A DNA stretch of 64,000 nucleotides from Ferrimonas lipolytica (GTDB taxonomy: Bacteria; Pseudomonadota; Gammaproteobacteria; Enterobacterales; Shewanellaceae), in NCBI RefSeq assembly GCF_012295575.1, contig NZ_CP051180.1:3286001-3350000 (forward strand), in the 5' to 3' direction. Under the pieces are notes generated by a model that ran no database searches, was not told where the DNA came from, and saw nothing but the letters and a program-made list of their open reading frames with translations. Below, one piece after another: positions 1 through 64,000 of the stretch; within the stretch, counting starts at the first letter, position 1, and each line of letters opens with the position of its first letter. Made by a program: the position numbers and the translations under genes.

Positions 1-884
1 GCGCCTCGGTGAAGCCAGAACAGTTCCGCCAAGTGTATGAGCCAATGTTTGATCTCAAGGTCGATTTCGGTGACGAGCAAAACCCACTATATGACTGGCG
101 CGAGATGTCGACCTACATCCGTCGTCCTCCCTATTGGGAAGGGGCACTGGCAGGAGAACGTACCCTCAAAGGGATGCGACCGTTAGCAGTGCTGGGGGAC
201 AACATCACTACCGACCACCTGTCACCATCCAACGCCATTATGGCCAGCAGCGCCGCTGGAGAATACCTCGCCAAGATGGGGTTGCCGGAAGAGGACTTTA
301 ACTCCTACGCCACCCACCGGGGTGATCACCTCACCGCCCAACGGGCGACCTTTGCCAACCCGAAACTGCTCAACGAGATGGTTCGGGCCGACAACGGTGA
401 GGTCATTCAAGGCTCACTGGCTCGGATTGAGCCAGAGGGGAAACCAGTCCGGATGTGGGAAGCGATTGAGACCTACATGGAGCGCAAACAACCACTGATC
501 ATCGTTGCCGGTGCGGACTATGGCCAAGGTTCATCCCGCGATTGGGCCGCCAAGGGCGTTCGCTTAGCAGGGGTAGAGGCGATTGTCGCCGAAGGTTTTG
601 AGCGTATTCACCGCACCAACTTGGTTGGTATGGGGGTCTTGCCGTTGCAGTTCCAACCGGGTACCACCCGTTTGACCCTTGGTTTGGATGGCAGCGAAAG
701 TTACGACGTTATTGGCGAGCGCACTCCGGGTGCCACTGTCACCCTGCTGATCCACCGTAGCAACGGCAGCACCATTGATGTGCCAGTGGTCTGCCGCCTA
801 GATACCGCTGAAGAGATCGACGTTTACGATGCCGGTGGGGTATTGCAGCGTTTCGCCAAAGACTTCCTAGCTGGCGCTTCGTAA
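1..884 (+). CDS. acnD: 2-methylcitrate dehydratase AcnD, C-terminal part
   Basis: Only the last ~294 codons are in the window; the frame is open at base 3 and ends with TAA at 882-884. The visible part is the swivel domain of an aconitase-superfamily Fe-S dehydratase, with GDNITTDHLSP and further on YGQGSSRDWAAKG, the substrate-binding signature of the AcnA/AcnD branch. AcnD converts 2-methylcitrate to the methylaconitate intermediate of the methylcitrate (propionate) cycle in the cytoplasm. The choice of AcnD over AcnA rests on prpF following immediately (81 bp to its likely start), since these two always act as a pair replacing PrpD. The Fe-S cysteines lie upstream of the window and cannot be checked. 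Confidence 0.88.
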   Translation, partial: ASVKPEQFRQVYEPMFDLKVDFGDEQNPLYDWREMSTYIRRPPYWEGALAGERTLKGMRPLAVLGDNITTDHLSPSNAIMASSAAGEYLAKMGLPEEDFNSYATHRGDHLTAQRATFANPKLLNEMVRADNGEVIQGSLARIEPEGKPVRMWEAIETYMERKQPLIIVAGADYGQGSSRDWAAKGVRLAGVEAIVAEGFERIHRTNLVGMGVLPLQFQPGTTRLTLGLDGSESYDVIGERTPGATVTLLIHRSNGSTIDVPVVCRLDTAEEIDVYDAGGVLQRFAKDFLAGAS

Positions 885-900
885 AAACAGCTATGGCCGT

Positions 901-931
901 GTTGGCTTAGCTCCCAAATGCCTAAGCCAAC
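901..931 (+). promoter_or_regulatory. 10-bp inverted repeat between acnD and prpF
   Basis: GTTGGCTTAG (901-910) and CTAAGCCAAC (922-931) are perfect reverse complements with an 11-nt loop. There is no T-tract, so it is not a classical terminator. It could be an intercistronic mRNA-stability or processing hairpin. The in-frame ATG at 918 lies in its loop, which argues against that ATG being the prpF start. Confidence 0.6.
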
Positions 932-965
932 CGACATATCGATGCCAATTAATGGATGTAACCCA

Positions 966-2132
966 ATGACTCAAATTAAGATTCCCGCCACTTATATGCG
1001 TGGTGGCACCTCTAAGGGAGTATTCTTTGCCCTTAAGGATCTTCCCACCGCAGCCCAACAGGCGGGGCCAATCCGCGACAATCTGTTACTGCGGGTAATA
1101 GGCAGCCCCGACCCCTACGGCAAACACACCGACGGCATGGGCGGCGCCACTTCCAGCACCAGCAAAACGGCGATTATTAGCCCTTCCAGCCAAACCGGTC
1201 ACGACGTCGACTACCTTTTTGGCCAGGTCGCCATCGACAAACCTTTCATTGATTGGAGCGGTAACTGTGGCAACTTAACCGCCGCGGTTGGTGCCTTCGC
1301 CATTAGCCAAGGTATGGTGGCGGATCTGCCAGAAAATGGCATCAAAACCGTGCGGATCTGGCAGGCAAACATAGGTAAAACCATCACCGCCGATGTGCCA
1401 ATCAACAACGGTGAAGTGCAAGAGACTGGAGATTTTGAACTGGACGGGGTTACCTTTCCCGCCGCTGAGGTAGCAGTGGCCTTCGCAAATCCCAGCGACG
1501 GCGAGCTGTTTCCCACTGGCAACCTAATTGATCAGTTAGAGGTTCCGGGCATAGGCCGCTTTGAGGCAACCTTTATCAACGCCGGTATTCCAACCATCTT
1601 TGTTAACGCCGAGGCACTAGGGTACGACGGCACCGAGCTACAAGCGGTGATTAATGACCACCCAAATACATTAGCCAAGTTCGAAACCATCCGCGCCCAC
1701 GGCGCAATAAAGATGGGCCTGATCAGCGATTTAGCCGCAGCACAGCAGCGTCAACACACTCCTAAAATTGCCTTTGTTGCACCGCCTAAGGCGTATCGCA
1801 GTTCCAGCGATAAAGCGGTAAACCAAGCTGATATCGATCTCAATGTACGTGCTCTATCTATGGGCAAACTGCATCATGCCATGATGGGCACTGCCGCCGT
1901 TGCCATCGGCGTTGCCGCCGCCGTACCGGGAACTGTGGTCAACTTGGCCGCCGGTGGAGGCTTGCGTAATACCATAACCTTCGGCCACCCATCCGGCACG
2001 TTGAAGGTAGGTGCTGATGTTGTGCAGCATAATCAGCAGTGGCAAGCCAAGGCAGTAATCATGAGCCGCAGCGCACGGGTACTAATGGAGGGCTGGGTGC
2101 GGGTACCACAACAGGCTTTAATAGCAAAATAA
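966..2132 (+). CDS. prpF: 2-methylaconitate cis-trans isomerase PrpF
   Basis: PrpF isomerises the trans-methylaconitate released by AcnD so that the methylcitrate cycle can continue; it acts in the cytoplasm and belongs to the DapF-like diaminopimelate-epimerase fold. The protein opens IKIPATYMRGGTSKGVFF, the hallmark N-terminus of the family, and has DWSGNCGNLTAAVGAFA, which holds the conserved Cys-Gly-Asn catalytic segment. I start it at ATG 966 (388 residues): an upstream in-frame ATG at 918 would add 16 unconserved residues and lies in a hairpin loop. GGATG just upstream of 966 is a weak ribosome site. Co-transcription with acnD is likely. Confidence 0.93.
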   Translation: MTQIKIPATYMRGGTSKGVFFALKDLPTAAQQAGPIRDNLLLRVIGSPDPYGKHTDGMGGATSSTSKTAIISPSSQTGHDVDYLFGQVAIDKPFIDWSGNCGNLTAAVGAFAISQGMVADLPENGIKTVRIWQANIGKTITADVPINNGEVQETGDFELDGVTFPAAEVAVAFANPSDGELFPTGNLIDQLEVPGIGRFEATFINAGIPTIFVNAEALGYDGTELQAVINDHPNTLAKFETIRAHGAIKMGLISDLAAAQQRQHTPKIAFVAPPKAYRSSSDKAVNQADIDLNVRALSMGKLHHAMMGTAAVAIGVAAAVPGTVVNLAAGGGLRNTITFGHPSGTLKVGADVVQHNQQWQAKAVIMSRSARVLMEGWVRVPQQALIAK

Positions 2133-2254
2133 TGCATTAAAAACAGCCGTTAGTGGAAACTCATTGAGCTGGATCAGCACTGAAAATATGCCACTTTTCG
2201 TAGTTATCTCGATAGCTTAAGATGAACCTCTAATACGAAGGAAGTTTAGGTTCT

Positions 2255-2764
2255 ATGCGAGCGACAACAGCGAAAAGTGGATTTACGCTGATAGAGTTAG
2301 TCATGGTGATTGTTATCTTGTCGATCCTGGCAGCCATTGCTGCTCCGCGTTTTATTAACCTGCAGAATAACGCCCGTGACTCGGTGCTAACCACCTTTGC
2401 TGCCGCAGTAGAAAGCGCCAATGAACAGATGCTGATCCTCTCTAAGATGAGCAGCTACCGAGCCAAAGCGGTCTCCCGCCGTGATGATCTTACCGATGTC
2501 GACATCGACGGCGATGGCAATTTCAACACTCGCCTAAAGTGCGGTTACTTAGATAACACCGATGTCGTTAAGCGCCTAGATTACAGCGACGACCAACTCA
2601 ATTTTGAGTACCGCGGCGTCGACTACGTATTCTTTGGCTACGCCGAACAAAACAGTATTGAGGCCAGCGCTTGTTACTTTGGTTACCGCCAAGCAAACGG
2701 CACAACCAATAGCTGCCCCGATGGCGTTACTCCAACCTATCTACTCAACACCAGCGGCTGCTAA
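2255..2764 (+). CDS. MSHA-like type IV pilin (prepilin)
   Basis: A 169-residue prepilin. It has a short leader ending KSG (cleavage after Gly9), then FTLIELVMVIVILSILAAIA with Phe10 as the methylated residue and Glu14 as the conserved Glu5 of mature pilins. The following APRFINLQNNARDS resembles MshA of Vibrio/Shewanella MSHA pili. The globular part has DVDIDGDGNFN, an Asp-rich loop that may bind Ca2+, and a C-terminal disulfide-like Cys pair (NSC...SGC). AAGGAAG precedes the start. It stands alone: no pilus assembly gene is near, so it presumably uses the MSHA or T2SS machinery encoded elsewhere. It could also be a minor pseudopilin. Confidence 0.85.
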   Translation: MRATTAKSGFTLIELVMVIVILSILAAIAAPRFINLQNNARDSVLTTFAAAVESANEQMLILSKMSSYRAKAVSRRDDLTDVDIDGDGNFNTRLKCGYLDNTDVVKRLDYSDDQLNFEYRGVDYVFFGYAEQNSIEASACYFGYRQANGTTNSCPDGVTPTYLLNTSGC

Positions 2765-2787
2765 TCGAAGCTATGCCAACCTCGTTA

Positions 2788-3189
2788 CTACGGTTGTTGC
2801 TCACTACACCTATCCCAAGTGCTTGTGTCGATGCCATTATCGTTAGCAATATCGCTAAAGCAGCTTTCCATCGATTGCTGATAGACGGAATCGGTTAACA
2901 TCTTCTGTAAATCCATCGGTTTTAAGCAATCGTCAACCATACGGCTGGCCATCGTTATACACTGCGACTCATTCAAATTGATACAGCTTAAGAATTCGCT
3001 GGCGCTGCAGTCCTGTTTGGCCTGTTGCTGAGCAGACTCAACAATCTGCTCTTTGGTCGGCATCTGCATATGCTGCTGAGCTTGCTCTAATGCTTGCTTG
3101 GCCATCTGTTCCAACTGCTGTTGTGACATCGTCTCATCTGCCATCACCGCCAGTGGCAACAACAACGGTAGTGCCTTAATTAAGTCCAT
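2788..3189 (-). CDS. small secreted Cys-rich protein, unknown function
   Basis: I do not recognise the family. From ATG 3189 the 133-residue product begins MDLIKALPLLLPLAVMADE, a signal peptide likely cut after VMA. The mature part starts with a Gln-rich, predicted helical stretch and then has six cysteines (CSASEFLSC, SQC, DDC, ESC, DRC) that could make three disulfides in the periplasm. The upstream in-frame TTG at 3207 is rejected because AAGGAG, the ribosome site, overlaps it. It converges on the pilin gene with only 23 bp between them, and there is no clear terminator. Confidence 0.62.
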   Translation of the reverse strand: MDLIKALPLLLPLAVMADETMSQQQLEQMAKQALEQAQQHMQMPTKEQIVESAQQQAKQDCSASEFLSCINLNESQCITMASRMVDDCLKPMDLQKMLTDSVYQQSMESCFSDIANDNGIDTSTWDRCSEQQP

Positions 3190-3250
3190 CTGTCCTACTC
3201 CTTGCAAGGCTAATACTAACGCAGCCCCGCTTAATCGGAGTCGCTAGCCA

Positions 3251-3904
3251 TTAATCATAAGCGATTAACAGTGGTTGATCAGCCCCCATCCGCGCGTTGA
3301 TTACTGGTAGCTGATAAAGCCGCTGCAGATAACTGCTAAGCCTAGGCCATCGCTGTGGATTAGGCTCTATGCCAGCGTATTTAGCGTTAATAAACTGGGT
3401 GGCAATGGCGAAATCCGCTATCGAAACCTCAGTCCCCACTGCAAATTCAGCCGGCGCCAACTGAGTCTCCAAATAATCAAACACCGGCGGCTGCTCTGCC
3501 GCTACAATCTGCGCTACTCGTGCTGTATCGGTATCGCCTTTACGTAGTAATCGTCGTGCCACTATCTCAAAAAATACTGAGGCAGTAACGCTCATTAGGC
3601 TGGTGTCGGCGTAACTCTGAAGCCAAAGGCACTGAGCGCGCTGCTCAGGCAGTGCTGGGTAGATAGACGGTTGTGGATAACGACACTCAAGATAATCACA
3701 GATAACTGCTGACTCTAATAGCGGTTGAGCTAACGTTGCATCAGCAAAGGCGGGGATCTTGCCTAGCGGGCTGATGGCGCGAAACTCAGGAGAGGGATCT
3801 CGCGGAAACAACGGCTGTGAAGTGAAATCGATCCGTTTGTATTCCAGTGTCAGCATTACCTTGCGCACAAACGGCGACAGCGGAATACCGTAGAGGCTGT
3901 TCAT
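3251..3904 (-). CDS. glutathione S-transferase family protein
   Basis: A 217-residue cytosolic GST. The N-terminal thioredoxin-like half begins with LYGIPLSPFVRKVMLTLE, whose Ser-Pro is in the position of the glutathione-activating residue. It then has SPLGKIPAF with the cis-proline and LLESAVICDYLE, the Glu-Ser glutathione contact. The C-terminal helical half includes the N-capping-like segment VSIADFAIATQF. The substrate cannot be told from sequence. It is transcribed alone, away from zapB. A eukaryotic-type glutathione synthetase occurs about 50 kb further on. Confidence 0.88.
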   Translation of the reverse strand: MNSLYGIPLSPFVRKVMLTLEYKRIDFTSQPLFPRDPSPEFRAISPLGKIPAFADATLAQPLLESAVICDYLECRYPQPSIYPALPEQRAQCLWLQSYADTSLMSVTASVFFEIVARRLLRKGDTDTARVAQIVAAEQPPVFDYLETQLAPAEFAVGTEVSIADFAIATQFINAKYAGIEPNPQRWPRLSSYLQRLYQLPVINARMGADQPLLIAYD

Positions 3905-4432
3905 ATCATTTACGTCCCTGTTGATGATACATCTGAAACCACAAATGCTATTGGTTTAATAGCAACTCTTACTGCGTACGCTGGGCGCAACAAAACGTCA
4001 GCCAATAGCAGCATCGCTAACTCAATCGGGTTTCCCCTTAGGGTGTGAAAAACAGCATCGCTTTAGCAACATTAGTCGTCAATAAAGACAACCGCGATAA
4101 CGCCTTCATCGACAGCGCTCTGACCCCAAGGCTTACGCCGATTCATAACGACCAATATGTGAAGTCTCCCACATCTTGGTTCAGAGCATGGATGAATGAG
4201 GCTCGAACAATCACTGCAGCCTATATGTCGAATAGCGCTTCCTCAACTCGGAGCGGCTAAAAAATGGGGGGTTCACCGCTTCGAATCCCTAAGGAATCTG
4301 GGGCGTCGTCAGTTATTTCGCCACAATCGCGCAAAGATTAAACAAACCGGCAGAATTACTTGCTCAATTGATATCCGCTGCTGCTAAGGGTTGCTAGAAT
4401 CAACGACATCAACGAAGTAAGGACTGACCCTC
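3905..4432. other. intergenic region between GST gene and zapB
   Basis: 528 bp without a convincing gene. Two short open frames (4045-4260 from a GTG and 4196-4387) have no ribosome site and no recognisable protein. The stretch near 4270-4300 resembles part of a tRNA T-arm (CTTCGAATCCC), but no acceptor or anticodon stem can be built around it. The 3' end carries the zapB promoter. Confidence 0.5.
4392..4400 (+). promoter_or_regulatory. putative extended -10 promoter of zapB
   Basis: TGCTAGAAT is an extended -10 element (TGn followed by TAGAAT) 33 bp before the zapB start. No good -35 is present; a TTGATA lies 20 bp upstream, too far for ideal spacing. Confidence 0.4.
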
Positions 4433-4657
4433 ATGAGCTTAGAGCTACTAGAAAAATTAGAATCTCGAGTAAATAACGCCCTAGAAACTCTAGAAATCAC
4501 TCAGCTTGAGTTGGAAGAAGAGAAGCTACGTGGTGTTGAACTAGAACAACAACGTGACAACCTGCAGTCGGAAAACCAGCGTCTAAAAAATGAACTGGCA
4601 GAATGGCACCAGAAGGTTGAAGGGTTACTGGGTAAGCTGACCGTTGATGTGGCTTAA
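4433..4657 (+). CDS. zapB: cell division protein ZapB
   Basis: A 74-residue all-helical coiled coil beginning MSLELLEKLESRVNNAL and continuing through heptads rich in Leu, Glu and Gln to the C-terminus, as in ZapB of E. coli and its relatives. ZapB is cytoplasmic, binds ZapA on the Z-ring and links it to the MatP-bound Ter region. Length and the opening residues match the family. It is monocistronic, with its own promoter-like element and a strong terminator after it. Confidence 0.93.
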   Translation: MSLELLEKLESRVNNALETLEITQLELEEEKLRGVELEQQRDNLQSENQRLKNELAEWHQKVEGLLGKLTVDVA

Positions 4658-4685
4658 GCCACTTTCCGCTGGTGAGATTACCAAC

Positions 4686-4717
4686 AAAAAGCGCCGCTAT
4701 GATAGCGGCGCTTTTTT
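4686..4717 (+). terminator. bidirectional rho-independent terminator after zapB
   Basis: GCGCCGCTA / TAGCGGCGC with a TGA loop (stem 4691-4711), TTTTTT on the right and AAAAA on the left. It can stop zapB on the + strand and ytfK on the - strand. Confidence 0.9.
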
Positions 4718-4747
4718 GATGGCAATCTGAAACCAATAAAGTCGTTA

Positions 4748-4954
4748 TTACGCTGTCTTAGGGATACTTAACAGCTTATTTAGTTCTCGAACAACACTGC
4801 GCATCTTATTGGTACAGCGGCTAGGCATTACAAAACGCCCATCTCTAAATTCGATTTCACCAAGTTCATCTTCTTGCACCCGCACCACACCGTCACGGAA
4901 GATCTTGGCGTGTTTGGCAATAAGCCGGGGCGCATATAGAGGAAATATTCTCAT
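4748..4954 (-). CDS. ytfK: DUF1107 family protein YtfK
   Basis: A 68-residue product starting MRIFPLYAPRLIAKHAKIFRDG, matching the E. coli YtfK pattern MKIFQRYNPLQVAKYVKIL in length and spacing. YtfK in E. coli stimulates SpoT-dependent (p)ppGpp accumulation under phosphate or fatty-acid starvation; the same role here is inferred from the family. I start at ATG 4954, which AAGGAAT precedes at a good distance. The 20-residue upstream extension from 5014 is not conserved. Confidence 0.85.
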   Translation of the reverse strand: MRIFPLYAPRLIAKHAKIFRDGVVRVQEDELGEIEFRDGRFVMPSRCTNKMRSVVRELNKLLSIPKTA

Positions 4955-5069
4955 CGGTAATTCCTTTTCGATCTCCTGCTTCAACCATGAAGTCAGACAC
5001 AACTTATCCATCAAGGTTCAGATTAATGAAACCAAGGCAACGGTTCCGCTGCCTCAGTCAAAAACCTTG

Positions 5070-5687
5070 TTACTGCTTTGCAGCTAAGTAGTTGAGCAGG
5101 CCGTGTAGGTCGTTTAGCGACTTAATGCTTCCCATCTCAACTTTATATTTATTGTTGACGATCAATGCTGGAACGCCACGAACACCGGTAGCGCTCAGAT
5201 CTTTCTGCCACTTCTTCACCATCGCATTTACAGGGAAGCTTTTAGCTGCCTTGTCGTAATCGTCAGCGTTAACACCTGCATCCACAAAGAACTGCTTGAT
5301 AGAGGCATCGGTAGTAAATTGACGGCCAGAATCTTGAATAGCGGCAAACAATGGCAGCTCGATGCTCTCTTCAACCTTCAGCACTTTAGCAATTGCTAAA
5401 GCACGGCTCATGCGCATGCCACTGCCCGGACCATTGCCGTTGATAAAATCAGCGTGGGCTTGTTGGAACTTAACGCCGTCAGCCAAGCCTTGCTTAATCG
5501 GACCAACGTAGGTCTGAGCGAAGCTGTAACAATGCGGACAGTAAAACGAAAAGTATTCAGTCACGGTTGGAGTGCCATTCACTGGAGCTGAGCTCACTAC
5601 TTCATAGTGAACGCCTTCCTGATAATCCGCAGCCCACGCCATTGGCGCCAACATCAATGCGAATACAATACCCATCAATTTTTTCAT
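5070..5687 (-). CDS. dsbA: thiol:disulfide interchange protein DsbA
   Basis: The main periplasmic oxidant that puts disulfides into secreted proteins; it is re-oxidised by DsbB. The 205-residue precursor has a signal peptide (MKKLMGIVFALMLAPMAWA), the active site C50-P-H-C53 within a thioredoxin fold, the inserted helical domain, and the cis-proline in GVRGVPALIVN (Pro173). Length is normal for DsbA. It lies 65 bp downstream of srkA on the same strand, the same arrangement as E. coli srkA-dsbA, where the Cpx system drives it; cpxRA is also in this window. Confidence 0.96.
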   Translation of the reverse strand: MKKLMGIVFALMLAPMAWAADYQEGVHYEVVSSAPVNGTPTVTEYFSFYCPHCYSFAQTYVGPIKQGLADGVKFQQAHADFINGNGPGSGMRMSRALAIAKVLKVEESIELPLFAAIQDSGRQFTTDASIKQFFVDAGVNADDYDKAAKSFPVNAMVKKWQKDLSATGVRGVPALIVNNKYKVEMGSIKSLNDLHGLLNYLAAKQ

Positions 5688-5752
5688 ATTTATGCTCGTT
5701 CCATTACAAATGTGCTGCGAACACTGTGCCGCAGCATCGATAAAAATTCCAA

Positions 5753-6748
5753 TCAGTAGCCCTGACCTGGAGCTAAAGAAAGCGGCGCCTCATCCAGCGC
5801 GGCTAACTGTTCTTTCATCGCAAGAACCTGCTCTTCCCAGAATTTGTCCGTTCCATACCATGGAAAGTTCCGTGGGAAAGCTGGATCTTGCCAGCGTTTG
5901 GTCAACCACGCTAGATAATTGATCATTCGTAATGCACGTAAAGGCTCAATCAAGGCAAGCTGGCTAGTCGGTAAACTGGCAAAGGTTTCATACCCTTCAA
6001 GCAGAATGTCTAGTTGTAATAAGCGCTGTTGTCGGTCGCCATTAAGCATCATCCATAAGTCTTGAACAGCCGGTCCCATGCGGGCATCGTCTAGATCGAC
6101 AAAACTTGGGCCGTCATCCATATAAAGAATATTGCCCGGGTGCATATCGCCGTGCAGCCGCAAAATGGATTGACTATGGTTCAACGGCGCTGCAATACGC
6201 TGTAACAATTGTTCCAGTACCGTATAAAACGCGGTTTCCAGATAACTGCCCATTTGCGCCTGTTGCTGCAATATTGTTTTCGCTTCATAACCGAACTCTT
6301 GGATGCTTAGCGTTGGCCTATGCTGGAACGCTTGCTTCTGCCCTTGCTGATGCAGGCGCCCTAAGAATCGCCCTACTTGCTCCAACTGATCGAGGTTGTC
6401 GACCTCAAACTGACGTCCACCAACGCTGCGCCACAGCGCAAATTGGTAACCTTGGTGGCTAAATAGGGTTTCACCATCAAACTGTAACGGGGCGGCAACC
6501 GGCACCTCTTCGTCCGCCAGTTCTTGCGCAAATTGATGCTCCTCTTTGATCTGCGCTTCGCTCCAGCGTTGCGGCCGGTAAAATTTGGTGACGTAGCGAT
6601 GGCCGTCATCAGCACGAAACTGATACACCCGGTTCTCGTAGCTATTCAGCGCCAACAAACCACTTTCAGGGTAGATCCCAAGGGTTTCAATGGCATCAAG
6701 AAGCAAATCTGGCCCGAGGGATTGAAAGTCAAACTGAGCGTGGCTCAT
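5753..6748 (-). CDS. srkA: stress response kinase SrkA (YihE/RdoA)
   Basis: A 331-residue cytoplasmic Ser/Thr kinase of the choline-kinase-like fold. The catalytic loop is LHGDMHPGN (Asp201, Asn206), followed by the metal-binding VDLDD (Asp218-Asp220), the same register as Asp201/Asp217 of E. coli YihE. E. coli SrkA counters stress-induced cell death and is part of the Cpx regulon. The start ATG overlaps the stop of the small upstream gene (ATGA), and dsbA follows, so selO, the small gene, srkA and dsbA look like one transcription unit. Confidence 0.95.
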   Translation of the reverse strand: MSHAQFDFQSLGPDLLLDAIETLGIYPESGLLALNSYENRVYQFRADDGHRYVTKFYRPQRWSEAQIKEEHQFAQELADEEVPVAAPLQFDGETLFSHQGYQFALWRSVGGRQFEVDNLDQLEQVGRFLGRLHQQGQKQAFQHRPTLSIQEFGYEAKTILQQQAQMGSYLETAFYTVLEQLLQRIAAPLNHSQSILRLHGDMHPGNILYMDDGPSFVDLDDARMGPAVQDLWMMLNGDRQQRLLQLDILLEGYETFASLPTSQLALIEPLRALRMINYLAWLTKRWQDPAFPRNFPWYGTDKFWEEQVLAMKEQLAALDEAPLSLAPGQGY

Positions 6749-7050
6749 TCGGTCACCTTAGCTGCAAGTGTGCGGAGGAATTGGATATCATCAACGTTAC
6801 CTTGAAGCCACAGGCTGTCGCACAGCGACTCAAAATGCAGCTCCAGCGGTTCACCCTCAAAGGTTACCAACCAAAACAAGCGGTCGGCGCCCTGTTGCAG
6901 CTCCCCTAACTGACAATCCAATCGTTGCAGTAACGTTGGTACCATTAGCAACGTTTGCTCTTGGGTTAGCGGGCAATGCCACAACAGTTGCTCTGGTGCG
7001 GATGACTGTATCGTTAACTGCTGCAAGAGAGAGTTAGCGTTTGGCTCCAT
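6745..7050 (-). CDS. small conserved-looking protein between selO and srkA
   Basis: From ATG 7050 it encodes 101 residues (MEPNANSLLQQLTIQSSAPEQ...), with no signal peptide or membrane segment. It is compatible with the small Alteromonadales family labelled DUF3630, but I cannot prove membership. The gene is tightly embedded: its start lies inside the 3' end of selO (37-bp overlap) and its stop overlaps the srkA start as ATGA, so translational coupling is likely. Further in-frame starts at 7068 would only lengthen the overlap. Function unknown. Confidence 0.7.
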   Translation of the reverse strand: MEPNANSLLQQLTIQSSAPEQLLWHCPLTQEQTLLMVPTLLQRLDCQLGELQQGADRLFWLVTFEGEPLELHFESLCDSLWLQGNVDDIQFLRTLAAKVTE

Positions 7051-8420
7051 GCGGGGGCTTCCTGACAATAGATATGATCTTGTGGCTGAGGATCATAGGG
7101 GCGAGTTAAGGCGAGGTGCAAGCGTTCTAATGGACCATTGTCACCCAGCTCTGCCGCTTCAATCGCCGCTTGAGCTAGATGGGTGCGTAAGATAATGACT
7201 GGATTAGCCGCTGCTCGTTGTTGTTGCCACCCATCTACATCTGTAATGACCCCAATTCGCTGCTGATACTGCTGCCACCACAACTGCATCTCATCGCCGC
7301 CAAGCAGCGGACAACGCTCGGCATTGGGGTCGAGCTGACTAAACTGCCGCAGGGTAAGGTGATAATCCGCCTGCTGGCTTTGCAACTGCGATAACAGATC
7401 CGCCAGCAGTCCCAAATCCGCTGGAGTAGGCTCAACCAGTCCCAGTCGTGCCCCCATGCGCTCCAAGTAACGCTGTACCAAGGCCGGTTCATAGCTCGCC
7501 AGTGCTGCTTCTAGTTGCTCGGCTGGAATAAGTCCACTAAGTGCCGTAGCCAATTTGGTCAAATTCCACATTGCTACGCCAGGCTGTTGATCAAAGGCAT
7601 AGCGACCACTGTGATCAGAATGATTGCAAACATAGCCGCTGTTAAACTGATTTAGAAACGCAAACGGGCCGTAATCGAAGGTTTCCCCGAGGATCGACAT
7701 GTTGTCGCTGTTCAGTACGCCATGGCAGAACCCAAACGCCTGCCAATCAGCCACAGTGGTGGCGGTGCGCTTCACTACCTCGGCCAACCACTGCGCCCGT
7801 GCATCTGGCGCGTCTTTTAGGTGTGAAAACTGTTGCTCGATGCAGTCTTGTAACAATGCTTCAAGCTGCTGTTGCTGCCCGGTGTAATAGAAATACTCAA
7901 AATGACCAAAGCGCAGATGCGATGAGGTTACCCGAATGGTGATTGCCCCGGTCTCAACCTCTTCTCGGTACACCGGAGTGGATGAACCAACCACAGCAAG
8001 TGCCCGAGAAGTGGCAATACCAAGGTGATGCAACGCTTCGCTGGCCAGAAACTCGCGCACGGCGCTGCGCAATACCGCCCGACCATCGCCACCGCGACTG
8101 TATGGGGTAATACCACTGCCTTTGGCGAACAGCTCATAGCCATTACGCATCCCCAATAACATGCCACGCCCATCCCCTAGCTGCGGAGTATAGCCACCAA
8201 ATTGGTGGCCGCTATAGACCTGCGCAAAGCCAGCCCACGGCAGCTGGTTATGGCCACTAAACAGCTGTAGCAGCTGCTCATCTGGCTTCAAGCCGAGTTG
8301 TTGTGCCACCGATTCGCTCCAGCCCAACCAACGGGGTTGCTGTAACGGCTGCGCGCTGACTTCACTGCCGAGCCACGGTAGCCTTAAACCAATACCTTGT
8401 TGCCATCCTTGCAGTTCCAT
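7014..8420 (-). CDS. selO: protein adenylyltransferase SelO (YdiU)
   Basis: SelO is a pseudokinase that binds ATP upside down and AMPylates proteins, including redox enzymes, in oxidative stress. From ATG 8420 it has 468 residues. Family blocks are all visible: YSGHQFGGYTPQLGDGRG, ELFAKGSGITPYSRGGDGR, and the catalytic FCHGVLNSDNMSILGETFDYGPF with the metal-binding Asn and Asp. The C-terminus reads LSCSS: a cysteine third from the end, where many eukaryotic SelO proteins carry selenocysteine. GAG-rich sequence before 8450 gives an alternative start 10 codons earlier, which is not conserved. It heads the selO-small ORF-srkA-dsbA unit. Confidence 0.95.
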   Translation of the reverse strand: MELQGWQQGIGLRLPWLGSEVSAQPLQQPRWLGWSESVAQQLGLKPDEQLLQLFSGHNQLPWAGFAQVYSGHQFGGYTPQLGDGRGMLLGMRNGYELFAKGSGITPYSRGGDGRAVLRSAVREFLASEALHHLGIATSRALAVVGSSTPVYREEVETGAITIRVTSSHLRFGHFEYFYYTGQQQQLEALLQDCIEQQFSHLKDAPDARAQWLAEVVKRTATTVADWQAFGFCHGVLNSDNMSILGETFDYGPFAFLNQFNSGYVCNHSDHSGRYAFDQQPGVAMWNLTKLATALSGLIPAEQLEAALASYEPALVQRYLERMGARLGLVEPTPADLGLLADLLSQLQSQQADYHLTLRQFSQLDPNAERCPLLGGDEMQLWWQQYQQRIGVITDVDGWQQQRAAANPVIILRTHLAQAAIEAAELGDNGPLERLHLALTRPYDPQPQDHIYCQEAPAWSQTLTLSCSS

Positions 8421-8531
8421 CGGCGCTCCTGTTGTTGATCTTGACCGCAATCATCATCGCCGGGTTATGGCGTTGTCTTTCGCTTACTGCTGCTTTCTTA
8501 TACTCTGCCACAGTTCACAGGGAGTTAACTT

Positions 8532-10583
8532 ATGAAGCATGGACTATTTACGCTGTCACTGTTGGCAGCAACTAGCGTTGGCGTTAATGCCGGCGAGCGC
8601 AATCACGCCATCACCATCGATGATTACTTTACCATCCAAGGCCTAAGCCAACTTGTCCTCAGTGATAACGGCAAACAAGCGGCTTGGGTTCAATCACACT
8701 GGGATAAAGAGGCCGATAAAATCCTGAAGGATCTATGGCGTATCACCCTGCCAGATGGCACTCCAGAGCGTTTAACCTTCACCAGCGAAAACGAAAGCTC
8801 ACCCGTTTTCAGCGCTGACGGGCGCTACCTCTTTTTCAGCAAAGCGCAGAAAAAGGACGAGGCGGATAACCCACCATTCAATGGCAAGACGCAGATTTTT
8901 CGGCTTAGCCTCACCAGCGGTGAAACAGTACCAATTACCTCAGTAAAAGCAGGTATCAGTAAGTTTCAGCTTCAGGGCGATAGTCTCTGGTTTCTGAGCG
9001 AACGGGAGCACAAAGAGTCAGGTCCGTTTGCAACATTGCGTGCCAACCATGACAAACCGCAGTACGGCCACGGTACGGTTAGCGTAAATCCCTTGTATCG
9101 GTTAGATCTAAACAACTACCGCACTGAATTGGTTCTCGATGACGATAAGGTGGTGTGGGACTTTGATGTCAGCCGTGACGGTAAACGGATAGCTCGAGTC
9201 ACCACCTTAGATAACGAGCTGGTTCACCTTGAGGGGTGGAGCGAGGTGGAGGTTTATGATGTCGACGCCAAGCGCAATACCGTGTTAGCTGATGACGCTT
9301 GGCGCGCTCAAGCACCGTCACCCTATGGCTGGTTAATGCAACCGCGTTGGAGCAATGACGGCAATCAACTGGCGTTTCGTATCGACTACGATGGCTACCC
9401 AGGCCAGTTATTTGTCAGCCGCATCGATAACAGCGGCAAGGTCACCAATCAGCTCGATATAGCCCGCCAAGGGGACGATACCCTCAATGGCAGCAACATC
9501 CTGTGGCGTCCAAATAGTAATGAGCTGTGTTACCGCGTCTATGACCACGGTCGCGTGCCGCTGCGCTGCACCACCGTACGTGACGCCAAACAGGGAAAAA
9601 CCCGTACCCTAACTCCAGCTGATTATGTGGTCGGTGGCTTTCAGTTTAGCGCTAACGGCAAACAACTTGCTCTTAGCCATAACGGCCTTGACCACTTCTA
9701 CGAACTTTACAGTGGTAAGGTTGGCAAGCCGCCGGTTCGACGTACTAATATCAACCCCCAGGTCGATAATTGGTTACTGCCACAGATCTCAACAGTCCGC
9801 TGGCAGGCTCCTGATGGCAGCACGGTAGAGGGAATTCTGGAGCTACCAGCTGGCTATAAAAAAGGCGACCAACCGTTACCACTGGTGGTGCAGATCCATG
9901 GTGGGCCAACGGCGGCAACCTCCTATTCGTTGGAGCACCGCAGCTATGGCCGCAGTGTGTTCGCCGCTAATGGTTATGCGTTGTTGTCACCGAACTACCG
10001 CGGTTCTACCGGCTATGGCGATCAGTTCTTGGTCGATCTGATCGGTAAAGAGCACCTGATTGAGGTTGCTGATATTGAAGCTGGGGTCGATAAGCTCATT
10101 GCTGACGGCATCGTTGACGGCGAGAAACTGGCTGTGATGGGCTGGAGTAACGGTGGCTATCTTACCAATGCCCTGATCAGCACCAATAATCGCTATAAAG
10201 CCGCCAGCTCTGGGGCCGGGGTGTGGGATCAACGGTTACAGTGGATGTTAGAAGACACCCCAGGACACGTAATCAACTACATGCAAGGCCTGCCGTGGGA
10301 GCAAACCGAGGCGTACCACAACGCATCGAGCTTAAGTCACGCTGCGGATATCACCACCCCCACGGTGATCCACATGGGTGAAAACGACGAACGGGTGCCA
10401 GCACCTCATGCTAAAGCGCTCTATCGCACCTTGAAACAGTATCTCAATGTGCCGACCGAGTTGCTGATCTACCCTGGCGAAGGTCACGGACTGAGCACCT
10501 ATCAACACAAGTCCGCCAAGATGAACTGGGATCTGGCTTGGTTTAACCACTATGTTTTGGGCAAAGCAACGTCGCAATCGTAG
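8532..10583 (+). CDS. secreted S9-family (prolyl oligopeptidase-type) peptidase
   Basis: A 683-residue serine peptidase. A signal peptide (MKHGLFTLSLLAATSVGVNA) directs it to the periplasm. The first ~400 residues form a WD-like beta propeller with SPVFSADGRYLFF and QPRWSNDGNQLAF repeats. The C-terminal alpha/beta hydrolase has the oxyanion segment VQIHGGP, the nucleophile in GWSNGGY (Ser539), an Asp in HMGENDERVP and the His in YPGEGHGL. It resembles acylaminoacyl-/dipeptidyl-aminopeptidases that trim short peptides. Start ATG 8532 has GGGAGTT upstream. It is monocistronic, ending at a shared terminator with fadL. Confidence 0.92.
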   Translation: MKHGLFTLSLLAATSVGVNAGERNHAITIDDYFTIQGLSQLVLSDNGKQAAWVQSHWDKEADKILKDLWRITLPDGTPERLTFTSENESSPVFSADGRYLFFSKAQKKDEADNPPFNGKTQIFRLSLTSGETVPITSVKAGISKFQLQGDSLWFLSEREHKESGPFATLRANHDKPQYGHGTVSVNPLYRLDLNNYRTELVLDDDKVVWDFDVSRDGKRIARVTTLDNELVHLEGWSEVEVYDVDAKRNTVLADDAWRAQAPSPYGWLMQPRWSNDGNQLAFRIDYDGYPGQLFVSRIDNSGKVTNQLDIARQGDDTLNGSNILWRPNSNELCYRVYDHGRVPLRCTTVRDAKQGKTRTLTPADYVVGGFQFSANGKQLALSHNGLDHFYELYSGKVGKPPVRRTNINPQVDNWLLPQISTVRWQAPDGSTVEGILELPAGYKKGDQPLPLVVQIHGGPTAATSYSLEHRSYGRSVFAANGYALLSPNYRGSTGYGDQFLVDLIGKEHLIEVADIEAGVDKLIADGIVDGEKLAVMGWSNGGYLTNALISTNNRYKAASSGAGVWDQRLQWMLEDTPGHVINYMQGLPWEQTEAYHNASSLSHAADITTPTVIHMGENDERVPAPHAKALYRTLKQYLNVPTELLIYPGEGHGLSTYQHKSAKMNWDLAWFNHYVLGKATSQS

Positions 10584-10594
10584 CCCAGCCAACC

Positions 10595-10624
10595 AAAACG
10601 GCCTCGCAATCGCGAGGCCGTTTT
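10595..10624. terminator. bidirectional terminator between S9 peptidase gene and fadL
   Basis: A perfect 13-bp stem, AAAACGGCCTCGC / GCGAGGCCGTTTT with an AATC loop. A/T ends on both sides let it serve the peptidase gene (+) and fadL (-). Confidence 0.92.
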
Positions 10625-10641
10625 ATCAAACGAACAACAGC

Positions 10642-11946
10642 CTAGAAGCGGTAACTGGCTTGCACGCCCAATAGCCATACATCGCCGTCTACTTCACCTT
10701 CATACAGTGCACCTAATGCCGGCTGCTCTTCAGTGATGTCACCATCGCCAGTCGCAGCAATGTAGGTTGCCGAGAAATCTAGAGTTAACTGTGGGCTAAA
10801 CTCGTACGCCACACCACCGCTAAGCCAGATCCGATCGGAATCTGGAATACTCAGGGTACGATGCTCGTTATCGACTGCTGCTTGATCATAAGCCACACCG
10901 GTACGCATTAACCAGTTGGAGTTAATGCGGTAATCAGCACCAAGCGCAAAACGCCAGCTATCATCGAACTTCTCTTCTTTAAGCAGATCGGAACCGCCGT
11001 CGTAATCAACGATCAGATCGTCAAATTCACTCCATTGGGTCCACTTAATTGAGGCGCTCATGCGCAGAGCCGGGGTTAACTGATGGGCACCAGCGAATTC
11101 AGCAAATGCCGGGAGCGTAACGTCCATCGAAGCCGAGCGCTTCACATAGCCCGCTTCTCCAGCAAACACGTTGTAGTCCCCTTCTAACTCCAAATCGATG
11201 GCACTGTGGTATGCAAAACCAAGCGAGTGACCTTTATTCGACTGCCAATGGACCCCAAAGTTATAGCCCCAAGCGATATCATCGCCGGAGACCTTGCTAA
11301 GCAGAGTGCCGCCGGGTGGGTAGGCAGGTGCTGCGCCAACCGCAACCAATTGTTGATTTAGACCATCGGTCCAACTCGGCGCATGGGCGATGATCTCGCC
11401 GTCGGCGTAAAGAGCACGAATACCGAAACCGATGCTGTAGTTCTCATCGATAGCGTAAGCAACGTTCGGGTTCAGCTCTACGGTGATCACTTCGGTCTTA
11501 GAGCCCAAGAATGCCGCAGCATGATCGTCACTTGGGGTTTCGCTGGTCAAGCCATAGTTTGAGGTAACACCGATCCCATAAGCCCAAGTATTGTCGACCT
11601 TATGGCTGAAATAAAAGTTCGGCACCACGGCACTAGGAACATAATCGTTCAAATCCGCATTGGCTTGCTGCATCTGTCCAGTAACTGGGTTGAAATAGGT
11701 GACGGTACCATCGGTATCAACTTCGGGATCAATATAGACCGCACCAGCAGAGAATTGTATGCCATCAAGGGCAAGCAACATTGCTGCGTTGCGACCTTGG
11801 CTTGAGGCGTTGTCGGCAACAGCAGCGGCACCAGCAAAAGCACGACCAAGGCCAGTCGCTGAGGTTTCAGAAAGCTGGAATCCAGCAGCTGAGACATGAC
11901 CGCTAACCAGCGCAGCGACCAGTAAAGATAGTTTACGGAACTGCAT
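10642..11946 (-). CDS. fadL: long-chain fatty acid outer-membrane transporter FadL
   Basis: A 434-residue outer-membrane barrel of the FadL/TodX family. It has a signal peptide (MQFRKLSLLVAALVSGHVSA), then AAGFQLSETSATGLGRAFAGAAAVADNAS, the N-terminal plug typical of the family. NAA replaces the usual NPA in the plug loop. Amphipathic strands continue to an aromatic C-terminus (ASYRF), the BamA recognition signal. FadL takes long-chain fatty acids and other hydrophobic compounds across the outer membrane. It is transcribed alone; the long upstream region holds a CRP-like half site and then a MITE. Confidence 0.93.
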   Translation of the reverse strand: MQFRKLSLLVAALVSGHVSAAGFQLSETSATGLGRAFAGAAAVADNASSQGRNAAMLLALDGIQFSAGAVYIDPEVDTDGTVTYFNPVTGQMQQANADLNDYVPSAVVPNFYFSHKVDNTWAYGIGVTSNYGLTSETPSDDHAAAFLGSKTEVITVELNPNVAYAIDENYSIGFGIRALYADGEIIAHAPSWTDGLNQQLVAVGAAPAYPPGGTLLSKVSGDDIAWGYNFGVHWQSNKGHSLGFAYHSAIDLELEGDYNVFAGEAGYVKRSASMDVTLPAFAEFAGAHQLTPALRMSASIKWTQWSEFDDLIVDYDGGSDLLKEEKFDDSWRFALGADYRINSNWLMRTGVAYDQAAVDNEHRTLSIPDSDRIWLSGGVAYEFSPQLTLDFSATYIAATGDGDITEEQPALGALYEGEVDGDVWLLGVQASYRF

Positions 11947-12034
11947 AACTACTCCATATCCATTGGCGTTATTATTGTTGTAAGAATATTAAGAAGTTAC
12001 AAATTTGAAACAAGCATTTAAAACAAGTTCGCCT

Positions 12035-12056
12035 TTATATGCGTCAGATCACATTA
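12035..12056 (-). promoter_or_regulatory. possible CRP site upstream of fadL
   Basis: GATCACATTA forms a good CRP half site; the other half is poor (about 14 of 22 positions agree with the E. coli consensus). fadL is CRP-controlled in E. coli, so the place makes sense, about 90 bp before the start codon. Confidence 0.35.
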
Positions 12057-12168
12057 TCCCTAGAGGATCTGTAGCGCTTTCCAGCTCAACTTAGAGTAAT
12101 AACTTCAAACTGAAGCGAGTTTCAATCACCGCCAAATAAGAGTAAATACTCTAATTTAGGCTTTAAAG

Positions 12169-12395
12169 GGCTGTGTCGTAATTAGCTGTTGAAGTTTATC
12201 TTAAGCCTTCGGCTTCACCGATTGCGGTGCTTTTAGGGGGGGCGCGGTGGCGACGGCACATTCTTGGATGCATTAGGGGGGAGCTTCGCCCCCTTTGCCC
12301 CCCTTGCCTTAGGTCGCAGTCCAAAGCGGTAGAAGATCAACGACGGTAGTGCTTTACCAGTATTGGAAAGATCAACACTTAATTGGTACACAGCC
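12169..12395 (+). mobile_element. MITE-like element, copy 1
   Basis: A 227-bp non-coding element with terminal inverted repeats: left GGCTGTGTCGTAATTAGCTG, right (reverse strand) GGCTGTGTACCAATTAAGTG. It is flanked by an exact 8-bp direct repeat CTTTAAAG (12161-12168 and 12396-12403), a target-site duplication. The interior has a C/G-run hairpin (around GGGGGGAGCTTCGCCCCC) and the stretch GGCGACGGCACATTCTTG shared with the other three copies. It carries no transposase, so it would need one supplied from elsewhere. It lies between fadL and leuD. Confidence 0.9.
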
Positions 12396-12510
12396 CTTTA
12401 AAGCGGATATTAATCGCTATAAGGCGCTAAAAGTGACCGAATGCAGCGGAATTAACGAATGGCGATACGAATTAAAAGCAGATTAAAAGCCACACAATTA
12501 GGCAGAAAAA

Positions 12511-12549
12511 TGAAAAAAGCGAACAAGAAGCCCGTTGCTAAACGGGCTT
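12511..12549 (-). terminator. rho-independent terminator of leuABCD
   Basis: AAGCCCGTT / AACGGGCTT stem (12528-12549) with a GCTA loop, 8 bp beyond the leuD stop. On the minus strand a T-run (CTTTTTTC) follows about 10 nt later. Confidence 0.7.
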
Positions 12550-12557
12550 ACATGCCA

Positions 12558-13145
12558 TTAACGCCAACTTGGTTGTTGCTGCTCGAACGCCGATATCTGT
12601 TGCTGCAACGCTAAGGTTTCACCGATAGCATCCAAGCCCTGCAACAAGTTTTGTCGCGCGGCTTCATCCAGCTCAAAAGCAAAGCGGTCGCCTTGACTGC
12701 TGATCACCACCTTATCCACCAAATCGATCTGAATCGGTGCCATTGAGCTAGCCAGTTGCTCAACTTGCTGTACCGGTAGCACTACCGGTAACAACCCATT
12801 GTTGATCGAGTTTTGATAGAAAATGTCGGCAAAGCTTGGGGCAATCACCGCTCGAAATCCAAAGTCTTCCAGCGCCCAAGGGGCATGTTCACGGCTGGAA
12901 CCACAACCAAAATTCTCTCCTGCCAGCAGGATAGTGGCACCATTGAACGGGGCTTGGTTCAAAATGAACTCAGGATTCAGTTGCTCGCCGGCATCATCCA
13001 AGTAGCGCCAATCGTGAAACAGATGCACACCAAACCCTTCACGGCTTACCTTAGCTAAAAACTGCTTCGGGATAAGTTGGTCGGTGTCGATGTTAGCGTG
13101 CAGCAACGGCGCTGCAATACCGGTGTGTTGAGTAAAGGCTTGCAT
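12558..13145 (-). CDS. leuD: 3-isopropylmalate dehydratase small subunit LeuD
   Basis: The swivel subunit (195 residues) that pairs with LeuC to isomerise 2- to 3-isopropylmalate in leucine synthesis. It opens with the family pattern [21 protein letters not shown] and has the active-site block [19 protein letters not shown]. It overlaps the leuC stop by 1 bp, so the two subunits are translationally coupled. It is the last gene of the operon. Confidence 0.97.
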
Positions 13146-14568
13146 CAGTTGGCCTCCTGTAATGGCTGGGCGGTCATGGTGCGTACATCAACAAAGTGGC
13201 CTGCCACTGCGGCTGCAGCGGCCATCGCAGGGCTAACTAGATGAGTGCGGCTGCCGCGTCCCTGCCGCCCTTCAAAATTACGATTAGAGGTTGAGGCACA
13301 ACGCTGCCCAGCGGTTAAGCGGTCTTCGTTCATGCCCAAACACATCGAACAACCAGGCAGGCGCCATTCAAACCCAGCCGCAGTAAAGACTTTATCGAGG
13401 CCCTCCTGCTCTGCTTGCTGCTTCACTCGCTGTGAGCCCGGCACTACAATCGCCTGCACCGTACTTGCGACCTCGCGCCCCTTGGCAATGCTGGCCGCAG
13501 CACGAAGATCTTCGATACGAGAATTGGTACAAGAGCCGATAAACACCACATCCACCGCAACCTCAGCTATCGCTTGGTTTGGAGTAAGGTCCATGTACCC
13601 CAGTGCCTTATTGGCCGCACTTTGTTCAATAAGATCGGTCATGGTTTGTGGATCTGGAATAACGTCATCGACGGCCATCACTTGGCCTGGGTTGGTGCCC
13701 CAACTGACTTGCGGCGCAATCTTACTGCCATCAATGCAAACAGTGGCATCGAAATCTGCATCATCATCGCTACGTAGCTCTGTCCAATCGGCAATGGCTT
13801 GTTGCCACGGCCCTCCTGTCGGTGCGTATGGTCGGCCAGCAAGGTAATCAATAGTGGTTTTATCCGGTGCAACCAAGCCCGCTTTCGCCCCCAACTCAAT
13901 TGCCATATTGCACAGGGTCATCCGCCCCTCCATGCTCAGAGCTTCAATGGCAGTGCCACAGAACTCGACCACAAAGCCGGTACCGCCGCCGTGACCAACG
14001 GTACCAATGATCGCCAGGACAATGTCCTTAGCACTGATGCCTTGCCCCACCTCACCAAACACCTCAATTTTCATGGTTTTGGCTTTACGTTGGCGCAAAG
14101 TTTGGGTAGCCAATACGTGCTCAACCTCGCTGGTACCGATACCAAACGCCAAGGCACCAAAGGCACCATGAGTCGCGGTGTGGGAGTCGCCACAAACGAT
14201 GGTGCTGCCGGGTAGGGTTAGACCTAACTCAGGTCCAATCACATGAACGATGCCTTGGTTATGATGATGGATATCAAACAGCTCAACCCCAAATTCGGCG
14301 CAGTTCTTTTGCAAGGTTTGCACTTGCGTACGTGCCAAAAGTGGCAGTGCGTCAATAGAAGCGGTTGTGGTGGAGGTGTTGTGATCCATGGTGGCGGTAG
14401 TACGCTCCGGGCGAGCGACCTTACGCCCAGCTTGGCGCAAGCCGTCAAAGGCTTGTGGCGAGGTTACCTCGTGCACCAAGTGACGATCGATATAAAGCAG
14501 TGGCGTTTGCTCTGCTGGGGTATCGATTTGATGTGCCGCCCAAATCTTGTCATATAGGGTTTGTGCCA

Positions 14569-14569
<1 letters not shown>
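13145..14569 (-). CDS. leuC: 3-isopropylmalate dehydratase large subunit LeuC
   Basis: The 474-residue Fe-S subunit of isopropylmalate isomerase. The three [4Fe-4S] cysteines sit in [16 protein letters not shown] and [32 protein letters not shown] is the substrate-binding signature. I start at ATG 14569 in preference to the GTG three bases upstream, giving a TGATG overlap with the leuB stop. It is the third gene of leuABCD. Confidence 0.97.
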
Positions 14570-17210
<2,641 letters not shown>

Positions 17211-17238
17211 CATTACCTCCATCCTTTTTAGGCATAAA

Positions 17239-17261
17239 AAAACCCGCGCAGTGCGCGGGTT
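17239..17261 (-). terminator. leu operon attenuator terminator
   Basis: A 9-10 bp G+C-rich stem ACCCGCGCA / TGCGCGGGT (17242-17260), followed on the minus strand by TTTTTTT. It sits between the leucine leader peptide and leuA, the position of a transcription attenuator. Confidence 0.88.
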
Positions 17262-17300
17262 TTGTGTTTGCTCGAGTCATTGTTACGTCAACCCACAGCC

Positions 17301-17360
17301 TCACCCCACGCAGCGTCCCGGCGGTAGTAGGCTTAGTAGAAGTCGGTCACGTAATAACAT
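17301..17360 (-). CDS. leuL: leu operon leader peptide LeuL
   Basis: A 19-codon ORF reading MLLRDRLLLSLLPPGRCVG: seven leucine codons, in runs of two, three and two, then stop. GGAAA lies upstream as ribosome site. Ribosome stalling at scarce Leu-tRNA would favour an antiterminator over the hairpin at 17239-17261, turning on leuABCD. This follows the enterobacterial leuL scheme, although the peptide is shorter than E. coli's 28 residues. No conventional length filter would report it. Confidence 0.88.
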   Translation of the reverse strand: MLLRDRLLLSLLPPGRCVG

Positions 17361-17546
17361 TTAAGTCGTTTCCAGTTAATGTGAATTTCACAAATGGTAT
17401 GAGTCATCTTTGCCGAGTTATCGGCGCTTTGTCAACCGCTTTCTGTTTACTTTCTCGACTAAATAACACTTAAAACATTGTGACTTGCTAAGCTGATACA
17501 GTAACGATAGTTTCCGTTCAACCAACAGATTAGTAAGGTGATTATT

Positions 17547-19274
17547 GTGCTCAAATGGCTTATTGCCATGGTAATAAGTGCATGTTTAAGCATTAGCGGC
17601 GTTGCCGCCCAGAGCGATCCACTTGACGATATAGCACTGAAAACCAGTGAATTAGATCTCTCTGTCGTAGCGCTGCTGTTACAGCTTAAGCAAGAGCAAT
17701 ATCCCTATGCTACCTCGCCGTGGCAGATGCGCTGGCACCTGTTGCGCTGTGAACAAGCTTCGCTGGTTAACGATATCAATACCATGGAGCAGCAGCTGCA
17801 AGAACTAAAAGCATTTAGTCGTACCAGTGTCGATGCAACTTCCATCATCGCTCTGTGTCAGTCCAACCTCCACGCCGCTAACAACGAGTTTGCTGCCCAA
17901 CAGCAACTTACTTTTCAGCTCATCAACAACACGAAAAGCTGGAACGACCCGCAGCTTAAAGCTGCCTTATTGATGAAATTGGCACTAAATCAGCCACTTG
18001 ATCAGGGCCCACTGGTCATCGTTGATAACCTTTCCGAAGCATTAGTGATAAGCCAAAAGTCACCTCCATCCCCTTGGATAGGTGTTCCGCAAGCGATGAT
18101 GCACTATGGTATTGCTAGGGCGTTTGATAGCCCCAACAACTTCCCCAAAGCACAGCATGCTGTAGAGCAGGCGTTACTCAATGTCCGCCCCGACTCCGTG
18201 CTGCAATGGTTTATCCAATTCAATTATGCGGTGATGTTGGAACATCAAGGCTTACTGCAACGAGCGCACCAACAACTGCAACAGTTATCAACACATCTGC
18301 CGGATGAGCAAATCATCAACCACGGCAAGATTGCCGATTTTCGTGCCAGTGTCGCCTATCAAGTAGAGGATTACCCTGCGGCTATTAACCACGCCAATAC
18401 GGCCATTGCTATCTATACAGCTGCTGCACAGCCTTACCAAGTGGATTTAGCACTAATCATGCTGGGGAAGGCTAAAATACAATCCGGTGACCAATCTGGT
18501 TGGGAACACATCAATATTGCTAAACGGCTGCTCAAGCAAGACTATCGGCTTGAGCCGGTTGCTGCCGTGGAACGCTGGAGCGCCGGTTATCACCTCGCCG
18601 CTGAAGAGTTTATCAAAGCGTATCAATCACTAGCGCAGTACACCGATCTACAAAAAATCATCAACGCCGATCAACAAAAACAGGTCTTGCTCGAACAACA
18701 ACAACTACTTAACGAACAGTTAGATGGTCATCGACAGCGGCTCGCTGCAACCGCAGAAGCCCACTATCGTGGCCAGCAATCACTATTACGGTGGCAGGGC
18801 TATGCATTAGGTTTAACCATGCTAGTTATTATTGTTGCGGTATGGCGTGCAGCTAACCGCATCGGCCACAAGGTTGAGCAAAACCAAACGCCGGAAGCCA
18901 AGCTTACGGTAGCGATACAACAGGCTAAGGATGAATCAGACCCACTGCCGATGCTGTTGCTACGATTGACTAACGTAGCTGCTAGCTCGGAGCGAATACG
19001 ATTACAGCTGACCCAAGATCTGCGCCCGCAGGATCACTGTCTCCAGCTCAATGAGCTTGATTACCTATTGATGTTCCCGTTCGCCAGTGACGGTGAACTG
19101 CAGTGGCGTCATGAGCGGATAGCATTGCAGTTAGAAGCGATATCTATCCGTGCTTATCAGGTCGCTCAGGGACGCCTAAATCAGTTTGATGATGAGAAGA
19201 GCATCATGCTACGGCTGGAGTACGAACTCACTAGTAGTCATGCCCGCAGTCGTACTCAGCCATTGTCGATATAA
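17547..19274 (+). CDS. TPR protein with membrane segment and GGDEF-like degenerate tail
   Basis: 575 residues from GTG 17547, which AAGGTGAT precedes; an alternative GTG at 17538 overlaps that ribosome site. A signal peptide ([19 protein letters not shown]) is followed by ~370 residues of helical TPR-like repeats (for example [36 protein letters not shown]). Then come a coiled coil and one membrane segment, [18 protein letters not shown]. The cytoplasmic ~140 residues look like a decayed GGDEF domain: [20 protein letters not shown] lines up with the RxxD...GGDEF strand, but the GGDEF signature has become NELDY, so cyclase activity is unlikely. The TPR-TM-GGDEF architecture is common in this lineage. 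Its last 19 bp overlap recQ. Confidence 0.68.
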
Positions 19275-21085
19275 TCGCTAATCAAGGTTAAGAACGGCGC
19301 ACCAAAGCGATCCAGCTTGCGCTCCCCAACGCCATTAATGGCTAACAGTTCACTTGGTTTAGTCGGCATGTCAGCGGCCATTTCTGCCAACGTAGCATCG
19401 TTGAAGACCACATAAGGCGGCACACCGGCTTCATCCGCTAAGGTACGGCGGAGGTTCTTCAGCTTAGCAAACAGACGGCGATCGTATTGTTGCGGCAATG
19501 CTCGGCTTTTACGACCGCTACTCTTGGTTAGGGTCAAGCGGGGTTCTGCCAATTGCAGCTGTCGCTCACCCTTGAGCACGGCGCGGGCGGCGGAGGTAAG
19601 CACCAATACCGAATGGCGGGTGATATCCTGCAATAACAAGCCATGATGGATCAGCTGCCGGATTACCGATAGCCAATGTTCATGACTCTTATCTTTACCA
19701 ATCCCCCAAGTGGTCAACTTATGGTGACCACGATCTTGCACCGTTTGTGCTGCACTGCCGCGCAGCACCTCGATAACATGGCCAACCCCAAAGCGTTGTC
19801 CCACTCGATAAACGCAGGACAACGCCTTTTGTGCATCTTGGCTGCCATCGTACTGCTTGGGCGGATCGGTACAGATATCGCAGTTGCCACAAGGTTCATG
19901 ACTGGGCTCATTGAAGTAATTTAACAGCACTTGGCGCCGACAGATCTGCGCCTCAGCAAATGCCGCCATCGCATTTAGCTTGTGTAGATCGACCGGATTA
20001 GCGCCGTTCTCACCTTGCTCGAGCAGATGTCTAACCCGGGCAATATCAGCAGGGTCAAACAGCAATAATGCTTCCGCCTCAAGGCCATCTCGCCCGGCGC
20101 GGCCAGTTTCTTGGTAGTAGCTCTCTATCGATTTCGGCAGATCCCAATGCACCACAAAGCGGACATTGGATTTATTGATGCCCATACCAAACGCCACGGT
20201 CGCCACCACAATGTCCAGACGCTCACGCAAGAACGCCTCTTGGGTATGGGCACGCTCATCACTACTCATACCGGCGTGATAACCCGCCGCCGCATAGCCC
20301 TTTTTACGCAGCTTCTCAGCTACTTCATCAACCCGACGCCGACTGCCACAGTAGATGATGCCAGCGTTGCCCTTTTGCTGTTCAAGGTAGGTCATCAACT
20401 GCGCCAACGGCCGCAGCTTTTCAACCACGGTATAGCGAATGTTGGGACGGTCGAAACTCGATAGATGACGCAACGGTGCATTGAGACTGAGGCGCTCAAC
20501 GATGTCGTGGCGGGTTGCTTCATCGGCGGTGGCAGTCAGTGCCATTACCGGTACATTAGGAAAGCGCTGTTTTATCCACCCCATCTGGGCGTATTCAGGG
20601 CGGAAATCATGGCCCCACTGACTAATGCAGTGAGCTTCGTCCACCGCAACCATCGACAATTGCCACTGCTCGAGGCTGTGTTGCAAGGACATCAACCGTT
20701 CCGGCGACACATACAGCAGCTTGATCTCACCTTGGTGGATGGCAGCGAATAGCTGACTTACCTGCTCTCGATCAAGGCTGGAATTGAGCGCTGCCGCGGC
20801 AACGCCGCTTTGTCGCAACGCATCAACCTGATCCTTCATCAACGAGATCAACGGTGAGATGACAATAGTTAACCCAGGTAGCATTAACGCTGGCAATTGA
20901 TAGCACAAACTCTTGCCACCACCGGTTGGCATGATCACCAAACAATCCTGACCAGAGACAACCTGTTCTATGACCTCTAGCTGTCCTGTACGGAAATCTC
21001 GATAACCATAGATCTGCTGCAGCAGCGCCTTGGCATGATCAGCAGTACTGGATTGGGATGGAGCATCTATGCAAGCAGAGGTCAT
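19256..21085 (-). CDS. recQ: ATP-dependent DNA helicase RecQ
   Basis: A 609-residue 3'-5' helicase acting in recombination (RecF pathway) and repair. Walker A is [14 protein letters not shown] and the DExH box is [19 protein letters not shown]; motif VI is [10 protein letters not shown]. The RecQ-C zinc site is [10 protein letters not shown]...CGNCDIC. A C-terminal HRDC domain follows ([23 protein letters not shown]). I start at ATG 21085, since the 21088 alternative is a TTG. The gene order recQ-yigI-rarD is like that of E. coli. Confidence 0.97.
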
Positions 21086-21311
21086 CAATTAATCAGTTGG
21101 CGTTAATGAATTGGGGCGCTATTTTATACCAATTACACCAAATAGCTGCTCATTATTGCCAGTTTACGTCAGCCACAACTACGTTATTGAATTTGCTGTG
21201 AGATCCGCTTGTTGCAAGCTCAAATGTTGGGATTCGGCATCGACTTCAATACTGATATGGGCAGCAATAGCCAGCACGGATGGCTTAAATATTAGCGAAG
21301 AGGTTCAACGG

Positions 21312-21782
21312 ATGAACGACAGCAATGCACAGCAACGGCGGCTTCTGGCGCAGATACAAACACTGTTTGCCAAGGAGATCCCCTTCCATCAGTTGCTGCA
21401 GGTGGAAATCAATCACTACGACCTCAATGGTCTTGAGGTTGCCCTGACCATGCGGCCAGAACTTATCGGAAACCCAGGTCATCAAATTCTGCACGGTGGG
21501 GTTACCGCAACCTTACTCGACGTCGCCGGAGGCATGACCGCATTCGCCGGCGTTATTGAACGTCACCCAGAAGCGCAGGCCGATGAGATCATGGCTCGTC
21601 TAGCCAATCTCGGCACCATCGATTTGCGAATCGATTATTTACGCCCCGGCCGTGGCAAGCAATTTATCGCAACCGGTAAGGTGATTAGGACCGGCAACAA
21701 GGTCGCGGTGGTGCGGATGGAGCTACACAACCATCAAGGCGATCACATCGCAGCTGGCACCGGCACCTATTTAGTTGGGTAA
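21312..21782 (+). CDS. yigI: hotdog thioesterase YigI family
   Basis: A 156-residue single-domain hotdog protein. GHQILHGGVTATLLDVAGGMTA is the PaaI-type active-site helix with its catalytic-loop HGG. Further on, LRIDYLRPGRGKQFIATGKVIRTGNKVAVVRMEL is the family's central sheet. It probably hydrolyses medium/long-chain acyl-CoA, as described for E. coli YigI. GAAGAGG precedes ATG 21312; the longer frame from 21111 adds 67 unconserved residues and is not used. Confidence 0.88.
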   Translation: MNDSNAQQRRLLAQIQTLFAKEIPFHQLLQVEINHYDLNGLEVALTMRPELIGNPGHQILHGGVTATLLDVAGGMTAFAGVIERHPEAQADEIMARLANLGTIDLRIDYLRPGRGKQFIATGKVIRTGNKVAVVRMELHNHQGDHIAAGTGTYLVG

Positions 21783-21846
21783 TACCACTACACCCAACGG
21801 TAGCTAATGGCATAATGCGGCACTTTTTAAATTTGAGTAACCAACT

Positions 21847-22755
21847 ATGCCACAACAAGAGCAGCGTACCGGCACGTTATATGCTATCGCCGCCTACGTT
21901 ATGTGGGGAATCGCCCCGCTCTATTTCGCCGCGGTAAAATCGATTCCTGCCGACGAAATAGTGATGCATCGTGTTATCTGGTCGTTTGGGTTGGTATTGG
22001 CGTTAGTGCTACTACAGAAACAGTGGGGCCAGGTGCGAACGCTGTTACGTCGCCCTAAAATAATCGGTTTATTGTTTCTCAGCGCCTCGGTTATAGCCTG
22101 TAACTGGTTGGTGTTCATCTGGGCAGTAACCAACGATCACGTTATCGATGCTAGCCTTGGCTACTTCATCAACCCACTATTGAATGTTGCCCTTGGAGTG
22201 ATGTTGCTAAGCGAGCGCCCAGGTAAGCTGTCACTGGTTGCGGTGGCATTAGCTGCGATTGGGGTGTTGTACCAGTTGGTACAGTTCGGCTCTGTGCCTT
22301 ATGTATCGCTTTTTCTTGCGTCCAGCTTCGGCATCTACGGTCTAATCCGCAAACAGATCAAGGTGCAAGCCACCACCGGACTGCTGATTGAAACCGCGTT
22401 GTTATTACCGTTTGCGCTGCTCTATTGGAGTTTGATTGATACTGCCAGCGGCGACATGAGCAGTAACCCATTAAACATCAATCTACTGCTGGTGCTGTCA
22501 GGCGTGGTCACTACCCTACCGTTATTGGCATTCAGTGCCGCCGCGGTCAGGATACCCTTTTATCTATTGGGGATGTTGCAGTACATCGGCCCAAGCTTGA
22601 TGCTGGTGATGGCGCTAACCATCTTTGGCGAGCAGTTTAACCCAGAGCAAACCGTTACCTTTGGTTGCATCTGGTTAGCACTGATTTTGATGAGCGCCGA
22701 GGCCCTAACCAAAGCTAGGGCTCGACGTAAAGCGAAGCGGAGTTCGGCCGCTTAG
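21847..22755 (+). CDS. rarD: EamA-type transporter RarD
   Basis: A 302-residue inner-membrane protein with ten predicted helices in two EamA repeats. The opening GTLYAIAAYVMWGIAPLYFAAV and the block ASLGYFINPLLNVALGVMLLSERP are characteristic of RarD. RarD is annotated as a chloramphenicol-sensitivity/permease protein; the substrate is not established. An extended -10-like TGGCATAAT lies 31 bp before the start. Its end overlaps that of hemY by 4 bp (convergent). Confidence 0.92.
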   Translation: MPQQEQRTGTLYAIAAYVMWGIAPLYFAAVKSIPADEIVMHRVIWSFGLVLALVLLQKQWGQVRTLLRRPKIIGLLFLSASVIACNWLVFIWAVTNDHVIDASLGYFINPLLNVALGVMLLSERPGKLSLVAVALAAIGVLYQLVQFGSVPYVSLFLASSFGIYGLIRKQIKVQATTGLLIETALLLPFALLYWSLIDTASGDMSSNPLNINLLLVLSGVVTTLPLLAFSAAAVRIPFYLLGMLQYIGPSLMLVMALTIFGEQFNPEQTVTFGCIWLALILMSAEALTKARARRKAKRSSAA

Positions 22756-23921
22756 GCCTGCATCAACTCCAGCATCTTGCGGTAATTGGTCAGCGCTCGA
22801 TCGCGCTGGCCAAGTTGCTCTTGCAGGGTAATAACCCCCTGATAACGAGCGACGGTAGCTTCATTAGCTAACGCCTGTTGGCGGTGGTTCAAGGCCTTGT
22901 CATAGCTTTTATGGCGTTCCGCCAAGGTGCCGTAACAATCCTCTAGTGCCGCCACATCAGCATTCGGGTATTTACGTCGTAATACGTTGCCCAACTCCTC
23001 TTCGGCGCCAGCAGAGGCATCCAACAGAACATTCAGCATCGCTTCTTCAGGTTGCCCCTTAGGCAACTTATCGAGTAGGAACGCACGGGCTTTGTCATTA
23101 GCCCCTAAACGCACCAACTGCTGAGCATAGAGTACCTGCAAGTCCTGCCGTTTTTTCAACTGACGCGGCAATGCATCCCAGCGATTCTTAACCCCATCAA
23201 CGGTCTCGCAAATGGCGAAGCGCGCTTGCTCTACCTCAATAGGCAGTTGCGCCAGTTCCGCCGCTGGTAGAGCCTTATCTTTGCTGATCAGCGGGATCAA
23301 CTCAGCCAGAGCATCCCAATCCTGCTGCTTGCGATACAGTGCTAGAGCCAAACGGCGTACTGTCGGCTTAGATTTAACCCCAGCATCAAGCCCATCAAGC
23401 TGGGTGCGAGCCTGTTCAAACTCGCCATCTTCAAGCAGGTAACGTACGCGAGTAATGGCGGCGGTGGTTATCGCATCTGGCTGTTTCTCGGCCTGAGTGA
23501 GGTAACCTTGCCATGCTTCACTATCACCACGTTGGTGAGCTGCTCGGGCGGCAGCAAAGTAGTTAATCATCGGTGCCTCACCAGCCTTAGCGCCTTTGGC
23601 CATCGCTTTCTCAGCTTTGCTCCAATCTTGCTCAGCCAGTGCCAAGAAACCACTCAAAGTATGCTGCTTAGCACGGCGCTGGCGCCAGCGTTTTGGCATC
23701 AACATAGTGGCACCGGTAGTGTTGATTAGTTTGATCACTAGCCACTCAAGTAACTGCAAACCAGCAAATAACACCAAAGCGATAATCACCAATGCCACCA
23801 GTGACGTTTCGACGGTGTAGTCGGCCACGGAGATCATCACATAGCCTTTATACTCAACCAACTGTGGGCCAGCAATCAACCCCGCGATCACCAGTACCGC
23901 ATATATCAATAAGCGGATCAT
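22752..23921 (-). CDS. hemY: HemY, membrane-bound TPR protein of the haem operon
   Basis: 389 residues: two N-terminal membrane segments (LLIYAVLVIAGLIAGPQLV and TSLVALVIIALVLFAGLQLLE), then TPR-like repeats in the cytoplasm or periplasm. It matches gammaproteobacterial HemY, which is encoded after HemX and is thought to support protoporphyrin synthesis, although its exact role is unsettled. The start codon overlaps the hemX stop. It is the last gene of hemCDXY. Confidence 0.95.
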   Translation of the reverse strand: MIRLLIYAVLVIAGLIAGPQLVEYKGYVMISVADYTVETSLVALVIIALVLFAGLQLLEWLVIKLINTTGATMLMPKRWRQRRAKQHTLSGFLALAEQDWSKAEKAMAKGAKAGEAPMINYFAAARAAHQRGDSEAWQGYLTQAEKQPDAITTAAITRVRYLLEDGEFEQARTQLDGLDAGVKSKPTVRRLALALYRKQQDWDALAELIPLISKDKALPAAELAQLPIEVEQARFAICETVDGVKNRWDALPRQLKKRQDLQVLYAQQLVRLGANDKARAFLLDKLPKGQPEEAMLNVLLDASAGAEEELGNVLRRKYPNADVAALEDCYGTLAERHKSYDKALNHRQQALANEATVARYQGVITLQEQLGQRDRALTNYRKMLELMQA

Positions 23922-25225
23922 GGCGCCTCCTTCAGCAAGCTTTTCGCCACCAATTCGTGCAGCGGCTCAGCGGCGCTAAACTGAATTGATTGCACCTTGG
24001 CTAAATCAGCGTTTTGCCACGTGGCCATGCGCTTCAGAGCTGACTCAACTTGTGGCGTTTCTAAGTTGAAGTAATCACGCACCCAGCCTTGGGCGGTTTT
24101 GAGCGCTTGATCCATCGCCGCTTCATCACCCAAGTACAACGCCAATTGCGCTTGTGATAGCTTGCCGCGCAAATGCTCACGCAGGTACCACTCTTGCGCC
24201 GGAGCCAATAACGGTTGCACCTGTTCTTGACGACGGCGTACGGTAATGAAGTCATCCATCAATGCACGCCAACTGGCCACTAAGTTAGCTCGCCATTGGG
24301 TCATATCGGTCGAGACTTCGCTGCTTTGTGGTTGTTCGATTACCTCTGGTAACTCGACCCGATTCAGCGGCAGGTTATCGATCTCTTGTACCAGCGCTTC
24401 CATCGCCATGCCGATACCATCACGATCAACCCGTGGCAGGTTTTGCACCTTGGCTAAATCGTTCTGCAGCGCTTGGCGAATTGGCTTGAGTTGCGGGCTA
24501 GAAAGCAGCGCTAAACGTGCGTCCGCATCCTTTAGCAACATCATCGCAGTGTCAGGATCTTGCTCTAGAATCAACTTACGTTCGGCCATCTGCAGCAGGT
24601 AGTTAGCTTCCGCTAGCAACCAATCTTGTGGCTGGGCATTGCGCACCTTTTCTTGCTCAGCTTGGATCCGCAGCTCAGCTTGCTTGACGTTGCTGATCAA
24701 CGCGCCCATCTTTTCCGCATTACCCTGTTGCTGCTGTTGCAGCTGTTCAAGGCTACCCTGAGCACGGCTACTTTGTTGCGCCAGTTGCGATTTGAGATCG
24801 GCGATGTCGTTGCTTAGCAACGCATTGGTTTGCCGCTCTTGTTGGCCTTGGAGAAAATGCCAACCGGTAAAAACGGCTGAGCCTAAACCGATAACCAGTG
24901 CAATCAAAGAGATGGTAATTGCGGCACCGCCGCCCTGTTTGTCGCGGACGGGCTCAGCCTGGGTATTGCCGTTGGCTGGATCCACCTGAACCGCTTTTGG
25001 GGTAGGCGCAGCTGCACCGGTGTTGTTGCTCACAGGGGTATCGCTCTCCACGACAGGTTTGGTGTCGACAACCGCGGCAGTAGACGCTTCATTAGCCTCT
25101 ACTGGGGATGTTGATTCTGCGTTCTGTGCCGCTGGATTATTGCGCTTACGTTGGCGCGCAGCGCGGCTCTTGCCCGCAGGGCTAGTTTTAGACGGACGTT
25201 GCGGGTCCTTTGGGGTCTGCTCCAT
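23918..25225 (-). CDS. hemX: HemX, membrane protein of the haem operon
   Basis: A 435-residue protein with a low-complexity Ala/Pro/Ser/Thr cytoplasmic N-terminus (about 100 residues), one membrane helix (AAITISLIALVIGLGSAVFTGW), then a long coiled coil (QQSSRAQGSLEQLQQQQQGN) and a helical C-terminal domain. It is often labelled uroporphyrinogen-III C-methyltransferase, but it lacks the methyltransferase fold of CysG/CobA; it is a HemX regulator-type protein. It overlaps the hemD 3' end by 38 bp. Confidence 0.94.
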   Translation of the reverse strand: MEQTPKDPQRPSKTSPAGKSRAARQRKRNNPAAQNAESTSPVEANEASTAAVVDTKPVVESDTPVSNNTGAAAPTPKAVQVDPANGNTQAEPVRDKQGGGAAITISLIALVIGLGSAVFTGWHFLQGQQERQTNALLSNDIADLKSQLAQQSSRAQGSLEQLQQQQQGNAEKMGALISNVKQAELRIQAEQEKVRNAQPQDWLLAEANYLLQMAERKLILEQDPDTAMMLLKDADARLALLSSPQLKPIRQALQNDLAKVQNLPRVDRDGIGMAMEALVQEIDNLPLNRVELPEVIEQPQSSEVSTDMTQWRANLVASWRALMDDFITVRRRQEQVQPLLAPAQEWYLREHLRGKLSQAQLALYLGDEAAMDQALKTAQGWVRDYFNLETPQVESALKRMATWQNADLAKVQSIQFSAAEPLHELVAKSLLKEAP

Positions 25226-25943
25226 ATGAATCCAGTGTTCCTATCATGCCAATGATGGCGTCATCTCCTGCACCCCCAATCACGCTAATGTCACGACAAC
25301 CACGTTGTCGAGCCAGCTGGGCAATGCGCTCTACTGGCACAAGCCAGCGTTGTTGGCAAAGCCACGGGTGTGCGGCGATCGGCACCTGTTGAAAGAAGTT
25401 CTCTAGAATTTCGCCACTGGTTGCCAGTATGGCGGTAACTCCCGTTTGTTGCCACTGTTGCAATTGTAGCGGCGATAACACGGGATAAGATCGACGATAT
25501 AACACCCAAGAGTAGACTTTATGACCTTGTTGTTGAAGAGAATCAGCGACCAATGTGCGTCCACCCTCGCCGCGAACAATAGTCACATTCGCATTTTTAA
25601 TAGTACGCCATTGTGGCAGCGCCAATACCCCTTCGCTAGTTTCCGCCTCTGGAGCAGGATGAAACACCCGAGCACCACAGGCTTTTAGGGCATTAGCAGT
25701 GGCAGCACCAACCGCAAAACAAGGAATGTCTGGCCAGCGGCCGGCGAGTTGTTGATCAGCAAACTGGACCGCTGTCTTAGATACAAAAAACGCCGCATCA
25801 GCGTGCTGAAGCGGCGTTTCATCTAAGCTCGGCAGCGCATCAATAACCACCATCGGCGCGATGGTGGTTTGATGACCCAGTGCGTGCAACCGACTCGCCA
25901 GCGCTTCATTGCGCCCAGCAGGTCGAGTTAACAGCAGGTGCAT
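25188..25943 (-). CDS. hemD: uroporphyrinogen-III synthase HemD
   Basis: 251 residues, two-lobed fold: LLLTRPAGRNEALASRLHALGH at the N-terminus and ATSGEILENFF near the C-terminus, typical landmarks in a very diverse family. It closes and inverts ring D of hydroxymethylbilane, the HemC product, to give uroporphyrinogen III. Its start overlaps the hemC stop (TAATG), and it is followed by hemX, the standard order. Confidence 0.93.
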   Translation of the reverse strand: MHLLLTRPAGRNEALASRLHALGHQTTIAPMVVIDALPSLDETPLQHADAAFFVSKTAVQFADQQLAGRWPDIPCFAVGAATANALKACGARVFHPAPEAETSEGVLALPQWRTIKNANVTIVRGEGGRTLVADSLQQQGHKVYSWVLYRRSYPVLSPLQLQQWQQTGVTAILATSGEILENFFQQVPIAAHPWLCQQRWLVPVERIAQLARQRGCRDISVIGGAGDDAIIGMIGTLDSYGADPKGPATSV

Positions 25944-26875
25944 TACTTGCTTCCGTATACCTTTTCTAAAATCTCAGCAGCGCCTTGGGCACGTAGCTTA
26001 GCCGCCAGTTCCAGACCAATGGCCTCGGCATCGTCGACTTTACCAGTGACTTCGTCGGTCAGTACTTTAGTGCCATCTGGGTCACCAACTAGGCCACGCA
26101 GCCACAGGTTGTCCCCTTGGATTTCAGCGTAAGCACCGATTGGCACCTGACAACCGCCTTCCAGTGCAGTATTCATCGCACGCTCTGCAATAACGCGAGC
26201 ACGGGTTGGAACGTGCTCTAGCACCTTCAGCATCTGCACAAGTTCAACGTCATCTAAACGACACTCGATGCCTACCGCACCTTGACCGTTTGCCGGCAGT
26301 GACTGCTCTGGTTCGATGAAAGAAGCGATACGCTCTTCCAGCTCTAGGCGCTTCAGGCCAGCAGCTGCAAGGATAATGGCATCGTAATCGCCGTTATCAA
26401 GCTTGCCTAAACGAGTACCTACGTTGCCGCGCAGATCGCGGATTTCCAGATCAGGACGCATAGCACGCAACTGACACTGACGACGCAGCGACGAAGAGCC
26501 AACAATGGCGCCTTGTGGCAGCTCTTCCAGAGTCTTGTAGGTGTTAGATACGAAAGCATCGCGCGGATCTTCACGCTCACAGATAACGCTTAAACCCAGT
26601 CCCTCTGGGAACTCAACCGGTACATCTTTCATTGAGTGCACTGCAATGTCGGCTCGGTTTTCCAACATAGCCACTTCCAGCTCTTTTACGAATAGGCCTT
26701 TACCACCCACTTTTGCCAATGGGGTATCAAGAATGATATCGCCTTTGGTGGTCATGGTAAGCAGGGTAACCTTTAAGCCCGGGTGAGCCTGTTCTAGCTC
26801 AGCTTTTACGAATTCAGCTTGCCATAGAGCAAGTGGGCTTTTACGAGTTGCGATGCGAATTTCTGTACGCGCCAT
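25943..26875 (-). CDS. hemC: porphobilinogen deaminase HemC
   Basis: 310 residues. Polymerises four porphobilinogens into hydroxymethylbilane on a dipyrromethane cofactor attached to Cys242 ([10 protein letters not shown]), the same residue number as in E. coli. Catalytic Asp lies in SMKDVP, and the substrate-binding arginines in [14 protein letters not shown]. First gene of hemCDXY, divergent from cyaA as in enterobacteria. Confidence 0.97.
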
Positions 26876-27018
26876 TGCGGTATGTTTCCTTGGCTAAAGA
26901 CCGGGTTGGGTCTAGAGAGTGATTAATCAGTCGAATGTCATTATGGTGCCACCGATACAATCTACGAAAAAGGTGGAGCGACAACACATTAGCGATCTGG
27001 TTTTGCTCCGACCATCAA

Positions 27019-27040
27019 AAAGTTGATGTTGATCACATTT
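27019..27040 (+). promoter_or_regulatory. CRP binding site upstream of cyaA
   Basis: The 22-bp site agrees with the E. coli CRP consensus at about 18 positions, with the whole right half GATCACATTT intact. It lies 61 bp before the cyaA TTG, where CRP could repress its own cAMP source, as it does in E. coli, or affect divergent hemC. Confidence 0.75.
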
Positions 27041-27101
27041 ATCTTAAGGACCACAAAAAATGTTAAGCTAATCACAGTTTAGCCGTTTTTGGATTTTCGC
27101 T

Positions 27102-29423
27102 TTGCCTAACATCGCTCACGACATCGCTCTCAGTGCCACGCTTAATACCAGTAGATTGGGCTTCGCTCTGACTCAGCTAGGCCCTGAGCGGTCGGCATTG
27201 CTGCAACAACTGCCTTGGTTTTTACACAGTAACCAACCCGGTCAGCCCGGTTTTGTATTTAATGCCCCATTCGGTTTTGTCGAACCGCCGATCACCGTTG
27301 GCGATGTTGCCCACCTGAACGCGCAAAGTGGTCCACTGCTTGGTTTCTACACCATGGGCAGCAGCGGCAGCGTCGGCCAGGGGCCAGAGTCTGATTTCGA
27401 TTGCTGGCTTATCTATCCGCCGCAATTGGACAATGCCAGCCTCGAAGCTCTGGAACTTAAGTGTCGCTTGCTCAGCGACTTCTACCTCCACAACGGCATC
27501 GAATTGCATATCTTCTTGCTGACGCCGGATTGGATGGAGCGAGGTCAACGCGGCAAGCTCAGTAAAGAACATAGTGGCAGCGCCCAGTCGTGGCTGCTAT
27601 TAGAAGAGTTTTATCGCAGCCAAATTCACCTTGCTGGTAAGCCTTTGGCATGGTGGCCCCATGCACCTCAGGATCACCCGCAGTTGCTCAGCTTGGGTGA
27701 ACTGCGCCACCTGCCCTCAGCAGAGATCTTTGGCGGCGTATTATGGCACCTATTTAAGGGGTTAGATCGCCCCCACAAAGCGCTGTTGAAGATCCTCCTG
27801 CTGGAAAGCTACGTTGCTGATATTCCAGATCTGCGCATTCTTCGTGATGAATTATGGATCCGCCTTAAAGCCGGTAGACCATTGCCGGAGCTTGATCACT
27901 ATCGGATGATGTTCGAGCGAATTGAAGAGTTCCTAATCAAATTGCGCGATCATCAACGCTTATCCTTGGCTCGACGCTGCTTCTACCTAAAGTGCGGTTT
28001 GCCGTTAAGCCAACCACTAAGCCAGCAAGATTGGCGCTACAGTTACCTCCGCGATGGGGTTGAGCGGTGGCAATTCACCCGACAAATGCTTCAACACCTC
28101 GACAATGCACATCATTGGCATTCGGGCCAGTTGCATTGGTTTAATGAGCGCCTAAATCATTCGATGTTAACCAGCTATCAGCGTTTAACCCATCTAGCCA
28201 AAACATTGCGATTACCTAGTCGGTTGCGGCTCGATGAGTTGACGGTGTTAACCCGCAAGCTATCGGCGCAATATGAAGCGGCACCCAACAAGATTCCTAA
28301 ACTTAACCGGTTATGGAGTTACGAACTGGGGGAAACTTCATTAACACTTGTTGCAGTGCAATCGAAGAACAATTTGGAACCCGGCTGGTACCTGTACCGG
28401 CGTCCGCCTGAGGGCAATAACCTATTTGGTGAAAGCCCGTTGTATCAAAGCAGCAATCGCCTTAATTGCGTTTTATGGGCAGCATCCAACGGCTTAATCG
28501 GCCCCGAGTGCGAGATCAATTGCTATCAAGAGAGCCAATGCTGGCACAGCGACCGCTTGTCGAGAATTGGTCAGCAGTTAGGGCAATGGTATCGCCGTAC
28601 CGAACAGAGCAGCTTTTCAGCCTTGGGAGAGCCGTGGCAGTACCAACGTGCCTTTGTAGTTGCCAACCTCGATCTCGACCCGACCAAGCTGCACCCGCAG
28701 GCATCACAATGGCACCTGCAACGTAACAATAATCCGCTGGCACTTGGTACACCGGCACGGAGCATGTTGGGAGATTTACACCTGATCACCACTAACACTT
28801 GGGGAGAGCGCCACTGCTTTCAATTTCGTGGTGAGGAGGCCCCACTGCAGTTACTCAATCAGCTCTTTAGCGGCTTAGGTCGCAAACTCGACATCGAGTT
28901 CTTATGTTGTGCTAAGCATCAAACCGCCAATATAGAACGGACATTAACCGAACTGGTTCGCAGCGCTGAAATTCAACGCCAATTGCCGACCGAAACGCCG
29001 TGGTTTATTGATATTGCCGAACATCGTTATGCGGTGGTGGTATCACGGCGACAGCTACGTTGGCGCCGATTTGATGCAGTTCCGCAGCTACTACGAGAAC
29101 TACAAATGCCCGCCCCTGAGCCGGATATTCATCTGCCCGAGGTGGTACGAAATAATGCACGGCGGGGTATTACCCAGATCTTTATCGATGATTCCGCGGA
29201 GTTGGTGCAGGTGTTTATGTTAGATGTAGATAATCGACTGCAATCATTGCAGATAGAGCAGGCGCGACTGGACGAAACCATAGAGCGCTTTAGCCCACAG
29301 TTGGGCATGCCTCTGCAGGCCAATGAGCTAGGAGTAAGTAGCCCCGGTTTCGAACGGCCACAGTTTTACCGCTTGCAGCGCGATCAAAGCAACCAGTGGC
29401 AGTTAGCGCCACTGGATAGGTAG
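27102..29423 (+). CDS. cyaA: class I adenylate cyclase CyaA
   Basis: Makes cAMP from ATP. The catalytic signature GSSGSVGQ (residues 86-93) with the metal-binding Asp98 and Asp100 (SDFDCW) is in place, corresponding to GSTSSVGQ...SDLDIW of E. coli. 773 residues against 848 in E. coli, the shortening being spread over the C-terminal glucose-responsive part. The best start is TTG 27102; E. coli cyaA also starts with TTG, thought to keep the enzyme scarce. Monocistronic, divergent from hemC and convergent with cyaY. Confidence 0.95.
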   Translation: MPNIAHDIALSATLNTSRLGFALTQLGPERSALLQQLPWFLHSNQPGQPGFVFNAPFGFVEPPITVGDVAHLNAQSGPLLGFYTMGSSGSVGQGPESDFDCWLIYPPQLDNASLEALELKCRLLSDFYLHNGIELHIFLLTPDWMERGQRGKLSKEHSGSAQSWLLLEEFYRSQIHLAGKPLAWWPHAPQDHPQLLSLGELRHLPSAEIFGGVLWHLFKGLDRPHKALLKILLLESYVADIPDLRILRDELWIRLKAGRPLPELDHYRMMFERIEEFLIKLRDHQRLSLARRCFYLKCGLPLSQPLSQQDWRYSYLRDGVERWQFTRQMLQHLDNAHHWHSGQLHWFNERLNHSMLTSYQRLTHLAKTLRLPSRLRLDELTVLTRKLSAQYEAAPNKIPKLNRLWSYELGETSLTLVAVQSKNNLEPGWYLYRRPPEGNNLFGESPLYQSSNRLNCVLWAASNGLIGPECEINCYQESQCWHSDRLSRIGQQLGQWYRRTEQSSFSALGEPWQYQRAFVVANLDLDPTKLHPQASQWHLQRNNNPLALGTPARSMLGDLHLITTNTWGERHCFQFRGEEAPLQLLNQLFSGLGRKLDIEFLCCAKHQTANIERTLTELVRSAEIQRQLPTETPWFIDIAEHRYAVVVSRRQLRWRRFDAVPQLLRELQMPAPEPDIHLPEVVRNNARRGITQIFIDDSAELVQVFMLDVDNRLQSLQIEQARLDETIERFSPQLGMPLQANELGVSSPGFERPQFYRLQRDQSNQWQLAPLDR

Positions 29424-29429
29424 CAGCAT

Positions 29430-29750
29430 TTAGCTAAAATCGATGCTTTCGCCGCCCTGCAATGCCACCGCTTCATTAAGTAGGGCGTACAGTTCAACAC
29501 CACTGCGGTCGTCTATCCACTGCTCGCCATTAAATACAAAGTGGTGGCCATTTTGTTTGGTCGCAACCCACAGTTGATGCAGTGCTTCCTGTTTATTGAT
29601 AACGATATGGCTGCCATCAACACACTCTAGATCGACCACATTACCGGCTTGCTCGTAATCAAGCTCCAGTTCAGCGTCGTCGATACGCTCGGTGATCTGC
29701 TCCATCACAGCGTCGGCTAATTGGTGGTAACGGCTGGTGTCGATCGACAT
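29430..29750 (-). CDS. cyaY: frataxin-like protein CyaY
   Basis: 106 residues from ATG 29750 (a TTG seven codons upstream is less likely). Bacterial frataxin: the acidic first helix ADAVMEQITERIDDAELELDYEQ binds iron and the sheet begins at NVVDLECVDGSHIVINKQEALHQLWVA. CyaY tunes IscS-driven Fe-S assembly. It converges on cyaA, 6 bp away, and is divergent from lptM, as in E. coli. Confidence 0.95.
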   Translation of the reverse strand: MSIDTSRYHQLADAVMEQITERIDDAELELDYEQAGNVVDLECVDGSHIVINKQEALHQLWVATKQNGHHFVFNGEQWIDDRSGVELYALLNEAVALQGGESIDFS

Positions 29751-29851
29751 AAATTCGCTCTCTAAATTCAATAACTACCGGATTAGGTTAAGCCAGTATA
29801 ACAAGCTGCGGAACCAATAAACGATGGCGATAGCGACAAACCCCTCGCCAT

Positions 29852-29860
29852 TGCTATGAT
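29852..29860 (+). promoter_or_regulatory. putative promoter of the lptM-lysA-dapF operon
   Basis: An extended -10 TGCTATGAT (TATGAT is one base off consensus), 32 bp before lptM. The -35 region, TAGCGA, is weak. Confidence 0.45.
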
Positions 29861-29892
29861 AGGTCGATTATTGTTGATCTAAGAGCATTCCA

Positions 29893-30003
29893 ATGCGCCG
29901 TATCTCATTACTAATAGCACTTGCCCTCACCCTAACTGCCTGCGGCCAAACTGGGCCGTTATACATGCCGGAACCAGAGCAAGATAACCAACAACAGGGC
30001 TAA
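29893..30003 (+). CDS. lptM: small lipoprotein LptM (YifL)
   Basis: A 36-residue ORF beginning MRRISLLIALALTLTACGQT; Cys17 is the lipidated residue of the lipobox LTAC, followed by GQTGPLYMPEPE, the short segment that characterises LptM/YifL. LptM stabilises oxidative maturation of the LptD LPS-assembly protein at the outer membrane. It sits between cyaY and lysA, the usual place. Too short for most ORF filters. Confidence 0.92.
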   Translation: MRRISLLIALALTLTACGQTGPLYMPEPEQDNQQQG

Positions 30004-30032
30004 TTTACTGCCGCAACGAATAAGGACATACG

Positions 30033-31277
30033 TTGGACCACTTCAACTATCACAACAACGCCCTACACGCCGAACAAGTTGCGCTCACCGATATTGCAGC
30101 TCAATTCGGTACACCTTGCTATGTGTACTCCCGGGCGACTATCGAGCGTCATTATCAAGCCTTTACCGCAGCGCTATCTGGTCATCCACACCTGATCTGT
30201 TATGCCGTAAAAGCCAACAGCAACTTGGCGGTACTTAATGTATTGGCGCGGCTCGGCAGTGGCTTTGATATTGTGTCAGGCGGCGAGTTAGCACGAGTGA
30301 TAGAGGCCGGTGGAGATCCGACTAAAGTGGTTTTCTCCGGGGTGGCAAAGACAGCCGAAGAGATCGCCACCGCACTCAAAGCAGGGATCCACTGCTTTAA
30401 CGTTGAGTCCGAGCCAGAGCTGGATCGCATCAACGAGGTTGCTAGGCAGCTGGATATGACCGCCCCGGTCTCGCTACGAGTTAATCCTGATGTTGATGCG
30501 CAAACCCATCCCTATATCTCGACAGGCCTAAAGCAGAATAAATTTGGCATCGCCATGGAGCGCGCTGAAACAGCTTATCTGCACGCACAGCAGTTGCCTC
30601 ACCTAGAGGTGATTGGCGCCGATTGTCATATCGGTAGTCAGCTCACCAGCTTAGAGCCCTTTATCGATGCATTGGATCGATTACTGGCACTGGTAGACCG
30701 CTTAGCTGAGCATGGCATCAAGCTAAAGCATTTGGATGTCGGTGGTGGCCTTGGGGTGAACTACCAAGATGAGCAACCACCACTTCCAGCAGACTATGCG
30801 ACCGCCATCAAGCAGCGCTTAAGCGGTCGCAAGTTAACCCTGATTATGGAGCCCGGCCGTGCCATTATGGCTAATGCTGGGGTGATGCTGACCAAGGTCG
30901 AGTTCCTCAAGCAAGGCGACGATCGCGATTTCGCCATTGTCGACGCCGCGATGAATGATCTGTTGCGTCCAGCACTCTACAGTGCCTGGCAAGAGATAGT
31001 CGCGGTGACACCACGCCATGGCACAAGCAAAGCTTACGATGTGGTGGGCCCGGTTTGTGAAACTGGGGATTTTCTTGGCAAAGACCGCCAGCTAGTGTTG
31101 CAACCCGAGGATCTCCTAGCGGTACGCAGCAGTGGCGCCTATGGCTTTACTATGGCATCAAATTACAACAGCCGGCCACGGGTAGCCGAGGTAATGGTTG
31201 ATGGCTCGCAGCCATTTTTGATCCGCCAACGCGAGACACTACAACAACTGTGGCAAGGCGAAGCCCTTCTCCCGTAG
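30033..31277 (+). CDS. lysA: diaminopimelate decarboxylase LysA
   Basis: 414 residues. PLP enzyme for the last step of lysine synthesis. The PLP lysine is Lys60 (HLICYAVKANSNLAVL); LDVGGGLGV binds the cofactor phosphate, and GPVCETGDFL carries the Cys from the partner subunit. Start TTG 30033 follows AAGGA at 7 nt. Cotranscribed with lptM and dapF. Confidence 0.96.
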   Translation: MDHFNYHNNALHAEQVALTDIAAQFGTPCYVYSRATIERHYQAFTAALSGHPHLICYAVKANSNLAVLNVLARLGSGFDIVSGGELARVIEAGGDPTKVVFSGVAKTAEEIATALKAGIHCFNVESEPELDRINEVARQLDMTAPVSLRVNPDVDAQTHPYISTGLKQNKFGIAMERAETAYLHAQQLPHLEVIGADCHIGSQLTSLEPFIDALDRLLALVDRLAEHGIKLKHLDVGGGLGVNYQDEQPPLPADYATAIKQRLSGRKLTLIMEPGRAIMANAGVMLTKVEFLKQGDDRDFAIVDAAMNDLLRPALYSAWQEIVAVTPRHGTSKAYDVVGPVCETGDFLGKDRQLVLQPEDLLAVRSSGAYGFTMASNYNSRPRVAEVMVDGSQPFLIRQRETLQQLWQGEALLP

Positions 31278-31310
31278 ACTAATTATAATATCGAAAAGTA
31301 AGGCAATCCG

Positions 31311-32138
31311 TTGATACAGTTTTCCAAAATGCATGGGCTCGGCAACGACTTTATGGTGATAGATGGCGTTACCCAACACCTGTATCTGTCTCCCGGAGCT
31401 ATCCGTCGCTTAGCAGATCGCAACTTAGGGGTTGGTTTTGACCAACTGCTAATGGTCGAGCCGCCTTACGATCCCGACCTCGACTTTCACTACCGCATCT
31501 ACAACGCCGATGGCAGCGAAGTTGAGCAGTGTGGCAACGGTGCCCGTTGCTTTGCACGCTTTGTAAAACGCAAAGGCTTGATTCACAAAGATGTCATTAA
31601 GGTATCGACCCAAGGCGGTAACCTGACTCTGACGTTGGAAGAGAACGATCGCGTTACCGTTAATATGGGCGTTCCTAACTTCGAGCCAGCTTCATTACCA
31701 TTCCGCGCTAATAAAACGGAAAAGACCTATCTACTGCAGGCCGATAAGCAAGCCGTATTGGCTGGCGCCGTGTCGGTGGGCAATCCCCATTGCGTTATTC
31801 AAGTCGACGACATCAATACCGCACCGGTAGAGACCTTAGGGCCGCTGCTTGAAAAGCATGAACGCTTCGGTAAAGGGGTGAACGTTGGCTTTATGCAGGT
31901 GCTGAGCCGAGACCACATCAAATTGCGGGTCTTCGAACGGGGCGTTGGCGAAACCAAGGCCTGCGGCACCGGCGCTTGTGCCGCAGCTGTCATTGGCCAA
32001 CACCAAGGTTTGCTGAGCGATCGAGTTAAGGTTGATCTGCCCGGGGGTAGCCTGCTGATCCGCTGGCGTGGCCCCGGCCAAGCAGTGCAAATGACCGGCC
32101 CAGCCGCCCACGTATACGATGGACAGATCCAGATATGA
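31311..32138 (+). CDS. dapF: diaminopimelate epimerase DapF
   Basis: 275 residues. Interconverts LL- and meso-diaminopimelate for peptidoglycan and lysine. Two catalytic cysteines: Cys74 ([10 protein letters not shown]) and Cys218 ([10 protein letters not shown]). The start is TTG 31311, giving [18 protein letters not shown]; this is the family N-terminus. It overlaps yigA by 4 bp. PrpF, in the same fold family, lies about 30 kb away. Confidence 0.96.
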
Positions 32139-32779
32139 GCCAACCACAGCCTTCCGATCTCGATCCGCTTTTGGTTCGAGACTATCTGCGTGACAACCCG
32201 CAGTTCTTTGAACATTTTCCTGAGTTGCTCAACTCGTTGCGGATCAATCACCACCAACGGGGTGCCATCTCATTAGTAGAGCGCCAACAACAATTGCTGC
32301 GGCAACGGGTGCAAGAACAAGAGCAAGAGATTACCTCATTGCTAGCTATTGCCACTCGTAACGATGACATCCATAACTTCTTCAGCAAGTTACTATTTGA
32401 ATTATTGGCCATCAAAGATATCGATAAGATGACCACTCGATTGTGTCGCCAGCTGCAAACCAAATTCCGCTTTACCAGTGTTAAGCTGTACCAACGTGGA
32501 GACGACCAACAGTTCAGCAAAACGGAACTGGAAGCGATAATCAAACACCGACTCGACGGTCGTGGCTACTACTTGGGCCGTCTGCCGGCACAAGAAGCAA
32601 GGTTACTGGTGGGAATAGAAACCGGGTCAGTCGCCTTAATTGGGCTTGGCGGCAGCGACAACTGGCTCGGCGTACTGGCTATCGCTTCCCATGAACCAAG
32701 TCATTTCTCTCCCGAGATGGGCACCATGTTGATCGACAACCTGCAACAGTTACTCAGCCATCGCCTCCAGCATGGATAG
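32135..32779 (+). CDS. yigA: DUF484 family protein YigA
   Basis: 214 residues with a helical N-terminus ([23 protein letters not shown]), a coiled coil ([18 protein letters not shown]) and a GAF-like C-terminal domain ending [21 protein letters not shown]. The DUF484/YigA family always lies between dapF and xerC; its function is unknown. It overlaps both neighbours (4 and 8 bp), consistent with coupling in one transcript. Confidence 0.93.
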
Positions 32780-33671
32780 CAGCCTAGCGCCGTTCTTAGA
32801 TTACTTACGCTACGAACGGCAGCTATCAAACCATACGATTAATAATTATCAGCGAGAGCTGCTGCGGCTATTGCCGTTGTTACAGCAACAAGAGGTACAG
32901 CAGTGGTCTGAACTTACCCCAGAACACTGCCAAGCAGCGCTCGCCAAGTTGCATCGACAGGGGCTTTCTCCTCGTTCCATTGCATTGGCGCTATCGTCGT
33001 TGCGCCAACTCATCGCCCACCTACAGCGTACCAACCAACTACAACATGACCCATGCCATGGTGTGCGGGCGCCTAAGCAGGGCCGCCCCCTCCCAAAGAA
33101 TCTAGATGCCGATCAGGTGAGTCATCTGCTTGAGTTAACCAGCAACGATCCCTTAGCTGTGCGAGATCGGGCGATGATGGAGCTATTCTATTCATCAGGG
33201 TTACGCTTAGACGAACTGGTTGGGCTCGATCTCAATCGGCTCGACCTCGTCGCTGGGCAGGTAAAGGTTTTGGGCAAAGGCAATAAAGAGCGATTGCTAC
33301 CGGTAGGTAAGCTTGCATGCCAGTGGTTACAGCGTTATCTGCAACTGCGACCCAACTTTACCAATGCCACCACCGAAACGGCGCTGTTTCTATCACAACA
33401 AGGGCGTCGCATCAGTCATCGCAACGTACAGGCTCGCTTGAGCCAATGGGGCCAGCAACAAGGGCTTGATGCTCGAGTGCACCCTCACAAGCTGCGACAT
33501 AGCTTTGCCACACACATGCTCGAAGCCAGTGGCGATCTGCGCGCAGTACAAGAGTTATTAGGCCACGCCGATCTGTCCACCACCCAAATCTATACCCATC
33601 TCGATTTTAAGCATCTGGCGACCGTCTACGATCAAGCCCATCCAAGATCAAAAAAACGCCGGAACAAATAA
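32772..33671 (+). CDS. xerC: site-specific tyrosine recombinase XerC
   Basis: 299 residues. With XerD it resolves chromosome dimers at dif. Complete catalytic set: Arg145 (SSGLRLDEL), Lys169 (VLGKGNKER), His239-x-x-Arg242 ([10 protein letters not shown]), His265 ([11 protein letters not shown]) and nucleophile Tyr274 (IYTHLDF). The N-terminal SAM-like domain binds the core site. End of the dapF operon; in E. coli yigB comes next, but here about 11 kb of other genes intervene. Confidence 0.97.
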
Positions 33672-33931
33672 CCGTCTCCCTGCACCAAATTCGGTCGGAG
33701 TAACACCGGTTTGACTCAGTCAGCAGCTGGCAGCGAATCTCACTTAGATCACCACGATCTCGTTAATTGAACCTTAGTCAGAATAAATTTACTTTAAGTT
33801 AAGTGTTTCTTAAAACGACGGTCACAATAAGTTCAACGCATGAAAAAATAGAATAATAACTGTGACTTAAAGCAACGCCGAATCCGCTTCACTGCTCTAC
33901 AGTGGCGGAAATTTCAGTTGTTTAGAGCTAT

Positions 33932-34966
33932 ATGCAGTCACAGTCAATGAGAGTTCTAACAGGGTTTGTTCAACTTTTTGCGTTGGTTGTATCAGCTCAA
34001 CCAGCGCTAGCGAACGAGCAACCACTGCGCCAGTTTCAGGGCTATACCATGGGGCAGGAATATGAAATTAATTGGCGCGACAACGGGCTGGAACAACAAC
34101 AATTAAAGCAACTTAAACAATCCATCAAAGGCACCTTCAACGGCATAGACGGCACCATGTCGACCTGGCGACAACAGTCAGAATTGAGCCGTTTTAATCA
34201 GCTTGAGCACGTCAACCAAGTCAGTATCAGCGACCATACCGCCACCGTTATTGAACGCGCTTTAGAGCTTGGCCAACTTACTAGTGGTGCCTTAGACATC
34301 ACCGTTGCTCCTCTAATGAAGCTGTGGGGATTTGGCGCCAATAACAGTACCCAAGCACCAACACGGCAACAACAGCTGCAGGTATTGGAATACACCGGCC
34401 TGGATAAGATCGAACTAGACCACAACCAGCTCAAAAAGCGCGATAAGCGGGTACAACTGGATCTCTCCTCGATCGCCAAAGGTTATGGCGTCGATATGGT
34501 CGGTAAGGTGCTGGAGCGCTACGGCATTAACCACTACATGATTGAAGTTGGTGGTGAGATTCGCACGAAAGGACAACCGATACCCGGCCAAGATTGGCAA
34601 GTATCTATCTCCCAGCCAGCGATATTCAGCGATGAATCAGCATTAACGTTGAACCTGAGCGGCCACTCTATTGCCACCTCAGGCGACTATCGCCAATTCT
34701 TTAGCGACGCTAACGGCCAACGTTACTCCCACATTATCGATCCAGTCAGCGGCAGCGCCAAGGTGCGCGATGTTGCCTCCGCCACTGTGATTGCCGATGA
34801 CTGCACCAGTGCTGATGGGTTAGCGACAGCGTTGATGGTGATGGGAATCGATAAGGCGTTGGCCTTTGCCGAACAACAGCAACTGCCAGTGCTGCTCATT
34901 GCCGCGAAAGAGGGGCAGTTCACACTGCACCGCAGCAGTCATTTAAATCAGTTTATACACCGGTAG
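33932..34966 (+). CDS. apbE: FAD:protein FMN transferase ApbE
   Basis: 344 residues with a signal peptide (VLTGFVQLFALVVSAQPALA), so periplasmic or lipid-anchored-like. ApbE attaches FMN to Thr/Ser in [ST]GA[ST] motifs. Hallmarks present: GALDITVAPLMKLWGF, LDLSSIAKGYGVDMVG, IEVGGEIRTKG, YSHIIDPVSG and the metal-site DDCTSADGLATALMVMG. A second ATG at 33947 is an equally good start. It lies 44 bp before a diheme cytochrome gene that carries a matching flavinylation-like motif, so that protein is a candidate substrate. Confidence 0.93.
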   Translation: MQSQSMRVLTGFVQLFALVVSAQPALANEQPLRQFQGYTMGQEYEINWRDNGLEQQQLKQLKQSIKGTFNGIDGTMSTWRQQSELSRFNQLEHVNQVSISDHTATVIERALELGQLTSGALDITVAPLMKLWGFGANNSTQAPTRQQQLQVLEYTGLDKIELDHNQLKKRDKRVQLDLSSIAKGYGVDMVGKVLERYGINHYMIEVGGEIRTKGQPIPGQDWQVSISQPAIFSDESALTLNLSGHSIATSGDYRQFFSDANGQRYSHIIDPVSGSAKVRDVASATVIADDCTSADGLATALMVMGIDKALAFAEQQQLPVLLIAAKEGQFTLHRSSHLNQFIHR

Positions 34967-35009
34967 CTATTCGCTACCAATCACACCATCCTAGCAGGGA
35001 TATATTATT

Positions 35010-36227
35010 ATGATGATCAAAAAAGCGTTTGTACTTAGTGCAGTTTGCGCTTCCGTTCTAGCCGTGACTGGCTGTAGCGAAGATAAAGAGTACGTTCAGG
35101 ATCCAGCGTTACAACAAGAGGTTGATCTGTTAACTGCTGAAGTTGAAGCACTCGAAAAGGCCAATAAGACCTTGGCGGCGGATAACGCAGTTCTGGAAGA
35201 GCAGACCAGCACCTTCGTTTCTAACTTCTCTGAGCAATGTGCCTCTATCGGCATTAACTTCGACTATGTTCAGCCGGGCGATGGTGATTTCCGTGGCGCA
35301 TCGGTAGCGGCATTCTCTACCGTATCAGCTGAGGTTGCATGCAGCGATTGTCACTACGCTGATAACGATCTGGGCGCACCAACGAACCACGGTGCAGGTG
35401 ATAACTGTGAAAGCTGCCACAGCAACCCACACGTAGAGCAGGAGCCGATTGAGGGCAACCCAACCGACCCAACCTTCCCACAACCGGAGTTTGGTTCTGG
35501 TGTTGTTGACGCCGAAACCGGTGCATCAGGCCCTGATTATTACACCAACGGCTCTTACCTGAACGCAGACTACTTGGTTGCCCAAGGCGATAAGAGTGTA
35601 ACGCGCTACGAATGGATTGAAGCGGGCGATGACACCGAAACTCCATTAACGAGCTTAGCTCAAGCTTGTAGCACCGAAGATCGTCAACACGTTGAAGAGA
35701 TGTTCCCTAACGACGGTAAAGCCTATGAGCTAACCAGCAAGAGTAACAGCCTTGCAGCTAAGACCGTTTCTACCGTGTCACTGTACGACGCCGACTTCCA
35801 GCTGATTGACGCACCACAGGCGAACGTTGCTACCTTTGGTTATGCCATCGAAAAAGACGCCAGCGCCACTGAGTTGGGTGAGATGTACAGCACCAGCATG
35901 ACCATCAACTTGAACAACACCTGCCACAACGCCTTTATGAATGGCGATGCACGTCTGGAGTGGTACGAGTACGATCCAACTCAAAGCGTTAAGACCGACC
36001 TCACGCAACCAGCCCGAAACCGCGGTGCACGTATTTTGGTAGAGACCGATTACGCCAAATCATCGATGATGCGTGCAGAAGGTTGGACCCTGACTCCAGT
36101 ATTTGGCGCACAAGTGGGCGAAACCTTATCTGCTGAAGAGTTCAAAGCAGCCTATGAGAGCAATGCTGGCACCGTGACCTGGTGTGACCTGCACTTTAAA
36201 GTGAAAAGTATTATTCCTTTAGGATAA
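35010..36227 (+). CDS. diheme cytochrome c lipoprotein, possible flavin carrier
   Basis: 405 residues. A lipobox VTGC (Cys22) anchors it to a membrane. An Asp/Glu-rich coiled coil follows (residues 33-66), then two CxxCH haem sites: CSDCH (111-115) and CESCH (133-137). Shortly after comes DAETGAS (167-173), which fits the D-x-x-[ST]-G-A-[ST] pattern flavinylated by ApbE at its Thr/Ser. The remaining ~230 residues are unlike any fold I know and have four more Cys (CSTED, NTCHN, TWCDL among them). It is cotranscribed with apbE. I infer a role in periplasmic or extracellular electron transfer. No FMN-bind (RnfG/NqrC-type) domain is evident beyond the motif, so flavinylation remains a hypothesis. 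Confidence 0.75.
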   Translation: MMIKKAFVLSAVCASVLAVTGCSEDKEYVQDPALQQEVDLLTAEVEALEKANKTLAADNAVLEEQTSTFVSNFSEQCASIGINFDYVQPGDGDFRGASVAAFSTVSAEVACSDCHYADNDLGAPTNHGAGDNCESCHSNPHVEQEPIEGNPTDPTFPQPEFGSGVVDAETGASGPDYYTNGSYLNADYLVAQGDKSVTRYEWIEAGDDTETPLTSLAQACSTEDRQHVEEMFPNDGKAYELTSKSNSLAAKTVSTVSLYDADFQLIDAPQANVATFGYAIEKDASATELGEMYSTSMTINLNNTCHNAFMNGDARLEWYEYDPTQSVKTDLTQPARNRGARILVETDYAKSSMMRAEGWTLTPVFGAQVGETLSAEEFKAAYESNAGTVTWCDLHFKVKSIIPLG

Positions 36228-36242
36228 TTAATTCACTGCATT

Positions 36243-36270
36243 AAACGGCGCCAATACGGCGCCGTTTTTT
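36243..36270 (+). terminator. terminator of apbE-cytochrome operon
   Basis: AAACGGCGCC / GGCGCCGTTT stem with an AATAC loop, then TTT. Confidence 0.9.
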
Positions 36271-36655
36271 AATCTAATAACGTCGATTCACTCGTAAAAA
36301 ATCATTAACAACAGCCAATAAATAGTAATACATAATTAACGCCGCCTATTTTTTGACAAACGTCAGCATTCGGTTATTTCTCGTAAAAACGTCCATATAT
36401 CTCACTAGCGATTATAAAATTTTGAGCAAATATGTTCCCCTCCCCTCAAACAACTATCGCTAGTAAAAGACAAAATTCGAAATTAAATAATCAGCAAAAG
36501 CAAGAAAAAAGCGGAATAATAAGTTATAAAGTACAGATGCAGTTAATATCTCTAAAAAAACGTTAAGACAGTTAATCTAATGATTAAATTGTTGTGAATT
36601 GCTAAATTTAGGATAGAAGGGCACTTTAAATCCGACTTAATGAAAGAGAACCTGG
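36271..36655. other. A+T-rich upstream region of the first propeller sensor gene
   Basis: 385 bp, clearly more A+T-rich than its surroundings. It holds a 9-bp inverted repeat, ACTAGCGAT (36404-36412) and ATCGCTAGT (36456-36464), about 43 bp apart. No ORF is supportable. It probably contains the promoter and control sites of the sensor gene. Confidence 0.5.
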
Positions 36656-39600
36656 ATGTTCAAATATGCACCATCACACTTGCAGATTGATCGCCACTTA
36701 AGTGGGTTTGACGCGACAATAACACAGCGGTTTAGTTGGCTCAGGCGGTGCATAACCGCAGTTACCTTTCCCCTGTTTTTGCTCTGTTGCAGCTTTACTG
36801 TAACCGCCATCGACTACCGCTTCGATACACTACAGGTAGAAAATGGCTTACTGTCTAACTATACCAATGTCATCTTTCAACAGAGCAACGGCTATGTATG
36901 GCTCGCCAGCGACCAAGGCGCTAGCCGCTATGACGGCCATCGCTTTGAGCACTACCGCCACAATCCTGGGCATATTCACCACTTATCCAACAATATAATC
37001 ACTGGATTTGCTGAGGACAGTAGCGGCAACGTTTGGGTAAGTACCGAATTTGGCCTGAATAAAATCAGCCCCGATGGCAGGGTTAAACATTACCTTCCTG
37101 CTCCAACCAATTCCAATGCCATCGCATCATCATTTATCATGAGTATCTTCGCTGACGATTCCCAGCGAATATGGATCAGCGGCGAAAATGGCATTCAGTA
37201 TTACCATCCAAGCAGTGACAGTTTTGTCACTATTAAAGCATTTGATAAACATGGACATATAATAAATTCTGGTGAATTCAATCAGTTTGTACAACTGGAT
37301 AATGGTGAACTATTTATTGCTTCTGATTCTGGCTTGCTGCAAGCCAATAATAGCCGTAGTGAATTCAACTCCATTGTGACTGATGACCACTCGAGCGAAA
37401 TACTGCAAAGCCCAATCAGCTACATTCAGTCACTGTCAGGCAACCGACTGATTGTCGCTAGCACTCCATTTGGGATCCACCTATTTGATCAGAACAATGG
37501 CCATGCCTCTGCGCTTTTTAATAACTCTAGCGATGTTGTTATCGAAGGACGTGAACTCCATGCTGTACTCGAAATTAGCAACGGCGATGTATGGCTTGGC
37601 TACAGTAACGGCATTGCCGTTTTAGATAGCCAATTGCAGTTCGTTTCAACCATTAAATCGGACGAACTTAACCGCTATTCGCTCCCCGGTAACACTGTCT
37701 TTCACCTGCTCCAAGATCGCTCCGGCTTAATTTGGGTGGCCAACACCAATGGTGTATCTACCTATTCCTACCTGCGTGCGTCAACCACCTTGTATCAGCG
37801 GGGGACAACAGCAAATAGTCTCTCCTCTAATGACGTCAATGCCATCAGTAGCTCAGGTAACCAACAGTTATGGATTGCTACCGATAATGCTATCGCCTAC
37901 TTGTCTTCAAAGCACACCCCACTCGAGCAGTTTTCATTTGCCGATAATCCACCTTCACGTCATATCTGGCAGGTGCGACAGTCGGTCGATAACCGCTTAT
38001 GGTATGCCGCTTCGGACGGCATTGGCTTTATTGACAAAAACCAAGGTATAAGCCGCCACTTTAGTAATCGCAGCAGTGGCTCTAGTGTTTTGCCAAACGT
38101 CGACATCTTTACCGTATTACCGGATGAGCACGGCGGGGTGTGGTTTACTGGTCAACATCAAACTGGACTGCAATATTTTCATCCTGATGATGGTATGGGG
38201 GCGCGCTACTTAGACGCAGCGCATCCATACTCAGCCATGGATCATTTCACCTATAACACAATCTGGGGAGCGCAGGGTGAGATCTGGATGGCCACCACCA
38301 ATGGCGTTTATCGCGTTGATCCAAACACTGGTGAGTCACAACACTACCCCCTCTCCAACCAGAGTGAGTCTGCTCGAGCAACAGACATCACCTTGCACCC
38401 CTCAGGCGATATTTGGGTATCGTCACAGGGCGCTGGCTTAGTGCAACTGCAACACCAGCATGGCGAGGAGCACTACCGCGTTAATCACATTCAGCCATTG
38501 CCCAATGCCGAGTTGCCAAGCTTTAAAGCAATAGCTGCCGATACCAACAACGCTAATCTATTGTGGCTTATCTCACCGTACCACTTATATCGTTACGACA
38601 TTCAGCAGCAGCGATTCAACTCTTTCCCAAGCCTGATTGAGTCGCGCAATCTCTCTTTTGTTGATACCGGCCTAGCTCATAACGGCGACAACCTCTACAT
38701 CGCTAGCAATATTGGCCTGATAGAAATAGATACCGAGCAGCTACAACCAAATACCTTTGAACCACCGGTGCTCATCACCCATGTTAAAGCTAATGGACGT
38801 AAGGTCGTTGCTAATGCGGCATCGACAAAAGAGCGCATAGCATTACCGTATCAAGACAATACACTTGAATTCAGTTTCGCTGCACTGGACTTTACTGCCC
38901 CCAAACGCAACCAACTTAGGTATCGCCTAGTTGGTGCAGACGACGATTGGATTGAGGCTCAAGGGGAGACTTCAGTTACCTATACCAATCTTGGCAGCGG
39001 CGATTACCATTTTATGGTCGAAGGCAGCAACAGCGATGGTCGTTGGAGCAGCCACATTGGTCATTGGTACTTCAATATTGCCCCACCATGGTGGGCTTAT
39101 ACCCTCGCGGGGCTGTGTTTAGTTATCACACTATTGGGCTATGTTTTTGCCAAACACCGCATCGCCCGAATCGATATGCTGAGGAGCATGGCCTTTACTG
39201 ACAGTCTCACTGGTTTGGCCAATCGGGCCAAATTTATCGCATGGCTCGACAAAAAGTGCGCCAACAGCAATACCCCCTTCAGTGTGCTCTACATCGATCT
39301 AGATAACTTTAAATACATCAACGACAGCTTTGGTCACAACGTCGGCGATCTGTATATCCATACCATTGCCACCAAGATCAAACGCACCGTACGTCCTACG
39401 GATAGACTCGCACGTCTTGGGGGCGACGAATTTGCCATCATTGTCGACGGCCAGTTAAATAAACAAGATTCAGACGGTCTAATCGCGCGCTTACTCAATC
39501 GGATTGCCATCAAACATCAACTCAATGGTCAAAACATCCAAGGGTCCGCCAGCATCGGGATCGCCTGCTACCCAGGCGATGGCGCCGATAGCATGACTTT

Positions 39601-40522
39601 GCTGAAAAATGCTGACACTGCCATGTACGCCGCCAAGCGGCGTGGCAAGAACATCTACAACTTTTTCAGTGACAGCCAAAGTCAGCAGATGCACCACGAA
39701 TTTAACCTTAGCAGTGAGATCCATCTAGCCATCTCAAAGCAACAGATTCACGTCTATTATCAGGCTAAAATCTGTGTTGTAACCGGCAAGATTAGTGGGG
39801 CCGAAGCGCTGGCTCGTTGGCTCCACCCATTACGAGGGATGATTTCACCAGTTGATTTTATTCCAGTGGCTGAATCCAATGGCACCATAGTCCCGATGGG
39901 ACAACAGGTACTTTATAACGCCTGTAAAAGTGCCAAAGAGTGGCATGATTCGGGACTGCTAACCGGCCCTATGTCAGTAAACGTATCGGCATTAGAGTTG
40001 CGTAGCGAACGCTTTGTTGAGTCGGTTCTAAATACGTTAGAAAAAACCAAACTACCAGCAGCAATGTTGGAGCTGGAGCTGACTGAATCGCTGCTAGTAG
40101 AAAATATTCATGTAGCCAGCGACATTATCAACAGGCTCCGCCAGCACGGTATTCGAGTCTCTTTGGATGATTTTGGCACCGGTTATTCGTCACTCAGCTA
40201 TTTAGAAAAGTTGCCGTTGGATACCCTTAAAATCGACCGCAGTTTTATCAGAAAAATGTCTACAGACGGCAATGAGAACAAGGTATTACGTGGCGTATTG
40301 CGGTTAGCAAAAGAGCTAGGGCTTGATGTGGTTGCAGAAGGCGTTGAAACCGAACAACAGCTACAGCAATTGCATCAATATCAATGCCAACAGGCGCAAG
40401 GGTTTCTGATCTGTAAACCCATCGATCGTGATGCCTTCAACCAATTCTTACAAGCCCGCGCCGATTACCCAAATGGTTCCAAAAAAACGTCGCCAAACGC
40501 AGCCATTGCTGTTGTTAGTTAA
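36656..40522 (+). CDS. Reg_prop/Y_Y_Y periplasmic sensor with GGDEF and EAL domains (paralogue A)
   Basis: 1288 residues. An N-terminal membrane/signal segment (RCITAVTFPLFLLCCSFTVTA, about 32-52) is followed by ~650 residues of propeller repeats of the two-component-regulator type (GYVWLASDQGASRYDGHRF, GNVWVSTEFGLNKI, GLIWVANTNGVSTY). A Y_Y_Y domain comes next (FSFAALDFTAPKRNQLRYRL, residues ~740-800), then a transmembrane helix (WWAYTLAGLCLVITLLGYVF). The GGDEF domain is intact: GGDEF at 922-926, RPTD inhibitory site five residues before. The EAL domain has EAL at 1050-1052, ELELTES, DDFGTGYSS and AEGVET. The protein should make or break c-di-GMP in response to a periplasmic ligand. Its end overlaps DUF2956 by 8 bp. 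Confidence 0.92.
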   Translation: MFKYAPSHLQIDRHLSGFDATITQRFSWLRRCITAVTFPLFLLCCSFTVTAIDYRFDTLQVENGLLSNYTNVIFQQSNGYVWLASDQGASRYDGHRFEHYRHNPGHIHHLSNNIITGFAEDSSGNVWVSTEFGLNKISPDGRVKHYLPAPTNSNAIASSFIMSIFADDSQRIWISGENGIQYYHPSSDSFVTIKAFDKHGHIINSGEFNQFVQLDNGELFIASDSGLLQANNSRSEFNSIVTDDHSSEILQSPISYIQSLSGNRLIVASTPFGIHLFDQNNGHASALFNNSSDVVIEGRELHAVLEISNGDVWLGYSNGIAVLDSQLQFVSTIKSDELNRYSLPGNTVFHLLQDRSGLIWVANTNGVSTYSYLRASTTLYQRGTTANSLSSNDVNAISSSGNQQLWIATDNAIAYLSSKHTPLEQFSFADNPPSRHIWQVRQSVDNRLWYAASDGIGFIDKNQGISRHFSNRSSGSSVLPNVDIFTVLPDEHGGVWFTGQHQTGLQYFHPDDGMGARYLDAAHPYSAMDHFTYNTIWGAQGEIWMATTNGVYRVDPNTGESQHYPLSNQSESARATDITLHPSGDIWVSSQGAGLVQLQHQHGEEHYRVNHIQPLPNAELPSFKAIAADTNNANLLWLISPYHLYRYDIQQQRFNSFPSLIESRNLSFVDTGLAHNGDNLYIASNIGLIEIDTEQLQPNTFEPPVLITHVKANGRKVVANAASTKERIALPYQDNTLEFSFAALDFTAPKRNQLRYRLVGADDDWIEAQGETSVTYTNLGSGDYHFMVEGSNSDGRWSSHIGHWYFNIAPPWWAYTLAGLCLVITLLGYVFAKHRIARIDMLRSMAFTDSLTGLANRAKFIAWLDKKCANSNTPFSVLYIDLDNFKYINDSFGHNVGDLYIHTIATKIKRTVRPTDRLARLGGDEFAIIVDGQLNKQDSDGLIARLLNRIAIKHQLNGQNIQGSASIGIACYPGDGADSMTLLKNADTAMYAAKRRGKNIYNFFSDSQSQQMHHEFNLSSEIHLAISKQQIHVYYQAKICVVTGKISGAEALARWLHPLRGMISPVDFIPVAESNGTIVPMGQQVLYNACKSAKEWHDSGLLTGPMSVNVSALELRSERFVESVLNTLEKTKLPAAMLELELTESLLVENIHVASDIINRLRQHGIRVSLDDFGTGYSSLSYLEKLPLDTLKIDRSFIRKMSTDGNENKVLRGVLRLAKELGLDVVAEGVETEQQLQQLHQYQCQQAQGFLICKPIDRDAFNQFLQARADYPNGSKKTSPNAAIAVVS

Positions 40523-40856
40523 CGAATATATAGGCGCTGAACAGCCCCCACGACAACAGTAGCAATGCCCATGGCACCATCGAGCTATTTTGCTGCTTTG
40601 GCTCAGGCACAACCTCAGGCTCGACATTACTCGACTTGAGTTGCTGCCGCTGCTGTTGTTTCTTGGCTTTGTCCGCTGCCCGCGCTTTTATTTTTTGCTG
40701 CTTCTTGTACTCAGCAATCCCCTTCTCTATCCCTTTGGCTATCAACCGAGTCTGCTCTTTAGTTTGCCCCGGTTTTTGCGTCGCTTTGGCCATTGCAGCG
40801 GCATCTTGTTGCACCCGTTCTGATACTTTGTCATTCGCGCTCAAAAAATCACCCAC
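40515..40856 (-). CDS. DUF2956 family membrane-anchored protein
   Basis: 113 residues. An N-terminal motif AMAKATQKPGQTKEQTRLIAKGIEKGI is that of the DUF2956 family found in Vibrio/Shewanella. A Lys/Gln-rich helix follows, then a C-terminal membrane segment (VPWALLLLSWGLFSAYIFV) with only two residues after it, making it a tail-anchored protein. Function unknown. It lies alone on the minus strand between the two sensor paralogues. Confidence 0.82.
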   Translation of the reverse strand: MGDFLSANDKVSERVQQDAAAMAKATQKPGQTKEQTRLIAKGIEKGIAEYKKQQKIKARAADKAKKQQQRQQLKSSNVEPEVVPEPKQQNSSMVPWALLLLSWGLFSAYIFVN

Positions 40857-41002
40857 CCATATAATTGATAAATATATTAAAGTTCGAACAATGTTTACTT
40901 GTTTGTTTCATTTTTAAGATTTATTGGTTACGGTCGATAACAAAGAGGGAAGAAAAATTCCTTCAGCGTCGGATAAACCAACAATAAGAAAGCCGATAGA
41001 TC

Positions 41003-44000
41003 ATGCCAGCAGTATTCATGACCACCACAGAGCTAGTGCGACACCAAGCGGTGTTACCTAACGACCAACCATTATGCCGAAACGCTCAACGGGATTCAGG
41101 TGATATTTCCAATCACCGTTTGCTGTGCATCATCACCAGATTATTGACGCTCACTCTACTGTGCTTTGCTGTTGTTGCCCATGCCACTGATTACCGATTT
41201 ACCGCTCTACAAACCGGTGATGGTCTGCAATCTAATCTAACGCAAAATACCTACCAACAACGCAACGGCTTTATCTGGATCGGTACCGATAACGGCATCA
41301 GTCGTTACGATGGCCACCACTTCAAGCACTACAATTACAATCCTAAAAGCCCGCAACACATCTCCAATAATATGATCACCGATATTAGTGAAGATACGCT
41401 CGGTAATATCTGGGTAGGCACAGAGTATGGATTAAACCGCATCAATGCCGACGATACGGTAACTATCTACGGCACTGATGATACTGCTCCAGATGGCCTT
41501 AATTCAGCATGGATCTTAGCCCTTTTTACCGATAGTAAAGAGCAGCTGTGGATTGGCGGTGACGCTGGCCTCAGCCGTTACGAACACCATACCAACAGCT
41601 TCATCCCCTACCCGCTGATAATCAATAATGAAGCAGTACAAGACGGCGACTTCGGTTTCTTCAAAATTGCCCAAACCAGCAGCGGCGATCTGTTTGTGGC
41701 ATCGAGCGAAGGGTTACTGCAGATCGATCAAAACAAGCAAAGCTTAACCAAGCTGACGGCGGCGAATAGCAATCAGCAACCGATTATTGCCGATCACATC
41801 AATATTGTGACCGCAACTCAGGATGGTCGACTGCTGGTTAATACCGACAGGTTTGGTACCCATTGGTACGACCCCAACACGCACCAACTGACTCCAATCT
41901 CACTGGAGCATGCTGGCACCATTACCGCGATTACCCAAATGGATAACGGTGATATCTGGTTTGCTCATGTCGGCGGCATTCGCATCTTAGATCATCACGG
42001 TAACCATCTCAGCGACGTGCATTTTGATGAGTTTAGTGACACCTCCATCGCCTCCGACAGCATTACCCATATCGCGCAAGATGACTCTGGATTGATATGG
42101 GTTGCCACCAGCAATGGGATCTCCCAGTTCTCTTATCTACGCAGTCCATCTCGCTTACACCGTCATAGTGAAACTGGCCAAGGAATCATTGCCAACAGCA
42201 TTAGCTACGTCGCTCAAGTAGCTGAGCAAGAGGTCTGGTTATCCTCACCCAACGGGTTAACCAAAATCAGTCAACCTCAGCAGTTCAGCAATTTCCAAAG
42301 CAGCGATGCACTCCGTAACCTCGATATCTGGTCAATGGCTGCCAGTGATGACGGCACTCTATGGTATGCCGCAAGTAACGGCCTTGGCACCATCGATCGC
42401 AGCACTGGTGAGCAACAACATTACAGCAACCAACCGGGTAACGAGCATGGCCTTGAGCATGTTGATATCTACACGGTGTTGCCAGATCAACAAGGCGGCG
42501 CCTGGATCACCGGCTACTACAACACCGGACTGGTCTACTTTCACCCAGAGCATGGTTTAGGCAAGCGCTATATGGATGGCGAGCATCGCTACACTAAGAT
42601 GGGAAACTTCTCCTTCGATACCGTTTGGGGCCAAGACGGCGCCATTTGGATGGCAACTACAGACAGTATCTATCGGGTTGATCCTAACAATGGCGAAGCG
42701 ATCAACTTTCCGCTCGATGGCGACCGTCCGTTTATGCGCGCCACCGACATAGCTGTCCACCCAACCGGTGATATCTGGGCCACCTCTCAAGGAGCTGGAC
42801 TGATTCGATTAAGCCACCAGCCTGGCGAGTCCAGCGGACAACACTACCAACTACTGCACATAAGCCAGCAGCTAGGGCTTGAAAACAACAGCTTCAAAGC
42901 ACTGACCATTGATCCCATTGATCCAAACTTAGTCTGGTTTATCTCTGACAATGAGCTGTATCGTTACCACATCAAAACTCAGCAACTGGTGTCGTACCCT
43001 AGCCTCTTCGAAATCAATAATCTCAGCCTCATCAACGGAGCCATGACTCAGCTTGATCATCTTATCTATATAGGCAGCAATGTCGGTTTACTTGAGATCG
43101 ATACCCGCAAGCTACAAACCAATCGCTTTGATGCGCCGGTGCATGTCACCGGTGTAAAAGTCAATGGGAAAGCCGTAAGCGTTAAGTCTTCCTCGCCAGC
43201 GGATCCCATTCGCTTTGACTACGAGGACAATACCATTGAGTTTCAGTTTTCCGCGCTGGATTACACTAGCCCGCAGAAAAACCGCTATCGCTACCGCCTA
43301 ATTGGTGCAGATCAAGACTGGATAGAGGCCGATAACCGCACCTCAGTGACCTATACCAACCTGCGTTCGGATTACTATCAGTTCGTGGTCCAAGGCAGTA
43401 ATAGCGATGGCCATTGGAGTAACATTGAAGGTAATTGGCACTTTACGGTGCGTTGGGCATGGTGGGCTTGGACCTTAACCGTATTGATAGTGCTGCTGAT
43501 TATTTTTGGATCGATATTGATTTGGGGGCGAAGTAAACGCCTTAGTTTTTTGAATAACATCGCTTTCACCGATCCCCTTACCGGGCTTGCCAACCGGCGT
43601 AAATTGAACGACTGGCTCGGCAAGTTATGCACTGGCAAAGACAACGCATTTCGAGTGATATTTATCGACCTTGATGACTTTAAGCACATCAACGATACCT
43701 TTGGCCATGACATTGGCGACGAATACATCACCAGTGTGGCAAAGCGGATAAACTTGTCGTTGCGGCCATCGGATAAGCTAGCTCGGCTAGGGGGCGATGA
43801 GTTTGCATTGATCATTGAAGGTAAACTGAGCTTCAACCAATCAGACGCATTGATGGATCGGCTACTGCGGGTTATCAACTCCGAGCATCACCTTGGTAAC
43901 CATCTCCTCAAAGGCTCAGCAAGTGTTGGGGTGGCGGTATACCCGCACGATGGTCAGGACAGCAACACGCTGTTAAAGAATGCCGATACAGCTATGTACG

Positions 44001-44905
44001 CCTCCAAGCGACGCGGTAAGAATGTGTGCAGCTACTACTGCGGCTTAGAAAGCCAACAGCTGCACCAGCAGTTCAATCTATCCAGTGAGATATTTCACGC
44101 CATCGACCAACAACAGATTCAGGTCTATTACCAAGCCAAGGTGTGTTGCAATACCGGCAAGGTTGTCGGTGCTGAAGCGCTCGCCCGTTGGGTCCACCCA
44201 CAAAAAGGGATGATCTCACCGGTAGAATTTATTCCTGTAGCAGAGGCCAATGGCGCCATCATTCAAATTGGCCAATGTGTACTCACTCGCGCTTGTCAGC
44301 AAGCCTTACTTTGGCATCAAAATGGCCTATTTGATGGCCGAATCGCCGTCAATGTTTCCGCTAAGGAGTTACATCAAGACAACTTCGTGGCCTCGGTACA
44401 ACAGGTATTGCAACAAACCGGCTTGCCAGCGCCAATGTTAGAATTAGAGCTAACAGAAACCCTATTGGTTGAGAATATCGGGGAGGCCCGAACTACGCTG
44501 ACCCAATTGCGTGCTCTTGGCATCGGTATTTCACTCGATGATTTCGGTACTGGTTACTCATCACTCAACTATCTCGATGAATTGCCGTTAGACACGTTAA
44601 AAATCGACCGCAGCTTTATCAAGAAAATCACCCCTGAAAATGACAACAACTTGATCTTGGCCGGGGTGCTGGATATCGCCAAACGGCTGCAGCTCAGTGT
44701 GGTTGCCGAGGGCGTTGAAACCGAATTACAGTGGCACTACCTGCAACGCCACCACTGCCAACAAGCGCAAGGCTTCCTGTTTAACAAGCCACAGAGTGCG
44801 GCCGATTTTATCGATTATCTGCGTAGTGAACAGGCAGCCAGCAGCCACTATCGCAACAACCAGTCGCCAACTAACGTTCAACCGCTGCAACCAGCGCTGC
44901 CGTGA
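41003..44905 (+). CDS. Reg_prop/Y_Y_Y periplasmic sensor with GGDEF and EAL domains (paralogue B)
   Basis: 1300 residues, the same architecture as the gene at 36656. A signal/membrane segment (LLTLTLLCFAVVAHA) is followed by propeller repeats (GFIWIGTDNGISRYDGHHF, GNIWVGTEYGLNRI, GLIWVATSNGISQF), Y_Y_Y (FQFSALDYTSPQKNRYRYRL), a TM helix (AWTLTVLIVLLIIFGSILIWG), GGDEF (930-934, with RPSD before it) and EAL (1058-1060, DDFGTGYSS, AEGVET). All catalytic motifs are intact. The two proteins are alike over their whole length, so a tandem duplication is the simplest history; the DUF2956 gene lies between. Sensory parts differ most, which suggests different ligands. Confidence 0.92.
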   Translation: MPAVFMTTTELVRHQAVLPNDQPLCRNAQRDSGDISNHRLLCIITRLLTLTLLCFAVVAHATDYRFTALQTGDGLQSNLTQNTYQQRNGFIWIGTDNGISRYDGHHFKHYNYNPKSPQHISNNMITDISEDTLGNIWVGTEYGLNRINADDTVTIYGTDDTAPDGLNSAWILALFTDSKEQLWIGGDAGLSRYEHHTNSFIPYPLIINNEAVQDGDFGFFKIAQTSSGDLFVASSEGLLQIDQNKQSLTKLTAANSNQQPIIADHINIVTATQDGRLLVNTDRFGTHWYDPNTHQLTPISLEHAGTITAITQMDNGDIWFAHVGGIRILDHHGNHLSDVHFDEFSDTSIASDSITHIAQDDSGLIWVATSNGISQFSYLRSPSRLHRHSETGQGIIANSISYVAQVAEQEVWLSSPNGLTKISQPQQFSNFQSSDALRNLDIWSMAASDDGTLWYAASNGLGTIDRSTGEQQHYSNQPGNEHGLEHVDIYTVLPDQQGGAWITGYYNTGLVYFHPEHGLGKRYMDGEHRYTKMGNFSFDTVWGQDGAIWMATTDSIYRVDPNNGEAINFPLDGDRPFMRATDIAVHPTGDIWATSQGAGLIRLSHQPGESSGQHYQLLHISQQLGLENNSFKALTIDPIDPNLVWFISDNELYRYHIKTQQLVSYPSLFEINNLSLINGAMTQLDHLIYIGSNVGLLEIDTRKLQTNRFDAPVHVTGVKVNGKAVSVKSSSPADPIRFDYEDNTIEFQFSALDYTSPQKNRYRYRLIGADQDWIEADNRTSVTYTNLRSDYYQFVVQGSNSDGHWSNIEGNWHFTVRWAWWAWTLTVLIVLLIIFGSILIWGRSKRLSFLNNIAFTDPLTGLANRRKLNDWLGKLCTGKDNAFRVIFIDLDDFKHINDTFGHDIGDEYITSVAKRINLSLRPSDKLARLGGDEFALIIEGKLSFNQSDALMDRLLRVINSEHHLGNHLLKGSASVGVAVYPHDGQDSNTLLKNADTAMYASKRRGKNVCSYYCGLESQQLHQQFNLSSEIFHAIDQQQIQVYYQAKVCCNTGKVVGAEALARWVHPQKGMISPVEFIPVAEANGAIIQIGQCVLTRACQQALLWHQNGLFDGRIAVNVSAKELHQDNFVASVQQVLQQTGLPAPMLELELTETLLVENIGEARTTLTQLRALGIGISLDDFGTGYSSLNYLDELPLDTLKIDRSFIKKITPENDNNLILAGVLDIAKRLQLSVVAEGVETELQWHYLQRHHCQQAQGFLFNKPQSAADFIDYLRSEQAASSHYRNNQSPTNVQPLQPALP

Positions 44906-44989
44906 ACAATAGCTAAACCAGAGCGAACAACACTTGCAACCACTGCGATTGAACGCCAGCATGAGCTAACCTGACCTTAGGAGTTTCCC

Positions 44990-45697
44990 ATGCAGTTTTC
45001 GCGGCGCTTGCAGCCCTTCTCCGCCATCAGCTTCGATCTTGACGACACCCTCTATGACAATAAGCCGGTGTTGATTAAAGCGCAGCAACGATTGTGGCAA
45101 CATCTAAGGCAATTAAGTGATGCACCGCAGTTAAGCGATGACCACTTTTGGTTGACGCAAAAAAACAAAGCGTTGCAGCACAACCCCGAGCTGATTCACG
45201 ACACCACCGCCTGCCGCTTGGCGGCACTGAAATTAGGCCTAAACAGCCTCAGAATCAACGACAGTGATGCCGTTGCAACACAAGCAATGGCACAATTTCT
45301 GCGTTGGCGCAGCGAGATAACCGTCGCCCCCGAGGTAATCACTTTGCTACAGCAGTTAGCCGCTAAATATCCGTTGGCGGTAATCACCAATGGCAATGCC
45401 GAGGTTAACCAATTTCTACCGCAAATTCCCTTTAAGGTGGTGCTTGCCGCCGGTATCGATGGCGCAATGAAACCAGCTGCGGATCTGTTTAATCAATGCT
45501 GCCAGCAACTCAATATCGCCCCACAACAGCTGCTGCACATTGGCGACCACCCTCGCAGTGACGTTGCTGGCGCGATACAGGCAGGCTGCCAAGCGGTCTG
45601 GTTAAGTCCCCAATACAGTGGCAAGTTACGGCCAGCGGGCCCCACTCTGCCGACCGTTACTATTTCCTCATTGGAGAGCTTGCGACAGCTGGTATAA
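44990..45697 (+). CDS. yigB: HAD hydrolase YigB
   Basis: 235 residues. HAD motif I FDLDDTLYD (Asp16, Asp18), motif II VITNGNAEV, and motif IV HIGDHPRSDVAGA are present. YigB of E. coli dephosphorylates FMN (and other small phosphates), the step producing riboflavin precursors from 5-amino-6-ribitylamino-uracil phosphate. Its usual neighbours xerC (upstream) and uvrD (downstream) frame the locus; here only uvrD is adjacent. Confidence 0.92.
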   Translation: MQFSRRLQPFSAISFDLDDTLYDNKPVLIKAQQRLWQHLRQLSDAPQLSDDHFWLTQKNKALQHNPELIHDTTACRLAALKLGLNSLRINDSDAVATQAMAQFLRWRSEITVAPEVITLLQQLAAKYPLAVITNGNAEVNQFLPQIPFKVVLAAGIDGAMKPAADLFNQCCQQLNIAPQQLLHIGDHPRSDVAGAIQAGCQAVWLSPQYSGKLRPAGPTLPTVTISSLESLRQLV

Positions 45698-45698
45698 T
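45690..45698 (+). promoter_or_regulatory. extended -10 promoter of uvrD
   Basis: TGGTATAAT is a consensus -10 with the extended TGn, 28 bp before the uvrD start and overlapping the yigB stop codon. The -35 (TTGGAG) is weak. No LexA box (CTG-N10-CAG) was found here, unlike in E. coli. Confidence 0.65.
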
Positions 45699-45725
45699 CC
45701 TTTCTTTTTGTTGATTGGACGCCCC

Positions 45726-47900
45726 ATGTCAGATACCTCCACCTCGCCACTTTTGGCCAAGCTTAACGACAAACAGCGCGCGGCCGTTGAAGCCGCACCG
45801 GGGGCGTTGCTGGTGTTAGCTGGTGCCGGCTCAGGCAAAACTCGGGTACTGACCCATCGCATCTCGTGGCTGCTACAAGAGCAGGGAGAAAGCCCTTACG
45901 CCATCTTAGCGGTAACCTTTACCAATAAAGCAGCCAAAGAGATGCGTCAACGTATCGAAGAGCTATCCAATGCACCGATGGGACGGATGTGGATCGGCAC
46001 CTTCCACGGCCTTGCTCACCGCTTATTACGCGCTCACCACAAAGAAGCCAAGCTACCTGAAGGCTTCCAGATCCTTGATAGTGACGATCAACAACGGCTA
46101 CTGAAGCGGATCATCCGCAGCCTAGAGCTGGATGAAAAGAAATGGCCACCACGTCAGGCGATGGGTTACATCAACGCCAAAAAAGATGAAGGCCTACGGC
46201 CACAACACATTGATGCCAGCTTTCATCCGGTGGAGCGCACCTGGTTAAAGATCTACGTTGCTTACCAAGAAGCCTGTGACCGAGCTGGTTTAGTCGACTT
46301 TGCCGAGTTGCTATTGCGCGCCCACGAATTATGGCTTAACCACCCTGCGCTGCTGCGCCACTACCAAAACCGTTTCCGCCATATTCTGGTGGACGAGTTC
46401 CAGGATACCAACACCATCCAATACGCGTGGATCCGTATGTTGGCGGGTAACCAAAACAACGTAATGATTGTTGGCGACGACGATCAATCTATCTATGGCT
46501 GGCGTGGCGCCAAGGTGGAGAACCTAGCGCAGTTTTTGAAGGACTTCCCTGGTGCAGAAACGGTCCGCTTGGAGCAAAATTACCGCTCTACCGGCACCAT
46601 ATTGAAAGCCGCCAACGCCCTGATCGACAAGAACAGCGATCGCATGGGCAAGGAGCTGTGGACCGACGATGTTGATGGCGACACCATCAGCCTCTATACC
46701 GCCTTCAACGAACTGGAAGAGGCGCGCTACATCGTTGGCCAGATCCGTAAGTATCAAGATGAAGGCGGAAACCTGTCTGACTGCGCCATCCTATACCGTT
46801 CCAATGCCCAATCGCGGGTTATGGAAGAAGCGTTGCTGCACCGTAGTGTGCCGTACCGGATCTACGGTGGCTTGCGTTTCTTCGAGCGCCAAGAGATCAA
46901 AGACTCCCTCGGCTACCTGCGTTTGATGACCAACCGTGATGACGACGCCGCTTTCGAGCGGGTTATCAATACCCCGACCCGAGGGATCGGCACTCGAACC
47001 ATCGACATCATCCGCTCCACTGCCCGCAGCGAAGGGGTTACCTTGTGGCAATCATGTCAGCGACTATTGGCTGACAGCGGCTTGGCCGGTCGTGCCGCCA
47101 GCGCGGTCCGTAACTTTATGGAGCTGATCAGCACACTGGAAGCGGAAACGGAACAGGCCAACCTGAAAAACACCGCCGATCACGTTATTCAGCATTCCGG
47201 TTTACTGGCAATGTACCAAGCGGAAAAGGGCGAAAAGGCGGAAGCACGCGTAGAAAACTTAAAGGAATTGGTTACCGCCGCAGGTTCATTTATCAAGCCC
47301 GATGACGCCGAAGAGATGGACGATCTTAACGCTTTCTTAGCCAACGCCGCGCTGGAAGCCGGTGAACGCCAAGCCGGTGAGTCGGAAGATGCGGTACAGA
47401 TGATGACCCTGCACACCGCTAAAGGTTTGGAGTTCCCGCAGGTGTTTATCTGCGGCGTTGAAGAAGGATTGTTCCCATCGCAGATGGCACTTGATGAGGG
47501 CAACCGCCTCGAAGAGGAGCGTCGCCTTTGTTACGTCGGCATGACCCGAGCAATGAAAAAGCTCACTCTAACCCACGCGGAGTCACGACGGATCTATGGC
47601 CGTGAGACCCTAGCTCGGGTAAGCCGCTTTGTCGGTGAGATCCCTGCGCAATACCTCGATGAGGTTCGCCTCACTACTCAGGTTTCACAGCCGCAGCAAA
47701 AGGGACGCTTTAACCAGTCGGAACAGCGCTTTAATGAAACCGGCTTCACCTTAGGACAACGGGTACATCACCCTAAGTTTGGCGATGGCGTTATCCTTAA
47801 CTTCGAAGGCTCAGGGCCACAGGCTCGGGTACAAGTTGCCTTTGATGGCCAAGGAGTGAAGTGGTTAGTGGTCGCTTATGCTCGGTTGGAGCCGAGATAG
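45726..47900 (+). CDS. uvrD: DNA helicase II UvrD
   Basis: 724 residues from ATG 45726, matching the 720 of E. coli; the longer frame from 45618 overlaps yigB and is rejected. It opens LLAKLNDKQRAAVEAAPG and has Walker A LAGAGSGKTRVL, motif Ia TFTNKAAKEMRQRI, motif II ILVDEFQDTNTIQY, motif IV/V TLHTAKGLEFPQVFICGVEEG and motif VI EEERRLCYVGMTRA. It unwinds DNA 3'-5' in mismatch and nucleotide-excision repair. The conserved C-terminal Tudor-like segment GQRVHHPKFGDGVIL is present. Confidence 0.97.
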   Translation: MSDTSTSPLLAKLNDKQRAAVEAAPGALLVLAGAGSGKTRVLTHRISWLLQEQGESPYAILAVTFTNKAAKEMRQRIEELSNAPMGRMWIGTFHGLAHRLLRAHHKEAKLPEGFQILDSDDQQRLLKRIIRSLELDEKKWPPRQAMGYINAKKDEGLRPQHIDASFHPVERTWLKIYVAYQEACDRAGLVDFAELLLRAHELWLNHPALLRHYQNRFRHILVDEFQDTNTIQYAWIRMLAGNQNNVMIVGDDDQSIYGWRGAKVENLAQFLKDFPGAETVRLEQNYRSTGTILKAANALIDKNSDRMGKELWTDDVDGDTISLYTAFNELEEARYIVGQIRKYQDEGGNLSDCAILYRSNAQSRVMEEALLHRSVPYRIYGGLRFFERQEIKDSLGYLRLMTNRDDDAAFERVINTPTRGIGTRTIDIIRSTARSEGVTLWQSCQRLLADSGLAGRAASAVRNFMELISTLEAETEQANLKNTADHVIQHSGLLAMYQAEKGEKAEARVENLKELVTAAGSFIKPDDAEEMDDLNAFLANAALEAGERQAGESEDAVQMMTLHTAKGLEFPQVFICGVEEGLFPSQMALDEGNRLEEERRLCYVGMTRAMKKLTLTHAESRRIYGRETLARVSRFVGEIPAQYLDEVRLTTQVSQPQQKGRFNQSEQRFNETGFTLGQRVHHPKFGDGVILNFEGSGPQARVQVAFDGQGVKWLVVAYARLEPR

Positions 47901-47928
47901 TCAATCCCCCCCTTCCTCCATATAAAAG

Positions 47929-48139
47929 GGCTGTGTACCAATTAAGTGTTGTTCTTTTCAATGCTGTTAAAGCACTGGCTAGGCTCGTCCTAAGGCAAAG
48001 GGGGATTCCAAAGGGGGCGGAGCTCCCCCTAATGCATACAAGAATGTGCCGTCGCCACCGCGACATAGCCCCGTTCAAACGCCACAATCAGTAGAGCCCA
48101 AGGCTTGATATAAACCCAACACTTAACTGTGACACAGCC
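47929..48139 (-). mobile_element. MITE-like element, copy 2
   Basis: 211 bp, reverse orientation relative to copy 1: left GGCTGTGTACCAATTAAGTG, right end GACACAGCC. Flanks TATAAAAG (47921-47928) and TACAAAAA (48140-48147) agree at 6 of 8 positions, an eroded target duplication. The right flank is inside the A-tract (T-tract on the minus strand) of the fieF terminator. It carries the CATACAAGAATGTGCCGTCG stretch typical of the family. Confidence 0.88.
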
Positions 48140-48142
48140 TAC

Positions 48143-48172
48143 AAAAATCCCGAGCTTGTGCTCGGGATTTTT
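48143..48172 (-). terminator. terminator of fieF
   Basis: A perfect 13-bp stem AAAAATCCCGAGC / GCTCGGGATTTTT with loop TTGT. T-tract on the minus strand is 48143-48147; it would also work on the + strand. MITE copy 2 abuts it. Confidence 0.92.
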
Positions 48173-48179
48173 ATGGTAA

Positions 48180-49067
48180 CTACGCTTCAACCGTATGCGG
48201 GTCTTGGTGCACTATCACGTCGGCACCAGGAAACTGGGATTGTATGCGGTCTTCCACCGCATGGGCGATGTCATGAGCCTTGAGCAGCGATAGATTACTG
48301 TCGAGATCGATGTGCATCTGCACAAACAAGGTGTTGCCAGCCATGCGAGTACGGAAGTCGTGTAACCCCAGCACATTATCATCGGCCAGTATCAGCGCTT
48401 GCACCTGTTGCTGAACCTCAGCATCCGCTTCACGGTCGAGCAACAAATTGACCGCTTCTTTACCCAAACCCCAGGCACCGAAACCGATATAAAAGGCGAT
48501 GCCGACGGCCGCGGCGCCATCAACCCACCAGAAGCCATACGCTGCCATAATTAACGCGATGATTACCGCCACATTCATTAACAGATCAGAACGGTAATGC
48601 AGGGCATCAGCCGCAATAGCGGTAGAGCCGGTTGCAGCAACCGCTTTCTTTTGAATAGTTAACAGCGCCAATGTGGCGACGATGGCAAATATCGACACGC
48701 CTACGCCCCAACCGGTAGCACTTGGTGGCACCGGTGAGATAAGTCGCTCAGTCCCAGCAAACAATAGCAGCAGTGCTGAGCCCAAAATAAAGCCGGCCTG
48801 TACCAGCGTCGCTAATGGTTCCGCCTTGCCATGCCCCCAACGATGGTGATCATCCGCCGGACGCAGCGCCACTCGTAAGGCATAGAAGTTGATCAATGAC
48901 GCCGCAGCGTCCATCAATGAGTCGGTTAACGATCCTAATAGGCTGGCTGAGCCAGACATTAACCACGCCATTAGCTTGGTGATGATCAACAAAGTGGCCA
49001 CCGCGATGGAAGCGCGAGTGGCCAGCTTTATCCAAGATTCATATTGTTCGGGGGTTGCGCGCGCCAT
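48180..49067 (-). CDS. fieF: cation diffusion facilitator FieF (YiiP)
   Basis: 295 residues, six membrane helices and a C-terminal cytoplasmic domain. Site A residues Asp49, Asp53 (SLTDSLMDAA), His157 and Asp161 (HYRSDLLMN) match the Zn2+/Fe2+ antiporter YiiP of E. coli. The C-terminal HDFRTRMAGNTLFVQMHIDLDSNLSL is the CDF metal-sensing domain. The order fieF-cpxP-cpxRA is like that in E. coli. Confidence 0.95.
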   Translation of the reverse strand: MARATPEQYESWIKLATRASIAVATLLIITKLMAWLMSGSASLLGSLTDSLMDAAASLINFYALRVALRPADDHHRWGHGKAEPLATLVQAGFILGSALLLLFAGTERLISPVPPSATGWGVGVSIFAIVATLALLTIQKKAVAATGSTAIAADALHYRSDLLMNVAVIIALIMAAYGFWWVDGAAAVGIAFYIGFGAWGLGKEAVNLLLDREADAEVQQQVQALILADDNVLGLHDFRTRMAGNTLFVQMHIDLDSNLSLLKAHDIAHAVEDRIQSQFPGADVIVHQDPHTVEA

Positions 49068-49122
49068 CGAAATACCTGTTATAAGCAGAGCCTAAGCGGC
49101 TGATGATGCGCGCAGTTTAGCA

Positions 49123-49608
49123 TTACTTGCGAGATTGACGACGCTCCATTCGCTCTTGTTGCTTCGCAGCCAACTCATCGCGTTGTTCTTGAGTTAGGAT
49201 CTGCATCAACTCGTAGTGGGTTTTCATCTGTTGCAGCTCGCGTTCAGTTTGACGCTGCTGACGTTCAGCGATGATCGCTTTAGCGGCGGTTTCATCGAAG
49301 CTGTCTGCATTCATTAGCTCCTGCATCGCGGCGCGCTTAGCTTCACGTTTTGCTTGGCGTTCTTCGGCGCTTGGGCGCTCATCTTTAGGCTGCTTGGCCG
49401 CTTTCAATAGGGCTTTAACCTGATCGCGCTGCTCGTCGGTTAGATCCAAGTTGAACAACATCTTATGGATGTTACCGTGGCCGCCACGTTTCTCTGCGTG
49501 GTGACGATCACCTTGAGGGCCAGAACGCTCACCATGGTGGTCTGCAAACGCAGTCGCCGACGTGATCATAACTAATGCTGCCAAACCCATTTTAGTGGAA
49601 CGTTTCAT
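49123..49608 (-). CDS. cpxP: CpxP-like periplasmic LTxxQ protein
   Basis: 161 residues from ATG 49608, with GAGGAG 7-8 nt upstream; the frame from 49734 adds 42 unlikely residues. A signal peptide (MKRSTKMGLAALVMITSATAFA), a His/Gly-rich N-terminus (DHHGERSGPQGDRHH, possibly metal-binding), then long helices with two LTxxQ motifs (LTDEQRDQV and LTQEQRDEL), the mark of CpxP/Spy. CpxP inhibits CpxA and acts as a chaperone adaptor. Divergent from cpxR, with a CpxR box between. Confidence 0.9.
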   Translation of the reverse strand: MKRSTKMGLAALVMITSATAFADHHGERSGPQGDRHHAEKRGGHGNIHKMLFNLDLTDEQRDQVKALLKAAKQPKDERPSAEERQAKREAKRAAMQELMNADSFDETAAKAIIAERQQRQTERELQQMKTHYELMQILTQEQRDELAAKQQERMERRQSRK

Positions 49609-49678
49609 AGTAGAACTCCTCATATTCAGTAGATGTAGCAACGATACCAGCCGCAATGTAAGCTTGGGTGATAACAGC

Positions 49679-49693
49679 GTAAAGCTGTGTAAA
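49679..49693 (-). promoter_or_regulatory. CpxR box between cpxP and cpxR
   Basis: GTAAA-GCTGT-GTAAA: two perfect half sites in tandem with 5-nt spacing, the CpxR consensus. It is in the divergent promoter region, 71 bp from the cpxP ATG and 65 bp from the cpxR ATG, suited to autoregulation and induction of cpxP. Confidence 0.85.
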
Positions 49694-49757
49694 GCTAGCC
49701 TTGTGTTGATAATTATTGCGGTTAATCTATGCACTCCAAACGAGCAGGTGGTAACAG

Positions 49758-50447
49758 ATGAATCGAGTATTATTAGTTGAAGATGATCAAGGCTTAAGCG
49801 AGCTTTTATCGCAGTTATTACAACTAGAAGGATTTGAGGTGTGTATTCGCCAAGATGGGCCTTCTGGGCTTTTGGCTGCGCGCGAAGGTAAGCACGACAT
49901 ATTACTACTCGATGTAATGTTGCCGGGCATGAATGGCTTTGATCTGCTGAAAACCCTGCGGGAACATGGCAGCAAATTACCGGTACTGATGCTCACGGCC
50001 CAAGGGGACGACATGGCCCGAGTAACCGGATTAGAGCTAGGGGCCGATGACTACCTACCTAAGCCCTTCAACGACCGTGAACTGCTCGCACGGATCCGCG
50101 CTATCTTGCGGCGCAGTCAAGACAATGCCGAAACACCAGCCCAGATTGAACAAATCAACCACATCGACATTACATTGCTACCGCGCCGACAAGAGGTTCG
50201 AGTTAGCGGTGAATTAGTCGAGCTTACCAGCACCGAATACGCCCTGTTATCGTCATTAATTACCCACAGCGGCGAAGTCGCAAGCAAAGAGATGCTATCC
50301 CAAGAAGTACTGGGTAAACGCTTGATGCCGTTTGACCGCAGCCTTGATATGCACCTATCTAATCTCCGCAAAAAATTGCCAGGGCGCGCCGATGGTTCAG
50401 CACGAGTAAAAACCGTACGTGGTAAAGGCTACATATGGTTGGACTAA
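49758..50447 (+). CDS. cpxR: response regulator CpxR
   Basis: 229 residues. Receiver with phospho-acceptor Asp52 (LLDVMLPGM), acidic pair ED near the N-terminus and Lys in KPFNDREL, then an OmpR-type winged helix (LTSTEYALLSSLITHSGEV, ending VKTVRGKGYIW). Responds to envelope stress with CpxA. Overlaps cpxA by 13 bp. Confidence 0.96.
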   Translation: MNRVLLVEDDQGLSELLSQLLQLEGFEVCIRQDGPSGLLAAREGKHDILLLDVMLPGMNGFDLLKTLREHGSKLPVLMLTAQGDDMARVTGLELGADDYLPKPFNDRELLARIRAILRRSQDNAETPAQIEQINHIDITLLPRRQEVRVSGELVELTSTEYALLSSLITHSGEVASKEMLSQEVLGKRLMPFDRSLDMHLSNLRKKLPGRADGSARVKTVRGKGYIWLD

Positions 50448-51853
50448 CAAATAAGTTTAGCCAACTGCTACCGAAACTATTACTGGCATTTTGGATCACT
50501 TCTACTCTCACCATTGGGGTAGTCATCGGTTTGCCACTGCTGCAAGAAAAGTGGGACAACGAGCCATTGGCGCCCCACTTTGCCAACCTGCTCCAGCGAG
50601 TGGCGATGCGGATGGACAGCAATCCAGAACTCACTATCAATCAAGTTAATAAACTGCTGCGTCGCACCGGTAACTTGGAGCACGAACAACCGCGCCGTCA
50701 TGACAAGCAAGACGACAAAAATCGCCCTGAGATACCTCAGGTTCAACTCTATTTAATCGATACTGATGGCTCTCCTTCCGAAGAAAATCGCCGCAGGATC
50801 CCCCGCTCAGTACGTCAGTTTTTACTCGACTTTGAGCAAAATGGTCCGATGCACCAACGCCAATTTGGCAACAGTTTAGTGTTTGGGCCGAAGCGGTTAG
50901 CTGACGGTAGTAGCTTGGTTGGTCGCTTAGACCAACACAATAAACCGTGGTTGTTTGAGCTATTACAACGACCTTGGTTATTACTGATCTTAGCCACCAT
51001 TGTCTCAACCATCGTCTTTGGTCTTTTGGCGTGGAACCTCAGCAATCCACTGCGGCAGTTACGTCAGGCCACCACTGCGGTTGCCCGAGGAGAACTTGAC
51101 GCCCGGATCGATGGCCGCATCAGCAAGCGCAGCGATGAGATTGGCCAGCTCGGCCGCAGTTTTAACCTAATGGCAGACTCGGTCAGTACCATGGTCACCA
51201 GCCAGCAGCGGCTATTGTCGGACATCTCCCACGAGTTAAGAACTCCGCTCACCCGATTAAAATTAAGTTTGGCTATCGCCCAGCGCAAAGGCCAACAGAG
51301 TGACGAATTGACCCGCATTGGGACCGAAGCGGATCAACTCGAAGCGATGTTGCATGAGTTGCTGGCGCTGTCGAGACTAAACCTACAAGCGACCGATCGC
51401 AAAATCGACATCGATCTAATTTCGATATTACAGCCAGTGATTGATGGAGCCCAGTTTGAAGCGCAAGAGCTCAACAAGATGGTGGTGGTAACGCAGCCTC
51501 AATCGCTGCCCTATTACGGCGTCGACACCCTGTTGCAGCGGATGCTAGAAAATCCACTGCGCAATGCACTGCACTACGCTAACCATAAGGTTCAGGTGAC
51601 GCTGCGGAAGTCGCTGACTGGGGTAGAGATCGATATTGTCGACGACGGTAACGGGGTACCAGAGCATGAGCTGGAATCGATTTTTCGACCATTTCATCGG
51701 GTTGATGATGCCCGCGACCGCAGCAGTGGCGGTTGGGGCCTGGGACTGGCAATCAGCTTTGGGGCGGCCGAAGCGCATCAAGGCACCATCAGCGCCCATA
51801 ACCAACAAGGCGCAGGCTTACGGGTAACAATCAAGCTACCACTACTGCAGTAA
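50435..51853 (+). CDS. cpxA: sensor kinase CpxA
   Basis: 472 residues. Two membrane helices (LLLAFWITSTLTIGVVIGLPLL; LLLILATIVSTIVFGLLAW) bracket a ~130-residue periplasmic sensor. HAMP follows (NPLRQLRQATTAVARGELDARI), then HisKA with phospho-acceptor His266 (DISHELRTPLTRLKL) and HATPase (DDGNGVPEHELESIFRPF, GWGLGLAIS). The start sits within the end of cpxR, so translation is coupled. Confidence 0.96.
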   Translation: MVGLTNKFSQLLPKLLLAFWITSTLTIGVVIGLPLLQEKWDNEPLAPHFANLLQRVAMRMDSNPELTINQVNKLLRRTGNLEHEQPRRHDKQDDKNRPEIPQVQLYLIDTDGSPSEENRRRIPRSVRQFLLDFEQNGPMHQRQFGNSLVFGPKRLADGSSLVGRLDQHNKPWLFELLQRPWLLLILATIVSTIVFGLLAWNLSNPLRQLRQATTAVARGELDARIDGRISKRSDEIGQLGRSFNLMADSVSTMVTSQQRLLSDISHELRTPLTRLKLSLAIAQRKGQQSDELTRIGTEADQLEAMLHELLALSRLNLQATDRKIDIDLISILQPVIDGAQFEAQELNKMVVVTQPQSLPYYGVDTLLQRMLENPLRNALHYANHKVQVTLRKSLTGVEIDIVDDGNGVPEHELESIFRPFHRVDDARDRSSGGWGLGLAISFGAAEAHQGTISAHNQQGAGLRVTIKLPLLQ

Positions 51854-51872
51854 TTGAACGCGGCTGCCTGAT

Positions 51873-52028
51873 TTAGCGGCCGCTCAATCCCCCTAAGGTA
51901 ACCCACAGCAGCACACCGCCAGCAAAGAAGGAAAAAAAGGCACCTAAGGGAAAATCTGGCAATAACATGATCCCCATACCGCATGTCAGCACCATGACGC
52001 TGCCACTAATCACTTGTGCTCGATACAT
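51873..52028 (-). CDS. 51-residue two-helix membrane protein
   Basis: An ORF of 51 codons starting MYRAQVISGSVMVL and containing two hydrophobic segments: VMVLTCGMGIMLLP and GAFFSFFAGGVLLWVTLGG. GAGAGG is placed well before the ATG. It lies between the cpxA stop (20 bp away, convergent) and the divergent Omp85-like gene. The Leu/Gly-rich, tightly bracketed pattern is that of real small membrane proteins, but I know no family. Overlapping longer frames on the minus strand do not show protein-like composition. Confidence 0.6.
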   Translation of the reverse strand: MYRAQVISGSVMVLTCGMGIMLLPDFPLGAFFSFFAGGVLLWVTLGGLSGR

Positions 52029-52228
52029 ATTTCGCCTCTCTGCTTAGCTAATCAAACGTGAACTCAATGTGTGCCGGCGGTATTACCAAACAGTTTGTGG
52101 CCATTGCCACAGTAAGCTGTATGAAACTTTACCAAACCACCACCTTAACTACTTACTTTGCAATATTTACGCCATAATCCACCGAATATCCAAAGCTTCG
52201 CCACCACACGCCCCATCAGGACGTCTCT

Positions 52229-53539
52229 ATGCGCTATTTATCTGTCATTCTTGTTTCTTTGCTCCTTTGTGGTGCAGCGAATGCACTACCTCGAGCCAAT
52301 GCCAAATATTCAGTCAAACGACTCGAAAACCCGAACCCCGGCGTCGAACAGCTAGTTCTGCCCTACTTTTTTAGTCCTGACAGCATGGGCTTTAACGTTG
52401 GTGTGGGAGCAATCCGCAAAGGTTTGTTGCAAGATCAGATGAGCATTGGTGGCACCGTTTACGGCGGTGATGACAGCTACGGTGCCTTGGCCGGCGTATG
52501 GAACTACCGCTTACCAACAACCGAGCGATGGTTTGCCAGCTTTATCGGTTTTGTCGGCGACTTCCCAAATCAGCGAGCTTACGGCGGCGCCTCACTTGTG
52601 CCTATCGCAAATGACCACGCGCTGCCTGGCAGCCACAACTCTAGCCCCAATGATTACATTGAGGGCCAAGGGGCATCCAACTTCTGGGATGTAAAGTTAG
52701 AGTACGCTCTGCCAATTGGTGCTACCCGTGATGACGCATTACTTCGTTATGAGGTTCGCAATGGTTTGTTGGTGTCTGAACCCACTGGCGGCAAAGTCTG
52801 GAACCCATTAGAGAGCGGCGCTACGGTTGCAATATTGCGTCAGTTTAACCGCTACCAAGACTTCAATTTAGACTCAGGTAACCTCGAGGGTACCGTGCAC
52901 GGGTTAGAACTGGGTTTGTTGTACGACAACACCGATTTCACTCTGAACCCAAGCTTTGGTAGCCGCCAATACCTGTCTGTCTCTCACGATAACGGCTGGC
53001 TCGACTCTGAAGAGCAATGGACCTTCCTTAACTTTGAAGCCAGTAAATTCTTCTCGCTGGGCGAATCGGCTACCGCTCACCAGCGCGTCGTGGCGTTAAA
53101 CTTCTGGACTGGCTACACCCCGAGCTGGGAGGTTGAGGAAGATGCCGCCAGCAATTCCCGCAAGGTTGTCGGTGGTGCACCATATAACGAAGGGGCACGC
53201 TTAGGAGGCTTCTTCCGCATGCGTGGTTACGATAACAATCGCTTCCACGATAAGGCGTCGATCTACACCACCGCCGAATATCGCCATACCCTCAAGTATA
53301 ACCCCGCTGACCACGTGGCCTGGTTCCGTAAGATCCGCATGGATTGGGTTCAATTGGTTGGTTTTGTAGAGGCTGGACGAGTGGGTGAGGCTTACACTTC
53401 GGATGAACTATTGCAGGATCTGCACGTCGATTACGGCATGTCCGTGCGGACGATGCTAGCAGGCATGGTAGTGCGTTTCGATCTGGCCAAGTCAGACGAA
53501 ACCACCAACTTCTGGGTTATGGCCAAACACCCGTTCTAA
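52229..53539 (+). CDS. Omp85/BamA-type outer-membrane barrel protein
   Basis: 436 residues with a signal peptide (MRYLSVILVSLLLCGAANA). No POTRA domains: the barrel follows directly. Near the C-terminal end, GGFFRMRGYDNNRF contains the RGY motif that distinguishes the Omp85 lid loop L6, and strands such as SIYTTAEYRHTLKY follow. The C-terminus, FWVMAKHPF, ends in Phe, the BAM recognition signal. Such short POTRA-less Omp85 barrels are of uncertain function (possibly lipid or protein export). TGTGGC-CATT-GCCACA (52096-52111) is a symmetric sequence upstream that may bind a regulator. Confidence 0.8.
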   Translation: MRYLSVILVSLLLCGAANALPRANAKYSVKRLENPNPGVEQLVLPYFFSPDSMGFNVGVGAIRKGLLQDQMSIGGTVYGGDDSYGALAGVWNYRLPTTERWFASFIGFVGDFPNQRAYGGASLVPIANDHALPGSHNSSPNDYIEGQGASNFWDVKLEYALPIGATRDDALLRYEVRNGLLVSEPTGGKVWNPLESGATVAILRQFNRYQDFNLDSGNLEGTVHGLELGLLYDNTDFTLNPSFGSRQYLSVSHDNGWLDSEEQWTFLNFEASKFFSLGESATAHQRVVALNFWTGYTPSWEVEEDAASNSRKVVGGAPYNEGARLGGFFRMRGYDNNRFHDKASIYTTAEYRHTLKYNPADHVAWFRKIRMDWVQLVGFVEAGRVGEAYTSDELLQDLHVDYGMSVRTMLAGMVVRFDLAKSDETTNFWVMAKHPF

Positions 53540-53552
53540 TCCGCTGTGCCAA

Positions 53553-53580
53553 ACGCTCTCGCCATCGGTGGCGGGAGCGT
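53553..53580. terminator. hairpin between convergent Omp85-like and glutathione synthetase genes
   Basis: ACGCTCTCGCC / GGCGGGAGCGT stem (one G.T pair), loop ATCGGT. The + side has no T-tract and the - side only TTT, so termination is possible but weak. Confidence 0.45.
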
Positions 53581-53592
53581 AACAAGTCATCG

Positions 53593-55053
53593 CTACACTA
53601 GCACTAACGAATCCAACACCCCGCGCCCACTGTGAATACCACCTTCATTCTCTGATGCCGGTTTACTGCGGATCAAATAACCCGCATAGCCACCATGATC
53701 GGTTATCGCTTCACCACGAAAATGCAGCGTGAATAAGCCAATTTCACTAATGAGGTTTTCCACCACTGCCGGTTGATTGTCTCGTACGGTTAACGCCGGG
53801 CGTTCCCGTTCGTGGGGGTAAAGGCGGCGCATCAAGGCCCAGGCATCATATTCCGACTCATTCAACGAGGCCAATTTGGTAAAGATATCGTCACCAAATA
53901 CCGCATGACCACCGCCTTCACCTTGGTTCTTTAATACCCATTCATCAGCGTTGCCGTGTTCTGCTAGCCAAGCAATGTTGGCTGGCGTTATCGGCTTCAT
54001 CTGTGCCAATACCGCTTTTATCTGCTTCGCTTCGGTTTCAGTTATTCCCCAGCGAGCCATCTCAGTAGCTGACATTGCGGTAACCAACATTTGCATGGTT
54101 TTGCTGGTCGCCAATTGCTGGCTAACGGTCGCGTTCAGTGCCACCTTATGCTGCTCGATAAACACTCGAGTTTGACTGAGAGTATGACAACAGCGAGTCT
54201 CGCTGCGATGCTCTAGGTAGTAATCGATATACTGATAACCAGCACGTAAGTAGACCACATCAACCCCACCAACGCCGTCAAGCAGCAAGCGCTGATTCGG
54301 GCCACTGGAAAGCTGATCAGCCAGTTGAGCAAAGGTACGGCGTATGGTTCGCACCCCATGTTGCTGCAACGCCACCGCTAACAAATGTTGATCGTAGACG
54401 TTATCCTCTTGCTCCTGCACCACCATCACAAACACCGGTTGGCCATGATCCAAGGCGTCGTTACGCACCTTACGAGCTGTGGTCGCGATACCGCGAGCCA
54501 TCTGTTCTAACCCGTGATTTTCAGCCAAGCGCGCCTGCGGTTGGTCCCCCCACTGCTGGTAAGCCTCGGGCCATTGATCTTGGATATACTTGTGCAACTG
54601 ATGCGCCAACTGGCCAAATGGCCCCATGCCGGCGGCAATCCCATTAAACTCGATCACCTGAGCGCCATGGCTGCGATCATCCATATAATCGGTGCGCATG
54701 ATCAGTAATGGTTGCCGCGGTGCCACTTTACCGTCGTGGATCTGGCGATGCAGCTCCAACAGACGCGCAAAAAATGGGTCGGCTTTGCCCATGCTGTTTA
54801 AGCTCTGTTGCAGATAGTGATGATCCTCTGATAGCGCATGGATAAGTTTGCCCAGTAATGGCGTCGTCCGCTGCAGCCGTTCAAAGGTGGCGCGAGGGAA
54901 GCTGACCGGAGCGAGACTATAAGGGCAGTGACGAGCACTACCGTCGCGATTTTTTATCCCGACCCCATGCATCAACGCCCACTCGCTGGCGTCATCGATC
55001 AACTGTTGCTCAATTGCAAGACTGCTAGCTTGGGTAGTAGATATGATGGTCAT
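53593..55053 (-). CDS. glutathione synthetase of the eukaryotic type
   Basis: 486 residues, the size of animal/yeast GSS (~474-491), not bacterial GshB (~315). Landmarks in order: WALMHGVGIKNRDG, CPYSLAPVSFPRATFERLQ, RTDYMDD, QVIEFNGIAAGMGPFG, RAGYQYIDY, TKTMQ-like TSKTMQMLV, WVLKNQGEGGGHAVFGDD (the GSS G-loop, EGGG), VENLISEIGLFTLHF, and the Ala-rich-loop segment GYLIRSKPASENEGGIHSGRGVLD. It ligates gamma-Glu-Cys and Gly with ATP in the cytoplasm. This family is uncommon in bacteria and suggests gene transfer. Two hairpins lie in the leader. Whether gshB is also present in the genome cannot be seen. Confidence 0.9.
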   Translation of the reverse strand: MTIISTTQASSLAIEQQLIDDASEWALMHGVGIKNRDGSARHCPYSLAPVSFPRATFERLQRTTPLLGKLIHALSEDHHYLQQSLNSMGKADPFFARLLELHRQIHDGKVAPRQPLLIMRTDYMDDRSHGAQVIEFNGIAAGMGPFGQLAHQLHKYIQDQWPEAYQQWGDQPQARLAENHGLEQMARGIATTARKVRNDALDHGQPVFVMVVQEQEDNVYDQHLLAVALQQHGVRTIRRTFAQLADQLSSGPNQRLLLDGVGGVDVVYLRAGYQYIDYYLEHRSETRCCHTLSQTRVFIEQHKVALNATVSQQLATSKTMQMLVTAMSATEMARWGITETEAKQIKAVLAQMKPITPANIAWLAEHGNADEWVLKNQGEGGGHAVFGDDIFTKLASLNESEYDAWALMRRLYPHERERPALTVRDNQPAVVENLISEIGLFTLHFRGEAITDHGGYAGYLIRSKPASENEGGIHSGRGVLDSLVLV

Positions 55054-55070
55054 GTGTACGACTCCGGTAG

Positions 55071-55125
55071 CCCACCTATAGGGTGGGTAATAATGGTTCG
55101 ATAAATTGGCTTACTCAGCCAATTT
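55071..55125 (-). promoter_or_regulatory. two hairpins in the leader of the glutathione synthetase gene
   Basis: CCCACC-TATAG-GGTGGG (55071-55087) and AAATTGGCT-TACTC-AGCCAATTT (55103-55125, a perfect 9-bp stem) lie 18 and 50 bp upstream of the start. They may be operators or RNA structures; neither is followed by a T-tract. Confidence 0.45.
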
Positions 55126-55285
55126 CACTCAGCTGTACTGATAAGACGCAGCCAAGCAGAAAAAGACGCAAATGAATTCACACCGATGCGTTTAAGATGG
55201 TGCAAGCCCGCAAAAGTACAACAATTGTTCGAGCCGTAGGCTTAAACGAGACCTCGCTAGCTACCCACGTAGCAATCACAAAAAA

Positions 55286-55562
55286 GGCTGTGTACCAACT
55301 AAGTGTTGTTCTTGCCAATGCTGTTAAAGCACCGGCTAGGCGAGTGTTGATACAAAGGGAAAGCACTACCGCCGTTGAGTTTCTGCCGCATTGGAGCAGT
55401 CTAGCGAAGCGTTTAGGGCAGCGACCTAATGCAAGGGGGCGGAGCTCCCCCCTAATGCATACAAGAATGTGCCGTCGCCACGCGACATCGTCCCCTAAAA
55501 GCACCGAAGTCGGTAGAACCGAAGGATTAAGATAAACTTCAACAGCTAATTACGACACAGCA
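55286..55562 (-). mobile_element. MITE-like element, copy 3
   Basis: 277 bp. Same ends and orientation as copy 2: left GGCTGTGTACCAACTAAGTG, right end reading TTACGACACAGC. It has an extra ~60 bp near the left end that copies 1 and 2 lack, shared with copy 4 (GCAGTCTAGCGAAGCG-like sequence). The left flank is ACAAAAAA and the right flank is the A-run of the sseA terminator, so the target was A/T-rich and the duplication is blurred. Confidence 0.86.
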
Positions 55563-55594
55563 AAAAAAACGCCCATCGACAATACCGATGGGCG
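55562..55594 (-). terminator. terminator of trmL-sseA
   Basis: CGCCCATCG / CGATGGGCG stem (55570-55594), loop ACAATAC, with eight T's on the minus strand (55562-55569). MITE copy 3 begins in this T-run. Confidence 0.92.
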
Positions 55595-55620
55595 CTTAGT
55601 TTGGTGTGGCTAGGTCGAAC

Positions 55621-56475
55621 TTAGTCGATAACCTTGACGGTATCAGCTGCGCTGCCCCACTCACTCCAGCTGCCATCGTAGACGGCCCAATTTTGCACCC
55701 CAATCTCCGCGGCTGCCAAGGCGACAATGCAGGCGGTAACGCCAGAACCACAGCTGTAGATGTGACGGCTGTTACCATCGATTCCTGCATCCACAAACTG
55801 TTGGTGCAATATAAATGGCGGCACCAACTTGCCTGACTCAATCAAGCTGGCGTAGTGCAGATTAATCGCGCCCGGCATATGGCCAGACGCAACCTGTGGG
55901 TTTGGATCGGCCTCAACACCACTAAAACGCGCCTTGCCACGGGAATCGACAATCACTCGTCCGGCAGCATTAAGCGATAACTGTACTTCGCGCTTGTCCG
56001 CCACTCGTTGTGGCTGATATTTAGCGATGAACAGGCCGGGTTTAACTGCCGGTGCATTGCCGGCCGCCAGTTCACCGTCGATGGCAAGCCATGCCGGTAA
56101 GCCGCCATTTAGCACCGCCACCTTGTCATGTCCCATCGCTTTAAACATCCACCACACCCGTGCGGCAGTGAATAAACCATGGCTGTCGTATACAACAATA
56201 ATGCTGTCGTTATTGATACCAAATTGACGCACTGCCTGCTCAAACTTAGCGGCATCAGGCAGCATATGAGGTAACTCAGAATCCGCAGCAATCTCGTTAT
56301 CGAAATCGAAAAAATGCGCTTGAGCAATATGCTGTTCCACGTACTCAGTAAGACCATCACGGCCACTGCCCTGCATATGCCAGCTAGCATCGAGCAATAC
56401 CAGTTGTGGGTTGTGTAAACGTTCCGATAACCACTTGGCGGTCACCACATTGGTTTTTAGTTTTAAAGCGCTCAT
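55621..56475 (-). CDS. sseA: 3-mercaptopyruvate sulfurtransferase SseA
   Basis: 284 residues, tandem rhodanese domains. The active-site loop CGSGVTA (Cys242) is that of mercaptopyruvate sulfurtransferases rather than thiosulfate-specific rhodaneses. N-terminal domain: VTAKWLSERLHNPQLVLLDASW, PAARVWWMF-like AARVWWMFKAMGH; C-terminal domain: VIVDSRGKARFSG. It moves sulfur to thiols or cyanide in the cytoplasm. It follows trmL with a 28-bp gap; the pair is one transcription unit. Confidence 0.93.
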   Translation of the reverse strand: MSALKLKTNVVTAKWLSERLHNPQLVLLDASWHMQGSGRDGLTEYVEQHIAQAHFFDFDNEIAADSELPHMLPDAAKFEQAVRQFGINNDSIIVVYDSHGLFTAARVWWMFKAMGHDKVAVLNGGLPAWLAIDGELAAGNAPAVKPGLFIAKYQPQRVADKREVQLSLNAAGRVIVDSRGKARFSGVEADPNPQVASGHMPGAINLHYASLIESGKLVPPFILHQQFVDAGIDGNSRHIYSCGSGVTACIVALAAAEIGVQNWAVYDGSWSEWGSAADTVKVID

Positions 56476-56503
56476 GAGCGGCTCCTTGTCTCAGCAAAAG
56501 CGG

Positions 56504-56968
56504 TTACAACGCACCATCAAAACCAAGCTGACGCCAGGTTTCATAGGCACAGATAGATACCGCATTGGCCAAATTCAAGCTGCGCGCCTCTGGTTTCATC
56601 GGAATACGAATACGACAATCCGGTTCAAACACACTACGCACCTCATCTGGCAAGCCACGGGTTTCGGGGCCAAACAGCAGCACATCGTCTTGCAGATAAG
56701 TCGGCTCAGTATGAGGGCGGCTACCTTTGGTGGTTAAGGCGAAGATCCGTTTGCCCGTCATCGCTTCTAAAAAAGCATCGTAGCTTGGGTGAATAGTCAC
56801 ATTAGCTAGGTCGCGGTAATCCAATGAAGCGCGACGTAGGCTCTTCTCATCCATGCTGAACCCTAACGGCTCAATCAGGTGCAGATCAGCGCCGCAATTA
56901 GCAGCTAGACGAATGATGGCGCCGGTATTTTGCGGCATCACAGGTTCATACAAAGCGATGTGAAACAT
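56504..56968 (-). CDS. trmL: tRNA (cytidine/uridine-34-2'-O)-methyltransferase TrmL
   Basis: 154 residues, a minimal SPOUT methyltransferase with its trefoil knot: [11 protein letters not shown] and [24 protein letters not shown]. TrmL methylates the wobble ribose of tRNA-Leu CmAA/UmAA isoacceptors. N-terminus [26 protein letters not shown] is the usual one. First gene of trmL-sseA. Confidence 0.95.
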
Positions 56969-57089
56969 GATGATAAGGCTCTACGAAATCAGGAATGTGG
57001 CTATTGTACCTCAGCCTTTGATCGGAGTTTTGCCCCGATTCCAGCGCATTTGATAAACTAGTCTTAATTCCGAATAAAAAGGTCACCCT

Positions 57090-57617
57090 ATGTCACTGCA
57101 AGACCAACTGATGAAGGCCGGTTTGGTGTCGAAACACGACGCTAAGAAAGCCAATAAATCCAAGCACCGCGCCCTAAAATCAGGCAAAAAGGTGATCAAC
57201 GAAGCCAAGCAAACCGCGGTTGAAAAACGCGAAGAACAAGCCAAGCGCGATCGCGAGCTAAACGCCCAGCGTAAGGCAGAAGCAGATAAAAAGGCGCTCA
57301 TTGCCCAGATCAAACAACTGATCAGCACTAATAGCCAAGATCGCAGCCGTGGCGAGATCGCTTACAACTTCTCAGACAAAGGCACCATTACTAAGGTGTT
57401 CGTTACTGAAGCTCTGCAAAATGGTTTGGTTAATGGCCAGTTAGCAATCGCTAAACTGGAAGACAGCTACCACCTCATCCCAACCGGCATCGCCGATAAG
57501 GTGAAGCAGCGCGACGACAGCTACATTGTGCTAGTAAACGACCGCAAAGCTGACACCAGCGTCGATGAAGAAGATCCGTACGCGGACTTCCAGATCCCAG
57601 ATGATCTAATGTGGTAA
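57090..57617 (+). CDS. DUF2058 family nucleoid-like protein
   Basis: 175 residues. It begins MSLQDQLMKAGLVSKHDAKKANKSK, followed by a strongly basic helical segment (EKREEQAKRDRELNAQRKAEAD), then an acidic C-terminus ending DEEDPYADFQIPDDLMW. This is the YaiL/DUF2058 pattern widely found in gammaproteobacteria (annotated as a nucleoprotein or polynucleotide-associated enzyme). The role is unknown; the charge pattern suggests nucleic-acid binding. It has its own terminator. Confidence 0.9.
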   Translation: MSLQDQLMKAGLVSKHDAKKANKSKHRALKSGKKVINEAKQTAVEKREEQAKRDRELNAQRKAEADKKALIAQIKQLISTNSQDRSRGEIAYNFSDKGTITKVFVTEALQNGLVNGQLAIAKLEDSYHLIPTGIADKVKQRDDSYIVLVNDRKADTSVDEEDPYADFQIPDDLMW

Positions 57618-57628
57618 GCCCCCTAACT

Positions 57629-57657
57629 AAAAAACCGGCCGCCAAGCCGGTTTTTTT
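57629..57657 (+). terminator. terminator of the DUF2058 gene
   Basis: AAACCGGC / GCCGGTTT stem (57632-57653) with a 6-nt loop and then TTTT. MITE copy 4 begins immediately after its T-run. Confidence 0.9.
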
Positions 57658-57658
57658 A

Positions 57659-57951
57659 GGCTGTGTCGCCGTTAAGTGTTGAGGTTTATATCAACTCTTC
57701 GGCTCTACCGATTGCAGTACTCTTAAGGGATTATGTCGCGGTGGCGACAGCACATTCTTATATGCATTAGGGGCGAGCTTCGCCGCCCTTTAGAGTCCCC
57801 CTTTGCCTTAGGTCGCAGCCCAAAACGCTTCGCTGGGCTGTTCCAATGCGGCAGAAGAGCAACGGCGGTAGTGCTTTTCCCTTATATCAGAACTCGCCTA
57901 GCCGATGCTTTAACAACATTGGAAAGAACAGCACTTAGTTGGTACACAACT
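57659..57951 (+). mobile_element. MITE-like element, copy 4
   Basis: 293 bp, the longest copy, same orientation as copy 1. Left end GGCTGTGTCGCCGTTAAGTG, right end GTTGGTACACAAC (last bases decayed). Both flanks are T-runs: TTTTTTTA before and TTTTTT after, fitting a blurred 8-bp target duplication. It contains the family core CATTCTTATATGCATTAGG and the GCCTTAGGTCGCAGCCCAAA stretch also found in copy 1. Confidence 0.86.
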
Positions 57952-57966
57952 TTTTTGTCCATGCAA

Positions 57967-58326
57967 TTACTGCGCTCCGCGCAACAACAGTGGGCTAGCA
58001 GCTACCGCAATAGGTTGTGGCACAAACTCGAATCTCAACTTGCCATCAAAATACAAACTGGCGCTGATGGTAACGCTATCGGCCTGAGCGTAATCAACCT
58101 GATATGGGAACGGCGGTCCGCCCTGTACCTCTTGCTGTTGCTCACCGAGCAGATTGCCATCGGCATCAGACACTTGAACCGTGAGCTGTGAGCCCGGTGG
58201 CGTTAAGATCCGCTCGCGATAAACCACTTCGCCGCTCACTTGCTGATCCTTTATTGGTGCGGGTTGATCGTTACCGCAACCAACCATTACCAGTGTCAAC
58301 GCTACTGCTGTGACTATTCGATGCAT
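57967..58326 (-). CDS. YbaY-family lipoprotein
   Basis: 119 residues from ATG 58326 (GGAG 6 nt upstream; the 58338 alternative lies 12 bp further up). A signal peptide ends at the lipobox MVGC, followed by a linker and a YscW/YbaY-like beta domain: VSGEVVYRERILTPPGSQLTVQVSDADGN, then PYQVDYAQADSVTISASLYFDGKLRF. YbaY in E. coli is an outer-membrane lipoprotein of unknown function. Its 3' end runs up to MITE copy 4. Confidence 0.82.
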   Translation of the reverse strand: MHRIVTAVALTLVMVGCGNDQPAPIKDQQVSGEVVYRERILTPPGSQLTVQVSDADGNLLGEQQQEVQGGPPFPYQVDYAQADSVTISASLYFDGKLRFEFVPQPIAVAASPLLLRGAQ

Positions 58327-58701
58327 CCTGATCTCCATGCTATTTAAGCTTGAAACTAAGCGACTACCTCGCTAGCTGTTACAGCGAATCATACGCGATA
58401 GCATGCACTACACCCACCTATTGCCGTGCAGTGCTGCGTAGCCCTGTCACAACCAGTAGCTTGTCCGCATAACCATTGAACTACAACCTCCATGCCAAAC
58501 TGTAAATGGCTCATTTTATTGCCACAGCCATCGACCTAAATGCCGCCATTGGGATTTACATCCGCTGGCCGTTCAAGGCAGAGCGCCGGCGTTGGGTACG
58601 GCACCAATACACACCAACCAAAACCCTGATCGGAGTCAATGTTTATCGACAAATACCGGCCTACAGTTGATGAGTCGGGACAGCTCACCAAGGAGGTTTC
58701 T
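58327..58701. other. intergenic region upstream of the EF-G-like gene
   Basis: 375 bp between the divergent ybaY-like and EF-G-like genes. A frame 58639-58701 precedes the EF-G-like ATG but has no conserved residues; I treat it as leader. No strong promoter, hairpin or ORF stands out. Confidence 0.45.
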
Positions 58702-60723
58702 ATGCCCGCAAAACGCACAGAACAGATAAGGAACATCGCCCTGCTTGGCCATGCCGGCAGTGGCAAATCTAGCCTCATTGAGGCACTACTTTTCCGCGCG
58801 AAGGAGATCCCTAGCAAAGGCAGGGTCGCGGACGGCACCAACCATGCCGACTTCACCCCTCAAGAGATTCAGCATCACCACAGCCTCGAACCCTCGCTCC
58901 TCTCAGTAGATTACCAGCAACAACACATCAACTTTATCGACAGCCCCGGATTGCCCGATCTGTTTGGTCGCGCCCAGTTAACGCTGCCTGCGGCGGAATC
59001 GGTAATGTTGGTCATTAACGCCAACCGCGGCATTGAGCAGATCACTCGGCGAGCGTTTCAAGAAGCCCGCCATCACGGCAAAGCGGTGTTGATTGTGGTT
59101 AACCAAATCAGCAATAACTTGCCCGCTTTAGAGATGCTGCTGGAACAGATCCAAGAGCAGTTTGGCCACGGCTGTTTGCCAGTCAATATTCCGAATGTCG
59201 ATGGCTCTAGTGTCCTCGACTGTTACTTCACTCCCCAGCAAGACGACATTCCGCTCTTTGGTGATGTTAAGGACTGCCACGATGCCTTAGTCGATGTGGT
59301 TGTTGAACAAGATGAAGCGTTAATGGAGCTCTATTTAGAGCAGGAAGAGTCGGTTACCCCAGCACAGCTACACGCCCCGCTTGAAGCAGCGTTACGCCAA
59401 GGCGAGTTAGTGCCAGTGTGCTTTACCGATGCCGAAGCGCAAGTTGGTATTGGCCATTTGCTCAATGTGTTATGCCAAGCGATGCCAAATCCACTGGAAG
59501 GTTCTGACGCTGAATTTGTTAATGCTAACGACAAATCGATATCGATCAGTGCCGAGCCAGACGCACACTTATTAGCCAACGTATTTAAGGTCACAATCGA
59601 TCCCTATGTCGGCAAACTGGGAGTATTCCGCATCCATCAAGGGCGGATGTTCAATGGCCAGAAGATCTTTGTTGGTGCCGGTCGTAAGCCAGTTAAGGTA
59701 ACTCACCTATTCAAGTTGCAAGGGGGCGAGCAGATCGCCGTTAATGAGGCACTGCCTGGTGATATTTGCGCCCTAGCCAAAGTAGATAATCTGATGGTTG
59801 GCGCCATATTGCACGATCACCATGAGGAAGATGAGTTCCGTATGCTCGCTCCAGAACTGCCACAACCATTGTTTGGCTTAGCAGTGGCGCCGAAGAAACG
59901 CGGCGATGAGCAGAAACTGGCGGAAGCATTACAAAAGTTGGTTACTGAAGACCCAAGTTTGCACATCCATCACGCCAAAACCGAAAACCAAACGGTACTG
60001 CAAGGCCTTGGCGACACCCACGTCCAGATTGCATTGGAGAAAGCACAACAACTCTTCAACGTTGATATGACCACCGAAACCCCAGCAATTGCCTATCGCG
60101 AAACCATTTGTGGCAATGGTGTGTCTCGCTACCGTCATAAGAAACAGAGCGGCGGCGCCGGCCAGTTTGGGGAAGTTGAGTTACGCGTTGAAACGCTGCC
60201 TCGTGGCAGTGGTTTCCAGTTCGCCTCAGAAGTGGTTGGTGGTGCGATTCCGAGCCAGTTTATTCCTGCCATCGAGAAAGGTGTCCGTGAGGCGATGACC
60301 GAAGGCGTATTAGCGGGCTTCACCATGCAAGATTTGCGAGTAGTGGTGATGGATGGTAAGCACCACCCGGTTGACTCCAAAGAGATCGCCTTCTTTACTG
60401 CCGGTAAAAAGGCCTTTCTCGAAGCGGTCCAGATGGCACAACCGGCTCTGTTGGAGCCAATTGTTGATCTGCACGTGGTAGTCGCCCAAGACAAGGTCGG
60501 TGATATTACCGGTGACTTAAGCGCTCATCGCGCCATGGTTTGTGGCACTGTTGCCGTTGCCAATAATCAGGTTGATATTAGCGCCGAGGCACCGTTAGCC
60601 GAATTAGACGACTACGCCGTACGCTTAAAGGCGATGACCGGTGGCGAAGGTGAAATGAGCATGGAGTTTGCCCGTTACGAAGTCGCGCCAGAGCTGGTAA
60701 CTGAACGGTTAATCAGTCACTAA
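58702..60723 (+). CDS. EF-G-like translational GTPase (FusA2 type)
   Basis: 673 residues. AAGGAGG stands 5 nt before ATG 58702, so the longer frame from 58639 is rejected. G1 is GHAGSGKS (residues 16-23), G3 IDSPGLPD. G4 reads NQIS (134-137) in place of NKxD, so guanine specificity may be altered; the switch I region is HHHSLEPSL, not the RGIT of canonical EF-G. Domains II-V are present: GKLGVFRIHQGRMFNGQ, YRETICGNG, KKQSGGAGQFGEVEL, and DITGDLSAHRAMV. It is the second EF-G-like protein, not the ribosomal-operon fusA. It may have a recycling or stress role. Confidence 0.9.
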   Translation: MPAKRTEQIRNIALLGHAGSGKSSLIEALLFRAKEIPSKGRVADGTNHADFTPQEIQHHHSLEPSLLSVDYQQQHINFIDSPGLPDLFGRAQLTLPAAESVMLVINANRGIEQITRRAFQEARHHGKAVLIVVNQISNNLPALEMLLEQIQEQFGHGCLPVNIPNVDGSSVLDCYFTPQQDDIPLFGDVKDCHDALVDVVVEQDEALMELYLEQEESVTPAQLHAPLEAALRQGELVPVCFTDAEAQVGIGHLLNVLCQAMPNPLEGSDAEFVNANDKSISISAEPDAHLLANVFKVTIDPYVGKLGVFRIHQGRMFNGQKIFVGAGRKPVKVTHLFKLQGGEQIAVNEALPGDICALAKVDNLMVGAILHDHHEEDEFRMLAPELPQPLFGLAVAPKKRGDEQKLAEALQKLVTEDPSLHIHHAKTENQTVLQGLGDTHVQIALEKAQQLFNVDMTTETPAIAYRETICGNGVSRYRHKKQSGGAGQFGEVELRVETLPRGSGFQFASEVVGGAIPSQFIPAIEKGVREAMTEGVLAGFTMQDLRVVVMDGKHHPVDSKEIAFFTAGKKAFLEAVQMAQPALLEPIVDLHVVVAQDKVGDITGDLSAHRAMVCGTVAVANNQVDISAEAPLAELDDYAVRLKAMTGGEGEMSMEFARYEVAPELVTERLISH

Positions 60724-60742
60724 AGTACATACCACAATAGAC

Positions 60743-60762
60743 GCGGCGGCTTCGGTCGCCGC
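60743..60762 (+). terminator. UUCG-loop hairpin after the EF-G-like gene
   Basis: GCGGCGGC-TTCG-GTCGCCGC forms an 8-bp stem (one G.U) closed by a stable UUCG tetraloop, 20 bp after the stop. Only CTTGTG follows, so termination is likely weak. Confidence 0.45.
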
Positions 60763-60826
60763 TTGTGCCGCTGCAACTCACCTTTTACCTTACCATGTTC
60801 CTACTGTTGCCATTGAAGATCTCGAT

Positions 60827-61846
60827 ATGAACCTACGCCTTGGTATTGTCGCTATACTGCTAAGCTTTCACGCCTTCGCCGCCGATCCCATTTTTGCTAT
60901 TAATGGCCTTAGAGTCGGCCAGCAAGCGGACTCTCAAGGCTTAACCGGTGTCACCGTACTGCGCTTTGATCAAGGCGCAACCGCCGCCGTCGATGTTCGT
61001 GGAGCTGCTCCTGGAACCCGTGAAACCGATCTCCTCAAGCCTGAAAACTTGGTTGATAAGGTTCACGCAATTGTCCTGTCCGGCGGCAGTGCCTTTGGGT
61101 TAGATGCCATGAGTGGCGTGGCGGCACAACTTGAAAGTGAAGGCGTCGGTTTTGATGTTGGCATCGCCAAGGTGCCTATCGTTACTGGCGCAGTCTTATT
61201 TGATCTGGCGATTGGTGATGCCAAGGCACGGCCAGATTTTGCCATGGGTCAAGCCGCCACCAAATTGGCTCAACGCAGCGTCTTTACTCAGGGCAATGCC
61301 GGTGCCGGCATGGGCGCAACCGTGGGCAAAATTCGTGGCATGGAACACGCTACTAAAGCTGGGATTGGTCGCGCCGTCGTTAGCTTAGATAACGGCGTTG
61401 TTATTGCGGCAGTGGTGGCTGTTAATGCCTGGGGCGACGTAATCGCGCGCAACGGAGCGCTGCTCGCCGCCAGCCGCGATAACAGAAACGGCTTTATCAA
61501 TGGCACGGACCTGCTCTTATCGGGTTTTAACGCCCAAGGTTTTGCCGGTCGCAACACCACCATCGGCGCCATTATCACCAACGCCACACTCACCAAAGTT
61601 GAGGCACTGAAGGTCGCACAGATGGCGCACGATGGTTACGCTCGAGCAATTCGGCCGGTGCACTCGATGTACGACGGCGATGCCATCTTTGCCGCAGCAA
61701 CTGCTGAGGTTGCGGCAATGGACATCAACACCTTAGGGGTAATTGCTGCCGAAGTGATGGAGCAAGCGATCCGCAATGCGATTACCCATGCTCGCACTGT
61801 GGCTGGTTTTCCAGCAGCTAACCAGATAGGTAAACCAAGCTCTTGA
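60827..61846 (+). CDS. secreted P1-type (S58/DmpA-NylC) peptidase
   Basis: 339 residues with a signal peptide (MNLRLGIVAILLSFHAFA). The family blocks are GLTGVTVLRFDQGATAAVDVRG, AIVLSGGSAFGLDAMSGV, GNAGAGMGATVGKI and ARNGALLAASRD. These enzymes cleave themselves before a nucleophilic Ser/Thr; here Asn243-Thr244 in AGRNTTIGA is the probable scissile bond, as in nylon-oligomer hydrolase NylC. The product would be an aminopeptidase or amidase in the periplasm. It is alone in its transcription unit. Confidence 0.87.
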   Translation: MNLRLGIVAILLSFHAFAADPIFAINGLRVGQQADSQGLTGVTVLRFDQGATAAVDVRGAAPGTRETDLLKPENLVDKVHAIVLSGGSAFGLDAMSGVAAQLESEGVGFDVGIAKVPIVTGAVLFDLAIGDAKARPDFAMGQAATKLAQRSVFTQGNAGAGMGATVGKIRGMEHATKAGIGRAVVSLDNGVVIAAVVAVNAWGDVIARNGALLAASRDNRNGFINGTDLLLSGFNAQGFAGRNTTIGAIITNATLTKVEALKVAQMAHDGYARAIRPVHSMYDGDAIFAAATAEVAAMDINTLGVIAAEVMEQAIRNAITHARTVAGFPAANQIGKPSS

Positions 61847-61942
61847 ATACAAAAGTAAGTTTTTGCAAAAAAAGGTAAAGCAACTCGGCCTAAAGCACTC
61901 TTATAGGCACACTGAAGACACCACTGTCGGATAGGATTTGTC

Positions 61943-62422
61943 GTGCTGAATAAAATCTTAAGCTGTTGCTCGTTGGCACTGCTGTTGGGTGTTAGTGGTT
62001 GCAGTAGCAAGCCAGAACGTCCAAACCACCTGTTTCAGAGCTATGTTGATGCCGCTGGGATCACCCATTTTCAGCTCAACTACTTTGGTAATGGCAGCAA
62101 GGAAGAGCAGCCAACAGCCAAGCAAGACAAATCGGAACGAGGCGGAAAAGGTGGCGGTGGCAAAGGCGGCGGTGGCAAAGGTGGTCCACCACCAGGAGGC
62201 GGTAAAGGTGCCCGAGGTGAAACCGCCAAGAATGAGTCGGAACGACCAGTGCCCCAATATGAAGGGATTGAAAGCGAGCATTTTCTCATGCAGCTGTTGG
62301 ATAATGAGCTCGAACAACGCCAACTGTGCATCGCTGGCTATAAGGTCACCGAACAGCGGCCAACTCAAAATGGCGCAGTGATGCTAGGCGAATGTACCCA
62401 AACAACCGCTATGCTAGATTAA
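61943..62422 (+). CDS. lipoprotein with Gly/Lys-repeat linker, unknown
   Basis: 159 residues from GTG 61943, with AGGA at 7 nt. The signal peptide ends at the lipobox VSGC (Cys20). After HLFQSYVDAAGITHFQLNYF there is a low-complexity stretch of repeating GGKGG units and a PPPGGGKG tail (about residues 68-95), encoded by near-identical GGTGGCAAAG repeats that may be slippage-prone. The C-terminal part has two Cys (LCIAG, GECTQ). No family recognised. Positively charged Gly/Lys linkers can bind polyanions, but that is a guess. Confidence 0.6.
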   Translation: MLNKILSCCSLALLLGVSGCSSKPERPNHLFQSYVDAAGITHFQLNYFGNGSKEEQPTAKQDKSERGGKGGGGKGGGGKGGPPPGGGKGARGETAKNESERPVPQYEGIESEHFLMQLLDNELEQRQLCIAGYKVTEQRPTQNGAVMLGECTQTTAMLD

Positions 62423-62433
62423 GCGGCTCCGAA

Positions 62434-62841
62434 CTACAGGTGCAATGTTCTTTTTTGCATCCACACCAAGGAGTTATTGGTGAATGGAATCATCCATACT
62501 GCGGTATTATCATCTTGATAGACACGGAAAAACACCAGCTCTGCCAAGCTAAGTTCACTTTTCCTAAATGAGCGATAGAGCTTATTCGCCATTTTCGACA
62601 GTCGATTGGGTGAACTGAGGTCGACCGAAGTCAAATCGACGGTAAAACGGCTTACTGGTCGCTCGCCCCAGTATTCTTGAGTTTCGATATAGCGGCCATG
62701 AACTCGATATTTCAATGGTGTGGTAAAGCAATCTTCGTCAGTCACGCAGGCGGCAAAATAGAAGAGGCCACTATTATCTTCTTGCGGCACCGCGGAGATC
62801 CGCATATCGGCTCGCGCAATGACGAGTGTCATTCCAACCAC
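62434..62841 (-). CDS. unknown small protein downstream of the sulfotransferase gene
   Basis: About 132-135 residues; start uncertain (GTG 62841 or ATG 62832), with no good ribosome site. The frame is open further upstream and there reads as a hydrophobic, signal-like stretch, so the true start may be more 5'. It has FYFAACVTDEDCFTTP, a possible disulfide pair, and the C-terminal half is strand-rich. No family recognised. It lies 74 bp downstream of assT on the same strand and may be co-transcribed. Confidence 0.5.
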   Translation of the reverse strand: MVGMTLVIARADMRISAVPQEDNSGLFYFAACVTDEDCFTTPLKYRVHGRYIETQEYWGERPVSRFTVDLTSVDLSSPNRLSKMANKLYRSFRKSELSLAELVFFRVYQDDNTAVWMIPFTNNSLVWMQKRTLHL

Positions 62842-62915
62842 AGACGAAGTTACAAAAACAGACCGGACTCGAAAGCCAGGTCTGTCATGAAAATGTACTC
62901 TGCAGACAATTTACT

Positions 62916-64000
62916 TTACTTGGCAAACACGCTGTTGGGATTGATGATCAGAGCACGGTAGTGGGGTTTGTGCGGCTTGTCGGTGCGTACATCAATCTCA
63001 ACCATGATTTCCTTAGAGTCGTAGTCAATCTCGGTGAGCTTACCTACAGTCGGGGTTGGCCCTGGCTTGAATAGGTCAATAGACCCGGAGAAGTTAAACA
63101 TGGTGTTGCGGTCAGCCCTGTACTCAGTAATGGAAGTCACGGGGCTGTACCAATCGTAGCCTTTCTCTTTCCCGTATTCCCAGATCTGCTCAATAGTACC
63201 CTTATCTTCGTCGATTTTATATTCAACGAAACGGGAGTATTTCATGGTTGGCATAGCCGGCTGTTCCAAGTTGCGGCCATCACCGTTATCGAACACGGTC
63301 AGAGTACCCTTGGGAGATAACCAAGCGGTGTGCTGAGTGTAGGTCCAGTCGAAATCGGTGCCTTCACAGGTCGCGCCCTTACAGTTCAGCTTGTTGCCCT
63401 CGTTATCAACCGGGGTCAGTACCTTATCGGACAGTTCGCCCCAACCCACGTCGGGTGCCTGAATCCACTTCACTTCCATATCGCGGCCCACTTTTACTAC
63501 GCCCTGATGACGTAGGGAGACGATGATAGCGTCGTCCTTAGGATCGTACTCAATAGAGTTGATGTGGGCCCAGTTACGGCCAGGACCAACACCCAGAGCA
63601 TCACCGAAGGGGGTGTCAGGCTCCAGTTCGGCGGTTTCACCAACGTGGTTTAGGTCCACGTTTAGGCACACCGCGCCTTGGTCCAAGGCACCTAGCAAAT
63701 CGTCACGCAGGGGATCCAATATCTTGTTGAAATCCCAAGCTTCAATCAGGTTGCCCTGACGATCGATTTCTATCACTTGGTCACGCACCGTGTGCACGTG
63801 CTGCCCGTCTTCCCGCTTATAATTGGCCTTACCGGCGCGGATCAGAATGGTATCGTTTGCAGTGTAACGGGCCTCGTGAGAACCGTCCACGTATCCTCCG
63901 GGCAGACGCTTGAAGGTGATAACGCGACCAAGCATGTCGACCTCACCCCAGCTCTGACCTTGTACGAAGACAAAGGTACCGTCTTTGGTTTCGCTGAGGC
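62916..64000 (-). CDS. assT: arylsulfate sulfotransferase AssT, C-terminal part
   Basis: About 361 codons lie in the window; the frame remains open to the last base, so the N-terminus is beyond it. The beta-propeller has NWAHINSIEYDPKDDAIIVS with SLRHQGVVKV and QHTAWLSPKGTLTVFDNGD, both typical of AssT, in which His residues carry the sulfate. AssT moves sulfate from one phenol to another in the periplasm. CKGATCEG is a nearby Cys pair that may form the disulfide seen in E. coli AssT, for which DsbA-type partners are needed. Its base composition looks more G+C-rich than the neighbouring genes. Confidence 0.87.
   Translation of the reverse strand, partial: LSETKDGTFVFVQGQSWGEVDMLGRVITFKRLPGGYVDGSHEARYTANDTILIRAGKANYKREDGQHVHTVRDQVIEIDRQGNLIEAWDFNKILDPLRDDLLGALDQGAVCLNVDLNHVGETAELEPDTPFGDALGVGPGRNWAHINSIEYDPKDDAIIVSLRHQGVVKVGRDMEVKWIQAPDVGWGELSDKVLTPVDNEGNKLNCKGATCEGTDFDWTYTQHTAWLSPKGTLTVFDNGDGRNLEQPAMPTMKYSRFVEYKIDEDKGTIEQIWEYGKEKGYDWYSPVTSITEYRADRNTMFNFSGSIDLFKPGPTPTVGKLTEIDYDSKEIMVEIDVRTDKPHKPHYRALIINPNSVFAK

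Follow-up and report, generated by a model that had tools for sequence, protein, structure and literature searches.

The closest described relatives of the repeats considered here are insertion sequences of the IS1595 family (NF033547; PF12762), which have in common with the present elements an IS1595-type transposase with a zinc-ribbon match, inverted repeats starting with GG, an 8-bp target duplication and a length of ~1.02 kb. The difference lies in the targeting of terminators, which is absent from the available portions of the IS1595 descriptions and was seen for only 1/8 distant elements with callable ends; a literature search, largely restricted to papers free of subscription, found no account of it in the accessible text. 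A short non-autonomous IS1595 derivative is known from Haloquadratum walsbyi, where the MITE in the ISHwa6 row is given as 165 bp with 25-bp repeats, an 8-bp duplication and 7 copies (PMC3852290), compared with 266 right-end matches here, and terminators are unmentioned in the accessible part of that paper. Group IIC introns are mobile elements described, in the text available, as inserting 3' of intrinsic terminator motifs (PMC4424553). They are retroelements with a ribozyme, whereas the present elements have the inverted repeats and target duplications of DNA transposons and occur in both orientations, and no Rfam family of any kind, group II intron RNA structures included, was found at the gathering score in the whole window (the 64,000-nucleotide stretch of Ferrimonas lipolytica DNA that was analysed). 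Some IS elements use extragenic REP palindromes as target (PMC1525189); as far as the accessible text goes their target is a repeated sequence, whereas here it is the T-tract next to a terminator hairpin, whatever the sequence of that hairpin.

The MITE and its copies in the window

The four repeats in the window are copies of one ~290-bp MITE, being short, bounded by inverted repeats, present in many copies and flanked by a target duplication. Its ends are GGCTGTGT...ACACAGCC, the duplication is 8 bp and A/T-rich, and the right end has 266 matches in the 4.13-Mb genome. Over 648 kb the matches listed yielded 150 paired copies, of which most measured 200-300 bp and none more than a few hundred bp. 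Mechanically called ORFs of at least 80 aa overlap copies 2, 3 and 4.

Copy 1 (12169-12395, + strand) is internally deleted to 227 bp and lies within a perfect 8-bp duplication, CTTTAAAG, at 12161-12168 and 12396-12403. No terminator was predicted at its insertion site, in line with the initial annotation, which had set it apart as the exception. That annotation had also placed copies 2-4 against the hairpin-plus-T-tract terminators of the fieF, sseA and DUF2058 genes, and all three were recovered as predicted terminators. Copy 2 (47929-48139, - strand, left end at 48139) is internally deleted to 211 bp, and its duplication, 6/8 alike, consists of 48140-48147 (TTTTTGTA on the - strand) and 47921-47928 (CTTTTATA on the - strand). 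Its target was the T-tract (48147-48140) of a terminator predicted on the - strand at 48140-48167 (hairpin 48148-48167; -16.7 kcal/mol), on the side of a cation-efflux gene (Pfam name; fieF; 48180-49067, - strand). Copy 3 (55286-55562, - strand, 277 bp, left end at 55562) similarly occupies the T-tract (55569-55563) of a predicted - strand terminator at 55563-55594 (hairpin 55570-55594; -18.3) beside a gene with the Pfam name rhodanese (sseA-like; 55621-56475). Copy 4 (57659-57951, + strand, left end at 57659), near full length at 293 bp, adjoins a + strand terminator predicted at 57635-57658 (hairpin 57635-57650, T-tract 57651-57658; -11.5) that follows a DUF2058 gene (Pfam name; 57090-57617, + strand). 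A second terminator scan of 47000-58500 gave 17 sites against a shuffle mean of 12.9. The sseA-side and DUF2058-side terminators were among these 17 but the fieF-side terminator, in which an A-tract further upstream pairs with the T-tract, was absent.

Target sites across the genome

The copies analysed were taken from the first positions among the right-end and other end matches listed. Removal of 8 that were spurious or too near the end of a stretch reduced the 150 paired copies to 142, and removal of a further seven in three clusters left 135 stand-alone copies, on which the final counts were made. Masked or edge positions reduced some counts to 138, 136 or 131 copies, and the clustered copies are still included in the comparison with 119,254 background positions and in the matched-composition, GC-flank, octamer-offset, age, occupied/unoccupied hairpin and co-directional tests. 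Gene calls were made with a simple script based on ORFs and codon usage, and all terminators are computational predictions. Among the matches listed the two duplicated octamers were at least 6/8 alike in 102/135 stand-alone copies and identical in 44/135; shuffled pairs of the 142 copies gave about 15 at 6/8 or better.

The association with terminators extended beyond the window and was far above the random expectation against which it was checked. The duplicated octamer lay on a predicted terminator T-tract in 66/135 stand-alone copies among the matches listed, compared with 4,033/119,254 intergenic positions (3.4%), and a terminator was present at 66/131 insertion sites but at only 34/1,060 nearby shifted positions. 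A terminator was defined as occupied where the octamer began no more than 4 bases from its first T (n=60), and in 53/60 the distance was at most one base. These observations support a preference of the MITE for terminator T-tracts that is set at the nucleotide level. It is a preference only, since the remaining 69/135 copies, again among the matches listed, were away from predicted terminators.

The initial annotation had further proposed that transcription leaving a terminator always meets the left end of the element, on the strength of three of three copies at terminators in the window. Three of three would share an orientation with P = 0.25. Among the 66 copies at terminators in the matches listed the left end faced the terminator in 35 and the right end in 31, the corresponding ratio for another MITE in a congener was 9:7, and in full-length IS copies the transposase-start end and the other end faced the terminator in a ratio of 4:3. 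A fixed orientation is refuted by these counts and has virtually no probability left to it; the orientation shared by copies 2-4 is due to chance.

Insertions that survive have already been filtered by selection. With end mismatches as a proxy for age, the proportions at terminators were 27/46, 20/44, 13/27 and 11/25 for 0, 1, 2 and at least 3 mismatches, a trend that is at most weak, and with duplication identity as the proxy (15/37, 39/60 and 17/45) there was no trend.

Probable parent and related elements in the host, its congeners and distant genomes

The MITE is probably moved by an IS1595-family transposase. The same genome contains a decayed parent IS at G000:C1:3637558-3638586, where matching ends enclose a remnant that scores 28.4 bits on PF12762 (cut-off 27). 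The parent IS of this genome is broken. A congener encodes an intact transposase of 315 aa; with NF033547, the NCBIfam model for IS1595, it scored 185 bits (cut-off 75), and with PF12762 it scored 42.9 bits (cut-off 27). In genome G012 the transposase frame was split in 2/5 IS copies. The parent IS has an IS1595/ISXO2-type transposase, an 8-bp target duplication and inverted repeats shared with the MITE. Both termini of either element carry these repeats as GGCTGTGT, then TTA or TA..TGTTG, with ~23 bp shared as GGCTGTGT, then TTA..TGTTG. ISL3 parentage was also considered and rejected, PF01610 having no match anywhere in the genome.

Two congeners provided full-length IS copies in which both ends could be called. 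All 9 were on T/A tracts with a duplication identical in 8/8 bases, the target was C-T6-G or its complement in 7/9, and a hairpin lay directly before the target in 7/7 testable copies. Another MITE, in a congener, had 16/18 paired copies at terminators. Judged from these sequences, the T-tract preference is common to the full-length congener IS and this second MITE. Single ends found in other congeners with a loose pattern had a terminator at -8 or better in 3/16 distinct rows; a single end reveals one side only, and part of these rows may have matched by chance.

A search of 274 genomes for distant IS1595 elements matched 37, from which 30 loci were taken. A strict end-finder called ends in 1/30. 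A more permissive one, applied to the 24 loci of sufficient length, called them in 8, and 1/8 of these elements was at a terminator. Ends were called in 2 of 7 further relatives from named genomes, with octamers AAGATATT and TTTTAATA, neither on a T-tract. A general terminator rule for IS1595 elements was therefore not seen in this sample of distant elements with callable ends.

Mechanism of target choice

Very probably the MITEs are IS1595 derivatives that have inserted in either orientation, with an 8-bp duplication, into terminator T-tracts, which are copied in the process. The family ends, the duplication, the targeting of predicted terminators, the balanced orientation and the same targeting by the full-length IS are all apparent from sequence. 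In the proposed scheme the repeats would be non-autonomous derivatives of an IS1595-family IS of the host genus, in agreement with the probable Ferrimonas origin suggested by the nearest named transposases. The transposase of this IS, acting in trans, would work on the ~23 bp that the ends have in common and insert the elements by an 8-bp staggered cut. The favoured target would be an A/T octamer bounded by G/C and directly 3' of a GC-rich hairpin, that is the T-tract of an intrinsic terminator, and for the full-length IS mostly C-T6-G, with insertion possible either way round. Mobilisation in trans by the parent transposase is suggested by the shared ends and target, and the targeting may well be performed by the transposase itself. 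The 8-bp duplication would copy the T-tract and leave the hairpin with one, and the upstream gene should retain its terminator; occupied predicted terminators would presumably stay functional. A near-neutral effect on host gene expression fits such a scheme, since duplication leaves a T-tract at either side of the element, and insertions would be nearly harmless and tolerated in hundreds of copies because the terminator is kept and the location is beyond the end of the gene.

Selection clearly acts, as almost all copies lie outside predicted genes (5/142 were inside, each within 64 bp of the gene end), and it could be argued that any A/T octamer bounded by G/C is hit and that copies at terminators merely survive as harmless. 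Mixed A/T octamers bounded by G/C do indeed serve as targets, and among 63 of these adjacent hairpins were not clearly enriched (observed against expected 19 and 15.7 at -8, 28 and 24.8 at -6, 13 and 9.2 at -10). Selection as the sole explanation is nonetheless improbable, given that the T-tract itself is targeted and not its harmless surroundings, as the shifted positions demonstrate, and that in congeners whose copies are few and look recent, with ends that are mostly identical, the proportions are higher (16/18 and 7/7 testable). Also against it, in convergent regions T-tracts with a GC-rich flank were occupied in 25/163 cases with a hairpin and in 0/45 without; with a GC-poor flank the corresponding values, 2/189 and 2/56, are too small to separate. 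Irrespective of gene arrangement, insertion had occurred at 60/436 of the T/A-rich octamers that had both a GC-rich flank and a predicted terminator and at 4/390 of those that had the flank only, so that for GC-flanked T-tracts the insertion rate was about 13x higher with a hairpin. The mixed A/T sites rule out the hairpin as an absolute requirement; it is a strong preference. The initial suggestion that the transposase reads the hairpin or its T-tract is half supported, the preference for both being limited by the mixed octamers and by the half or so of copies off terminators. The hairpin could be perceived either from the DNA, as a dyad or a GC/AT junction, or by way of the terminating transcription complex.

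A reading that competes more strongly, though it falls short of an even chance, is that only DNA sequence and shape matter, the signal being a rigid run of T with G/C at either border and the dyad incidental. The target consensus is nearly symmetric, with an A/T core and G/C on both sides, a hairpin is dispensable for half of the copies, C-T6-G recurs in the full-length IS and occupied tracts contain more T (6.70/8 compared with 6.35/8 in unoccupied terminators). Matching on T count and flank GC, however, left 69/136 copies at terminators against 37.7 expected, and with T count and the GC of a 6-nt flank held equal 61/70 had a hairpin against 39.3 expected, although such matching is coarse and part of the excess might disappear if GC were required over a longer stretch. 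Rather unlikely is a coupling to transcription termination through, e.g., a paused polymerase, a melted T-tract or a nascent RNA hairpin. Between co-directional genes 29/32 occupied terminators were in the gene sense (the 29 including one tandem array counted three times) compared with 42/62 unoccupied (Fisher P = 0.02), but antisense predictions may hold more false terminators and many targets lack any hairpin. An RNA hairpin can accommodate G-U pairs, whereas a DNA dyad cannot. Such pairs occurred in 18/60 occupied and 77/162 unoccupied hairpins (P = 0.02), which leans towards DNA, but among strong hairpins at matched stability in 14/47 and 38/94 (P = 0.27), and with this loss of the difference G-U pairing was discarded as a discriminator of RNA and DNA recognition. 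It is equally unlikely that this IS1595 lineage chooses its targets by sensing the terminating transcription complex or the hairpin, as a DDE transposon that would home to gene ends and regenerate the terminator via its 8-bp duplication.

In bacterial genomes terminators are plentiful, and as insertion sites they are both generic and safe. If the preferred scheme of IS1595 derivatives inserting into T-tracts is true, a terminator-preferring transposase that restores the T-tract would explain how hundreds of MITE copies accumulate without wrecking the host. It would also provide a simple route by which DNA could be placed at the ends of genes, and a system for testing a possible coupling of transposition to transcription termination. 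A further difference between the terminators was that bulged hairpins made up 10/60 of the occupied and 76/162 of the unoccupied predictions, and false predictions in the unoccupied set may be all that lies behind it.

The element and its target site

A single element of at most about 290 bp accounts for all four repeats in the window (3286001-3350000 of a chromosome of 4,133,133 bases), and its inverted ends are imperfect, the left one reading GGCTGTGTC.... and the right one ....GGTACACAGCC. With up to two mismatches allowed the right-end pattern gave 266 matches in the genome and its reversed control none; the left-end pattern gave 455, right ends among them. The DNA sampled, 648,022 bases comprising the stretches around the matches listed, the window and the search loci, contained 150 paired copies, which were reduced to 142 when eight were dropped and to 135 stand-alone copies when three clusters were removed. 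At one locus (L057, G000:C1:909391-910298) three MITE copies lie head to tail with outer flanks TTTTTGTT and one AAATAAAA octamer at each junction between them, which looks like a tandem multimer, not three separate insertions.

An 8-bp target duplication with at least six of eight bases alike was found in 102 of the 135 stand-alone copies and was identical throughout in 44, while random re-pairing of flanks gave an expectation of ~15/142 at the same level of at least six. The target consensus is six A/T bases with a looser base on either side and then a G/C boundary on both sides. An IS1595-type MITE with 8-bp repeats is already recorded (PMC3852290); a search of a review of prokaryotic MITEs for the term IS1595 found it absent (PMC10969869).

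Terminators as targets

The empty site was rebuilt by joining the flanks of each copy, and a terminator was called where the octamer lay on a T-tract immediately following a hairpin at least as stable as -8 kcal/mol. The association with terminators proposed in the initial annotation lies well above random expectation among the sampled copies, with 66/135 stand-alone copies at a predicted terminator (73/135 when either copy of the duplication was allowed) against 4,033 of 119,254 intergenic positions (3.4%). Compared with positions shifted 75-150 bp away the figures were 66/131 and 34/1,060. In the 60 occupied terminators, defined by an octamer starting at most four bases from the first T, the start was within one base in 53, and 63/70 terminators at insertion sites pointed out of the adjacent gene. 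The accompanying suggestion that transcription leaving the terminator always meets the left end was not borne out, since 35 terminators faced the left end of a stand-alone copy and 31 the right, and three of three copies in the window would share an orientation by chance one time in four.

For octamers rich in T or A that have a GC-rich flank, use was 60/436 positions at a predicted terminator and 4/390 without a hairpin, a ratio of ~13; mixed A/T octamers with such a flank and no terminator were used at the same rate as the latter (14/1,370). Octamer positions overlap and the P values tabulated from these counts are thus approximate. Matching for composition shrinks the hairpin excess, which nonetheless persists: 69/136 observed against 37.7 expected after matching for T count and flank composition, and 61/70 against 39.3 for T/A-rich octamers after matching the 6-nt flank. 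For mixed octamers enrichment of neighbouring hairpins was not clear (19/63 against 15.7). A hairpin increases the use of a T-tract and insertion elsewhere is possible without one.

The transposase would insert with an 8-bp stagger at an A/T octamer, terminator T-tracts being its preferred targets. Since duplication and T-tract are equally long, it follows from the sequences that the hairpin would keep a T-tract on its side after insertion, and termination would presumably be retained. Selection acting alone on the survival of insertions is an unlikely account of the pattern: the insertions sit on the T-tract itself, T-tracts with a GC-rich flank in convergent regions were used at 25/163 positions with a hairpin and 0/45 without, and recent-looking copies in congeners show a higher terminator rate. 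If the transposase does choose terminators, it may read the DNA or it may read termination itself. Reading of termination would fit the finding that between co-directional genes 29/32 occupied terminators are in sense orientation against 42/62 unoccupied predictions (P = 0.02), but antisense predictions are perhaps of lower quality and one array enters the 29 three times.

Insertion after terminators is described for group IIC introns (PMC4424553) and REP palindromes are targets of some IS elements (PMC1525189). A survey found IS1595 over-represented between co-directional genes, its available part not naming terminators as the target (PMC9208149), and the literature searched yielded no description of an IS1595 element targeting terminators.

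The transposase and related elements

The probable mover is an IS1595-family transposase. A remnant of a PF12762 (IS1595) transposase, interrupted by several stops, lies at chromosome positions 3637558-3638586, and the ends on either side of it match those of the MITE in type. An IS1595 element shortened to 439 bp by internal deletion (L106, G000:C1:3351056-3351494) retains both ends and is perhaps an intermediate between IS and MITE. With a 90-residue piece as query the nearest named transposases are those of Ferrimonas (82% identity over 87 residues), and 5/14 of the loci matched belong to that genus; the intact transposase among these relatives falls in the IS1595 family (NCBIfam, 185 bits against a cut-off of 75; also Pfam).

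The transposase was found in 4/13 congeners. Copies of the full-length IS (1,022-1,023 bp) for which both ends could be called number five in one congener (G012) and four in another (G005), with an unbroken transposase frame in 3/5 and 4/4 respectively. All nine have 8/8 duplications on T/A tracts, and in seven the target is CTTTTTTG or its complement. A hairpin immediately precedes 5/5 copies in G012 and both testable copies in G005, the other two there being cut by contig ends; among these seven it lies on the side of the transposase start in four and on the opposite side in three. The right-end pattern is present in 2/14 genomes of the genus, the source genome counted; the second (G013) carries another MITE with ends of this kind, with 16/18 paired copies at predicted terminators, nine facing the left end and seven the right. 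Two 427-bp elements with related ends in a further congener (G008; L261 and L277) each lie at a predicted terminator, in opposite orientations. Single ends found with a loose pattern in other congeners had a terminator on the visible side in 3/16 distinct rows, some of them possibly chance matches.

Outside the genus the picture is sparse: 30 loci were taken from 274 genomes, of which 24 were long enough, eight had ends that could be called and one was at a terminator. An element of ~3 kb with an IS1595 domain in a distant genome (L218) has differing ends (CGGAAGTATGTACTTG) and a perfect TTTTTTTT duplication immediately after a strong hairpin, a hint that terminator targeting may have arisen convergently or be older.

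Other genes in the window

Window positions 53593-55053 on the minus strand encode a 486-aa protein with matches to PF03917 and PF03199, models of the eukaryotic type of glutathione synthase, which is unusual in a bacterium. Two adjacent open frames of ~1,290 aa (36656-40522 and 41003-44905) are likely paralogues, given DNA identity of 72-79% across two stretches near their 3' ends.
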